Below are positions 1 through 64,000 of a DNA stretch of 64,000 nt, piece by piece (position 1 is the first letter of the stretch; each line of letters opens with the position of its first letter). The position numbers were made by a program, and so were the translations under genes. Source of the stretch: Xestospongia bergquistia (lineage: Eukaryota; Porifera; Demospongiae; Haplosclerida; Petrosiidae). The stretch is from positions 1,535,001 to 1,599,000 of the forward strand of contig OZ014411.1 of assembly GCA_963965975.1 (NCBI GenBank), read 5' to 3'. Below the pieces are notes generated by a model that saw only the letters and a program-made list of their open reading frames with translations, was not told the DNA's origin and ran no database searches.

Positions 1-2
1 CT

Positions 3-155
3 CTATCAAGTAAAAGAGAAAAGTACAATAAATATCAGAGCTTATTATTGAAAACAGATACATGTGAATCATTTGTTCCTGATAGATACCAAGAAGCTCA
101 TGAGTATTATGTTCAACTAGTTAATAATCTAACTGAATTATTTCATCCAAGATAA
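3..155 (+). CDS. C-terminal end of an unrecognised protein (partial)
   Basis: An open frame enters from the left edge and runs 50 residues to a TAA at 153-155. The composition is protein-like: charged, with one Cys, and a Tyr/Leu-rich end reading TELFHPR before the stop. I do not recognise the family. It may be the last exon of a gene starting outside the window, or a chance frame; 50 codons without a stop is only mildly unusual in AT-rich DNA. No splice acceptor can be judged because the 5' end is cut off. The 3' neighbour is the duplicated R block, which contains no gene. Confidence 0.3.
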   Translation, partial: LSSKREKYNKYQSLLLKTDTCESFVPDRYQEAHEYYVQLVNNLTELFHPR

Positions 156-260
156 GGTGCGTATTACATTTTAAAATTTTTATTATTGACTACAGGACAA
201 AACAACTAGTAGAACAAAGTTATCTGATGACTGAATGGAAACAGGTTACAATTCAGTAAT

Positions 261-959
261 ATTTTTATCTGCTTTCTGACTCTTTATCACAGTGACATGT
301 AATAAATGCAATTACAGAACAGTATAAGACACAGACTAGTAGTGTGTGCTTGTATTGAAAATACATGATACAAAATACATGTTAGTAATGATATTAAGAG
401 CTAGTGATACTAAACATTATATTGAACAGGGTAACAAGACTAACTTTTCACTTTAAAACTCTTTATCTTTCATTTCATCAACTAGAAAATAAGTGATGAT
501 CACTTTCTTGTACTATATTTTTAATAAAGAGCAGCCAATAATTAATGTTCAACAACTTTATTTTCCCATGCAGGGAGGTTCTTTTATGACTTACAAAATC
601 CCTCATAGATAATATATATATTTAATAATATTTGGCATGAAATATATATATATATATATAAATTACTGCTAGGTCAAGTCCATGCATGAATCAATGCAAT
701 ATTAATATCCAATGTGGGTTGTAAATTAGAACACTTAATCTGCAAAATATCCATTTATGTGACAATGTGATGAGATCATTGATACATAATACACTACTAG
801 GTTGGTTTTGTAACTCCAGTGTTCATGTACAGTTGTTGATGAAATAACAATGAGCAGATAATTATAAGTCATGTTCTTGTTGATATTTTAACCCGTTTAC
901 AATAGGAGTCTATATACTTTTTTGTTTTAAATGTAACATATTACTTGGATTGAATGCAG

Positions 960-990
<31 letters not shown>

Positions 991-1130
991 TATACAACAA
1001 ATTATACAAAGAGCAATTCACATAAATTCTACATTCCATAGTAATCTACGCATGTAATGTACAAAGCAATCGTTAAAATTACATATTAATTTTTAAAGTG
1101 AAGTTATAATGAATTAAGGCAGCATAAATA
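261..1130. repeat. Segmental duplication block R, copy 1
   Basis: This stretch aligns almost base for base with 5531-7132, from 'gctttctgactctttatc' to 'aattaaggcagcataaata'. Copy 2 carries two insertions that copy 1 lacks: a 244-bp MITE and a segment of about 390 bp. Copy 1 therefore shows the pre-insertion state. No coding frame is conserved between the copies. It contains short TA microsatellites near 641-660 and 966-990. Confidence 0.85.
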
Positions 1131-3040
1131 TGTGACCTGATTTAGAAAAAGGGACCACTTCTGTCAAAAACTTTGCGGCCTGTTTTGTGAAAAAAAAATA
1201 CTGTTAAAACATAACAAAAAAACAGCTTTGCATTCATATAAAATAGTTATTTATACACAACTTGTATGTATACAAAACTGAGATATTTGAGATGTTTTAA
1301 GGTTTGTTACCCCTATGACACTTCATACTCACATAATCCCATCAGTATTTAGAACTTCCATTAAGTTAAATAAGATGAGTTTTCTAGAAAGGTAGCAGAA
1401 ATATACTTTAGATAAATATGTTGTAATTATAATTAAATTACTATTTTAATCTCGTGATTGTTTCCTGTGCTAGTTTTCTCACATGTTCATGTGTATATGT
1501 TTCATTAAGTTATGCATAACATTTTGATTATGTCTAAAACAAATTCATTGAAGTTACAATAATTCAGAAGTCACAATTTTTACAATAATTCAGAAGTCAC
1601 AACTGAAAGCTAGCCACTTCCTCGAAGCCAGTCATAGCGCGCAGGAGAAAGAAGGTCACGCCCATTAAAGGGAGGGTCTGCTATGCTAGTCATCGTTTGC
1701 ATTGCTACATTTAATATTCTTGAGCTAGTAAATATCTATGGTTATTAGTAGCTTCCCGGATAGTTGATAAAATGAAATATTGCTAAATTATTTATTAGTT
1801 CACTCTAAGACTTTAGCAAGTATATATCACATGGAAATTATTGTCTAGTGGTCTATTAGTCAAAAGCTCAGATGATTCTTTATAGAACAGCTAATGATGA
1901 CTGATCATGTAAGTAGACGTTTTGTTGGAAAGGAAATCTTCAGAGAAAGCGGAAAGAATCGTGGGCGTGGTGGTGTTTCCAGATGATTATTAAAAATCAT
2001 AGACAGAAATAGGAAACAGGAGATTTGATAGTATGTTAGTGTATAATTTTGATCATTGCTCAAGTGTAGCACACTAGCTCACCTACATCAATATATATAG
2101 AGTCGCATATTACTCAATATAACATCTAGATGTTAAATGTAACTTTAGTGATGCAATGACTATATATATGCTCTCTCCACAGTTGAAAATTCAATTTTTT
2201 ATACTGAATCAACTATATATGAAGTGATTTACAGAGCTGATGTAGACAGCAACAGGTCTGACAATAATTTTGTCTTTCTTAAATAAATAGGTATAGTATC
2301 ATGTGTGATCAAGATTCTCCAATACCATATTTGAAGTGTAACCAAGTTCATTTAAGTACTATTCAACTTGGTAAGGTGTACATTTAATATGATCAATAGC
2401 TGTTATGAATAAAGTATATACAAACTGTATAAGTAACATATAAATAACTATGATGTTGAGTGGAATGTATAAGAATATAAAAAGTATTGTTATAGATTTT
2501 TCTCATCAGCTTTGTATACATACATCTGTACTGCTTTCTTTGTTATCTAAAGAAAGATTTTTATCCCATACTGTGCTTTACTAATATAGGTCAGAGTTTA
2601 AATTTAGTATTATTTTTTTTGAGAGTACAGGATTGCACAATATAGAAACTATATTTATGATACAGGAACTTCAACCTATGATCGACTATGTCTGGTATTC
2701 TAACAAATAGCTTAAATAATTACAATGGTTTCATGTAAAAATTTCGAAATTGTATTAGGGTCAAGTCTGTTTTTTAACCAACATAACATATAAATGAAAT
2801 ATTACATTGTGTGCACATTCCATAACAGTTATACAAATTGGTAACATAATATCTAGTGAGCTACTAATTGGATACCAAATTGTGTATATACATCATAACA
2901 TTGATACATTATGGCTAATATGACTTCCTGCTGACAAAATATGCACTGTTTAAACTTGAACATGCAAAAGTAAAGTAATATCTAAGTTATATGTAGAAAT
3001 CCTATATTGTCTATTAACTAGTTTTATTTGGTAATACTCA
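1131..3040. repeat. P unit, truncated copy 0
   Basis: From about 1420 this matches the upstream part of the P units at 7.2, 48.2 and 57.1 kb. It includes the 'ccacttcctcgaagccagtc' box (about 1616), a GGGAGGGTCTG box (about 1670) and later landmarks up to 'gttttatttggtaatactcat' at 3020-3040. The TATATAAA of the other units is not recognisable here. A short open stretch at 2302-2372 begins ATGTGTGATCAAGAT and ends at a GTAAGG donor. The same ATGTGTGAnCAAGAT start is kept in the other copies, but their frames close early. There is no repeat exon: homology ends where a dynein remnant begins. Confidence 0.7.
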
Positions 3041-3202
3041 TATGTCTCTCATTGTGAACAAGCTATCACTAAATTTGAGTCACCAGTCAATCAAGTACAG
3101 AAAAATGCTGAAGATATTGAAAAATGACTTCAACTTATAGAGTCTGTTAGGCTGTTTAGGAAACCTCTTTCTAGACCAGTCTGTGATCTACCTGAAGCTA
3201 AG
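3041..3202 (+). pseudogene. Dynein heavy chain stem exon, decayed (copy 1)
   Basis: The forward translation reads like the stem of an axonemal dynein heavy chain (DHC_N1 region). It has the pattern EYVSHCEQ..TKFES, then VNQVQKNAEDIE, a stop, LQLIES, and LF.KP...PVCDLPEAK, ending at an AAG|GTACAT donor at 3202/3203. A TGA interrupts after KNAEDIEK, which could come from a CGA codon by C-to-T change. A second copy with different lesions lies at 14746-15011. No ATPase modules follow, so this is an isolated exon moved by duplication. Assignment to an inner-arm (DNAH10-like) chain is a weak impression from remembered family patterns. Confidence 0.6.
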
Positions 3203-5287
3203 GTACATGGATACATATGTACATAGAATGCAAAGAATGGAATAAGGAATAAGAAAATTTAAACTCAACTAGAAATAGAAATAAGAATATTTATCCTTGG
3301 CTTCAATATAATAAGAGTTTTCAGATGATTATTAGACTGAGATGACATATCATAGTATTACCAGATCTTCTCTTCAGTTCATTACCATCAATGGTTTCAA
3401 CCTCTATTCTTTGTCTTTTTGTTCTTTTCTTTAACAGACCTAATAGTCTCATATTCAATAGGGTCAGCTGTAAACACTAGTAAACTGTTTCCATAATTGG
3501 TTTGTAAACTAACTTAGACCGGAAATATAATAAGTTTTCAAAATTGTTATTATATGTACATGTACAATTATTTATAAATGTATATGTATACAATATGTAT
3601 ATTAGTTTACATATACTGTAAATATACTTTTATAAATAATTATTTACATGTACATGTACATGTTAAGTATTATACCTAACTACATTTAGTTATATTATAA
3701 CTACATGTACTTAGTAATACTTAACAATGATAATAAACAAGCAAAATAGTTATAGGGAGTCACATTCTTTTATTCTATTAATAGTCATAATTGTAAAATC
3801 CATTTATCCTTTTATCCATCTATTTATTTACAAGTATGCAAATACGTTGACCTCCTTCACTCTTGTAATAATAACGAACCACATGCATATTAATGGCCGT
3901 GATTCTTTTCCTATAATAATGCATATGTAATAAGTAAATGAACTACATTACAGAAACTATAGTAATTTGCATTTATTTTGGACACTGATATTGCGCGTGG
4001 AAGAGAAGAGTACAGAATAATGTAATAATTACATTAATGTGGTACAAGCTCATTGGCCAAACCACATGTAATTTTGTGATTTTCAGCTTTTATGTTTAAA
4101 GTAATTCAAAACTGGTTTATTTTGTGTTAGTAAGCTAATAATAATCACACTTAGAGTATATAACAATAAAATGCAATAAATGGTTAAATTATTTTTATTG
4201 CTTGGTTTAATAATTTTACAGATCATAACAAAATTATTATAGTTAAATATTACTATATTGTATTTAGTCAATATAATTATATATTGGAATGAGTACAAAG
4301 AAGAGATTGAGATATTCAATTCTGTCAGGTTCATTTGGGTTCATCCACTCACATTTCTTAGGTATCATTTCATACTGTTATACCAACATATTATAATTAT
4401 TATGTGAGGAAACATAATGGAATTGTCAAGATTGTAGTATACACCTCTGCTATACTGGGAAGAGTGATTACTGTTTCTTATAGTATCACACCAAATATCA
4501 TTAGACATTTGCTACACTCTTCAACAGTTCAATAACGAAATGATTTAAATATATAAACGATTGTACTCATACTGCAAAATACAGACAATCTATATGTACT
4601 TAACTCTTGCTACTACTTATCGCTCAGGAAAGAAAATTAAATTATTGCGTAATCCTTCCATCCACCTCTATTGAACCATTCAATAATTTAGCTAAAAACA
4701 AGAAGAGGGATTTATTACATAACATCACACTCATACTATAATATAAATAATATTTTAAAATGTTTATTCGAATCACAAACTTTCATATTTATTAAAATGG
4801 TATTTGTAATGGTTCCATTTTCTTTTGTTAGCCATTTTTTTTCTTCAAATAATCTATATTTTGCTTCTTTATAATGTGCATATTTAATTGTATTATTTAA
4901 ATTTATTATTGTTACAATAATAACTTTATAATTCTCAATCAATTTAATATGTCACTAAATTCCAATTATAATGATGGCAGTCAGGTTGGATGCTCTAGTT
5001 ATTATCATCTGTTATTCTTTTCTTTTTGATCAGACATTTAAGCATAAGATCAAGTTCAAGTATTAGGTGTATGAAAATAATTATTCACTGTCTACATGTA
5101 TATAGCTAAATATATAGCTGGGTCAGGTAGCACTTATATATAAACCAGACTTATACTAATTATTTTTTTAACTCTCATTTAGTAAGTAGTTTTTAAAAGA
5201 ACAATTTAAAACAACATTATACAATTTATCATTCAATGATATATAATTATATAGTTTTGTTTTCATACAATATTAAATTCACAACAA
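3203..5287. repeat. G-family flanking duplication, copy A; no gene seen
   Basis: This AT-rich stretch aligns with 15012-18032 and partly with 22300-26078. It ends in the 3' flank of a truncated G gene. Landmarks shared with the other copies include the block around 'tacacctctgctatactggg' and 'aactcttgctactacttat'. Compared with copy B it lacks the roughly 700-bp segment at 15690-16430. Short open frames here are not conserved between copies, and I see no gene. Confidence 0.7.
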
Positions 5288-5524
5288 TTAGATGAAAAAT
5301 GTAGAAAATACAGCAATAATAACAAAGAACATAGCAGGAGCAATAGCACCATAACTAGATGGAGTTGGTATAGCTACTGTACCACCAGAACCAGGTATTG
5401 TTGGAGGTGAAAGACTAGGTAGAACTGACTGACAAGGATCAGCAACATTAATACTACAGGAATTTACATCACTCCCCAAATATGGTGAAGTACAACATCC
5501 CATGTTTGTATTGAAGTTTGACAC
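5288..5524 (-). pseudogene. G-family cysteine-rich protein, C-terminal fragment
   Basis: The frame encodes only the last roughly 78 residues of the family: NTNMGCCTSPYLGSD, a C-x(6)-DPC motif, a Pro/Ser/Thr/Gly-rich linker (LPSLSPPTIPGSGG), and a C-terminal hydrophobic tail (about 20 residues ending FFI) typical of a GPI-anchor signal. It is cut at about 5530, where sequence switches abruptly to duplicated block R (5531-7132). The signal peptide and the first ten cysteines are therefore missing. The apparent ATG arises from sequence at the breakpoint. The tail itself is undamaged, unlike the copy at 26079. Confidence 0.8.
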
Positions 5525-5927
5525 ATGCTGTTTTATCAGCTTTCTGACTCTTTATCACAGTGACATGTAATAAATGCAATTACAGAACAGTATAAGACAC
5601 AGACTAGTGTGTGTGCTTGTATTGGAAATACATGATAACATGTACAAAATACATGTTAGTAATGATATTAAGAGCTAGTGATACTAAATATTATGTTGAA
5701 CAGGGTAACAAGACTAACTTTTCACTTTAAAACTCTTTATCTTCATTTCATCAACTAGAAACTAAGTGATGATCACTTTCTTGTACTATAATTTTAATAA
5801 AGAGCAGCCAATAATTAACATTCAACGACTTTATTTTCCCATGCAGAGAGGCTCTTTTTATGACTTACAAAATCCCTCATATACATACATAGATAATATA
5901 TATTTTTAATAATATTTGGCAGAAATA

Positions 5928-5981
5928 TATATATATATATATAATTATAATTATATATATATACATGCATACATACATACA

Positions 5982-6020
<39 letters not shown>
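5928..6020. repeat. TA-rich microsatellite with palindromes
   Basis: Alternating TA runs are broken by ATTATAATTAT and by ACATACATACATAT. Copy 1 of block R has only a short TA run at the matching place (about 641-660), so the array has expanded here. Confidence 0.9.
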
Positions 6021-6021
<1 letters not shown>

Positions 6022-6051
6022 TATTATATAAAAATTACTGCTAGGTCAATT

Positions 6052-6295
6052 CACTGTAAAAATTGATTAGTTAATTTAACCAATACATGGTTATGTGGGT
6101 TGCATATGTAAAATATAACCTTAATACTACTTTGATTACTAATGTACTATGAAATTATTGGCTATGTAGCTACATAAACAGTAGGACATTAGTAATGAAA
6201 ACAGTATTATGCTTACTTTTCTAGCAAAAATAAGTTTGTAATTGCAACCTGTATAACCAAATAATGGTTAAATCAACCAATCATTTTTTACAGTG
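6052..6295. mobile_element. 244-bp MITE with about 53-bp terminal inverted repeats
   Basis: The ends are inverted copies. The left begins CACTGTAAAAATTGATTAGT (6052 onward) and the right ends ATCATTTTTTACAGTG (6295). The imperfect inverted match runs for about 53 bp, to a TGCA on each side (6101-6104 and 6243-6246). It contains no coding frame. The sister block has no insert at the matching point (about 675), which confirms insertion. The target-site duplication is not clear: flanks read CAATT and TTAAAT. The transposase superfamily cannot be assigned from this. Confidence 0.8.
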
Positions 6296-6619
6296 TTAAA
6301 TCCATGCATGTATTAATTAACAAAAGGAATCAATGCAATAATAATATCCAATGTGGGTTGTAAATTAGAACACTTAATCTGCAAAATATCCATTTATGTG
6401 ACAATGTGATGAGATCATTGATACATAATACACTACTAGGTTGGTTTTGTAACTCCAGTGTTCATGGACAGTTGTTGATGAAATAACAATGAGCAGATAA
6501 TTATAAGTCATGTTCTTGTTGATATTTTAACCTGTTTACAATAGGAGTCTATATACTTTTTTGTTTTAAATGTAAAATATTACTTGGATTGAATGCAGTA
6601 ATAAATTATATATATATAT

Positions 6620-7006
6620 ATGTGTGTGTGCACATGTGTCTATCTATATCTATCATTCTATCTATCTATCTGTATATACTTACCCAGTTTCTTCGAGGTC
6701 ACAGTTAATCTTACCCTGTATTAACTCAAGGTTGATAACTGAAGCATGTTCTTTAAATATCTAGTTAATTTGCTATTGTTATATGAGATAGTTATTCTCA
6801 GTTACTAAATCAAGTGGTGGATGTGAATTATATATACTAGTGTTTATATTTTGATACATAATAATAATTTTTTCTATTTCAGGAGGTGATCAAGATCAGC
6901 CAAGATATTATAAATATGTCATTTTAACAACTAATTTATAGAATTCCCGAGAATTGCTCACTATGTAATTTGTTGGTATGTTGTACTGGTACATACCAAC
7001 AAATTA
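6620..7006 (+). other. Inserted segment with exon-like end and hairpin
   Basis: This segment is absent from block R copy 1. It starts in TG/TATC microsatellite sequence. Near 6880 there is a strong acceptor-like tract (ttttttctatttcag) followed by a short open stretch reading GGDQDQPRYYKYVILTTNL and a stop. It ends with a perfect 15-bp stem, TAATTTGTTGGTATG at 6966-6980 and its complement at 6992-7006, with an 11-nt loop. The right arm overlaps the AAATTATACAAA that marks the insertion point. It may be a captured terminal exon or a non-autonomous element; the coding reading is weak. Confidence 0.35.
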
Positions 7007-7695
7007 TACAAAGAGTAATTCACATAAATTCTACATTCCATAGTAATCCACGCATGTAATGTACAAAGCAATTGTTAAAATTACATATTAATTTTTAAAG
7101 TGAAGTTATAATGAATTAAGGCAGCATAAATAATATTATACTTTACATTAAAAGGTGTTAATCAAATTATAATTATTATGTCTTGATTGAGTCCAATACT
7201 AGTTTCCTCATAAATTAATGCTTCATTATGTTGTGATTTTGGTCATGAAAAGCAACTCAATCTTGTGGACAGGCTTAAGATTGTCAACAGTAGTTACATA
7301 ATGCCATACAATAGACACTCCACATCAACTGATGATTCACGTTGGTTTTCTTTTATTAAAATTAAAAATAAGATAACTTAATTAATAGCTAATTAAGCTT
7401 CTTCCTTTAATTACATACATTTTGATTATGTTAAAAACAGAGACATTTAGGTTACAATTCCAGAAATTACAATGCCAATGCAAATTTGCAAAACATCTAG
7501 TTCCAATTGCTTCAAAATGATCTACGTTTCCTCAACATTATATATACATATATAGATATAACATACAAGGTATTAATGGAGGTATCTGTACAACAAACCT
7601 TCACAAAGAGTTTTATACATTTCAGGTAAAATGTAAAAGCAAGCCAATTCCTCGAATCCAGTCCATAGTTCACAGAAGGAAAGAAGCAACGCCTA

Positions 7696-7730
7696 TTAAA
7701 GGGAGGGGCTGGTATATGAGACTATATAAA
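7696..7730 (+). promoter_or_regulatory. P-unit promoter: GGGAGGGGCTGG plus TATA box
   Basis: AAAGGGAGGGGCTGG is followed by TATATAAA at 7723-7730. The same pair in the same order occurs at 48728-48757 and 57635-57666, where flanking sequence has drifted. Upstream lies a conserved 'caagcca.ttcctcgaa.ccagtc' box. Spacing and orientation predict transcription to the right. Confidence 0.55.
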
Positions 7731-8699
7731 GATCAATCGTTGTTCACAACTTGAATACGCTTGAGTTAGCAAGATTCTGCAGTCATTAGTCTCAAGTAGC
7801 CGATAAAAATTAAACAATTTACTCTAAGACTTTAGCAAGTATATATACGACATGAATATCACTGTCTCTTGTTCTATTAGTCAAAGGCTCAGCTGATTTT
7901 CTTTAAAACAGCTAACAATGACTTATCATGTAAGCAGACTTTTTTCTTGAGAAAGATAAATCCGGATGATCAGGCAAGCAGATACAAAACGTGGGAGTAG
8001 CGAATATGAGGTCCACCAAACTAAATGATAGTGGCTGTACGTTCCAACAGTTAGATGTTTAATGTAATTTTAATATTGGATTGGCTATAAGGACTCACTT
8101 CATAGTTAAGCTTTTAATTTTTCAGACTGAACATACTATGCATGCAGTGATTTAAACAGATAATGTAGACATTATCTGGTCCAATAATAATTTTGTCTTT
8201 TTTAACAAACAGGCATAGCAAAATGTGTGAACAAGATGATCTAACATCATATTTGAAGTTAATCAAGTTTGTTTAAGTACTATTTGGTTTGGTAAGGTGT
8301 ACATTTCATATCATTTATTATTTATTGCTATAGTAAGTCACATAACAAGTCAGTAGCTGTTAACAGATAATGAAGTATATACGAACTGTAAGTAATCTAT
8401 AAGTAACTTTATCTTGATGTTGTGTGGATTATATTGGAAATTAGCTTGTATAGCATGTTATTATTATCTGTGACAAATTTATTTCTGTCAAAACTGAATA
8501 TATCTTGTTTTGATCACAGACTCGGTCCTTTATTGAAAATAAGTTCACAAATTTCATTAGATATGTTCAGCATTAGACAATGTAATACCTGATGCTTTTA
8601 AGAAATATCTGATCTTATTATTTCTAATTAAAAAATTGCTGAAGCTAATAGCTATGTAGAACATGACTATGTATGGAGAATGTTATTACAAAGGCAATG

Positions 8700-8747
8700 T
8701 ACACTCCCTCATACATATATATATATGTGTGTGTGTGAGGGAGTGTA
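8700..8747. repeat. Hairpin in P unit copy 1
   Basis: TACACTCCCTCA (8700-8711) is followed by its perfect complement (8736-8747), with a TA/TG-rich loop. In the other P units (about 49650 and 58550) only the left arm CACACTCCCTCA is present. Confidence 0.7.
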
Positions 8748-9669
8748 TGCATGCATATATATTAAGCTAAAAATAATATCTTATATATTAATCAATCAAA
8801 TGTCCTGTATTGATAATCACAGATTGATATAGTAACTGTGACTTATATTATGATATCTATTAAAAAAATATACTGCATGCAGAATATAATTATGAAGTCT
8901 AAATCTAGTAGAGTATATTTTTGCATGTGTGTGTAATAACAAAGAATATTGTATATAGATTATTCTCAGTAGCTTTATACACACATCACTGCAATGCTTG
9001 TTATCAAAAAATAAGAATTTATCACTATTAGGTATAGTTAGGATGTTTGTGTAGGCTGTTTTTATATTGTAGACACTATAATAGATTATACTGTAATATG
9101 TTGATGTAGTCAGCATATTATTGCATTATAATGACATGTTGTTATCATAATGCAAAAAGAATGATACATAGATTGATTGATCATGATATTGAATAAACAA
9201 TGAATCATTTTAACAGAATTCAAATAAGAAGTTATCCCAAATTGTGATTTACATATATAGCTCAGAGTTTAAATTTAGCAATGGTTACTTTGAGACTACA
9301 GGATTACACATTAGAAACTATATTTATGATACAGGAACTTCAACTTATGATCTACTATGTCTGGTATTTGAACACATACCTTAAGCAATTACAATGTGTT
9401 CATGTAAATATTTCAAAATTGTAGTGGGGTCAAGTCTGTTTAACCAACATAACATATAAATGAAATATTACATTGTGTGCACATTCCATAGCAGTTATAC
9501 AAATTAGTAACGTAATATCTAGTGAGCTACAAATTGGATAGCAAATTGTGTATATACATCATAACATTGATACATCAGAGTACATGGCTAATATGACTTC
9601 CTGGTGACAAAATATGCACTGTCTAAACTTGAACATGCAAAAGTAAAGTAATAATTAAGTTATATGTAG

Positions 9670-10335
9670 ATATGCTATTTCACGGCGGTTGCGCAATTAT
9701 GTACTGGCCGATGCAATTATTGAGTGAGCCGTAGCGCAATTTTGAGCAGTGACCATTACCAAGGCACCTGGACTGTTTTTTCATATATGACTTTAATAAG
9801 TTTATAATACTATCAGTGAAGAAACGACAGGTAGAGTAGTAATATTATTACAAGAAACAAAAACTTACCTTAGTCGATTTGCTTTCTTCAAGGATCGAAA
9901 GCTCCACCCAAAAAATTGACAGGATGTGATTGTGTCATTATGAGATGTGTCCAAGAAAACCTTCGTTGTGCACTTAGTTTACATCGTTTGGCTTAAAACA
10001 AAGTATCAACAGACTCCCCACACAATGAAGAGATCAACTGTATGTTCCTAAAGATGATCAATCCAGTTCTACTGTTTAAGAAATGGCTTCGAAATGTAAG
10101 CGTTTTTTGCCGTAGTATACTACAGAGTTGAGCTTTCATTTTATGGCTTTTCATGTTGGTACGGTAACAAAAACAACCTACCTACCTTGTCACACTAGTT
10201 ACTTACATGTAAGCGTCACGTAGTTTCTATAGTAAGCTTTTAAAGCGTTGCTATTGTTAAAAAAGCATTATTGGAAAAGTAGCCGCCCATGGGCGTGATT
10301 ACAATTAATTTGCCCCGCCCGTCAAAGGTACTGAG
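9670..10335. other. Inserted GC-richer segment in P unit 1, promoter-like
   Basis: The point 'ttatatgtagatatgctat' breaks continuity with copy 0 (about 2990), and homology resumes at 'ctagttttatttggtaatactcat' (10338). Its right half (about 10140-10330) matches 51650-51825 in P unit 2, including 'acttacatgtaagcgtcac' and 'gcccgtcaaagg'. A possible minus-strand exon ends at ACTAAG|GTAAGT (about 9868). A plus-strand ATGGCTTCGAAAT|GTAAGC lies at 10083. Together these resemble a divergent promoter, but no extended coding frame supports it. Confidence 0.35.
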
Positions 10336-10439
10336 CCACTAGTTTTATTTGGTAATACTCATATATATTATAATCTAGTTTCTGCATACACAGCAAGACA
10401 CAGCACTTAAGCTAATAAAATGGTTTTTTTAAAATGATC

Positions 10440-10905
10440 ACATAGACTAAAGGGTTTAAAGGGACTATCTAAATAAACTGCAATTAACACTTTACTAAGC
10501 TTGTTCGCATTAACTCTATAAAGTCTTTAATTTCAAGACTTTAGAAGGTTTAAACTATTGAGTCAAGTTTATAGAGTAAACTGCTCAGTCTAAAGGACTT
10601 AAAGGAACCAACTAAATAAACTGCAATTAACAGTTTATGAAGTTGGTTTGTATTAACTCTCTAAAGTCTTTAATTTAAAGACTTTAGAAGGTTTAGACTA
10701 TTGAGTCAACTTTATAGAGTAAACTGCTCTGTCTAAAGGACTTAAAAGGAATAACTCAATAAACTGCAACTAACAGTTTATTAAGTTGGTTTGCATTAAC
10801 GCTCTAAAGTCTTTAATTTAAACACTTTAGTAGTTTTAGACTATTGAGTGATGTTTATAGAGTATTCTGCTCAATCTAAAGGACTTAAAGAGAATAACAA
10901 CTGGT
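10440..10905. repeat. Tandem repeat, about 143-bp period, about 3.2 copies
   Basis: Each unit contains, in order, 'taaataaactgcaa(t/c)taaca', 'gtctttaattt', a palindrome AAAGTCTTTAATTTAAAGACTTT, 'actattgagt' and 'tctaaaggacttaaa'. Units start near 10450, 10593 and 10737 and differ by scattered substitutions. No frame is open through the array. The other P units lack it. Confidence 0.85.
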
Positions 10906-12405
10906 GTATCAAATTAAAAAGCAATTTCTACACTGTCATTGTCATCATAGAATGATTGACACATCAATTAATAACTGAGTCAGAGACAAAGACTGGATAA
11001 ACATTTACGTTTAGTCAACCACGCGTACAGCTGTAGATTCTACTAAATTTCATATTTCCCGCAGTTTGCGCAATCAGCCCCTCCCTCAAAGGATAAGGCG
11101 TGTGCACTATCGGCAAGACCCTCCTCTTTGCTGAAGCGTATTAGCAAAGTCTTAGATTGATAGATTGTAAATAAATTTTGACCAGACACGCACACATACC
11201 CTTAATTAAATGAAATTGAATTGAAGCACTAGTTAATTATTTTGAACATGTGCATTACTACTGGCTGGTTGAGAACCTGTAGTAGAAATGAAAATGAAAA
11301 AAGAAATAATAAAATTAAATACTGAATATTACGGAAGCCACAGATAGACATTCCAATTCCTTTTTCTTATTTCTTCCGCGAACCTTGGCGTATTTAAAAA
11401 TTCCAATTAACGATCCTGTTGATGAGCCCAATTTCTCATTCTAATTCCATTTTTGGCATGCGCGACATTTCTAGGCTTTTCTTGTGTACTTAATAAAATG
11501 TGGAATATAGAGAGCAATTTACATTTTATTAGTTTATCGTTGTGTGATACCTTTAAAAACAACACAAGCACAATTAGAAATTTATATATATATATAGAAC
11601 TGTTCTAACCCGCTCTGTCTAAACGACATCGAGCACTCTTCAACAGACTTAGATACTTAAGTATATATATATATATATATATGTTATAGTGACCAATTTG
11701 GAATAGCTATGTTTTTTCTAGTAGTTTAACTAAATTTAACATTGCATGATTAGTGCCAACATTGGGTTATATGTTTAATAAAGTAATTTTTTAAGTATTT
11801 TAATTAAGGAAAAGTTAATAAATTAGTGTCTAAGTTAAAGTTATTTATGAACTAGCATATGCATCTTTCTGTGACAGACTACATACGAAATGGTTAATGG
11901 TATGTCATTTGATGCTTTCTGCATTGATAATTCTGTATTTTAAATTGCAGAGACTGTGTATGTGGTAGCTAAAACAGGTATTTATGTAAGATTCATAACA
12001 TTTTAATGAATTACCTATACTGATGAATGTATGAACCAAATATTGATGAAAATGTAAATATTCAGATTAAAATGAGTTAAAAATTAGTGTAAACTTTAGA
12101 ATACAAAATTAAACAATAGAAAACAAAGTAAATATTGTTCTTAAAATGAGTGTGTTCCTCAGTGTGTTGACATTAGAGTTTGTTGTGTAAGGAGAGAAGA
12201 TCTGTGGTAGAGAATATGACATTTGTTGTAAAAGAAGGCCTATGCATTTGTGGGCATATACTATAATAATTTGATAGATTTAAAACAAGTAAACTGCATG
12301 GATATATATGAAGATGGTTGTCTATCATTACAACATTGAAACTCTGTTTTATTAATTATACAGCAATAACAATTTCTGACTAGTATATTAGAATATTGTT
12401 AATTG

Positions 12406-12442
12406 TTAATTAATTCTCAATATTCATATTGAGAATTAATAA
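12406..12442. repeat. Hairpin TTAATTCTCAATA / TATTGAGAATTAA
   Basis: A perfect inverted repeat with a 4-nt loop lies just upstream of the conserved 'ataaattgtagcctgtttacttctg' box, which recurs at 19475-19500. Confidence 0.7.
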
Positions 12443-12499
12443 ATTGTAGCCTGTTTACTTCTGAAGACTGTCTGTCTATGTTAACTACTGTTTTTAAAC

Positions 12500-12680
12500 C
12501 TAGTGGACGCCATGTTTATTCGACGAGCACATGAATAGAACAATCTGATTGGTCAAAGTGATAATTACGAAGGGGTTGTGAATGGCGAGTCCATTTTGAG
12601 AGCAGCTCAAGAAAGACGTTTGGCGAAGAACGCTTTATTATCCTTCGAGCACTCATATAAAATAAAAAAAGAGGTGAGAA
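12500..12680 (+). promoter_or_regulatory. GC-rich CCAAT/YY1-like block of P unit 1
   Basis: This region is relatively GC-rich in AT-rich surroundings. It has CTGATTGGTCAAAG (inverted CCAAT), ATAATTACGAAGG, GTCCATTTTGAGAG (related to the YY1 core GCCATTTTG), and ends at AAGAGGTGAGAATC, a good splice-donor match. The same order (ATTACGAAA, GACGCCATTTTGAAA, TTCGAGAGAAGACAGCG, AAGGTGA) occurs at 51885-51985 and 60780-60885. I infer a second core promoter with a noncoding first exon. No long coding frame crosses it in any copy. Confidence 0.45.
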
Positions 12681-13440
12681 TCATACAAGCACTAGTTACC
12701 TGATAAACACAGCGGGTCTGGTTGTCAAAACGTCTGATAAAGAATTTGTTTATGGAATTTTTATATAAGGTCAACTGACTACTTACCTGATCAATTTCAA
12801 GCCCTATCCTAGTCTTTTAGATCATAAATAAGATATCAACGGGTCGTATCAATTCTAAAGTACATTTTATATCGTCATTAATGTGAGATATTATTGTATT
12901 AAAAACAACAATATTCATTTATATTTACTATTATATTTCTTGTTACTTTTAGTCAATAGACAAACATATGTACTCAATTGACTTTAATAGTTAACAAGAA
13001 AAAATGGTGAGTTTTAACACACTTCCATATTTCATAATTTTCTACCGAATGACCTAATTGTTTGACCTAACTTAATGACATATATGTAGACCAAAATGAG
13101 GGTGCCTTAAGAACTATTGTTTGTACATAGCTCGAGGGAGAAGTACTGGATTGCATACATTACATGTAGCTGATTTGCTTTTTAAAGTCAGGATTAAATC
13201 TTATGCACAGCATTAACTCACCATTTATTATTTACTTGTCAAAAGCAACCAATATTGCTATTATCATTGCTGTTGTATTGTATTTTATTTTGTAAAGTAT
13301 TTGGCTAGTTCCTATAGCGAAAACTGTAATATCTGAAGAGAAAGCTAAAGCATGTTACTACTTTATGCAAATACTTATATATATGCTTCAGTTCATATGT
13401 GAATAATATAATTTTCTTACAGAGATATTTTTCATTTCAG

Positions 13441-13608
13441 GATCCTGTGGTCACCATCCTATTTATTAGAGATGCTTTACGTTCACTTGTTCTTAGACTA
13501 TTAAATATTAATAATAACAACCTACTAAATATTAATAATAACAACCTACATGACCCAGTAATGGATATAAACAATGGACATCAGATCATAGAGCTTGTTA
13601 TTAACTAG
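13441..13608 (+). CDS. P-family last exon with one repeat (ancestral or contracted)
   Basis: A strong acceptor (tttttcatttcag) precedes GATCCTGTGG; the frame then runs 55 residues to TAG at 13606-13608. It aligns with the starts of the exons at 52947 and 61875 (ILFIRDALRSLVLRLLNINN against IVFIRENLNLLVFQMLNINN). The LNINN segment is duplicated, followed by a single LHDPVMD unit and the end IIELVIN, matching MELVVR in the other copies. So the exon ends are conserved while the repeat number is one instead of 32 or 14. The upstream ATG used by the others (MKYLFYLFSLQ) is not conserved here, which favours the splice-acceptor reading. Coding status is uncertain because no 5' exon is proven. Confidence 0.5.
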   Translation, partial: DPVVTILFIRDALRSLVLRLLNINNNNLLNINNNNLHDPVMDINNGHQIIELVIN

Positions 13609-13760
13609 TAAATCATAATACAATTGTCTTATTGTTAAGCTAATTATTTGTATGTGTTATTGGTTTAGTTAATTACATTGCATTTGTCTAGCAACTTATT
13701 TTATAGATTCAGTTACCTGCTTTTTGAGAACATAATAAACAATATGTAATAGATGGAAAC

Positions 13761-14391
13761 AATGTAAATATCATTTCACATATATATTTATAAAAATTTT
13801 CCAAATATGCTTAGTCAGAGGGTGCATTTGATATGCTGGACAACATTCGTTCTCGTGATGGATTAAAGCTACAATAACGAACACATTTAATGAGATTTTT
13901 TGACTCAATTTGTACGTGAAACTGATAATATCTTTGTTGCATACAAAGTTGCTCCTCCCACATCTCGTAACCAACCCCTAGTCGCTGGAGCTATAATTAT
14001 AGCTGGTCACACTCACTCTTCCTCAGAATTAAACAAGCAGTTTTAAGATTCTAAACTATAAAGAACTGATAGATAGAGAGGCTGGAATATCAGTAAGTTG
14101 TATTAATTTAAATCAATAACTCCATCATCATCATGTAGGCTAGTAAACGCTACTTAGCTGTAGATCGCTCTATTAAAGAGTATTAAGATGGACTCTATAA
14201 TGAATACGAGGTCAGTTTATAGCAGTCTCTCTACATTGTTGAAGAAACCTCTCTTAGCTATACCAAAAGTGGTTGAAACTTCAACTCAAATATTGAGATA
14301 GCTGTCTCGTAGTTCAAGAACTGATCACATAATGACTTTACCTTCAGGTATACTACACACTATGTAATGTAGTTTATATTGTTCTCTCCAG
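13761..14391. other. Spacer, no gene seen
   Basis: This holds the 3' flank of the P1 exon and then a transition to the dynein pseudogene. At 14175-14345 an exon-like piece ends CTTCAG|GTATAC and carries several stops. It may be a further decayed dynein exon, but I cannot align it with confidence. Confidence 0.4.
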
Positions 14392-15011
14392 CTTTACCAG
14401 ATAACTGTGAATTTGTAGTCAATTTTGAACATGAGTTAGTTGATGTGAGTGCTGAAGCAAAATATCTTTAAAAACTTGGCTATGCTATTCCTGAGTTAGC
14501 TTGAAGTGTGGCTCTTGAAGAGGACAAGTTTGTATCCTTTCAAGACTCTCTCAGTCACCGATGTCATTATGCAATAGCTCCAGTTACAACAGCTGAGGTA
14601 TTTATTCTAAAGTTGTAGTTAGATCCTGTTATATATTCCATAATTAGATTTTGAATAGCTTTGAATACTTTTAGTCATTAAAATTTTTGTTGCATTGCAC
14701 CCTTTTATTTTGTATCTCTTTTAATGCTGCCTCTTTATTTTGTAGAGTGGGTTGTTAGGTGACCATGTGAAGAATTTACAATGTGTTTTAAAGCTTAATA
14801 TAATACAAAGAGATTAAACTGGAAGTGGACTTGGTGTATAGGAATATGTCTCTCATTGTGAACAAAGTATGACTAAATTTGAGTCAGTAGTCAATCAAAA
14901 TTTAATGCGGAAAAATGCTGAAGATATTGAAGAACAACTTCAACTTATTGAGTCATTATGCTGTTTAAGAAACCACCTTCTAAACCAGTCTGTGATCTAC
15001 CTGAAGCTAAG
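14392..15011 (+). pseudogene. Dynein heavy chain stem, two decayed exons (copy 2)
   Basis: Exon a (14392-14597, after ttctctccag, before GTATTT) reads LPDNCEFVVNFEHELVDVSA, then EAKYL, a stop, KLGYAIPELA, a stop, and SVALEEDKFVSFQDSL. This matches the dynein stem pattern of NF.pEL, a conserved KyL.kLG.evPE and an aL.EDKf segment. Stops are TAA 14469-14471 and TGA 14502-14504. Exon b (14746-15011, after tttattttgtag) has two more stops, then EYVSHCEQSMTKFESVVNQN and AEDIEEQLQLIES. A 1-nt shift is needed to reach LFKKPPSKPVCDLPEAK and the donor AAG|GTACTA. It is a pseudogene with at least five lesions. Exon b is shared with 3041-3202. Confidence 0.65.
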
Positions 15012-18000
15012 GTACTAGGTACATGGATACATATGTATATATATAATGCGAAGAATAGAATAAGGAATAAGAAAATTAAAACTCAACTGGGTCGTTAATT
15101 GGAATGTTAAATATGTGAAGGTGCGCGAAGTAATAAAAATAGATATGTCTATCCTTGGCTTTCATATTTTTTGAGAGTTTTCAGATGATTATTAGACTGA
15201 GATGACATATTATTATATAGTATTACCAGATCCTCTACTCTTCAGTTCATTACCATCGAAGGTTTCAACTTTATCTTCTGTCTTTTTGTTCTTTTCTTTA
15301 ACAGACCTAATAGTCTTATATTCAAAAGGGTCAGCTGTAAACACTAGTAAACTGTTTCCATAATTGGTTTGTAAACTGACTTAGACTGTAAGTTTTCAAA
15401 ATTGTTATTATATGTACATGTACAATTATTTATAAATGTATATGTATACAATATGTATATTAGTTTACATATACTGTAAATATACTTTTATAAATAATTA
15501 TTTACATGTACATGTTAAGTATTATACCTAACTACACTTAGTTATATTATAACTACATGTACTTAGTAATACTTAACAATGATAATAAACAAGCAAAATA
15601 GTTATAGGGAGTCAGTCACATTCTTCTATATCAAAAATAGTCATAATTGTAGAATTCATTTATCCTTTTATCCATCTATTTATCTACAACTGTCAAATGT
15701 ATTGGTGATTATAACCCACACTTATAGTTAAAGTAACATCTGACATAAGTAGTTGAGGTAACAATTGCTGTTATACTTTAGCACTGTGGTTACTGTAACA
15801 CTTAGTAGGTTTGATTCTAACATATGTTGCAGTTATCATAACTAACAAAATAGGTTGTTATAACTAATATTGTTAAAGTAAATCATTGGTGTGACATGCT
15901 TCTTTTTTTTTGGTTTCATCATATAATGTACTTTTTTGATAGCCACACTGAAAAAAGCATGTTGTCATTATAACTACAGTTACATCAATATGGTGTAAGC
16001 CCAATTCAAAGTTGCTACAAGACCAATACTAGTGTAACTCAATAAGCATGAAGCGAACTAGTTGCATCTACAACCACATTGCTTTTACACCCACTTTGCT
16101 ATAGTAGTCGAATCATGACTTCAATTGAAGCTATAAGAAGATGCTATTTCAACTTAATTAACCTAATTAGTTAGGTTGAAATCATATCTACCTCTCCCTC
16201 ATGATTTCAGTTATTGGACATAAACAAAGAATACTTTTGGCTTCTAGTTGGCTTTTGACATATTAAGTTAGATCAGTTTTAGGCTTTATGGTAACTCAAT
16301 ATTGGGCTTACATCAACTCGATGAGATTCTGGTAACGAGGACAATGGTTGAAATGACAAAATTCTATTTTAAGTGCATTATTATACCTATGTCATTTCTG
16401 TTTATTCACACCAGTCATTAATATCTGATTTATTTAATTACAATCACTTTGCACATTGATATTGTGCGTGGAAGGGAAGAGTACAGAATTATGTGCTAAT
16501 TACATTATTGTGGTATAAGTTCATTTGCCAAACCACATGTAGTTTTGTGATTTCAGCTGTTATGTTTAAAGTAATTCAAAACTGGTTTATTTTGTTTTGA
16601 TAAGCTAATAATAATCACTCTAAGAGTAACAATAAAATGCAATAAATGGTTAAATTATATTTATTGCTTGCTTTAATAATTTTACAGATCATAACAAAAT
16701 AATATTATTACGATATTTAGTCAATATAATTATATATAGGAATGAGTGCAAAGAAGAGATCAAATATCCAATTCCGTGAGATTCAACTGGGTTCATCCAC
16801 TCACGTTTTTTAAGTATCATTTCATCCTGTTACACTTATAATTTATTATTATTATGTGAGGAAACATAATGGTATTGTCATGATTGTGGTATACACCTCT
16901 GCTATACTGGGAAGAGCAATGACTGTTTCTTATAGTATCACACCAAATATCATTAGACATTTGCTACACTTTTCAACAGTTCAATAGCCAAATAAATTAC
17001 ATATGTAAAAGATTGCATTCATACTGCAATATAGAGACAAACTATATGTACTTAACTCTTGCTACTACTTATCGCTCAGGAAAGAAGTCAACACAATAAA
17101 AAGAAACAGACAAATGGTAGACAAAAGATGGTCTGACATAACTGTAGCCATCTATAAGAACAGCACTCATTGTTACTACACCGTACTGACATACTTACTG
17201 TTTAAAATTAAAGTTATAGCTTTATTTGTACACGTTAAAACCTTTCCAAAGCGTCATCGCGTGATTCCATCCACGAAATTATTTCGTTAAAAAGGGTTAT
17301 TATGTGTTTGTCTACACGTACCGTAATTCTAATTAAGCAAATGCAAAATTATATTATTATCATTAAAATAATTATTGTCTTTCATCCACCTCTGTTGAAC
17401 CATTCAATAATTTGCTAAAATCAGTAAGAGGGATTTATTACATAACATCACACTGACACACTCATAATATAGGATAAATAATATTTTAAAATGCTTATAC
17501 GAATCACAAACAAATTTTCATATTTATTAATATGGTATTTGTAACATTTCATTTACTTTTGTCAGCTATTATTTTCTTCAAATAATCTACATTTTGCTTG
17601 TTTATAATGTGTATATGTGATTGTATTATTTACATTTATTATTGTTACAATAATAACTTTTTAATTCTCAATCAATTTAATATGTCAATAAATTCCAAAT
17701 ATAAAGATGATACTCAGGTTGGATGCTCTAGTTATTATCATCTGTTATTCTTTTGATTTTAATCAGACATTTAAGCATAAGATCAGTATCAAGTATTAGG
17801 TGTATGAAAATAATTATTCACTGTCTACATGTATAGCTATATATATATATATATATATATAGCTGGGCTAGGTAGCACGTATATATAAACCACACTTATA
17901 CTAATGATTTTTTTAACTGTCATATAATAAGTAGTTTTTAAAAGAACAATTTGAAACAACATTATACAATTTATCACTTAATGATATATAATTATATAGT

Positions 18001-18032
18001 TTTGTTTTCGTACATTATAAATGTTACAACAA
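15012..18032. repeat. G-family flanking duplication, copy B; no gene seen
   Basis: This aligns with 3203-5287 (copy A) and 25000-26078 (copy C). It includes a segment at about 15780-16430 that recurs at 56000-56640 ('ggtttgattctaacatatgtt' to 'ctgatttatttaattacaat'), containing the small palindrome AACCTAATTAGTTAGGTT (about 16158). A TA microsatellite lies at 17839-17861. No frame is conserved between copies. Confidence 0.7.
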
Positions 18033-18596
18033 TTAGATAAAGAATGTAGAAAATACAGCAATAAGAATAAAGAACATAGCAGGAGCAATAGCACCATAAC
18101 CAGATGGAGTTGGTGTAGATACAATACCACCAGAACCAGGTACTGTTGGAGGTGAAAGACTAGGTAGAACTTCACAAAAGTCATTGTTATGTTTTCCGCA
18201 TACACCATGTTCTAAAAGATTAGTTAAATAAGTCAACAAGTCTCCTGTATAAGTGCAACGATAATAGCTTATTAAAGGGTCAATACATTTGGGAATGCAG
18301 AACTGGCTGTATGCATTGTTGAGAGCAGCAAGATCATTACACAGATGGAACACTGGATAAATTACCAGCTAGTAGCGCTACATTACATTCTGTTGGGTAG
18401 TTGTCTAAAATAGAAGAACATGACTGACGAAGTGTTAGTGATAAGCTTCTTTTATCGTTGATATTTTGGTAAAGGGTTTTGTGAATGAATTCAACTGGAT
18501 TTTTTTATTGCGGTATCTTTACATCAATAACTCCATTTGAGATAATAATCAGGAAACCCACAAACAGACAACATTATTGCAGAGTGAAGTTTCTAT
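18033..18596 (-). pseudogene. G-family cysteine-rich protein, decayed copy
   Basis: This is collinear with the intact gene at 19925-20647 but has three lesions. The start codon is ATA (18594-18596) where the intact copy has ATG. One extra base in 'gatcattacacagatgg' (about 18333) shifts the frame after the N-terminal third. An in-frame deletion joins NDFCEV directly to LPSLSPP, removing about 73 residues with seven cysteines. The Pro-rich linker and the hydrophobic GPI-type tail are intact. Downstream of the break the frame is open for 106 residues. Confidence 0.8.
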
Positions 18597-19924
18597 TCTT
18601 GATTTCGTAATTATAAGTTTCTCAAATGGACAATAACAACTTAGAGGCTATCATCATATGAATCATAACCTTTTAGGAAAGTATCTGGTTATATTCAATT
18701 TGGTATGTATCTACCTGATTTAGGCCAATGTTCTTTGCTCTTGTTTATTTATTTTGTTCCTGAACTTTCTATATTACAAGGACAGTTCAAAGTGCACACA
18801 GAATGTATACTATAATCCTTGTCCGTACAGGAGTGGCTAAGGTTAATAATAAAAGATAATAGTCTGTCTGTTACAAGGTAGTGTACTTTGACCTATGAAC
18901 ACTATAAACAATTAGTACAACAGTAGAAACTTTAGAGACAGTAAAATCACTAGTAATGGAAGTACTAAGAAAACAATACTAGAAACATTAGTCACAATAG
19001 GAAGACTATTGCTAACAATAAGAATATTGTTTAGACGTCTATCTATACCTAACCTATCTTTCTTGATGATGTAATCTATATACTGGAATTAGTTAATTAA
19101 CTGGCTAGGGCCTTTGTATACTCATCCCCTTTGTTTAATTAAACACACCTGAATTAGTTATTAAAGTTATTTTTTAAGAGTTAAATTTAAGATACTTAAC
19201 AAACGAAAGTTGTTGTAAATATTACTATTTTAGGTGAGTAATTTAAGGTTTAGATCAAGATCTACAAACAACCACACCCACACATGGATGACCTATATAA
19301 TGTATTGACCAAAATCTGGTCAGTATAGTAAAATCAAAATATGTCAAACTTTTAAAGCGTCTATGGTCAGATTAATTCATGCTAATTAAGCTCTTCTTCA
19401 AGGTGGTAAAAGTTCATTTTTCTTCAAATAATCTTGTTAAATGGGCAAGCTACAGTAATATGTATTGATCATAAATAAATTGTAGCCTGTTTACTTCTGC
19501 AGACTATCTCTCTGTGTGAACTATTGTCTTCATGCCCGTCGTATGCAAGTATTATACGAGGTCATTGAATACAGAAATCTGATTAGTCAGCGTAACAATT
19601 ATGGACTAGACTTCCTTTACGTGTATACGTCTGTGCACTAAGTATGTTGTTATGATGTACTATTTATTTTCATCTATTTTTTTGGATCAGGCAGTAAGTA
19701 TACATTCAATATCAGCTATTTTAGATGTATAATAAAAAACATTTAATTATATTGTTAAAACGTATAAATTGACAGAACACCAGCTTCACTAGAAAACTAA
19801 GTTAATTATTTTGCAAAAAATCATATAGCAAATAAAAACTACAAAAAATAGCCAATCTTAATTAACATAATAAACTTCATCACTATATATTTATATAGTT
19901 TCGTCATTACTAACTTTACAACAA
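18597..19924. other. Spacer between two G-family copies
   Basis: 18600-19040 is the 5' flank of the decayed G gene and matches 20870-21300. 18830-19030 recurs at 24790-25005. 19475-19640 contains a fragment of the P-unit upstream block ('aaattgtagcctgtttacttctgcagact' and 'aaatctgattagtcag'). No gene is seen. Confidence 0.6.
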
Positions 19925-20647
19925 TTAGATGAAGAATATAGAAAATACAGTAATAAGAATAAAGGACATGGCAGGAACAATACCATAACTAGATGATATA
20001 GCTGACTGACAAGGATCGGCAACATTAATACCACAGGAACTGATATCACTCCCCAAATATGGTGAAGTACAACATCCCATGTTTGTATTGAAGTTTGACA
20101 CATATTGCCTACATGTTGAACTTGCTCTAGCACAATTAACCCCAGAATTAGTGAATGGACAAGCACTGATTAAAACATTGATGAAATTACGATTGTTAGC
20201 ATAGCGGCGCAAATAAAGAACTTCACAAAAGTCATTGTTATGCTTTCCACATATTCCTTGCCTTAAAAGATTAGTTAAATAAGTCAACAAGTCTCCTGTA
20301 TAAGTGCAACGATAATAACGTATTAAAGGGTCAACGCATTTGGGAACACAGAACTGGCTGTATGCATTGTTGAGAGCAGCAAGATCATTCACAGATGGAA
20401 CACTGGATATATTACCAGCTAATAGAGTAATATTGCATTCTGTTGGGTAGTTGTCTAAAATTGAAGAACAAGATTGACGAACCGTTACTGATAAACTTCT
20501 TTTATTGTTGATATTTCGGTAAATGCTTTTGTGAATGAATTCAACTGGATCTTTTGATTGCGTAATCTTTGCATCAATAACTCCATTTGAGATAATGATC
20601 AGAAAACTGACAATTAATACACAGCAATTGTAGAATGAAGGTGCCAT
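19925..20647 (-). CDS. G-family cysteine-rich secreted, probably GPI-anchored protein (intact)
   Basis: A single uninterrupted 240-codon frame. Residues 1 to about 26 form a signal peptide (MAPSFYNCC, then VLIVSFLIII and a small-residue NGVIDA cleavage region). The mature part has 14 cysteines, an even number suggesting seven disulfides, in the order QSC, TEC, QFC..KC, YRC, GIC, DFC, SAC, NC, STC, GCC, SSC, DPC. It has N-glycosylation sites at NIT and NIS. The last roughly 20 residues (SYGIVPAMSFILITVFSIFFI) look like a GPI-anchor signal. It lacks the Pro-rich linker of its paralogs. The start is supported by a TATA box 36-44 bp upstream and by matching ATGs in paralogs. I do not recognise the family. 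It probably acts at the cell surface; the partner is unknown. Confidence 0.8.
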   Translation of the reverse strand: MAPSFYNCCVLIVSFLIIISNGVIDAKITQSKDPVEFIHKSIYRNINNKRSLSVTVRQSCSSILDNYPTECNITLLAGNISSVPSVNDLAALNNAYSQFCVPKCVDPLIRYYRCTYTGDLLTYLTNLLRQGICGKHNNDFCEVLYLRRYANNRNFINVLISACPFTNSGVNCARASSTCRQYVSNFNTNMGCCTSPYLGSDISSCGINVADPCQSAISSSYGIVPAMSFILITVFSIFFI

Positions 20648-20682
20648 TCTTGATTTCGTCTATGTAGAATTATGCAGCGTCT

Positions 20683-20691
20683 CTTTATATA
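20683..20691 (-). promoter_or_regulatory. TATA box of the intact G gene
   Basis: TATATAAAG on the minus strand, within GTTATATAAAGAGACGCTGC, sits 36-44 bp upstream of the ATG, implying a very short 5' UTR. The same block, without its gene, recurs at 45499-45507. Confidence 0.6.
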
Positions 20692-21809
20692 ACAGTATAT
20701 GGAATGTAATAAGTCTAGCTTACAGGATGCTGAGTGTAATTTTGTAAAAACAGATCGTTACGATCGACGTAATTGGATATATTAATTAGTGATCTTACAC
20801 ATATACTAGACATAACATGTCTCCCAAATAAACCACTATACTCTAATTAGATTTATTGGCGACAACTCTCTTTTAGGAAAGTATAAGCGCAATGAACTTT
20901 GGTATTGGTAATATTGAACATGTAAGTATTTTATTGCTGCTCACGGCAATTATAATTTTCCCAAATAAACAACAAGGTCATAGAGGCTTTCATCATGCAT
21001 GTTATAACCTTTTAGGAAAAATATCTGTTTACACTCAATTTGGTATGTATCTACCTTTATTACGTCAATGTACTTTGATCTTGGTTATTAACTTTGTACC
21101 TTTACTTCCTGTACATAGTACAAGTACAGTTCAAAGTGTACACAGAATGTCTACCATAATCAGGAGTAGCTAAAGTTAATAATAACATCTAATAGTATTA
21201 GTTGTTATGTGTATGTCTTTTTAAGGGTACAGCACTTTGACTTATGAACACTAGCAACACTAGTAGAGACACTAGAACAATAGAAACATTAGAGACACAA
21301 AAAACAAGAGATAATAGATCCATATTATATGAATTCAATATCCAGTTAATGGAATTGTTTTACGAGAGATGACAAAGAAAGGGAGAAATACCGTAGTTTG
21401 ATTATAATAAAGTTATAAGATACTGACGGACATAATTCAGATGAAAACATAAATAATTAATTAATTAAAAACATGAACATAATTATTTAATAAACGTGTG
21501 TTAATTATCTTTTGGTTCATTATGTAGAATGCATTTCTAATAGAGTGTTTTCAAATGATTTATTAGACTGGCATATTACAGTATTATCAGATTGTCTACT
21601 ATTCACTTCATCACTATAAGAGGTTTCACTCTTGTCTTTTGCCTTTGTATATATAGATAGTAATTTTTTACTCAACAGGATGAGCTGTAAACACTAGTAT
21701 CAACCTGTTAACACAACTAGTTAATGAGCTGACTTAGACTGGAAATAATAAGTTTTGTTGATTGTTATTATATGTACATGCACAGTTATTTATAAAGTAC
21801 ATGTATAGC

Positions 21810-21860
<51 letters not shown>

Positions 21861-22665
21861 ATATGTACTTTTATCAATAACTATTTACATGTTAAGTAGT
21901 ACCTAAAAAATATAATTATATCATAATAAAATTACATATAATAGTAATACTTAACAATGATAATTAAACAAGGAACATAGTTATAGGGAGTAACATTTTG
22001 CTATACTATTAATAGTCATATTGTAGAATCATTTACCCTTTTATCTATTAATTTATCTACACTTTATTTTGTAATGGACTATGATTATTTTCCTATAATA
22101 ATGCATGTGTCACAAAATATTGAACTACATTACTACATGTACTACAAAGACTAAAGCATTTGCATTCACTTTCAACAAGGATATTGTGCTTGGGAGATGT
22201 AGGGAATTATGTGCAAATTATATTATTGTGGTTAAAGCCATTGGTGGAGATATTTCCTTTCCAAACCACATGAAACTTTATGGTTTTCAGCTGTATAAAG
22301 CAATTCAAAACAGGTATATTTTGTGTTAGTAAGCTTATAATAATCACTCTTAGAGTACATACAAGATGTAGAAATATTTTAAATTGTTTTTAATATGCCA
22401 AATATCTTTAGACACTTACTACACTCTCCAACAATTCAATAATCAAATAAATTACATGTTCATTATGATCACTTGTATTCATGCTAAAATATACAGACAG
22501 TGGGATCTACTCTAATCATTAATATAAACATTTTCCATAATTGATTCTGAAAAAAATAGACTGGAAATATAGTAAGTTTTGGTGACTGTTACATATTTGA
22601 TTATTTATAAATGTACATGTACAGCATAATGTACAGCATAATATAATATTATGCATATGTAATTA

Positions 22666-22700
<35 letters not shown>

Positions 22701-25700
22701 TGTACATGTTATTTATTACATGTACATGTAGCTATATTACAACTACATGTACTTAGAAATATTTAATAATGACAATTAAACAAGCAACATAGTTATAGGG
22801 AGTCACATTCCTCTATATTGTTATTGGAATCACATGCATGTGAAAGGGACCATGAGGAATTATTTATTTGCATTTGCTAATTATATTAATGCTGTACTAG
22901 TTTATTGTTTTTTCTATAGGAATTTGAAGGAACATACGATGGTTGGCTAGTTATGGGAGCATCGCATTAAATGCATGTACTGGGTAAGTATTATAGGACT
23001 TGGTACAACTGGCTATACCAATGAACAGTGGCCATTTTGTGGGGACATGTTTAGCAATGATCATGGCCTATAATCTTGTTAGCCTGCCAAGATTATACTT
23101 CTCATCAATGCTATATTAAGAGTTAACATATTCAACAAGTGTGATATACCAAGACATTTTATGTTTAACAGGATATGATGGACCACTAATGTCAAGTGCT
23201 GACATCTGGGTGTCTTTATTGTGTTTCTTTGGCAAATTACGTGTAACTTTGTGGTCTTCCAGCTGTTACGTTTAAACCAATTCTAAGTAGGTTTTATTTT
23301 GTGTTGGTGAACTAATAACAATCACTCTTAGAGTCCAAACTGAAACCAATAAAAATTAAATTGTTTTTAGTGCATGCTTCAAAAATTTCACAGATCATAA
23401 TAAAATGTTATAATTGTGTGTTGCCAATATATATTTAGGAATGAGTACAAACAAAAGATCTCTACTTCCATTCAATTCGTCTAGGTTCATCCACTCTCGT
23501 TTCTTGGTTATTATCCATTTCTACTGCCACATCTATTATTCTTTTGTGAGAAAACATTCTCAATAGTATTGTCAAGATTGCATTATACACCTATGTTATA
23601 TTAGGATGAGTGACGACTCCCATTGTGTCAATACTTTTCAACTGTTCAATAAGCAAATAAATTACAAATATATTATAATGACTTTTATTCAGATTACAAT
23701 ATATATAAACAACCTATATGGTATTATATTTTTCCTACTCCTTCTCATTACTCAAGAAAACAGCCAAACAATATAAACAAATGTAGACAAATGCACAGGC
23801 GGATCTAGGAAGGTACCTGGAGTGCACAGCAATCCGCATTTATTCTATAATAATATTCATGGTCAATCATTTAAGTCACACCCTGTAGATGATTTTAAGT
23901 ATATTCATAGCATATTCTTACAACCACGCCTACTTCTCACATGTAGCGAATAATATCGTGAATATGGCATAATATCTTCATTAATTTATAAAAAATATTA
24001 TACAATAATATATCCAGCAATGAATTAAGGAAGATACTCATTTTCCTCCACTAATCAGGAGTCAAAGTCTATACATATGATAAGGTATCTAAAAAACATG
24101 AGTGAGGGTTATGTAACCTGCTTGAGAGCTAAGTTTGCAGACTATCTCTTGTTATAACAACAACTCAATAATAATACTTATATAAATCAACTTATCTCTT
24201 ACAACGACAAGTCATATCTACTTAAATACAAAATCATACAGAACATTCTAAAGTTCTAGAGATTACATAAAATTTCACATATTAATATAATATTGTATAA
24301 CACAATGGTTTTCAACGGACAAGGTTCGTTGTAATACAATCGTTATAGTATTGTATAGCACAATGGTTTTCACTTGTTACAGTTAAATTGATGTCACAAA
24401 TCAAAAATAAATGTAAGGCAGTTCTTTGATAAAGAGAAAAAGAAGCTACATAAATACACTAAAGTGCTTAACCTCGCTTCGGTCTTATCCAGATCATTCT
24501 TTTTAGCAACTTCAAGTGACGTAATCTCACGTGATGCGCAAGATGATTGATTATTGATGACTCGGCATTTCTCTTCAATCCAAAGGCAAAAAGCTTTGCC
24601 TTTTAGTGTGTCTACTGGGTACTTTGCACTCTAATTGACAATAGGTCCAATACTTTTCAACTTCTTAGTAAAAGTTAGTGATAGTAGTGGTATACACCTC
24701 TGCTATACTGGGAAGAGTGATGACTGTTTCTTATAGTATCACACCAAATATCATTAGACATTTGCTACACTCTTCAACAGTTCTTCAACACATACAGGAG
24801 TGGTTAAGGTTAATAATAACAGATAATAGTCTGTCTGTTACAAGGTAGTGTACTTTGACCTATGAACACTATAAACAATAGTAGAACAGTAGAAACTTTA
24901 GAGACAGTAAAAGCACTAGTAATAGAACTACTAAGAAAACAATACTAGAAACATTAGTCACAATAGGAAGACTATTGCTAACAATAAGAATACTGTATGA
25001 CTGTTTCTTATAGTATCACACCAAATATCATTAGACATTTGCTACACTCTTCAACAGTTCAATAGCCAAATGATTTACATATGTAAGTGATTGTATTCAT
25101 ACTACAATATACAGACAATCTATATGTACTTAACTCTTGCTACTACTTATTGCTCAGGAAATAAGTCAACACAATAAAAAGGAACAGACAAATGGTAGAC
25201 AAAAGTTGGTCTGACATAACTGTAGCCATCTATAAGAACAGCACTCGTAGTTACTCCACCGTACTGACATACTTACTGTTTAAAATTAAAGTTATAGCTT
25301 TAATTGTACACGTTAAAACCTTTCCAAAGCGTCATCGCGTGATTCCATCCACGAAATTATTTCGTTAAAAAAGGGTTATTATGTGTTTGTCTACACTTAC
25401 CATAATTCTAATTAAGCAAATACAAAATTATATTAATAATATGAATATTATTATTATTATAACTATTATCATTAAATTAAATTATTGTATAATCCTTCCA
25501 TCCACTTCTATTGAACCATTCAATAATTTAGCTCAAATCAATAAGAGGGATTTATTACATAACATCACACTCATAATATAATATAAATAATATTTTAAAA
25601 TGTTTATACGAATCACAAACAAACTTTCATATTTATTAAAATGGTATTTGTAATGGTTCCATTTTCTTTTGTCAGCCATTTTTTTCTTCAAATAATCTAT

Positions 25701-26078
25701 ATTTTGCTTGTTTTTATAATGTGCATATGTAATTGTATTATTTAAATTTATTATTGTTACAATAATAACTTTTTAATTCTCAATCAATTTAATATGTCAA
25801 TAAATTCCAATTATAAAGATGATATTCAGGTTGGATGCTCTATTTATTATCATCTGTTAATCTTTTCTTTTTGATCAGTCATTTAAGCATAAGATCATTA
25901 TCAAGTATTAGGTGTATGAAAATAATTATTCACTGTCTACATGTATAGCTGAGCTAGGTAGCACTTATATATAAACCAGACTTATACTAACAATTTCTTT
26001 AAACTCTCATTTAGTAAGTAGTTTTTAAAAGAACAATTTGAAACAACATTATATACTTTATCACTCAATGATATATAA
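20692..26078. other. Long repeat-rich spacer, no convincing gene
   Basis: 20870-21180 is the divergent flank shared with 18600-18800. It holds a 93-residue plus-strand frame at 20892 that also fits an ATG exon ending GAACAT|GTAAGT, but it is not conserved at 18.6 kb. 21480-21800 recurs at 45640-45970. 22300-23700 repeats G-flank landmarks in diverged form. 23790-24660 looks unique, with a 'caggcggatctagga' motif (23801), direct repeats of 'tattgtata.cacaatggttttca' (about 24290 and 24350) and a hairpin AAGGCAAA/TTTGCCTT (about 24590). 25000-26078 is G-flank copy C. TA microsatellites lie at 21814-21857 and 22673-22698. Confidence 0.5.
24790..25005. repeat. Copy of 18830-19030 inside a duplicated flank
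   Basis: From 'acaggagtgg(t/c)taaggttaataata' to 'gctaacaataagaata' this matches 18830-19030. It is flanked on both sides by the same roughly 65-bp sequence starting 'gactgtttcttatagtatca' (24720 and 25007), so its arrival duplicated or recombined at that sequence. Confidence 0.7.
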
Positions 26079-26906
26079 TTATATAGTTTTGTTTTCATAC
26101 AATATTAACTTCACAACAATTAGATGAAAAATGTAGAAAATACAGCAATAAGAATAAAGAACATAGCAGGAGCAATAGCATGCATCATAACTAGATGGAG
26201 TTGGTGTAGCTACAGTACCACCAGAACCAGGTATTGTTGGAGGTGAAAGACTAGGTATAGCTGACTGACAAGGATCAGCAACATTAATACCACAGGAACT
26301 GACATCACTCTTAAAATATGGTGAAGTACAACATCCCATGTTTGTATTGAAGTTTGACACATATTGCTTACATGTTGAATTTGCTCTAGCACAATTAATC
26401 CCAGAATTAGTGAATGGACAAGCATTGGTTAAAACATTGATGAAATTACGATTGTTATCATAGCGGCGCAAATAAAGAACTTCACAAAAGTCATTGTTAT
26501 GCTTTCCACATGTTCCATGCCTTAAAAGATTAGTTAAATAAGTGAACAAGTCTCCTGTATAAGTGCAACGATAATAACATATTAAAGGGTCAATGCATTT
26601 GAGAACACAGAACTGGCTGTATGCATTGTTGAGAGCAGCAAGATCATTCACAGATGGAACACTGGATATATTGCCAGCTAATAGAGTAATATTGCATTCT
26701 GTTGGGTAGTTGTCTAAAATGGAAGAACAAGATTGACGAAGCATTACTGATAAACTTCTTTTATTGTTGATATTTCGGTAAATGCTTTTGTGAATGAATT
26801 CAACTGGATCTTTTGATAGCGTAATCTTTGCATCAACAACTCCATTTGAGATAATGATCAGGAAACTGACAAGTAACACACAGCAATTGTAGAATGATGT
26901 TGCCAT
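26079..26906 (-). CDS. G-family cysteine-rich protein, altered tail and lost promoter
   Basis: Collinear with the intact gene from MATSFYNCC through all 14 cysteines and the Pro-rich linker PSLSPPTIPGSGG. A 4-nt insertion ('agcatgcatcat', about 26180) then shifts the frame, so the hydrophobic GPI-type tail is replaced by a Cys/Tyr-rich end (DACYCSCYVLYSYCCIF). If made, the product would probably be secreted or differently anchored. I place the start at 26906, homologous to the other ATGs. An in-frame ATG at 26930 adds MLPFLKSR, but those codons lie in a hairpin made by an inverted copy of the start region. The TATA block of the intact gene is absent upstream. Probably a recent pseudogene. Confidence 0.65.
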   Translation of the reverse strand: MATSFYNCCVLLVSFLIIISNGVVDAKITLSKDPVEFIHKSIYRNINNKRSLSVMLRQSCSSILDNYPTECNITLLAGNISSVPSVNDLAALNNAYSQFCVLKCIDPLICYYRCTYTGDLFTYLTNLLRHGTCGKHNNDFCEVLYLRRYDNNRNFINVLTNACPFTNSGINCARANSTCKQYVSNFNTNMGCCTSPYFKSDVSSCGINVADPCQSAIPSLSPPTIPGSGGTVATPTPSSYDACYCSCYVLYSYCCIFYIFHLIVVKLILYENKTI

Positions 26907-26930
26907 TCTTGATTTTAAGAATGGCAACAT
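26897..26930. repeat. 14-bp perfect hairpin over the start codon of a G-family copy
   Basis: ATGTTGCCATTCTT (26897-26910), loop GATTTT, then its exact complement (26917-26930). The right arm is an inverted copy of the gene's start region. Homology to the sister gene's upstream region ends here. Confidence 0.85.
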
Positions 26931-28582
26931 TCAAGGTTGTATACAATTTGTCAGTGGTAAAATGTTTGTAGATGAATTATTTGGTTTGCTTTCATTCTCC
27001 AGTACAACAATAGCAAAGATATGTTAAGAGCACAAGATCCAAAACACTCATAGGACTACATGGGAGGTTCCGTAACAATTAACAACCAAGCTCTAATTAC
27101 ACACAGTGGAATAGAACTATATTGTTGATTTACAGTATTTCTACAATTAAAAAAACAGGTCGACTTTGACACACTGAGGGTTCAATAGATGTTGGATTAC
27201 TAGTTTGGTAATCAAAATTCCACTCATTTTATTTAACTATTGATTTCTTTATAAGCAGTGTCTATAGTCCCAGCAGGAAGTCAATACTTATTATCGATCT
27301 AAACACTACACCTCACCCAAACCCATAAACTATACATATCAAAATTGACTTCCTGCCTGTTTTCTAGCCACTAGACTACGTTGTTTACACTTCGCCCAAT
27401 ATTCTAATGAATATAAAACACCTTGGGGAAAAATAGAGCCATGTGAATACAAAGAACTACTAGACTAGTAAACTCTCTCATCAGTTTTCACCTATTTTCA
27501 CCTCATCATATTAGATCTACCTTAATTGTACGCATACTATCTTTTGTTTCTAAAGTTTATTCCATTAACACAAAGGTTATACCTTCAAACAAAACTTTCG
27601 CAGCTCGGTAGCAGTTCGTTTAGCCAGTAGCAAAACGTTCAGCACGAGGTAGACACCAAAACCAGTAGGCGTGTCCGATTATACAGCACTTGGGGTACGC
27701 ATTTTTAGCTTATCTATACTTTTTTGAAGGATAAAGATTTCAATGGACAATTGCATCATTCTGCAGACCGATGATTAGTGCTTGAATGTTATCATGTAAG
27801 ACCATACTTGTAAACTAGAATTTTTCAACCTACAAAAATACAGTCTTCTGTCCGATATTCCGAAATGTCAGCAAGTCATGTTTGAAGTGCCACTACTCAA
27901 GCGTGGAGACTCTGAAGCTCATGAATATTGGAGTAATAAAAGTACAGTTCTTTAGCTTTCATTTAAGATGCTAGGTGCTTTGATGAGTCACTCTTAGCAT
28001 TCAAACACAGTGTCCGAATACGTCCGAAAATTGATTTATTACTCTACCTTATTAGCAAACGCCATTAACTGTTTCAGCAAATGCCAATGAGTCTATGCTT
28101 ATCATTTTTGTACACAAATACGTACTATGTGTAGTTATATCTTAATGAATAGAAGGTGAGTGTGATTAGTAATTAAGTTTTTCATGCAATTTATACATAA
28201 AGTAATAAATGCATGTCCAAACAGCTTTTTTGGAAACAGTACTTCTGTAAAAACAAACTGTATGTGTACTATTTGCATAATAAATGATAACAATGCAGCC
28301 AATGTCATATTATACAAGTAAGGAAATTCATGCAGCATCTAAAATGATGTGATAACTCTTTTATTGAGCTGTTAATTGTTTAATTTTAAATCATAGCATA
28401 TTTTCTTGTAAAAATAAAAGTCTTTCTCTCAATTATTATTCTTTCCTTCAACATTTCTGTGTACTTGATAGAATTGGACAGGCTTTTAGTATGAGCAATG
28501 TGATCCAACGAACTCTTGTCCTGTAATAATAATAGTAGCTACTCTTATATTAATTGTTCTGTTTATATCAACAAAGGTAGTG
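26931..28582. other. Spacer, no gene seen
   Basis: Unique-looking noncoding sequence. 27273-27285 (GCAGGAAGTCAAT) and 27344-27356 (ATTGACTTCCTGC) form an inverted repeat 84 bp end to end, possibly a tiny MITE. 28460-28560 is a diverged copy of 32500-32600 ('agaattggacagg.cttcagtatgagcaat'). Confidence 0.5.
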
Positions 28583-29060
28583 TTACCACTCATTTTTTAG
28601 CCTTAGATTGTCCTCTACTTCTTATATTGTCCACTGGTTTTTGGATAAAACTTGTATCTGATAATAAGAAAATTGATTTTAATAGAACCAATCTTTTTTG
28701 AGCTGAGAAATCAACTATGTCATCACTAGTCACTGTTCCTACAGAGAATTTAAAATTACTCACCACTACATTATACAAAAGTAGATACCATTTGTTTTTC
28801 CAACTTTAGATATTCCTCTAGTCCTCATACTTGTATTGTCCATTGATTTTTGGATAAAACCTGCATATGGTAAAAAGCAAATCCACTTTAATAGAACCAA
28901 TCTTACATACCAATCTTTTAAGTCAAGAAGTCAACATTGTCACTACCAGTCACAGTACAGTTCCTATAGAAAGTTAAAATTACTCACTGCTACATTATAT
29001 ACACGAAAGTAGTTACCATTCATTTAATCAGCTTTAGATTGTTCTCTAAACTTCTAATGT
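28583..29060. repeat. Tandem repeat, 203- and 228-bp units plus a partial third
   Basis: Units start at 28583, 28786 and 29014 with 'taccatt(t/c)attt'. Each contains 'tttttggataaaacttg', 'aatagaaccaatctt', 'gtcact' and 'aaaattactcac'. On the minus strand unit 1 has an acceptor-like CTCTGTAG followed by an open stretch (GTVTSDDIVDFSAQKR and onward, to about 28590), while unit 2 does not stay open. It could be a duplicated minus-strand exon or simply a minisatellite. Confidence 0.6.
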
Positions 29061-29187
29061 ACTCACAGTTGCTCATACCTACTGCAATATCAACTGTGCC
29101 TCATTTCAAGACATATAACAGTCTTTATTACAAAGTAATCACATGCAGATATAATCACAGATATTAATATCTATAATATTAAGTTAT

Positions 29188-31078
29188 TTATTTTGTAGTG
29201 ACGATTCCATGAAAGCCACGATACTTTGATAGTGTTGTTCCTTTATATTCTATCTTCATAATAGTACTTGTAATAGTGTACTCTGTCTGTCCTTGACTAT
29301 TACAAATTGCATCAATTTTTGCAGTAAGTCCAGAATAGACAGTTAGGTAGTCAGAAGTACAGTCTGTAAAGTCAAGATCAGTATATAGAAGTCGGAAAGT
29401 TGGTTTCTTATTGTTAAGGAAAATATAATAGAAACAGTTAGCGGTCTGTGTATATTTCCCTGGGAAAGTACTAAGTGACGGCATTTGGTTTTCATTGACA
29501 AGACTAAAGCATGATTTAACTAACATATTTATGACAAAGCTATATATTGTTTACTTACTATAATTTGGTGGTTTAATACTGGAATATGCCTGTACTACTT
29601 ATAGTTAACTCCTCAGTTGATGATGTAATACTTGTTGTACCAGTACAGAATTTACCTTGTGATACACTAGTAGTATCAGGTCCATTAAATACTTCAATAT
29701 AACCATCATAACAGGCCTTGGACAATGATGATGATATTTGGAGATTAGACAATGTCAATGATATGACAAGAGTTTGTCAGAAATAATAATCTTCCAAGTA
29801 CAATTTGTATTTGGTAAAGATATTGTACCACTAGCATCAGTGAGAGTACGGGAACAATCTAGTGATTGTTGAATACATGTTCGATTATCAGATGATAGAA
29901 TCATATTAGATGGACAGGTACAATAATATGATCCTGCATGTAGTATTAACACATTTATGACTACATCCATGATCATCTGTTAGACATTCATTGGTGTCTA
30001 CAAAAAAAGATGACATGTGCTAGGAGATATTATAACTTATCTTTGCAAGTTCTATTATCTGATTTCAGTTGGAATCCTTTAAGACATATACAGATGTATG
30101 ATCCTAGATTGTTAATACATGCATGACTACATCCATGATAATTTGTTAAACATTCATTGATATCTGTAAAGAAGTCACAATTTACATCAGTAGATATTGT
30201 AACTTACCTTCGCAAGTTTTATTATCTGATTTCAGTTGGAATCCAGGTGGACAGGTACAGTAATAAGACCCCCTAGCATTAACACAGCTGTGACTACATC
30301 CACCATGTTCATCTGTTAGATATTCATTGAAACCTGAAAGAGAAATGCTCTCATTTCCTCAATATAATATATTTAAGTATTACTAATACAAGTCTTATTA
30401 TCTCTGAGTCCAACATCATTCTTTGTGGACAAGTACAGTAATATGATCCTTTAGTATTGACACAGTTGTGACTACAACTATGTCTGCCTGAAGTACATTC
30501 ATTGATATCTGACAAAGACATATCACAGCTACACTCTACATTTGCTACTTAGCATTACAAATACTATTTGACTCCTGTGTTCCCGGAGGGCAAATACACT
30601 GATAAGAACTAATTGTATTATTACATACTTTACCATTAGTACAAGTTACAGTTCCTTTAGCACATTCATTGTCATCTAGAATAACATAGCTATAATCTAT
30701 AGACTGACTCCTATACTTCCATACCAACACAGGAATGAAAATCTGGACCAAAAGTCAATCCTTTTGTACAGTTACAAATGTAGTCTCCATCATAATTGTA
30801 ACAGTAATGACAATTTGGTCAGGTCGTAGTGATAGACATTCATTGATATCTACAATACTCTGTTAATGGAGAACTAATATATATCACTTACCATTACAAG
30901 TCTTGTTATCATTAGCTAAACTATACCCATAATGACAACTACACACATAGCAACCAGCAGTATTTAAACATCCCTGACTGCAACCAGACTTTTCTTTATC
31001 TTTACATTCATCAGCTGATAATGACACAATGTCAGCACTGAAGACAATGAAATAAGTTCCTAAGAAGGGAACAAACAT
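29188..31078 (-). pseudogene. Secreted EGF-repeat/CUB protein gene, eight exons, heavily damaged
   Basis: The minus-strand exon order is: 1 (30892-31078, signal peptide and EGF); 2 (30725-30849, EGF); 3 (30553-30675, EGF); 4 (30384-30508, EGF); 5 (30208-30333, EGF); 6 (30041-30163, EGF); 7 (29559-29997, EGF and CUB1); 8 (29188 to about 29503, CUB2 ending in a TAA). EGF exons are phase 1 and begin DINEC-like, as in calcium-binding EGF. Introns are about 35-70 nt (intron 1 is 42). Lesions: 1-nt loss in exon 2; exon 3 donor CTAAGT; frameshift in exon 4; first Cys of exon 5 changed to Tyr; exon 6 donor ATAAGT; a 4-nt insertion and a CUB1 frameshift in exon 7. Likely ancestral role: extracellular matrix or adhesion. 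Assembly indels could explain some of the damage. Confidence 0.7.
30892..31078 (-). CDS. Exon 1 of the EGF/CUB gene: signal peptide plus EGF1
   Basis: MFVPFLGTYFIVFSADIVS forms a signal sequence. An EGF follows with all six cysteines: DEC, GC..GC, YVCSC, KTC. In this copy a Ser is replaced by Cys (NTAGCYVC, where the copies at 36110 and 41999 have NTAGS), adding an odd seventh cysteine. The exon ends TGTAATG|GTAAGTG. The copies at 36110-36296 and 41999-42185 are nearly identical. Confidence 0.75.
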
Positions 31079-31439
31079 TAATTATAAAGACAAAATGGTT
31101 AGCAAATATCAAATAATTTCCTTTGTACATTTTTTGCTAAATGGGTACATGTACAGGATCATGTGGGATAGACATAGGTCCCAAAGTACCATTAGATGAC
31201 ATTTAAAGCATGTTCTTTTTGAACTATTTTGAAAGTGATAGGTTGTCATGTGATCTAGCACAAACATGTAACTGCGTGGCTTAAAAGAATTAAACTGGCT
31301 ACTTAAAAGATTGTTTCTTTTTTGTTGCAATTGTTCCTATAAAATCAAAAATTAATATAATTAGTAGTGTTGTTATAGTTTGCTTAAGCAGGACTAGTTT
31401 TATTCTTGACCTTTAAAAATATAATTTAATTTTAGTTAT
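31079..31439. other. Upstream flank of the EGF gene; no gene seen
   Basis: AT-rich and nearly identical in the three units (36297-36656, 42186-42540). It presumably contains the EGF gene promoter. I see no clear TATA box at a fitting distance. Small indels between copies break every open frame. Confidence 0.5.
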
Positions 31440-31915
31440 TTAAACGGCTCACAGATGCCAACTAGCGTTAATGATATTCACAGGCGAGAAACAGTGCGCC
31501 CCACAAGAGCATGAAGACAAAATCTGCAGTACATATAAAAGGAAACGAAAACCACCATGGATAGGTTGTGTTGTGGGCCAGCGTTCTGCAATGCATCAGA
31601 CCTCTGAGATGGTTACCAGCATACTCTACGGAGTATCCGAAAGGCCGACTAGGATAGGGCTGGTAGTCTCCCTTTAAACGAGAAGAGGCTGGTGTATTTG
31701 TGGTTCCCGGTTCCTGAATGCGACATTCCCTAAGAGCTGGAATCCCGTACGGCTGGTTTTAAGTTAGGGCGATGCTCCAGCCAGGATTACCTCGCGAAGA
31801 CGAGGGTTACCAAGCCAGGTGGCGGTCCCAGCTAGCAATAGCAGGGAATCCTGGAGCCTAAGTGGAAGCCTGAGTGGGTGAGCGAGTAGGAATCGTTTGG
31901 GCAACACAACATGTT
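31440..31915. repeat. GC-rich conserved repeat element, copy 1
   Basis: A roughly 470-bp island far richer in GC than its surroundings, almost unchanged in the three units (36657-37132, 42540-43026). It contains a 68-codon plus-strand frame (31471-31677) kept in all copies, and a structured part with hairpin CCTCG-cgaaga-CGAGG (about 31790). It ends in AATAAATC. A diverged relative of the 3' half lies about 400 bp downstream (32150-32320), so the unit holds a dimer. It may be a SINE, a retro-copied structured RNA or an unknown element; I recognise no family. Confidence 0.5.
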
Positions 31916-33315
31916 TTTTTTATTTTTAATAAATCTTAACTTTATTTTAAACTACAAGAAATGTCAGTCAATCCAAAAGTTAATATTAAGTTTTAGTTGC
32001 TAAAAGTCAAAATTAAAGGATGTATTGGAAGTTCCTTTAATCTAATTTAAAAATTAATAAAATATTCAAAATACAATTGTGAGTATCCCTACATGTGTTT
32101 GCTTCCTAGTTCTACTGACAACGAGAGACCCTATCTTAAATCTTAGCTCAGCTGGTTTGAAGTGAGGGGGCAACACTCCAGCTAGTATTACCTCACCTTT
32201 GGACAAGGGTTACCATGCCATACAGTGGTACAGCCAGCAATAGCAACAAATCCTGGATAATAAGTTGGAGGTCCCACCATTGAGTCAGTAAGGTTGTTTG
32301 GAGTAACAAACATACCTTTTTTAAATGTTATAGAAATAAGTTTATATTACTTCAGAACATTTCAACTTTTGATGTTTTACAATATTAATTGATTAATTTT
32401 TAGAATTATTTGTCTAAATTGTAATAACTGTTTATTTGCCCTTTAACCACTTGAATTGTGGCCAAGATATTAAAGCTGCTATTTCTCTAACCATTAGACA
32501 GAATTGGACAGGTCTTCAGTATGAGCAATTTGATCCAGTAATATATTTAAAATTTGAACACACTCCTGTAATAAATATAATAGTAGTTGTTAATAGTAAG
32601 CATGTACTCTTAATTATTTGTGTTAAATTTAATTGGTTTGGAAATTTTAATACATGTAAAAAGACAGTATGCTCTTTAGCTAAGTTAGTTTGGCTGATTG
32701 ATGAAATGTTTTGTTTTATAGTACATGCACACATATATCTGTCTTATCTGACACTTCATTTATAAATTTAATGCCATGATTATTAATTAAACACAAAAAT
32801 CACCATATGTATTACAGTTGCTAAGCAACATCATGCTGTTACAAGTAAGAAGTTATTGTTTATTTTAGAGTACTTGTGATGATTGTTTTGGATTAAGTCT
32901 TCTATACCTAAACATATAAAGATTGTCAAGTACTCTTATGACTAACTTACAACCACATTTCTTACCACCATATACCAAAAGGTAATACTCAAATTCATTC
33001 CATTAATAGACTGAAGTTGAGTATTATACTGTCACACACACACACAATATATTATGTATGTTATACATGTATAATGGTATATCTGTATCAATAGATAACT
33101 GATAAATAAATATTTTATGTAGGCTAGTGGTATAAATGTACTGTAAAATATAATGTAAATGCATAGCCATTCACCTAGTAAGTGTAAATAGGCTGCTACA
33201 TATGGTGTATACTATAACGATTCACTAATTAGTGTAAACATGCTGGCACATAGAGTGTAAGCCTAGTGTCATTCAATATACAAATTTTGTCATTAAGGTG
33301 TATGACTTACAAAAT
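31916..33315. other. Noncoding part of triplicated unit 1
   Basis: Holds the diverged second half-element (32150-32320), whose hairpin arms have changed (ACCT..AGGGT retained). It also holds a segment at 32436-32765 with a 109-codon frame that is open in units 1 and 3 and starts later in unit 2 because of 'gagcaaaattgatcc'. The antisense frame is also open, so coding is doubtful. 33030-33060 is a short CA run. Confidence 0.45.
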
Positions 33316-35152
33316 TTAAAAAACAACCTTATTAGCATGAGAAGGATTACTTCCACAGTCTATAGGATTATCCTTCTTCATTGTGTTATCCTAAGAGAAA
33401 ACACATCAACTATTACTTATACAGGATACTATTATTATATCTGCTGTTTCATTCTTTTGCTCTTTTGAGGTTGCATAAGCCAATTCATAAAGGAATCAAA
33501 GCCAAAATTATCTTAGTTTGGGACGTCTTCTTTTCAGTTGATTCGATACCCTGACTACTTCTATTACTAACAACTTTTTTCTTTCCTGTAAATAAAACAT
33601 AGTATTCCTTAGAGCCATTGTGATACCTGATGTGTATTCTTTCTCTCAAAAGCAGGCAAGCCAATAAATAATTGGCTAAAATGATGATGAAAACATACCT
33701 TAATTTGAGATATCTTCTCTTTACTTGAATCAGTTAAGTTGTCATCAAATGATGTTTCTTCATTTTGTTCCTCTTTATGCATGTGTATATAAGGTTAATT
33801 ACTATGATTAACAAATTTACTTTAAAATGTGATGTTTCTTCTTCTGCTGAATTATTTAAGCTATTGTCACTACTTAGTCTTTCTTCCTTCTTCTATCCTA
33901 AGAAATATCTTTAAATAAATAGCAAATGACAACAAAGTAGTGTTACATTACCTGACATTCCCTTTCTTTACTCAATACCTGCATCATGTTTAAGTTAACT
34001 CAATAAGAAGATCAAGGAAGTTACTTTAATTTGGTTTTAATCTCATCTTTAGTTGAGTCACTGTTGTCATGATGTCAACTATCTTCTTTGTTTCCTTTGA
34101 CAAGAGTTAAAAAGCTTATAAAATTAACAAAGCATTATTATACATTTATATAACTTACCTTAGTTTGAAGTGTCCTTTATTTGAGAGCATTCTTGACTCT
34201 ATCATCATTTTCGTCTCTCCATTTTATATTTTGTTGCTATAAAATATGTATTGCTTATGCTAAGTAGGTGGTTGTCATCTAAACGTTCTTCTTCTTACTC
34301 TTTTTCTGTAGCACATATCATCTAAGACTACAAGAAATATCGCTTTACCTTAATTCTTGATCTTGTACTGTTTTTTCTTATGTTTCTTTAAAACATAAAA
34401 GAAAAATGTCAGCAATTAAGAAAGTCTACTTTAACAATACCTTAATTAAACTTCATTTGATTTGATTTGGTTCAATTTCATTTTTTTTATAAACACATAA
34501 ACATAAATAAAATTCACATTAATTTTATTCCTGTAATACTTTGCCTCACTTAGAGACTTGCCAGTATAACATTTCTTTCTTTCTCATGACAATTCAGTGA
34601 GAGACAATGAGAAATAACCTAACATAGATATGACACAACTATATGGTTATATGTGCATGTGGTTGTTGCCACTCACTCTATCATGAATATGGTTCAAATA
34701 AATTGGAGTGAGGTCATTTAGGGTTCCCAAATATATGTCTCCATTGAAGCTTTCGGCAGTATATACAATTTTATGTTGTTGTACTGAGTAAAATGAAAAA
34801 TAAGACTTACCTGGAATCTCTTCTTAGATGAGGAAAGTTTTTTGCCTTTTGATAGATACAATCTACTGGTGATTCAGAATCGAGCATGCATGATCGATAT
34901 ATCCATCTCCTTTGGGATTCCATCTTTTTTGGAGCATCGCCAAAATGGCAAGGTTGAAGACTCAGGAACCTGAGGTATAGCAACAACTGTAGTCAGAAAT
35001 TGTCTGGTGATAGTCTCTGATAGATATAGAGGCAATTCAAAACCGACTAAGGATAGTAGATATTGTGCAAGAGCCATTGGAGTATCTTCAAACCACTGGA
35101 CTGACTGTTTTCTGGTAAAAAGAGTACGATATTTAAAATCTTGCCAAGCCAT
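33316..35152 (-). CDS. Gene of many short Lys/Ser/Glu-rich exons, copy 1 (unrecognised)
   Basis: A minus-strand exon series. Exon 1 starts at 35152 with MAWQDFKYRTLFTRKQSVQW; the frame meets a TGA after 92 residues (34874-34876), then continues to CAG|GTAAGT (about 34811). Short exons follow, each ending in a Lys codon before GT: LIK|GTATTG, RIK|GTAAAG, QTK|GTAAGT, KLK|GTAACT, HFK|GTAAAT, QIK|GTATGT and QTK|ATAATT (donor lost). The terminal exon is DNTMKKDNPIDCGSNPSHAN, then KVVF and a stop at 33316-33318. Internal exons share D.NSTK-like cores and look mutually related. Some frames contain stops, so either an internal donor is used in exon 1 or the gene is damaged. The function is unknown; a charged, disordered protein is predicted. 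Confidence 0.45.
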
Positions 35153-35819
35153 TTTCTTAAGTTCCCGCCTTCTTTAAATTTTAAAGTTATATTTTCATTC
35201 AAAATCTTTTCAGATATCTAATGTGCATCACATGGTATAGTAAGATCTAGTGTCTTTCATATTTTAGAAGTGGAAGTAATTTAGAAGCTTTTCAGATATA
35301 TCTGACTTATTCATATTGCTTTCATACATGATTCAGAAAAAGTGCTGGCATAGTGAATAAACACATTTTACAAGTGAAATAAAATGACAAAGGTGAAACT
35401 CTCACATAATTAATACACTGATGAGTTACTTCTCTAGAGTTGTGTTACTATATTAATGTTAGATCAATCAATTATAAATATTGCAGTTGTGGGCGAGGCC
35501 TGTAAGTGAACAACAAGTTTGTCTTAACTTATTATTAACATATTTTCTGTTTGAAAGACATGTTCTGTCTTAAAATAATCCTTGCTATATACCATTATAT
35601 CTTATGACATGGATATAATTATGTATACGATATGTACTTCTGACTGTTTGTGACCCTTCTTTGATATACTAGCAAGTCACATGTCTACTTTATTGTGTTC
35701 TAGTTTAAACATAGCAATACAACTCTTGAGCACTTTGCCTGCTATTTCAATTAATTTGTGGTATATGTGGCAGTTCCACACTCTATCTTAGCTTAGTCTC
35801 ATGATGTATTCCTTTTAAG

Positions 35820-35821
<2 letters not shown>
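35153..35821. other. Upstream flank of the mini-exon gene; no gene seen
   Basis: AT-rich flank repeated at 40377-41043. No coding frame is seen. A TATA-like element close to the ATG is not evident. Confidence 0.4.
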
Positions 35822-35899
<78 letters not shown>

Positions 35900-35902
35900 T
35901 AA
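35822..35902. repeat. TA microsatellite at a unit junction
   Basis: About 80 bp of nearly pure TA separate units 1 and 2. A similar run closes unit 2, so microsatellite-mediated recombination may have set the junctions. Confidence 0.95.
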
Positions 35903-35948
35903 ATATAATACTCACATATATGAAAACATCAGATTGTCAAAACAATCT

Positions 35949-36296
35949 GGAATGAAAATCTGGACCAAAAGTAAATCCTTTTGTACAGTTACAAATGTAG
36001 TCTCCATCATAATTGTAACAATAATGACAATTTTGGTCAGGTCGTAGTGATAGACATTCATTGATATCTACAATACTCAGTTAATGGAGAACTAATATAT
36101 ATCACTTACCATAACAAGTCTTGTTATCATTAGCTAAACTATACCCATAATGACAACTACACACATAGGAACCAGCAGTATTTAAACATCCCTGACTGCA
36201 ACCAGACTTTTCTTTATCTTTACATTCATCGGCTAATAATGACACAATGTCAGCACTGAAGACAATGAAATAAGTTCCTAAGAATGGAACAAACAT
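35949..36296 (-). pseudogene. Orphan EGF exons 1 and 2, unit 2
   Basis: Exon 1 (36110-36296) keeps the signal peptide and a normal six-cysteine EGF. The first intron is 42 nt with GTAAG/TAG ends (forward 'cttaccataac'). Exon 2 (35949 to about 36067) is in frame (INECLSLRPDQNCHYCYNYD and onward), unlike unit 1, but is cut before its last cysteine and donor. No downstream EGF or CUB exon follows; sequence passes into TA repeat. If transcribed it could give only a short secreted EGF pair. Confidence 0.7.
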
Positions 36297-36656
36297 TAAT
36301 TATAAAGACAAAATGGTTAGCAAATATCAAATAATTTCCTTTGTACATGTTTTGCTAAATGGGTACATGTACAGGATCATGTGGGACAGACATAGGTCCC
36401 AAAGCACCATTAGATGACAATTAAAGCGTGTTGTTTTTGAACTATTTTGAAAGTGATAGGTTGTCATGTGATCTAGCACAAACATGTAACTGTGTGGCTT
36501 AAAAGAATTAAACTGGCTACTTAAAAGATTTCTTTTTTGTTGTTCCTATAAAATAAATAATGACAAAAATTAATATAATTAGTAGTGTTGTTATAGTTTG
36601 CTTAAGCAGGACTAGTTTTATTCTTGACCTTTAAAAATATAATTTAATTTTAGTTA

Positions 36657-37132
36657 TTTAAACGGCTCACAGATGCCAACTAGCGTTAATGATATTCACA
36701 GGCGAGAAACAGCGCGCCCCACAAGAGCATGAAGACAAAATCTGCAGTACATATAAAAGGAAACGAAAACCACCATGGATAGGTTGTGTTGTGGGCCAGC
36801 GTTCTGCAATGCATCAGACCTCTGAGATGGTTACCAGCATACTCTACGGAGTATCCGAAAGGCCGACTAGGATAGGGCTGGTAGTCTCCCTTTAAACGAG
36901 AAGAGGCTGGTGTATTTGTGGTTCCCGGTTCCTGAATGCGACATTCCCTAAGAGCTGGAATCCCGTACGGCTGGTTTTAAGTTAGGGCGATGCTCCAGCC
37001 AGGATTACCTCGCGAAGACGAGGGTTACCAAGCCAGGTGGCGGTCCCAGCTAGCAATAGCAGGGAATCCTGGAGCCTAAGTGGAAGCCTGAGTGGGTGAG
37101 CGAGTAGGAATCGTTTGGGCAACACAACATGT
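36657..37132. repeat. GC-rich conserved repeat element, copy 2
   Basis: Nearly identical to 31440-31915. The 68-codon frame at 36689-36895 is kept, with one Cys-to-Arg change. It is followed by the doubled 20-bp 'ttttttatttttaataaatc' and by the diverged half-element at about 37380-37550. Confidence 0.6.
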
Positions 37133-38544
37133 TTTTTTTATTTTTAATAAATCTTTTTTATTTTTAATAAATCTAAACTTTATTTTAAACTACAAGAAAT
37201 GTCAGTCAATCCAAAAGTTAATGTAAGTTTTAGTTGCTAAAATCAAAATTAAAGGATGTATTGGAAGTTCCTTTAATCTAATTTAAAAATTAATAAAATA
37301 TTCAAAATACAATTGTGAGTATCCCTACATGTGTTTGCTTCCTAGTTCTACTGACAACGAGAGACCCTATCTTAAATCTTAGCACAACTGGTTTGAAGTA
37401 AGGGGCAACACTCCAGCTAGGATTACCTCACCTTTGGACAAAGGTTACCATGCCATGCAGTGGTACAGCCAGCAATAGCAACAAATCCTGGATAATAAGT
37501 TGGAGGTCCCACCATTGAGTCAGTAAGGTTGTTTGGAGTAACAAAACATACCTTTTTTAAATGTTATAGAAATAAGTTTATATTACTTCAGAACATTTCA
37601 ACTTTTGATGTTTTACAATATTAATTGATTAATTTTTAGAATTATTTGTCTAAATTGTAATAACTGTTTATTTGCCCTTTAACCACTTGAATTGTGGCCA
37701 AGATATTAAAGCTGCTATTTCTCTAACCATTAGACAGAATTGGACAGGTCTTCAGTATGAGCAAAATTGATCCAGTAATATATTTAAAATTTGAACACAC
37801 TCCTGTAATAAATATAATAGTAGTTGTTAATAGTAAGCATGTACTCTTAATTATTTGTGTTAAATTTAATTGGTTTGGAAATTTTAATACATGTAAAAAG
37901 ACAGTATGCTCTTTAGCTAAGTTAGTTTGGCTGATTGATGAAACGTTTTGTTTTATAGTACATGCACACATATATCTGTCTTATCTGACACTTCGTTTAT
38001 AAATTTAATGCCATGATTATTGATTAAACACAAAAATCACCATATGTATTACAGTTGCTAAGCAACATCATGCTGTTACAAGTAAGAAGTTATTATTTAT
38101 TTTAGAGTACTTGTGATGATTGTTTTGGATTAAGTCTTCTATACCTAAACATATAAAGATTGTCAAGTACTCTTATGACTAACTTACAACCACATTTCTT
38201 ACCACCATATACCAAAAGGTAATACTCAAATTCATTCCATTAATAGACTGAAGTTGAGTATTATACTGTCACACACACACAATATATATTATGTATGTTA
38301 TACATGTATAATGGTATATCTGTATCAATAGATAACTGATAAATAAATATTTTATGTAGGCTAGTGGTATAAATGTACTGTAAAATATAATGTAAATGCA
38401 TAGCCATTCACCTATTAAGTGTAAATAGGCTGCTACATATGGTGTATACCTATAACGATTCACTAATTAGTGTAAACATGCTGGCACATAGAGTGTAAGC
38501 CTAGTGTCATTCAATATACAAATTTTGTCATTAAGGTGTATGAC

Positions 38545-40376
38545 TTACAAAATTTCAAAAACAACCTTATTAGCATGAGAAGGATTACTTCCACAGTCTA
38601 TAGGATTATCCTTCTTCATTGTGTTATCCTAAGAGAAAAGACATCAACTATTACTTATACAGGATACTATTATTATATCTGCTGTTTCATTCTTTTGCTC
38701 TTTTGAGGTTGCATAAGCCAATTCATAAAGGAATCAAAGCCAAAATTATCTTAGCTTGGGACGTCTTCTTTTCAGTTGATTCGATACCCTGACTACTTCT
38801 ATTACTAACAACTTTTTTCTTTCCTGTAAATAAAACATAGTATTCCTTAGAGCCATTGTGATACCTGATGTGTATTCTTTCTCTCAAAAGCAGGTAAGCC
38901 AATAAATAATTTGCTAAAATAATGATGAAAACATACCTTAATTTGAGATATCTTCTCTTTACTTGAATCAGTTAAGTCGTCATCAACTGATGTTTCTTCA
39001 TTTTGTTCCTCTTTATGCATGTGTATATAAGGTTAATTACTATGATTAACAAATTTACTTTAAAATGTGATGTTTCTTCTTCTGCTGAATTATTTAAGCT
39101 ATTGTCACTACTTAGTCTTTCTTCCTTCTTCTATCCTAAGAAATATCTTTAAATAAATAGTAAATGACAACAAAGTAGTGTTACATTACCTGACATTCCC
39201 TTTCTTTACTCAATACCTGCATCATGTTTAAGTTAACTCAATAAGAAGATCAAGGAAGTTACTTTAGTTTGGTTTTAATCTCATCTTTAGTTGAGTCACT
39301 GTTGTCATGATGTCAACTATCTTCTTTGTTTCCTTTGACAAGAGTTAAAAAGCTTATAAAATTAACAAATCATTATTATACATTTATATAACTTACCTTA
39401 GTTTGAAGTGTCCTTTATTTGAGAGCATTCTTGACTCTATCATCATTTTCGTCTCTCCATTTTATATTTTGTTGCTATAAAGTATGTATTGCTTATGCTA
39501 AGTAGGTAGTTGTCATCTGAACGTTCTTCTTCTTACTCTTTTTCTATAGCACATATCATCTAAGACTACAAGAAATATCGCTTTACCTTAATTCTTGATC
39601 TTGTACTGTTTTTTCTTATGTTTCTTTAAAACATAAAAGAAAAATGTCAGCAATTAAGAAAGTCTACTTTAACAATACCTTACACTTCATTTGATTTGAT
39701 TTGGTTCAATTTCATTTTTTTTATAAACACATAAACATAAATAAAATTCACATTAATTTTATTCCTGTAATACTTTGCCTCACTTAGAGACTTGCCAGTA
39801 TAACATTTCTTTCTTTCTCATGACAATTCAGTGAGAGACAATGAGAAATAACCTAACATAGATATGACACAACTATATGGTTATATGTGCATGTGGTTGT
39901 TGCCACTCACTCTATCATGAATATGGTTCAAATAAATTGGAGTGAGGTCATTTAGGGTTCCCAAATATATGTCTCCATTGAAGCTTTCGTCAGTATATAC
40001 AATTTTATGTTGTTGTACTGAGTAAAATGAAAAATAAGACTTACCTGGAATCTCTTCTTAGATGAGGAAAGTTTTTTGCCTTTTGATAGATACAATCTAC
40101 TGGTGATTCAGAATCGAGCATGCATGATCGATATATCCATCTCCTTTGGCATTCCATCTTTTTTGGAGCATCGCCAAAATGGCAAGGTTGAAGACTCAGG
40201 AACCTGAGGTATAGCAACAACTGTAGTCAGAAATTGTCTGGTGATAGATATAGAGGCAATTCAAAACCGACTAAGGACAGTAGATATTGTGCAAGAGCCA
40301 TTGGAGTATCTTGAAACCACTGGACTGACTGTTTCCTGGTAAAAAGAGTACGATATTTAAAATCTTGCCAAGCCAT
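38545..40376 (-). pseudogene. Mini-exon gene, copy 2 (exon 1 frameshift)
   Basis: Same exon order as copy 1. Exon 1 (ATG at 40374-40376) has lost 10 nt in 'gtgatagatatagagg' (copy 1 'gtgatagtctctgatagatatagagg'), which shifts the frame after about 45 residues. The terminal exon reads through KVVFEIL to a stop at 38545-38547. The QTK exon still ends in ATAATT instead of GT. The short exons are otherwise conserved with copy 1. Confidence 0.5.
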
Positions 40377-41043
40377 TTTCTTAAGTTCCCGCCTTCTTTA
40401 AATTTTAAAGTTATATTTTCATTCAAAATCTTTTCAGATATCTAATGTGCATCACATGGTATAGTAAGATCTAGTGTCTTTCATATTTTAGAAGTGGAAG
40501 TAATTTAGAAGCTTTTCAGATATATCTGACTTATTCATATTGCTTTCATACATGATTCAGAAAAAGTGCTGGCATAGTGAATAAACACATTTTACAAGTG
40601 AAATAAAATGACAAAGGTGAAACTCTCACATAATTAATACACTGATGAGTTACATTCTCTAGAGTTGTGTTACTATATTAATGTTAGATCAATCAATTAT
40701 AAATATTGCAGTTGTGGGCGAGGCCTGTAAGTGAACAACAAGTTTGTCTTAACTTATTATTAACATATTTTCTGTTTGAAAGACATGTTCTGTCTTAAAA
40801 TAATCCTTGCGATATGCCATTATATCTTATGACATGGATATAATTATGTATACGATATGTACTTCTGGCTGTTTGTGACCCTTCTTTGATATACTAGCAA
40901 GTCACATGTCTACTTTATTGTGTTCTAGTTTAAACATAGTAATACAACTCTTGAGCACTTTGCCTGCTATTTCCATTAATTTGTGGTATATGTGGCAGTT
41001 CCACACTCTATCTTAGCTTAGTCTCATGATGTATTCCTTTTAA

Positions 41044-41096
<53 letters not shown>
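41044..41096. repeat. TA microsatellite closing unit 2
   Basis: About 50 bp of TA at the position matching 35822-35902. Confidence 0.95.
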
Positions 41097-41097
<1 letters not shown>

Positions 41098-41640
41098 TTT
41101 ATGGTAAAAATATGGCTTATCTCTAAAGGGAGCATTTCAAAAAAAGTACTTCATTGTTATGCAGTGTACTGTATACATCAAACCTTGTAGTGTTGTAGTT
41201 ATTTAATCAGATCAGTTAGTGACTTGAGCTGATGAGATAAGTGTAATATGATTTCAGATGAGACCTGTGTCTCTTCTTTATCTAAACTGTTAATGTTCAT
41301 GATAAGCTATCAGTTGCCTCATGTTCCTTTAGATCCTATTAAACAAACTGAGTATACTCTATAAGTTAAAATATATTTATGTTAGTAAAAAAAAACAGGT
41401 ATAGGCTTTTGTCAGTGGTCAATATTTATAGTTTCCATCAATAGTTGCATATACCAATAATTATAAAATATATAATATTATGAGTGAACATAACCCTATA
41501 TATATGTATATATATATATATATAATACACACATATATGAAAACATCAGATTGTCAAAACAATCTTAACACTGTCTGGCATACTTAAAAGATACTTGGAC
41601 AATCTATAATATTATGAGTGAACATAACCCTATATATATG
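41097..41640. other. Unique spacer between units 2 and 3
   Basis: About 540 bp with no counterpart between units 1 and 2. Its last part (41472-41573) resembles 41607-41837: 'aatattatgagtgaacataaccc', a TA run, then 'catatatgaaaacatcagattgtcaaaacaatct'. This is a local tandem duplication of the unit junction. No gene is seen. Confidence 0.6.
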
Positions 41641-41798
<158 letters not shown>

Positions 41799-41837
41799 GC
41801 ACACATATATGAAAACATCAGATTGTCAAAACAATCT

Positions 41838-42185
41838 GGAATGAAAATCTAGACCAAAAGTAAATCCTTTTGTACAGTTACAAATGTAGTCTCCATCATA
41901 ATTGTAACAATAATGACAATTTTGGTCAGGTCGTAGTGATAGACATTCATTGATATCTACAATACTCTGTTAATGGAGAACTAATATATATCACTTACCA
42001 TTACAAGTCTTGTTATCATTAGCTAAACTATACCCATAATGACAACTGTACACATACGAACCAGCAGTATTTAAACATCCCTGACTGCAACCAGACTTTT
42101 CTTTGTCTTTACATTCATCGGCTAATAATGACACAATGTCAGCACTGAAGACAATGAAATAAGTTCCTAAGAATGGAACAAACAT
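41838..42185 (-). pseudogene. Orphan EGF exons 1 and 2, unit 3
   Basis: As in unit 2, exon 1 (41999-42185) carries signal peptide and EGF, but the second-last cysteine pair reads YVYSC instead of YVCSC, so one structural cysteine is lost. Exon 2 (41838-41956) is in frame and truncated. No downstream exons are present. Confidence 0.7.
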
Positions 42186-42539
42186 TAATTATAAAGACAA
42201 AATGGTTAGCAAATATCAAATAATTTCCTTTGTACATGTTTTGCTAAATGGGTTCAAGTACAGGATCATGTGGGACAGACATAGGTCCCAAAGCACCATT
42301 AGATGACATTTAAAGTGTGTTGTTTTTGAACTATTTTGAAAGTGATAGGTTGTCATGTGATCTAGCACAAACATGTAACTGTGTGGCTTAAAAAAATTAA
42401 ACTGGCTACTTAAAAGATTGTTTCCTTTTTGTTGTTCCTATAAAATAAATAATGACAAAAATTAATATAATTAGTAGTGTTGTTATAGTTTGCTTAAGCA
42501 GGACTAGTTTTATTCTTGACCTTTAAAAATATAATTTAA

Positions 42540-43026
42540 TTTTAGTTATTTAAACGGCTCACAGATGCCAACTAGCGTTAATGATATTCACAGGCGAGAA
42601 ACAGCGCGCCCCACAAGAGCATGAAGACAAAATCTGCAGTACATATAAAAGGAAACGAAAACCACCATGGATAGGTTGTGTTGTGGGCCAGCGTTCTGCA
42701 ATGCATCAGACCTCTGAGATGGTTACCAGCATACTCTACGGAGTATCCGAAAGGCCGACTAGGATAGGGCTGGTAGTCTCCCTTTAAACGAGAAGAGGCT
42801 GGTGTATTTGCGGTTCCCGGTTCCTGAATGCGACATTCCCTAAGAGCTGGAATCCCGTACGGCTGGTTTTAAGTTAGGGCGATGCTCCAGCCAGGATTAC
42901 CTCGCGAAGACGAGGGTTACCAAGCCAGGTGGCGGTCCCAGCTAGCAATAGCAGGGAATCCTGGAGCCTAAGTGGAAGCCTGAGTGGGTGAGCGAGTAGG
43001 AATCGTTTGGGCAACACAACATGTTT
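42540..43026. repeat. GC-rich conserved repeat element, copy 3
   Basis: Nearly identical to copies 1 and 2. It keeps the 68-codon frame (42581-42787) and is followed by the doubled 20-bp element and the diverged half-element at about 43262-43440. Confidence 0.6.
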
Positions 43027-44437
43027 TTTTTATTTTTAATAAATCTTTTTTATTTTTAATAAATCTTAACTTTATTTTAAACTACAAGAAATGTCAGTCA
43101 ATCCAAAAGTTAATGTTAAGTTTTAGTTGCTAAAAGTCAAAATTAAAGGATGTATTGGAAGTTCCTTTAATCTAATTTGAAAATTAATAAAATATTCAAA
43201 ATACAATTGTGAGTATCCCTACATGTGTTTGCTTCCTAGTTCTACTGACAACGAGAGACCCTATCTTAAATCTTAGCACAACTGGTTTGAAGTGAGGGGC
43301 AACACTCCAGCTAGGATTACCTCACCTTTGGACAAAGGTTACCATGCCATGCAGTGGTACAGCCAGCAATAGCAACAAATCCTGGATAATAAGTTGGAGG
43401 TCCCACCATTGAGTCAGTAAGGTTGTTTGGAGTAACAAAACATACCTTTTTTAAATGTTATAGAAATAAGTTTATATTACTTCAGAACATTTCAACTTTT
43501 GATGTTTTACAATATTAATTGATTAATTTTTAGAATTATTTGTCTAAATTGTAATAACTGTTTATTTGCCCTTTAACCACTTGAATTGTGGCCAAGATAT
43601 TAAAGCTGCTATTTCTCTAACCATTAGACAGAATTGGACAGGTCTTCAGTATGAGCAATTTGATCCAGTAATATATTTAAAATTTGAACACACTCCTGTA
43701 ATAAATATAATAGTAGTTGTTAATAGTAAGCATGTACTCTTAATTATTTGTGTTAAATTTAATTGGTTTGGAAATTTTAATACATGTAAAAAGACAGTAT
43801 GCTCTTTAGCTAAGTTAGTTTGGCTGATTGATGAAACGTTTTGTTTTATAGTACATGCACACATATATTTGTCTTATCTGACACTTCGTTTATAAATTTA
43901 ATGCCATGATTATTGATTAAACACAAAAATCATCATATGTATTACAGTTGCTAAGCAACATCATGCTGTTACAAGTAAGAAGTTATTGTTTATTTTAGAG
44001 TACTTGTGATGATTGTTTTGGATTAAGTCTTCTATACCTAAACATATAAAGATTGTCAAGTACTCTTATGACTAACTTACAACCACATTTCTTACCACCA
44101 TATACCAAAAGGTAATACTCAAATTCATTCCATTAATAGACTGAAGTTGAGTATTATACTGTCACACACACACACAATATATTATGTATGTTATACATGT
44201 ATAATGGTATATCTGTATCAATAGATAACTGATAAATAAATATTTTATGTAGGCTACTGGTATAAATGTACTGTAAAATATAATGTAAGTGCATAGCCAT
44301 TCACCTATTAAGTGTAAATAGGCTGCTACATATGGTGTATACCTATAACGATTCACTAATTAGTGTAAACATGCTGGCACATAGAGTGTAAGCCTAGTGT
44401 CATTCAATATACAAATTTTGTCATTAAGGTGTATGAC

Positions 44438-45469
44438 TTACAAAATTTCAAAAACAACCTTATTAGCATGAGAAGGATTACTTCCACAGTCTATAGGATT
44501 ATCCTTCTTCATTGTGTTATCCTAAGAGAAAAGACATCAACTATTACTTATACAGGATACTATTATTATATCTGCTGTTTCATTCTTTTGCTCTTTTGAG
44601 GTTGCATAAGCCAATTCATAAAGGAATCAAAGCCAAAATTATCTTAGCTTGGGACGTCTTCTTTTCAGTTGATTCGATACCCTGACTACTTCTATTACTA
44701 ACAACTTTTTTCTTTCCTGTAAATAAAACATAGTATTCCTTAGAGCCATTGTGATACCTGATGTGTATTATTTCTCTCAAAAGCAGGTAAGCCAATAAAT
44801 AATTGGCTAAAATGATGATGAAAACATACCTTAATTTGAGATATCTTCTCTTTACTTGAATCAGTTAAGTCGTCATCAACTGATGTTTCTTCATTTTGTT
44901 CCTCTTTATGCATGTGTATATAAGGTTAATTACTATGATTAACAAATTTACTTTAAAATGTGATATTTCTTCTTCTGCTGAATTATTTAAGCTATCGTCA
45001 CTACTTAGTCTTTCTTCCTTCTTCTATCCTAAGAAATATCTTTAAATAGAAAATGACAACAAAGTAGTGTTACATTACCTGACATTCCCTTTCTTTACTC
45101 AATACCTGCATCATGTTTAAGTTAACTCAATAAGAAGATCAAGGAAGTTACTTTAATTTGGTTTTAATCTCATCTTTAGTTGAGTCACTGTTGTCATGAT
45201 GTCAACTATCTTCTTTGTTTCCTTTGACAAGAGTTAAAAAGCTTATAAAATTAACAAATCATTATTATACATTTATATAACTTACTTTAGTTTGAAGTGT
45301 CCTTTATTTGAGAGCATTCTTGACTCTATCATCATTTTCGTCTCTCCATTTTATATTTTGTTGCTATAAAGTATGTATTGCTTATGCTAAGTAGGTGGTT
45401 GTCATCTGAACGTTCTTCTTCTTACTTTTTTTCTATAGCACATATCATCTAAGACTACAAGAAATATCG
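44438..45469 (-). pseudogene. Mini-exon gene, copy 3, lacking exon 1
   Basis: Contains the terminal exon (stop at 44438-44440) and the internal short exons up to the breakpoint at 45469. Exon 1 and the promoter are missing, so it cannot be expressed as in copies 1 and 2. In one exon the donor reads ACTTTAG-like ('cttactttag' on the plus strand) instead of CTTACCTTAG. Confidence 0.55.
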
Positions 45470-45967
45470 TATGGTATGTATAGAATTATACAGCGTCTCT
45501 TTATATAACAATATATGGAATGTAATAATTTTAACTTGTAGGAAGTAATTTTGCTGACTTATGAATGTTATGAATATAGTATGAATATAATAATAATAAT
45601 AATTTATTTGGCTTCTGAGTACTGACTTCCACCGTACCGCCACCTTAATAAACGTGTGTTTAATTATCTTTTGGTTCACTATGTAGAATGCATTTCTAAT
45701 AGAGTGTTTTCAAATGATTTATTAGACTGGCATATTACAGTATTATCAGATTGTCTACTATTCACTTCATCACTATAAGAGGTTTCACCCTCGTCTTTTG
45801 ACTATTTATACATAGTAAACTTTTACTCAACAGGACGAGCTGTAAACAGTAGTATCAACCTGTTAACACAACTGGTTAATGAGCTGACTTAGACTGGAAA
45901 AAATAAGTTTTGTTGATTGTTAGTATATGCACATGTACAGTTATTTATAAAAATATATGTATAGTAT
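45470..45967. repeat. Orphan G-gene promoter region
   Basis: 45480-45540 matches 20665-20715, including TATATAAAG (minus strand, 45499-45507) and GAGACGCTG. 45640-45960 matches 21488-21800 ('atcttttggttca.tatgtagaatgcatttc'). The G coding region is absent. Confidence 0.7.
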
Positions 45968-45969
45968 AC

Positions 45970-47060
45970 CAAGAGCGTAGGAGTCGGTCGGGCTATTTTT
46001 TATTTAGGACGAGGTTGTAGAGTAATGATGACAAAAGGGTTAAAAATTTTAAGCTCAACCCACGTAATTATTTTCAATTCAATTAATTAACTTAACTCAA
46101 TAATGAATAATAAACCTGTGTGCATAAGACAAAATTATAATAAACAGAAATCAGTGTATCTAGTCAATGATGCCAAAGTACTGATGAGCTGGTTGTTACC
46201 AGATCACCACTTTCCAGCATTCTGAGTGTTCTTTAAAACACTCAAACCTAAGTTAATGATTATGCATGTATCTTTGAAGGCTGACCAAATATGTATTCAG
46301 CAAATAACACTATGAACTATTAATTATTAGTTAATAAGTATTTAAATAATATACATAGACTATGATTAAGAAGAGTTACACTAACGACTTAAATAATGGT
46401 GTTGTATTTCTACATCTAATAATAACACTATAATTTAATATAATGCAATTTTTCAAATTTTTGTTTGAATTGTTAACAGTAACTACTATTGTTAAGTGAT
46501 ATAACAGGTATAATGTAGCACCATTTGTTGTCATTTACAGCTACTTGCAGGTGTTATGAGGACTGTTATGTGTTAAAGCAGACAGATATGTATAAATAAG
46601 ATGACAATTAGTGATTGTTACCATATGAAGACAACAAATCCTTCAGTCAGTTATACATCTGGACTGTATACGTGTTCGGCTTTCCTTATTTCACACCTTG
46701 TATTTATCATTGTTACATGGAAATAGCAAAAGTGATAATTAAAAGACTGAGGATGTGAAACTAGTAGTGTTAATAAGATCTGAACCGTCTGATAGTGCTG
46801 AGGTAGTTTTAGTTTTCTCTAACTCGTCTTCAATGTCCGATAAATCTGAAGTTTCTGATTCAGATCTAGAGTTATATGTTTGAGAAAGATCTTTATTAGC
46901 AAACCGATCTTCTACAATTGCCATACCCTAAGCAAGTGGGTTGAGCTTAAATTTTTTAACTCTTTTGTCATCATCATTATTGAATCAAAGTTCTACAACC
47001 TCGTCCAAAATAAAAAAATAGCTCGGTCCGGCCAGTCCGGCTTTGGCCGGACCATTTTTC
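45970..47060. mobile_element. DNA transposon, about 1.1 kb, with long terminal inverted repeats
   Basis: The left end (about 45970-46060: GGGCTATTTTTTATTTAGGA, ...GACGAGGTTGTAGA, AATGATGACAAAA, AAGCTCAACCCAC) is repeated inverted at about 46935-47045 (GTGGGTTGAGCTT, TTTTGTCATCATCATT, TCTACAACCTCGTCC, AAAATAGCTCGGTCCGGCC). The inverted match covers roughly 80-90 bp with small indels. The right end also holds a GGCCGGACTGG-type GC palindrome. The interior is AT-rich with one short acidic frame. I cannot assign a superfamily or a target-site duplication. Confidence 0.6.
46739..46924 (-). CDS. Short acidic frame inside the transposon
   Basis: A 61-codon minus-strand frame beginning MAIVEDRFANKDLSQTYNSR, followed by Ser/Asp/Glu-rich sequence (SESETSDLSDIEDELEKTK). 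It starts just inside the right terminal repeat, where a transposase N-terminus would lie; acidic leaders are common there. No catalytic domain follows, so it is at most the remnant of a transposase. Confidence 0.3.
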   Translation of the reverse strand: MAIVEDRFANKDLSQTYNSRSESETSDLSDIEDELEKTKTTSALSDGSDLINTTSFTSSVF

Positions 47061-47450
47061 AGCTTCTCCAATTATTAAAACGTAATAATGAATCAACAAC
47101 ACAAAACAAATGAAACAAAAAGAAAAATTAACAAGGCTGGTAACTCACACTCATTTGGCAGCCCTGTTTTCATTCACCGCACCATTAGATTCAAAATAAT
47201 TTGCACGCTTAATCACGTGTGTACCAGCTGGCTAGTAACCCTACGTATTTCCAGACAAGCCACACCAAACGACAAATTTCAATTTTCATAAGAGACCTTT
47301 TGGAAAAAAGCAGATTGTTCAAAGAAGTTTTCAGTGGTCTGTTTGCATAAACGAGGGTCATAAATTCTTTTTCATTGCAATTATGGTATAGTCTCCTTGA
47401 ATACAAGAACACATAATTTTAAATATAGAGATTAATTGAGCTTTATGAAC
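47061..47450. other. Spacer, no gene seen
   Basis: Noncoding sequence between the DNA transposon and the Penelope-like remnant. Open frames on both strands overlap here and show no recognisable protein pattern. Confidence 0.5.
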
Positions 47451-47481
47451 GTGATAGAATTCTGAAAAAAGTTAACAGAAC

Positions 47482-47505
47482 GTTTCGGCCAAAGGCCTTC
47501 ATCAG
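47482..47505 (-). ncRNA. Hammerhead-ribozyme-like core
   Basis: On the minus strand CTGATGA (47505-47499) is followed by a GGCC-TTT-GGCC stem II and GAAAC (47486-47482), the conserved hammerhead core. A possible stem III (GTTCTG with CAGAAT, 47459-47481) follows. I could not pair stem I, so activity is doubtful. Hammerhead motifs are established in terminal repeats of Penelope-like elements, and the position fits. Confidence 0.55.
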
Positions 47506-47726
47506 CTGTTTAAGAAACATTGGCAAAAAAACAGTCACTTATATAGCAATGCATGATGTTTACAGTTATTATGTAGGCCAGAAGTTGTCCTAGGAAGATA
47601 GAAAAGGACGCTAAGTTGTACCATGTTGGAGATCACGAGTACAGAGTTGTACCACGAAGCACGAAAAGGACGCGAACTGGTTAATTAAATTATAGGGGGA
47701 GTGGCTGTAAGTTATTACGAAGATCG

Positions 47727-47975
47727 TTAACTGCAGAATAGAGAGGTCCAGGTAGGATTAATGATTAGGCCTGGATCAGAGTTGATGGTGTTGCTGGTGG
47801 TTTTTATGTAGATGGCCTCTTTAGTTCTCCTCTTCCACCAGTTGATTTCTTGTTCTAGTATTCTGCTTTCAACCCATAAAATCCTGTGTCCTGTATCAAT
47901 GTAGTGGCATGCAAGAGCATTGTTGGTATCCCTGTTCATGACAGCTCTTTTGTGTTCAGCTATCCTAGTCTTCAA
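47727..47975 (-). pseudogene. GIY-YIG endonuclease end of a Penelope-like element
   Basis: The 82-codon frame has the family's C-terminal pattern: LKTRIAEHKRAV, then ALACHYIDTGHRILW, a Glu before LEQEINWWKRRTKEAIYIK, and an N-SDPGL-I end. The N-terminal GIY and YIG strands are lost to stops. In intact elements this domain nicks DNA for target-primed reverse transcription. Compare the fuller copy at 54864-55901. Confidence 0.75.
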
Positions 47976-48727
47976 TGTTCGTTGTGCTATTCATTTTGTC
48001 AATAAAAAATCTTCTATTAGTATGACGATCAGAAGCATAAGTTGCATTTACTATGTAGTTTATTGCTTCCTCAGTCAGGTTCGCATCTTTTTGTTGTGTC
48101 ATTGCTTTTTGGACACTTTAAAAAGTTCTCTAGGTGGATAAAGCTCTCCATTTAACTATTTTATTAATGTAATGATGCTTTCTTATGCAATTTTTCTTAC
48201 AAATCATGTTTTGTTACATAATTGTCACTTAAAATACGAAAAGGATCTCAATCTTGTGGACAGGCATAAATACACAATTCTTTGTACCTAATATTGTCAA
48301 CAGTAGGTACATAATGCTATATAATGCACACTATACATCAACTAATGATTCACTTTTGCTTCTTTTTCATTTAAATTAAAAATGATATTTATAACTTAAT
48401 TAATTGGATGTTGTTCCTTTAGTGACATATGCTTTGAAAAGTAATCATGACATTTTGATTATATTAAAAAGGGATACATTTAGGTCACAATTCAGAAGTC
48501 ACAATGCCAGTGCAAAACAACTAGTTGGAATTACCTCAAAATAACCTACGTTTCCTGAACGTTATATATACATATATAGAGTTTATGGACGTAATGTACA
48601 AGGTGTTAATCGAGGTACCGGTACAGCAAACCTTCACAAAGAGATTTATACATTTTAGGAATCATGTGAAAGCAAGCCACTTCCTCGAAGCCAGTCAGCT
48701 CACATAAAGAAGCCATGCCTATTACTG

Positions 48728-48757
48728 GGAGGGGCTGGCTATACCAGACTATATAAA
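48728..48757 (+). promoter_or_regulatory. P-unit 2 promoter: GGGAGGGGCTGG plus TATATAAA
   Basis: TATATAAA at 48750-48757, 12 bp after GGGAGGGGCTGG. Conserved in P units 1 and 3. Confidence 0.55.
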
Positions 48758-51700
48758 GATAAGTCGATTGGTATATCAGCTAGTAGATAAAAATAAAATA
48801 GTTTACTCTAAGATTTTAGCAAGTATATACTTCATGGAATATCACTGTCTTATGTTCTATTAGTCAATTGCTAAGCTGATTGTCTTTAAAACTGCTAATA
48901 ATGACTAATCAAGAAAGCAGACTTTTTTGGAAAAAAACTCAGAGCAAGCAGAAACAAAACGTGGGAGTAGTGAGCATGATAGCTGCTTAGCTAAATGATA
49001 GTGGCTGTCCTTGAAACTGTTCCAATATCTAGATGCTAAAGGTAACTTTAATAATGGATTTTTATATAAGTACTCACTTCACACTTGAGCTTTCAATTTT
49101 CAGACTGAACCAACTATACATGCAGTGATTTAAAGAAGCTGATGTAAATGTCATCTAGTCTAATGATAATTTTGTCTTCCTTAACAAGCAGACATAGCAA
49201 AATGTGTGAACAAGATGTTAAAATGCCATATTTAAGTTAATCACGTTCATTTAAACACTATTGACTGGTAAGTTGTACATTTAATATGATTAATTGTATA
49301 AGTCAAGTAACAAGTCACAAACTGTTAAAAGAGAATAAAGATATACAAACTGTAAATAACGTATAAATAACTATGTCTACATGTTGATTGGATTGTATGG
49401 CAATTATCTTGTAACATGTTGTTATATGTGACAGAGGGATATATACTATTTTGATCACAGAAATAGTTCCCTTATTGAAAATAAGTTCACAAATTTCGTC
49501 AGATATATTTTGGATCAGACAATGTAATACTTGATGCTTTTAAGAAACATCATTTGTTCTATGCATATTTGTTATTTCTAATTATAAAATTACTGGGTAT
49601 GTAGGACATGACTATGTATGGTAGTTATGATAACAATAATGATATATATATACACACTCCCTCACACGGCATGAATATGTATCATGCTAAAAATGATATT
49701 TTTATATTAAACAATGTAATGTCCTGTGTTGAAAATCACAGAGTAATACTCTATCTGTGACTATAATTATCTATATATAGCACTATCAAAAATATATGAT
49801 CAATGTACATGCTTTGCGAGTATAATTATGAAGTTTAAATATAAAATTGGAGTATTTTTTTGCATGTAATAACAAAAAGCATTGTATACAGACTTTTCTC
49901 AGCAGCTCTATATGCAAATATCACTGCAATGCTTTTATTGTTATCTAGAAAAATGAATTTATCATTATTAAGTATGATGTTTGTGTAGGTTGTTTTTATA
50001 CTGTAGACACTATACCATAATAGACTATACTATACTATGATGATGCATGCAGTCAGCAAATAAGAACAGTATAATGACTTGTTGTTATCATAATACAAAT
50101 GAATGACTATATGGTCTAATAATATACCTTTGAGTTCAAATTTAGTAATATTAATTTTACTATGGACTCTAGGATTACACATTAGAAACTATATGTTATG
50201 CCACATGAGCAGCAATCCATCATCTCCTATACCAATCATCTACTATGTAAGATATTCAAGCAAATAACTTAAGCAATTACAATTTTTTCATGTAAAAATT
50301 TTAAAATTGTAGAGGTAGGATATGTTTAGCCAACATTATTAACATGTAAATGAAATAATACATTGTGTGGACAATCCATAGCAGTTATACATATTTGTAA
50401 AATAACCTTTAGTTATAGTTACAAATTGGGTAGTAATTTGTGCATGCACATAACACTAACACATACAGAATACATAAGCTAAGTATGAAATATTAAAATA
50501 TATACAAAAAGCAATGTATGCAAAACTGGCAGTCAAATTTGAACATGTATATAGAAGTAAAATAATAATGAAGTTATATATGTAGACAGGTCATATTATG
50601 TTGTCAAATTGTATTTTAAGTACTGATACTACTTCAAATAGTTTTTATTTGTCGTTCTATGTTTCTACATCAAGCTAATATAATAGTTTCATAGGTGTTA
50701 CAAAAATATGAAATCGACACCATTATCACAAAAAGTGTTAGAAACTTATTTTTTACACAATCATGCAATGTAACAAAATACTGCACAGTTTTTAAAAATC
50801 ATGAAAAAGCAAAACTATTTTTAGTTTATTAGTTTATCTTTGTGCATTACCTTTTAAAACAATGCAAACATAATGAGCAATTTATAAATATATATGCGTA
50901 ATGATAAGCTGACTGTTATAATGACAATTTAGAATAGTTATGGTTTTATCTTATTCGATAGCCATTGTAACTAATTTTAACATTTCATTATTGTTGCCAA
51001 CATTGGGTTATATGTTTTAATAAAGTATAGTTTTATAAATATTCAAGTTAGGGAAAATATAATAAAAATGTGTCTATTTAAGAACTGGCAAATGTATCCT
51101 TCTGTGCCAGACTATATATGAAATGGAACATGATGTATATTGCTTTCTGCTTTGACAATTATTGTGTTTTAAAATGTAGAGGCTGTGTATGTTATAGCTA
51201 AAAGGAGGTATTTATTAAATGTAAGATATGTAGCATTTTAGTAACACACTATAGTGGCTGATGCATGTATAAACCAAATATTAATGTAATGTAAAATGAA
51301 ACAAAACCCTCATATTAGAATGGGATAAATCAGTGTAAACTTTACAATATAAAAGTAAACAACAGAAATAAAGTAAATATTGGTCTTAAAATGATTGTGT
51401 TTCTCAGTGTGTTGACACTGGATTTTGTGGTGTAAGGATAGAAGATGTATGTTAGAGAATTAGACATTTGGTGTAAAAGAAGGTCTATATATATTGTGGG
51501 CACACACCATATTTTGATAGACTTAAATCAAGTAAACCACATCGATAAATAGCTGCTATATGAAGGTGGTTTTTCGATTTTTGACTGATATATAAGAACA
51601 TTATTATTGCTATTAATGAATGTCCATCCAGATTTGAGCTTGCATTTCATGGCTTTTGTTGTTGTTATGGCAACAGCAACAATCTATCTACCCTGCCAAA

Positions 51701-51884
51701 CTAATTGTTTACCTGTAAGCGTCACTTAGTTGCTAGCTTTTAAACGTTAAAAAAATTATTGCAAAAGCAACCGGCCACGGGTATTAATACATTTACATTT
51801 AATTTGCCCTTCCCATCAAAGGATTAACTAACAAACAACACAAACATAATAATGCGCAATTTATATATATTTACATTTGTACAG

Positions 51885-51985
51885 CCATAATTACGAAAGG
51901 CGCGGCCATAGGGGCGGCGGAAAGGGGTGACGCCATTTTGAAATAGGTTCGAGAGAAGACAGCGCTTTCTTTCGCCATTAAGGTG
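51885..51985 (+). promoter_or_regulatory. GC-rich YY1-like block and donor, P unit 2
   Basis: ATTACGAAAGGCGCGGCCAT, GTGACGCCATTTTGAAA (YY1-like GCCATTTTG) and TTCGAGAGAAGACAGCG are followed by ATTAAG|GTGAAA. Unit 3 has AAG|GTGAGA, a better donor. Probably a core promoter with a noncoding first exon. Confidence 0.45.
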
Positions 51986-52946
51986 AAATATTATCATATT
52001 AAAAGCAGCAATATTCATATATAATTTACTAAAACATTTTTTGTTATTTTTAGCTTACAGGCAAATATATATACTCAATAGGCTCTATTTACTTTCTGAC
52101 TTAAAAAGCATATAGCAAGAAAAACATGGTATCTACTTAGAATGTTTTAATGGCTACAAATTCCAATATATTATAATCCTATTATGGAATTACTTTTATT
52201 TGATGGTGGATACAGTATTTAAATGTGTCAACTAGCCTCTTGACAACAGTTGTCTCATGCATGAAGAATGAGAGTAGTTCTAAGAGAAAATGATAGTTAA
52301 AAGTCCATTGTTTATACATACAATGACAGAGAAGAAGAAGACAGCTCTAAGTTTCTAGACTAGGAGTTAACAGAGAAAACCTGGGAAGTTTTCAGGTTTT
52401 AGACCAGACATAATGAAGACTGCATTTGAGTAATAAAGATTACAAGAGAAACCATGAAGTTAGTTTAGCCATTAAATGAAGTGGCATGTTTTTAGCAATG
52501 ATGACATCAAAGATGTCTTCATATTATAAACAAAATAAAACCTATTTCTATTCATCAAATTTACGCCAGTTGTATCAGAAATATTATATATGTGAGATGT
52601 TTCTACACATTATTATGAATTGCATACAACATTTGTAGCTGATTTAACGTCAGGCTATGCACTGTATTAACTCACATTTCATTATTTACATAAAATCAAG
52701 TCTATGATATTGCTACAATCATTATTGTCCTATTATAATTTATCTTGTAAAGTGTCTGGCTAGTTATTATAGCTAAAATTGGAATATTTTTATAGAAGGC
52801 TCTAAAACCTAGTTCTACTCATACTAAATGTATGTGCTTATATATTAGATATATAAATTTTAATATGCATATGAACAATGTAATATTTTGATATATGATA
52901 ATGCATTATCTTTATGAAATATTTATTTTATTTATTTTCATTGCAG

Positions 52947-54173
52947 GATCTGATTCTCATTATGTTTCAAATGTTAAATATCAACAATGACCACATACAT
53001 GACCCAGTAGTGGTTGAAGAAAGTGACGACGTACATGAGCCAGTAGTGGTTGAAGACAATGTTTACCTACATGACCCAGTAATGGTTGAAGACAATGACA
53101 ACCTACATGAGCCAGTAATGGTTGAAGAAAATGACCACATACATGAGCCAGTAGTGGTTGAAGAAAATGACGACGTACATGAGCCAGTAGTGGTTGAAGA
53201 AAATGACGACGTACATGAGCCAGTAGTGGTTGAAGACAATGTTTACCTACATGACCCAGTAATGGTTGAAGAAAATGACCACATACATGAGCCAGTAGTG
53301 GTTGAAGAAAATGACCACATACATGACCCAGTAGTGGTTGAAGAAAATGACGACGTACATGAGCCAGTAGTGGTTGAAGAAAATGACGACGTACATGAGC
53401 CAGTAGTGGTTGAAGACAATGTTTACCTACATGACCCAGTAATGGTTGAAGACAATGACAACCTACATGAGCCAGTAATGGTTGAAGAAAATGACCACAT
53501 ACATGACCCAGTAATGGTTGAAGAAAATGACCACATACATGAGCCAGTAGTGGTTGAAGAAAATGACCACATACATGAGCCAGTAGTGGTTGAAGAAAAT
53601 GACGACGTACATGAGCCAGTAGTGGTTGAAGAAAATGACGACGTACATGAGCCAGTAGTGGTTGAAGACAATGTTTACCTACATGACCCAGTAATGGTTG
53701 AAGAAAATGACCACATACATGAGCCAGTAGTGGTTGAAGAAAATGACCACATACATGAGCCAGTAGTGGTTGAAGAAAATGACGACGTACATGAGCCAGT
53801 AGTGGTTGAAGAAAATGACGACGTACATGAGCCAGTAGTGGTTGAAGACAATGTTTACCTACATGACCCAGTAATGGTTGAAGACAATGACAACCTACAT
53901 GAGCCAGTAATGGTTGAAGAAAATGACCACATACATGACCCAGTAATGGTTGAAGAAAATGACCACATACATGACCCAGTAGTGGTTGAAGAAAATGACG
54001 ACGTACATGAGCCAGTAGTGGTTGAAGAAAATGACGACGTACATGAGCCAGTAGTGGTTGAAGACAATGTTTACCTACATGACCCAGTAATGGTTGAAGA
54101 CAATGACAACCTACATGAGCCAGTAATGGTGGAAAACAATACTTTTCAGAAGATGGAACTCGTTGTTCGTTAG
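52947..54173 (+). CDS. P-family repeat protein, 32 acidic/His 12-mers
   Basis: The exon follows a strong acceptor (tatttattttcattgcag) and stays open to TAG at 54171-54173. If the upstream ATG at 52914 is used instead, the product is 419 residues with a hydrophobic leader (MKYLFYLFSLQDLILIMFQM). After LNINN come exactly 32 units of 12 residues (36 bp), then TFQKMELVVR. Four unit types (VYLHDPVM, DNLHEPVM, DHIH[D/E]PV, DDVHEPVV) recur in order, giving a higher-order period of 5-7 units. Each unit has 1-2 His and 3-5 acidic residues, so the protein is very acidic and could bind metal ions. No family is recognised. Compared with 61875 it lacks 10 codons (VFIRENLNLL) of the non-repeat part. Confidence 0.65.
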   Translation, partial: DLILIMFQMLNINNDHIHDPVVVEESDDVHEPVVVEDNVYLHDPVMVEDNDNLHEPVMVEENDHIHEPVVVEENDDVHEPVVVEENDDVHEPVVVEDNVYLHDPVMVEENDHIHEPVVVEENDHIHDPVVVEENDDVHEPVVVEENDDVHEPVVVEDNVYLHDPVMVEDNDNLHEPVMVEENDHIHDPVMVEENDHIHEPVVVEENDHIHEPVVVEENDDVHEPVVVEENDDVHEPVVVEDNVYLHDPVMVEENDHIHEPVVVEENDHIHEPVVVEENDDVHEPVVVEENDDVHEPVVVEDNVYLHDPVMVEDNDNLHEPVMVEENDHIHDPVMVEENDHIHDPVVVEENDDVHEPVVVEENDDVHEPVVVEDNVYLHDPVMVEDNDNLHEPVMVENNTFQKMELVVR

Positions 54174-54555
54174 AGTGATGATGCAATTGTGTTAATTAAG
54201 GTGCAATGTCTATTAGTTGTATGTAGCAATACATGCATACCTCCTTTTTTATTGGTATAGTTAATTACGTTGTGTTTGTCTAACAACCATTGTTATGATT
54301 CATATGGAATATTGTTCATAAATACATTTTGAGAACAAGTACTATAGTTAAACATGCATTGTATATATGTTTATTACTATTTGCAAGTATAGTATAAATA
54401 TCATTTCATATTTTTATTTATCAAACATATTTCTAATTAGGCTTAAATAATTGAACAACATATGACTGACTTCAAGTTACTAGCAATAATAAAATTAGCC
54501 TATTCATATGTTTATTGCTTTCAATATTCATTTTATTTCACCAAACAAAAAATGT
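54174..54555 (+). other. 3' flank of P gene 2
   Basis: Noncoding; shares 'attggt.tagttaatta' and 'ttttgagaaca' landmarks with the 3' flank of P exon 1 (13609-13760), so the UTR is part of the duplicated unit. Confidence 0.6.
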
Positions 54556-54569
54556 ATTAACGCCAAACG

Positions 54570-54600
54570 TTTTAATAGTCAGAGCGACTATCTTCGTCAG
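54570..54600 (-). ncRNA. Degenerate hammerhead-like core
   Basis: On the minus strand CTGACGA (54600-54594, matching CUGANGA), a 7-bp stem GATAGTC/GACTATT with loop GCTCT, then AAAAC where GAAAC is expected. Loss of the invariant G predicts inactivity. Confidence 0.5.
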
Positions 54601-54863
54601 TGGCTTAAATAATAAAAGTAAAAGTAAAAAGCTTCTATTTATACTACACGCTAAGGTACAAAGTTCAACAATACAATAAACAATCTTCATTCCTCCTAGT
54701 GTTGCGTGGGTGGGCTGCTACGTATGGAGTGCTTTGATGTTATGCATCTTGGCATGTATAGCGTTGGTGGGCTGCTTTACATGCATATTGGACCGAATGT
54801 GAGGTAAGTCCCAGGGAGAGGACCCTTCTCACGGTTGATAGAAGGACATTTGTTGTTGATGTG

Positions 54864-55901
54864 TCAAGATTCAAGGATGATTCTTTGCCAGAGGAAAGAG
54901 TGGTGAGCTAGGATAGAAGGGTTATTCCAGTTTATGGAGTGGCCAGTCTGGCAGACATGTTCAGATACACCACTAGAACAAATGTCCAGTTTTCGCATTG
55001 CTCTCTTGTGTTCAGTGATGCGTTGTGATATATTTCTGCCAGTTTGTCCAATATAACTTGCCTCACAGTCTTGGCAAGAAATCTGATAAAAGACACCAGA
55101 CTTCTTTGTGATGGGTAATGTATCTTTAGGCCTTGATAAGATTTTTCTTAAGGTGTTTTGTGGTCTAAAGGTGGTTTCTATGCCAAGAGGGGAGAGAATC
55201 CTTTTTATAGATTCTGGTTTGCCTTGTACATAAGGAATGGTGATTCTAGTTGTTTTTTGGTCACTAGTGTTAGGTGGTTTTGTTTTTAGGGTAGAGTGTC
55301 TTTGGCATCTTTTGATGAAATTTATTGGATACCTGTTCTTTTGTAGAGCCTGAAAGATAAGAGATTCTTCCTCCACCTGTTGTACAAAGGAGGACGAGTG
55401 TGTTAAGGCCCTGAAAATAAAGAGCGACAAACAGATAGTTTGTGAGAGGAAGGGTGGTGGGATGAGAACTGAAGGGGGTCTGTTTCCAATAAACTGCAGT
55501 GGATAAAACTGTCCTCTAAATGAAAAGTAAGTGGCTTTGAGACAGAACTCAAGAAGCTCTCTATCTCTAGTGATGAGGATGTCCAAAAAGGGCAAACAGC
55601 CATTACTTTCCATCTCTACTGTAAACTGGATTGAAGGTTCAATGGAGTTGAGATGTTGATGGAAACTCTCAACCATCGAAGGTAGTAGGGCGACACAGGT
55701 GTCATCTACATACCTTTTGCAGAAAATAGGAGGGTGTGAAAAGGAGGTTAAGGCCCTTTGTTCTATATTCTCCATCACCATATCTGCTACAATCACAGAC
55801 ACAGAGGAACCCATAGCAGTTTCAAAAATTTGTTGATAAAACTGTCCTCTAAATGAAAAGTAAGTGGATTTGAGACAGAACTCAAGAAGCTCTCTCTTCA
55901 A
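54864..55901 (-). pseudogene. Penelope-like reverse transcriptase/GIY-YIG protein, rearranged
   Basis: A 345-codon frame. It begins inside the RT palm (TYFSFRGQFYQQIFETAMGS, MGSSVSVIVADMVME), followed by the catalytic KRYVDDT motif and FLDILITR. The expected 'VYRKPTHT' segment is then replaced by a second copy of LLEFCLKATYFSFRGQFY. The following stretch is out of frame: FSSHHPSSHKLSVC is found in the other frame (55403-55603). The frame recovers at RALTHSSSF. The GIY-YIG domain is present: SGVFYQISCQDCEASYIGQT, then RITEHKRA. The N-terminal RT is missing, so the element is dead. Confidence 0.85.
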
Positions 55902-55980
55902 TAAAGTACCAATTGAGTTAGCAATTTATGTCGCAAGGGAACGTCTACAAGTAGACAACACCTTAGAGGACAGAACTGCC

Positions 55981-57079
55981 TAAAGTATATATATATAGGT
56001 TTGATTCTAACATATGTTGTGGTTATCATAACTAACAAAATAGGTTGTTATAACTAATATTGTTAATGTAAATCATTGTGGTGACATGCTTCTTTTTTTT
56101 TTTGTTTCATCTTATAATGTACTTTTTTGATAACCACACTGAAAAAAGCATGTTGTCATTATAACTACAGTTACATCAATATGATGTAAGCCCAATTCAA
56201 AGTTGCTACAAGGCCAATACTAGTGTAACTCAATAAGCATGAAGCGAACTAGTTACATTTACAACCACATTCCTTTACACCCACTTTTGCTATAGTAGTC
56301 AAATCATGGCTTCATTTGAAGCTATAAGCAGATGCTATTTCAACTTAATTAACCTAGTTAGTTAGGTTGAAACAGTATCTACCTCTCCCTCATAATTTCA
56401 GTTATTGGACATAAACAAAGAATACTTTTGGCTTCTAGTTGGCATTTCACATATTAAGTTAGATCAGTTTTTGGCTTTGTGGTAACTCAATATTGCGCTT
56501 ACATCAACTTGATGAGATTCTGGTAACAAGGACAATGGTTGAAATGACAAAATTCTATTTTAAGTGCATTATTATACCTATGTCATTTCTGTTCTTCACA
56601 CCAGTCATTAATATCTGATTTATTTAATTACAATGTTTATCATGGTCATAAACTAACAAATGGTTTGACTTATATTTATCTAAAACACTATGCTTTGTAA
56701 ACTAATATTGCTTTTTCTCCCTTTTACCAATTTGTTTTAATAACTAGATTACATTGTTATTTTGGTGTTAAACTACCTAAACTAGTTATAGTAACAGTCA
56801 GTCAATGGTTAAATTATATTTATTGCTTGCTTTAATAATTTTACAGATCGTAACAAAATAATATTATTACTGTATTTAGTCAATATAATTATATATAGGA
56901 ATTAGTGCAAAGAAGAGATCAAAATATCCAATTTCGTGACATTCAACTGGGTTCATCCACTCGCGTTTTTTAGGTATCATTTCATCCTGTTACACTTATA
57001 ATTTATTATTATTGTGTGAGGAAACATAATGGTATTGTCATGATTGTGGTATACACCTCTGCTATACTGGGAAGAGTGA
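55981..57079. repeat. Fragment of G-family flank (matches 15780-16930)
   Basis: Matches copy B from 'ggtttgattctaacatatgtt' to 'tatactgggaagagtgat', with an internal replacement at about 56635-56810. It joins P unit 3 at 57079. No gene is seen. Confidence 0.75.
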
Positions 57080-57634
57080 TATTAATGTAATGATGCCTTC
57101 TTATGCAAGGTTTCTTACAAATCATGTTCTGTTACATAATTGTCACTTAGAGTATGAAAAGGATCTCAATCTTGTGGACAGGCACAAATACACAATTCTT
57201 TGTACCTAATATTGTCAACAGTAGGTACATAATGCTATATAATGCACATTATACATCAACTAATGATTCACTTCAGCTTCTTTTTCATTAAAATTAAAAA
57301 TAATATTTATAATTGGAAGTTGTTCCTTTAGTGTCAATATGCTTTGAAAGTAATCATGAAATTTTGATTATATTAAAAAGGGATACATTTAGGTTACAAT
57401 TCAGAAGTCACAATGCCAGTGCAAAACAACTAGTTGGAATTACCTCAAAATAACCTACGTTTACTGAACATTATATATACATATATAGAGTTTATAGACG
57501 TAATGTACAATGTGTTAATCGAGGTATCAGTACAGCAAACCTTCACAAAGAGATTTATACATTTTAGGAATCATGTGAAAGCAAGCCATTTTCTCGAAGC
57601 CAGTCAGCTCACGTAAAGAAGCCATGCCTATTAC

Positions 57635-57666
57635 TGGGAGGGGCTGGCTATACCAGACTATATAAA
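57635..57666 (+). promoter_or_regulatory. P-unit 3 promoter: GGGAGGGGCTGG plus TATATAAA
   Basis: TATATAAA at 57659-57666, same spacing from the G-rich box as in unit 2. Sequence just downstream is shortened by about 12 bp relative to unit 2. Confidence 0.55.
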
Positions 57667-60600
57667 GAATATCAGCTAGTCGATAAAAATAAAATAGTTT
57701 ACTCTAAGATTTTAGCAAGTATATACTTCATGGAATATCACTGTCTTATGTTCTATTAGTCAATTGCTAAGCTGATTGTCTTTAAAACTGCTAATAATGA
57801 CTAATCATGAAAGCAGACTTTTTTGGAAAAAAACTCAGAGCAAGCAGAAACAAAACGTGGGAGTAGTGAGCATGAGGTCTGCTTAGCTAAATGATAGTGG
57901 CTGTCCTTGAAACTGTTCCAATATCTAGATGCTAAAGGTAACTTTAATAATGGATTGACTATAAGTACTCACTCCACTCTTGAGCTTTCAATTTTTCAGA
58001 CTGAACCAACTATACTTGCAGTGATTTAAAGAAGCTGATGTAAATGTCATCTAGTCTAATGATAATTTTGTCTTCCTTAACAAGCAGACATAGCAAAATG
58101 TGTGAACAAGATGTTAAAATGCCATATTTAAGTTAATCACGTTCATTTAAACACTATTGACTGGTAAGTTGTACATTTAATATGATTAATTGTATAAGTC
58201 AAGTAACAAGTCACAAACTGTTAAAAGAGAATAAAGATATACAAACTGTAAGTAACGTATAAATAACTATGTCTACATGTTGATTGGATTGTATGGCAAT
58301 TATCTTGTAACATGTTGTTATATGTGACAGAGGGATATATACTATTTTGATCACAGAAATGGTTCCCTTATTGAAAATAAGTTCACAAATTTCGTCAGAT
58401 ATATTTTGGATCAGACAATGTAATACTTGATGCTTTTAAGAAACATCATTTGTTCTATGCATATTTGTTATTTCTAATTATAAAATTGCTGGGTATGTAG
58501 GATATGACTATGGTATGGTAGTTATGATAACAATAATGATATATATATATACACACTCCCTCACATGTGCATGAATATGTATCATGCTAAAAATGATATT
58601 TTTATATTAAACAATGTAATGTCCTGTGTTGAAAATCACAGAGTAATACTCTATCTGTGACTATAATTATCTATATATAGCACTATCAAAAATATATGAT
58701 CAATGTACATGCTTTGCGAGTATAATTATGAAGTTTAAATATAAAATTGGAGTATTTTTTTGCATGTAATAACAAAAAGCATTGTATACAGACTTTTCTC
58801 AGCAGCTCTATATGCAAATATCACTGCAATGCTTTTATTGTTATCTAGAAAAATGAATTTATCATTATTAAGTATAATGTTTGTGTAGGTTGTTTTTATA
58901 CTGTAGACACTATACCATAATAGACTATACTATACTATGATGATGCATGCAGTCAGCAAATAAGAACAGTATAATGACTTGTTGTTATCATAATACAAAT
59001 GAATGACTATATGGTCTAATAATATACCTTTGAGTTCAAATTTAGTAATATTAATTTTACTATGGACTCTAGGATTACACATTAGAAACTATATGATATG
59101 CCACATGAGCAGCAATCCATCATCTCCTATACCAATCATCTACTATGTAAGATATTCAAGCAAATAACTTAAGCAATTACAATTTTTTCATGTAAAAATT
59201 TTAAAATTGTAGAGGTAGGATATGTTTAGCCAACATTATTAACATGTAAATGAAATAATACATTGTGTGGACAATCCATAGCAGTTATACATATTTGTAA
59301 AATAACCTTTAGTTATAGTTACAAATTGGATAGTAATTTGTGCACGCACATAACACTAACACATACATAATACATAAGCTAAATATGAAATATTAAAATA
59401 TATACAAAAAGCAATGTATGCAAAACTGGCAGTCAAATTTGAACATGTATATAGAAGTAAAATAATAATGAAGTTATATATGTAGACAGGTCATATTATG
59501 TTGTCAAATTGTATTTTAAGTACTGATACTACTTCAAATAGTTTTTATTTGTCGTTCTATGTTTCTACATCAAGCTAATATAATAGTTTCATAGGTGTTA
59601 CAAAAATATGAAATCGACACCATTATCACAAAAAGTGTTAGAAACTTATTTTTTACACAATCATGCAATGTAACAAAATACTGCACAGTTTTTAAAAGTC
59701 ATGAAAAAGCAAAACTATACACAGCAATTTTTAGTTTATTAGTTTATCTTTGTGCATTACCTTTTAAAACAATGAGCAATTTATAAATATATATGCGTAA
59801 TGATAAGCTGACTGTTATAATGACAATTTAGAATAGTTATGGTTTTTTCTTTTTCGATAGCCAGTGTAACTAATTTTAACATTTCATTATTGTTGCCAAC
59901 ATTGGGTTGTATGTTTTAATAAAGTATAGTTTTATAAATATTCAAGTTAGGGAAAATATAATAAAAATGTGTCTATTTAAGAACTGGCAAATGTATCCTT
60001 CTGTGCCAGACTATATATGAAATGGAACATGATGTATATTGCTTTCTGCTTTGACAATTATTGTGTTTTAAAATGTAGAGGCTGTGTATGTTATAGCTAA
60101 AAGGAGGTATTTATTAAATGTAAGATATGTAGCATTTTAGTAACACACTATAGTGGCTGATGCATGTATAAACCAAATATTAATGTAATGTAAAATGAAA
60201 CAAAACCCTCATATTAGAATGGGATAAATCAGTGTAAACTTTACAATATAAAAGTAAACAACAGAAATAAAATAAATATTGGTCTTAAAATGATTGTGTT
60301 TCTCAGTGTGTTGACACTGGATTTTGTGCATGGTGTAAGGATAGAAGATGTATGTTAGAGAATTAGACATTTGGTGTAAAAGAAGGTCTATATATATTGT
60401 GGGCACACACCATATTTTTATAGACTTAAATCAAGTAAACCACATCGATAAATAGCTGCTATATGAAGGTGGTTTTTCGATTTTTGACTGATATATAAGA
60501 ACATTATTATTGCTATTAATGAATGTCCATCCAGATTTGAGCTTGCATTTTATGGCTTTTGCTGTTGTTATGGCAACAGCAACAATCTATCTACCCTGCC

Positions 60601-60779
60601 AAACTAATTGTTTACCTGTAAGCGTCACTTAGTTGCTATCGTAAGCTTTTAAACGTAGCTATCGTTAAAAAAATTATTGCAAAAGCAACCGGCAACGGGT
60701 ATTATTACATTTATTTTCCCTTCCCATCAAAGGGTTAACTAACAAGCATAATAATACGCAATTTATATATATTTACATT

Positions 60780-60885
60780 TGTACAGCCATAGTTACGAAA
60801 AGGCGCGCCCATAGGGGCGGCGAAAGGGGTGACGCCACTTTGAAAGAGGTTCGAGAGAAGACAGCGTTTTCTTTCGTCATTAAGG
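60780..60885 (+). promoter_or_regulatory. GC-rich YY1-like block and donor, P unit 3
   Basis: GTGACGCCACTTTGAAAGAG and TTCGAGAGAAGACAGCG are followed by ATTAAG|GTGAGA. The YY1-like core is changed (GCCACTTTG) relative to unit 2. Confidence 0.4.
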
Positions 60886-61874
60886 TGAGATGTTATCATA
60901 TTAAAAGCAGCAATATTCATATATAATTTACTAAAATATTTTTTGTTATTTTTAGCTTACAGGCAAATATATATACTCAATAGGCTCTACATGCATGTAT
61001 TTACTTTCTGACTTAAAAAGCATATAGCAAGAAAAACATGGTAACTCCTTAGAATGGTTTAATGGCTACAGATTTCAATATATTATAATCCTATTATGGA
61101 ATTACCTTTATTTGATGGTGGGTACAGTATTTAAATGTGTCAACTAGCCTCTTGACAACAGTTGTCTCATGCATGAAGAATGAGAGTAGTTCTAAAAGAA
61201 AATGATAGTTAAAAGTCCATTGTTTGTACATACCATGACAGAGAAGAAGACAGCTTTAAGTTTTTAGTCTAGGAATTAACAGAGAAAACCTGGGAAGTTT
61301 TCCGTTTTTAGACCAGACATAATCAATGTGAGTAGACTGAATTTGAGTAATAAAGATTACAAGAGAAACTATGAAGTTAGTTTAGCCATTAAATGAAGTG
61401 GCATTTTTTTAGCAATGATAACATCAAAGATGTCTTCATATTATAAACAAAATAAAACCTATTTCTATGCATCAAATTTATGCCAGTTGTATCAGAAATA
61501 TTATATATGTGAGATGCTTCTACACATTATTATGAATTGCATACAGCATTCGTAGCTGATTTAAAGTCAGGTTATACACTGTTTTAACTCACGATTCATT
61601 ATTTACACAAAATCAAGTCTATGATATTGCTACAATAATTATTGTTGTATTGTACTTTATCTTGTATAGTTCTGGCAACTTATTATAGCTAAAATTGGAA
61701 TAATTGTATAGAATTATAATAATTATATATAAAGCCTAGTTCTACTCATACTAAATGCATATGCTTATATATTAGATATATAAATTTTAATATGCATATG
61801 AACAATGTAATATTTTGATATATGATAATTCATTTATCTTTATGAAATATTTATTTTATTTATTTTCATTGCAG

Positions 61875-62462
61875 GATCTGATTCTCATCATTGTATTTAT
61901 TAGAGAAAATTTGAATTTGCTTGTGTTTCAAATGTTAAATATTAACAACGACCACATACATAAGCCAGTAATGGTTGAAGACAATGACCACGTACATGAG
62001 CCAGTAATGGCCGAAGACAATGACCATGTACATGAGCCAGTAATGGTCGGAGACAATGACCACATACATGAGCCAGTAATGGTTGAAGACAATGTTAACC
62101 TACATGAGCCAGTAATGGTTGAAGACAATCACAACCTACATGAGCCAGTAATGGTACACGTACATGAGCCAGTAATGTTTGAAGACAATGTCAACCTACA
62201 TGAACCAGTAATGGTTGAAGACAATGACCACGTACATGAGCCAGTAATGGTTGAAGACAATGACCACGTACATGAACCAGTAATGGTTGAAGACAATGAC
62301 CACGTATATAAACCAATAATGGTTGAAGAGAATGACCTCATACATGAGCAAGTAATGGTACACGTACATGAGCCAGTAATGTTTGAAGACAATGTCAACC
62401 TACATGAACCAGTAATGATGGAAAACAATACTTTTCAGAAGATGGAACTCGTTGTTCGTTAG
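61875..62462 (+). CDS. P-family repeat protein, 14 acidic/His repeats
   Basis: Same acceptor (ttattttcattgcag) and same exon start as unit 2, with the fuller non-repeat part (DLILIIVFIRENLNLLVFQM). Reading from the ATG at 61815 gives 215 residues. Fourteen units follow, mostly [DV][HN][VIL]HEPVMVEDN, then MMENNTFQKMELVVR and TAG. Two places carry a shortened pair (HNLHEPVMV then HVHEPVMFEDN), a 12-nt in-frame deletion that has been copied. All length changes keep the frame, which supports coding. The ORF end is immediately followed by a retrotransposon LTR, so the natural 3' UTR is displaced. Confidence 0.65.
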   Translation, partial: DLILIIVFIRENLNLLVFQMLNINNDHIHKPVMVEDNDHVHEPVMAEDNDHVHEPVMVGDNDHIHEPVMVEDNVNLHEPVMVEDNHNLHEPVMVHVHEPVMFEDNVNLHEPVMVEDNDHVHEPVMVEDNDHVHEPVMVEDNDHVYKPIMVEENDLIHEQVMVHVHEPVMFEDNVNLHEPVMMENNTFQKMELVVR

Positions 62463-62605
62463 TGTAGTAACTCTATACATGCATTGTTTATTTAGTGATG
62501 TAATGTGTTTTGTAATGATGTAATGTATTTTGATAGTTTCTCTATTTATGTAAGTCGAGTTATTGTTTTGTTAAGAATAATAAAGTTGTAACCGAAGTTA
62601 TCACA
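62463..62605 (+). mobile_element. 5' LTR of a Ty3/gypsy-type retrotransposon
   Basis: Begins TGTAGTAACTC and ends ...GAAGTTATCACA, with the TG...CA ends of LTRs; 143 bp. An AATAAAG polyadenylation signal lies at about 62577-62583. A primer-binding-site-like TGGTGACGAGGTG follows 2 nt later (62608-62620). The left edge is exact because P unit 2 continues differently after the same stop codon. The 3' LTR is outside the window. Confidence 0.7.
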
Positions 62606-62634
62606 GTTGGTGACGAGGTGAAAAATCACTCAAA

Positions 62635-63135
62635 ATGGCTCTTCATGGTTCTGTATCTCCATTTGATGCAAGTACAGAGGCTTGGTCACTTTATGTCGAA
62701 CGGCTCAACCAGTATTTCAAACGCAAATGACGTGGTAGATGCCAACAAGAAGCGTGCTATATTTCTCTCTGCTTGTGGTCCGAAAACGTACAAACTTGTA
62801 GGCAGCTTAGTAGACGATGCTCCTGATTCCATATCGTACAATGAACTGGTGAGACTAGTCAAAGAGTTTCATGATCCAAAACCGTCTGTTATCGTTCAGC
62901 GGTATAAGCTCAATTCTCCAGTCAGGGCAATAGACAAATCGATCGGGACATACATTGCAGCGTTACGTCAATTAGCCGAGCACTGTGACTACGAAGACAC
63001 TCTTCAAGAGATAGGTTAGTCTGTGGTGTAAATCATGCAGGCATTCAAAAGAGATTACTCGCAGAAAAGGATCTCACATTCACAAAGGCTTTAGATATAG
63101 CTCAAGCCCTAGAAGCTGCTGAAAAGGGGACCTAA
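62635..63135 (+). pseudogene. Gag region of the Ty3/gypsy element, broken
   Basis: The ATG at 62635 (MALHGSVSPFD, 15 nt after the primer-binding site) opens 31 codons to TGA 62728-62730. Gag homology then continues in the other frame (NANDVVDANKKRAIFLSACG to QLAEHCDYED) until TAG 63017-63019, and returns to a third frame (LVCGVNHAG, LLAEKDLTFTKALDIAQALE) with a TAA at 63133-63135. At least two frameshifts and one stop separate Gag from the downstream frame, so this copy cannot make an intact polyprotein. The role in the family is nucleocapsid assembly. Confidence 0.8.
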
Positions 63136-64000
63136 GATCTTACTATACAAGATACTACTCAAAATCGAGGTCAAGGACTTAATTACTCTTCTCAGGAACG
63201 TAACCAACGATCAAAATTTACTCCACCTCATACTAGTAAACCATGTCACAGATGTGGAGGTAAACACTCACCCACAATCTGTCGCTTTAAAGACTTCGAC
63301 TGTCATAATTGTAAAAGAAGGGGACATATTGCTAGGATGTGTCGAGTGAAGAGCAAACAAGACACCAAACACAAGAACTCTCAGAGAAATCACTTCGTAT
63401 TAAGCATTGCAGAGGAAAAAGTTACTCAAGAGTCCTCAGAGGAAGAGTCATATGCTATATTTATAGCAAGAGGTAGCTCATCAAACCAACTAATTATACA
63501 TGTGAAACTGAACAATGTTTTAGTACCAATGGAATTGGACACAGGTGCCTCTCTAACTGTTATTAACAAATCCTCTTACAACAAAATTGGTGCTGAAAGT
63601 GTTAGTCCTATTAAAGAGTCAAAGGTCAAGTACACTAGTGAGTGTATTCCCATACTAGGTACTATTAATGTACATGTACAGTATGGTGCACAAGAGGAGG
63701 GTCTGTCACTCCTTGTGGTTGATGGAGTTGGCCCAAATCTCATGGGCAGGGACTGGTTGGGTAAACTCAAAGTGGACCTAGCCACTATCCATAGTCTAGC
63801 ACCTCAGACAACATTAAATGAAGTCCTAGATAGACACTCCCCTGTACTCTCTGAAGGCTTAGGTTGCCTAAAAGGGGTCAAAGTTCAACTCAGAGTTGAT
63901 GACAAAGCTGTTCCTAGATTTTTCAAGCCTAGACCTGTTCGATTTTTATTAAGAAAGAAAGTAGAGACTGAACTAGTGAGATTAGTAACCATGGGTATAA
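63136..64000 (+). CDS. Gag nucleocapsid, protease and start of reverse transcriptase (partial)
   Basis: Open for 288 codons to the window edge. Residues 37-49 form one zinc knuckle with atypical spacing (CHRCGGKHSPTIC, C-x2-C-x3-H-x4-C). Residues 56-69 form a canonical knuckle (CHNCKRRGHIARMC). The aspartic protease has its catalytic motif LDTGAS at about residues 134-139 and a second conserved segment LMGRDWLGKL near 203. The linker to reverse transcriptase (PRFFKPRPVRFLLRKKVE) begins at about residue 255. Gag and Pol are in one frame here. The order PR-RT fits Ty3/gypsy. The catalytic RT, RNase H and integrase lie beyond the window. Confidence 0.85.

Follow-up and report, generated by a model that had tools for sequence, protein, structure and literature searches.

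A probable young coding minisatellite in a candidate terminal exon of a duplicated gene cluster of the sponge Xestospongia bergquistia

Three copies of one exon, harboring one, 14, and 32 units of a 36-bp repeat, lie within 50 kb of one another in the stretch of DNA analysed here (64,000 nucleotides, referred to as the window; the assembly containing it counts 146,460,797 bases in 21 contigs). The copy with 32 units (copy C) is probably a young coding minisatellite, which would represent the terminal exon of a fast-evolving gene belonging to a duplicated cluster. The coexistence of the three copies makes the likely order of birth, spread, and homogenisation of the repeat readable. The two paralogues of copy C, referred to as copies B and D, had been overlooked in an earlier note on this DNA, and it is their comparison with copy C that reveals the likely order of events.

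The candidate terminal exon of copy C (52947..54173, + strand), delimited on the basis of its translation and of an acceptor-like sequence, is composed of 408 sense codons plus the stop. It is immediately preceded by the splice-acceptor-like sequence TTTTCATTGCAG, which is identical in the sister copy D, and the first AUG (52962, + strand), opening the sequence MFQMLNINN..., is in frame after the predicted splice junction. The array (52989..54140, + strand) consists of 32 contiguous, ungapped DHIHEPVVVEEN units of 36 bp, i.e., 12 residues each, with no stop and no frameshift, and it is followed by the residues TFQKMELVVR and then by the stop codon. An independent detection with TRF returned a period of 36, 31.9 copies, 90% matches, and 0% indels. 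Hence, both the translation and TRF bear out the 32 tandem 12-residue units described in the earlier note for 52947-54173, and the positions that it had assigned to the VYLHDPVM type (units 3, 8, 13, 20, 25, and 31) are exact in the translation. Upstream of the array, a candidate 5'UTR exon 1 (51890..51982, + strand; its start is a guess) was recognised from the sequence and from the alignment of the three copies; it ends with CATTAAG before a donor-like GTGAAA, the predicted intron running from there to 52946, and it contains no ATG either in copy C or in copy D.

The units of copy C are not randomly arranged, and a higher-order periodicity of 5 and 12 units is superimposed on the 36-bp one. 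Identical units are found at lag 12 in 10 out of 20 comparisons and at lag 5 in 7 out of 27, these being the peaks among the lags listed; when the order of the units was shuffled 500 times and all lags between 1 and 16 were considered, the lag-12 value was never matched, in agreement with the recurring order of units reported previously. The longest repeated run comprises five units and was equalled in 3 of the 500 shuffles. Just 10 distinct DNA units exist among the 32 (mean within-array identity 0.898), and each of the units from 2 to 31 has at least one partner identical to it at the DNA level. The ordered unit types thus look like copied blocks of DNA, and copy C combines the two features expected of a coding minisatellite, that is, a period that is a multiple of three within an open frame and a recent homogenisation with duplication of blocks. 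As for the statement of the earlier note that lengths vary in frame throughout, it holds for the differences between paralogues, which are multiples of 3; within copy C it is uninformative, since with a 36-bp unit and no indels the frame is automatically maintained.

The exon of copy C is embedded in segment C of a duplicated block (48162..54302, + strand), whose nearest partner in the self-BLAST is 57080-62465, with 93% identity over 48162-53492, part of the array included; upstream, segments C and D share 97.1% identity across 4,730 aligned columns. The resemblance of segment C to segment B (7276..13711, + strand; partly rearranged, including the first-exon region) extends up to 54302. Two more distant relatives of the block exist: segment A, a partial older copy retrieved by self-comparison (about 1507..3005, + strand), in which the repeat exon was not found, and segment E, located to the left of the window (about -12000 to -5200 in window positions). 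When the 5' flank (51800-52990) was searched against the whole genome, copies C and D stood alone among the best candidates listed, the more distant copy B not being among these. A block of about 300 bp is conserved in the five-copy alignment (48690..48990, + strand; 57600-57890; about 7640-8030; plus the left-flank copies) and contains TATATAAAG in B, C, and D. In E, A, and B it includes the donor-like sequence CAT|GTAAG, altered in C and D, and it is a candidate distal promoter, which may comprise a very small first exon. At 48525-48728, the mismatches between B and C are distributed as 7, 2, and 16 over the three codon positions of a 60-codon open frame, a skew that may be due to chance among many windows.

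The sister exon, copy D (61875..62462, + strand), has the same ends as copy C and an array of 14 units (61950..62429, + strand), among which 13 distinct DNA units occur, with a mean within-array identity of 0.858; four residues are missing, in frame, at two of its unit junctions. The more distant paralogue, copy B (13441..13608, + strand), consists of 55 codons and carries one 12-residue unit, NNLHDPVMDINN, placed by alignment at 13540..13575 (+ strand; position counted by hand on the translation). This single NNLHDPVMDINN unit is likely to correspond to the pre-expansion state. The ancestral exon would have contained a single 36-bp segment, persisting as one unit in copy B. The amplification of this segment, in frame, would have preceded or accompanied the split between C and D, since both arrays begin with a unit of the DHIH type, finish with one of the NLHEPVM type, and share the V/D-x-L and DH types. 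Later and recently, copy C would have been re-amplified in blocks of several units (lags 5 and 12), and copy D would have retained fewer and more diverged units. Slippage and unequal exchange are the usual mechanism of this kind of repeat expansion, and either might account for the re-amplification of the blocks. The product of translation, if any, would be an acidic repeat protein (pI about 4) starting with MFQMLNINN.

The evidence that the frame of the exon is, or was, coding can be considered moderate. Exons B, C, and D all start after an acceptor-like sequence, share phase and frame, and are terminated at the same position. The frame of copy B remains open over its 55 codons, an outcome reached in a fraction of 0.002 of 2,000 simulations in which the DNA next to it was modelled as a first-order Markov chain. 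Every difference in length between the exons is a multiple of 3: C and D differ by 33 nt, two sites in D differ by 12 nt each (which may go back to one event that was later copied), and B contains a tandem repeat of 24 nt. Of the 21 gaps that appear when C and D are aligned upstream of the exon, only 6 have this property. In both C and D, the first ATG that follows the predicted junction is in frame. All of this argues against a non-coding minisatellite, i.e., an array outside any translated sequence (untranslated or intergenic) whose frame would be open by chance, its period of 36 being divisible by three, an explanation that we regard as rather unlikely. Some observations fit it, however. 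The antisense frame of copy C is likewise open, over 404 codons (no antisense frame of copies B and D is stop-free), and just 3 of the 108 single-base changes of the consensus unit would generate a stop, so that, in a 36-bp array this close to perfect, an open frame is a weak indication of coding. The predicted exon of copy B is an exception in having no in-frame AUG before the unit, and therefore this copy may be decayed or its start may lie in an exon not seen here.

The same explanation is also compatible with the pattern of substitutions. No synonymous excess was found among the units: the synonymous codon-position differences are 2 out of 14 in C and 8 out of 26 in D (12 and 18, respectively, being non-synonymous differences from the majority codon), compared with a neutral synonymous share of 0.18-0.25 (two-sided p 0.12-1.0 for kappa 1-4), the counts being small and the differences not being independent events. 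The non-repeat ends of the exon have diverged no less than the nearby non-coding DNA: 43 of 126 sites differ between B and D, versus 79 of 279 between B and C in the intron beside the exon (p 0.24 against the exon ends) and, over three blocks located upstream, 530 of 2660 (p 0.0003 against the exon ends), a test that compares different pairs (B/D and B/C) on blocks picked by similarity, and from which a fifth block, around the candidate exon 1 (78 of 220 sites differing between B and C), was left out. The lack of a synonymous excess, together with the divergent exon ends, leaves the coding status short of proof, and constraint on the protein of copies C and D is not detectable. The array is most probably a tolerated coding minisatellite, presumably variable in length between individuals, and the function of the repeat protein is most likely weak or absent.

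The predicted protein of copy C, counted from the first AUG, is 403 residues long, contains 133 Asp+Glu, 43 His, and 2 Lys+Arg, lacks Cys, and has a pI of 4.05. This strongly acidic composition, of the kind looked for in biomineral proteins, and the presence of His4 in 32 out of 32 units would be in agreement with a functional acidic protein binding metal or mineral and maintained by selection, in which the number of repeats would tune the binding capacity. Such a role, proposed in the earlier note from the regular spacing of His and acidic residues, appears nonetheless highly improbable, and the proposal finds no support in the present data, given that this spacing can be a by-product of the homogenisation of the DNA. 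The invariance reaches the third codon positions: the codons of His4, Pro6, Val7, and Glu10 are the same at all three bases in 32 out of 32 units, so that recent copying explains these residues without invoking selection on them. In copy D, one unit out of 14 has Tyr in place of His4 and one out of 14 has Gln in place of Pro; the small and non-independent counts of synonymous differences show no excess that would point to selection on the protein, and inspection of the residues that follow the first AUG of copy C (MFQMLNINN...) revealed no secretion signal, although the coding sequence may begin in an upstream exon.

The product can fairly be described as a repeat protein that is unrecognised and shows a higher-order organisation; seeded scans of viral and prokaryote collections yielded no relatives. 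Profile searches point to one family resemblance, from which it might be argued that each 12-mer corresponds to two hexapeptides and that the array folds as a long helix, i.e., a left-handed hexapeptide beta-solenoid. Among the Pfam matches with E<=1, hexapeptide-type families are three out of four for C and two out of three for D, with LbH_EIF2B (PF25084) at 2.3e-18 in C (66.5 bits, cut-off 54) and at 3.4e-5 in D (24.2 bits); in NCBIfam, hexapeptide transferases account for eight out of eight matches for C (best 2.8e-20) and for five out of six for D (best 3.4e-7). We take the families so counted in both collections to be hexapeptide proteins. Seven controls, in which the 12 positions were permuted identically in all units, never matched a hexapeptide family in Pfam or NCBIfam; their best E-value in NCBIfam was 3.2e-11, weaker than that of C, and none of them was above any NCBIfam cut-off. 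Yet one of them scored 6.4e-19 against an unrelated Pfam family, and three out of seven exceeded the cut-off of such a family. The controls thus indicate that the hexapeptide resemblance is specific to the order of the residues and that the E-values are inflated by repetition.

Other data speak against this fold, which we regard as improbable. In NCBIfam, both C and D score far under the cut-offs (best 72.7 versus 207 bits). In the best single unbroken register, 7 of the 66 hexads of C and 1 of the 29 of D conform to the hexapeptide pattern, [LIV]-[GAED]-x2-[STAV]-x, although the test is not clean, since the stretch of QdtC used as a yardstick itself reaches just 5 of 24; in any register, the matches per 100 residues are 1.7 (C), 0.6 (D), and 5.5 (QdtC). 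Copy C shares with LpxA, LpxD, GlmU, and the eIF2B epsilon domain, all characterised by the hexapeptide left-handed beta-helix, the profile resemblance and a hydrophobic residue every sixth position, and it differs from them in its near-perfect 12-mers, in the few hexads fitting the pattern, and in the sub-cut-off NCBIfam scores. In the AlphaFold2 model, C forms a solenoid (pLDDT 80, pTM 0.63); D is modelled poorly (pLDDT 56, pTM 0.41), and none of the 71 Foldseek matches has E<=0.001. In addition, AlphaFold2 is known to give confident but false solenoids for perfect repeats (PMC11795689). It appears quite improbable, too, that copies B, D, and C represent successive stages in the birth of a repeat fold, with a hexapeptide-like 12-mer folding copy C as a beta-solenoid. 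The case also serves as a warning: with near-perfect repeats, profile E-values can be strong and an AlphaFold2 model confident, and yet they prove neither family nor fold.

A tolerated coding minisatellite in a gene cluster, the reading preferred here, can be compared with other repetitive loci. The composition of the repeat protein is presumably not silk-like. A likeness exists at the level of the locus with the spidroin MaSp2 of Argiope, for which clustered genes with hierarchical and homogenised coding repeats are described (PMC9779670): in both cases, paralogues of a gene cluster differ in repeat content, the repeats form hierarchical blocks, and homogenisation acts within the gene. In comparison with the MaSp2 genes, the sponge locus has no repeated introns, is far smaller, and is known from its sequence. 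The cluster makes it possible to test whether the array is translated before selection acts. The genome is that of an animal, since it contains Wnt domains at three places on three contigs (nine matches, counted exon by exon), none being present in 14 control genomes; for the demosponge Amphimedon queenslandica, only three Wnt genes have been reported (PMC4902976). In the same genome, two other loci, L005 (NISYEPVLTTQH-type repeats) and L003 (DRDRLTHSPVST-type repeats), show a 12-residue period like that of copy C, the repeats lying within open frames that are 121 and 488 codons long, respectively; they match the array with 25-27% identity, which is perhaps compositional. In L005 (1468-1833), the NISYEPVLTTQH-type repeats are located directly downstream of a transmembrane-like segment and are followed by Tyr-rich motifs.

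Several other elements surround the exon copies. Directly after the stop codon of copy D, a retroelement is inserted on the + strand (L029, 62463..66840, thus running past the window edge at 64000), with TG...CA ends and a 5-bp target duplication, GTTAG, by which the TAG of copy D was preserved. It encodes an aspartyl protease above the Pfam cut-off and a zinc knuckle slightly under it, and we assume it to be of the Ty3/gypsy type; a stretch of 244 bp close to its left end is found again close to the right one with 95.9% identity, and its right end is not simply a terminal repeat. Between C and D, an open frame of 353 codons (54864-55925, - strand), perhaps a fragment of a Penelope-like element, scored 22.2 bits for GIY-YIG (cut-off 22.6). 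The region 18033-26930 (- strand) harbors several similar Cys-rich open frames with a signal-like N-terminus and a hydrophobic C-terminus, whose products are, judging by inspection, perhaps GPI-anchored; no Pfam family was above cut-off in the two frames scanned. Lastly, the region 30732-45469 contains a 5.2-kb block present twice in tandem (97.7% identity), with a third copy of about 3.6-3.8 kb (97.3-98.6%).
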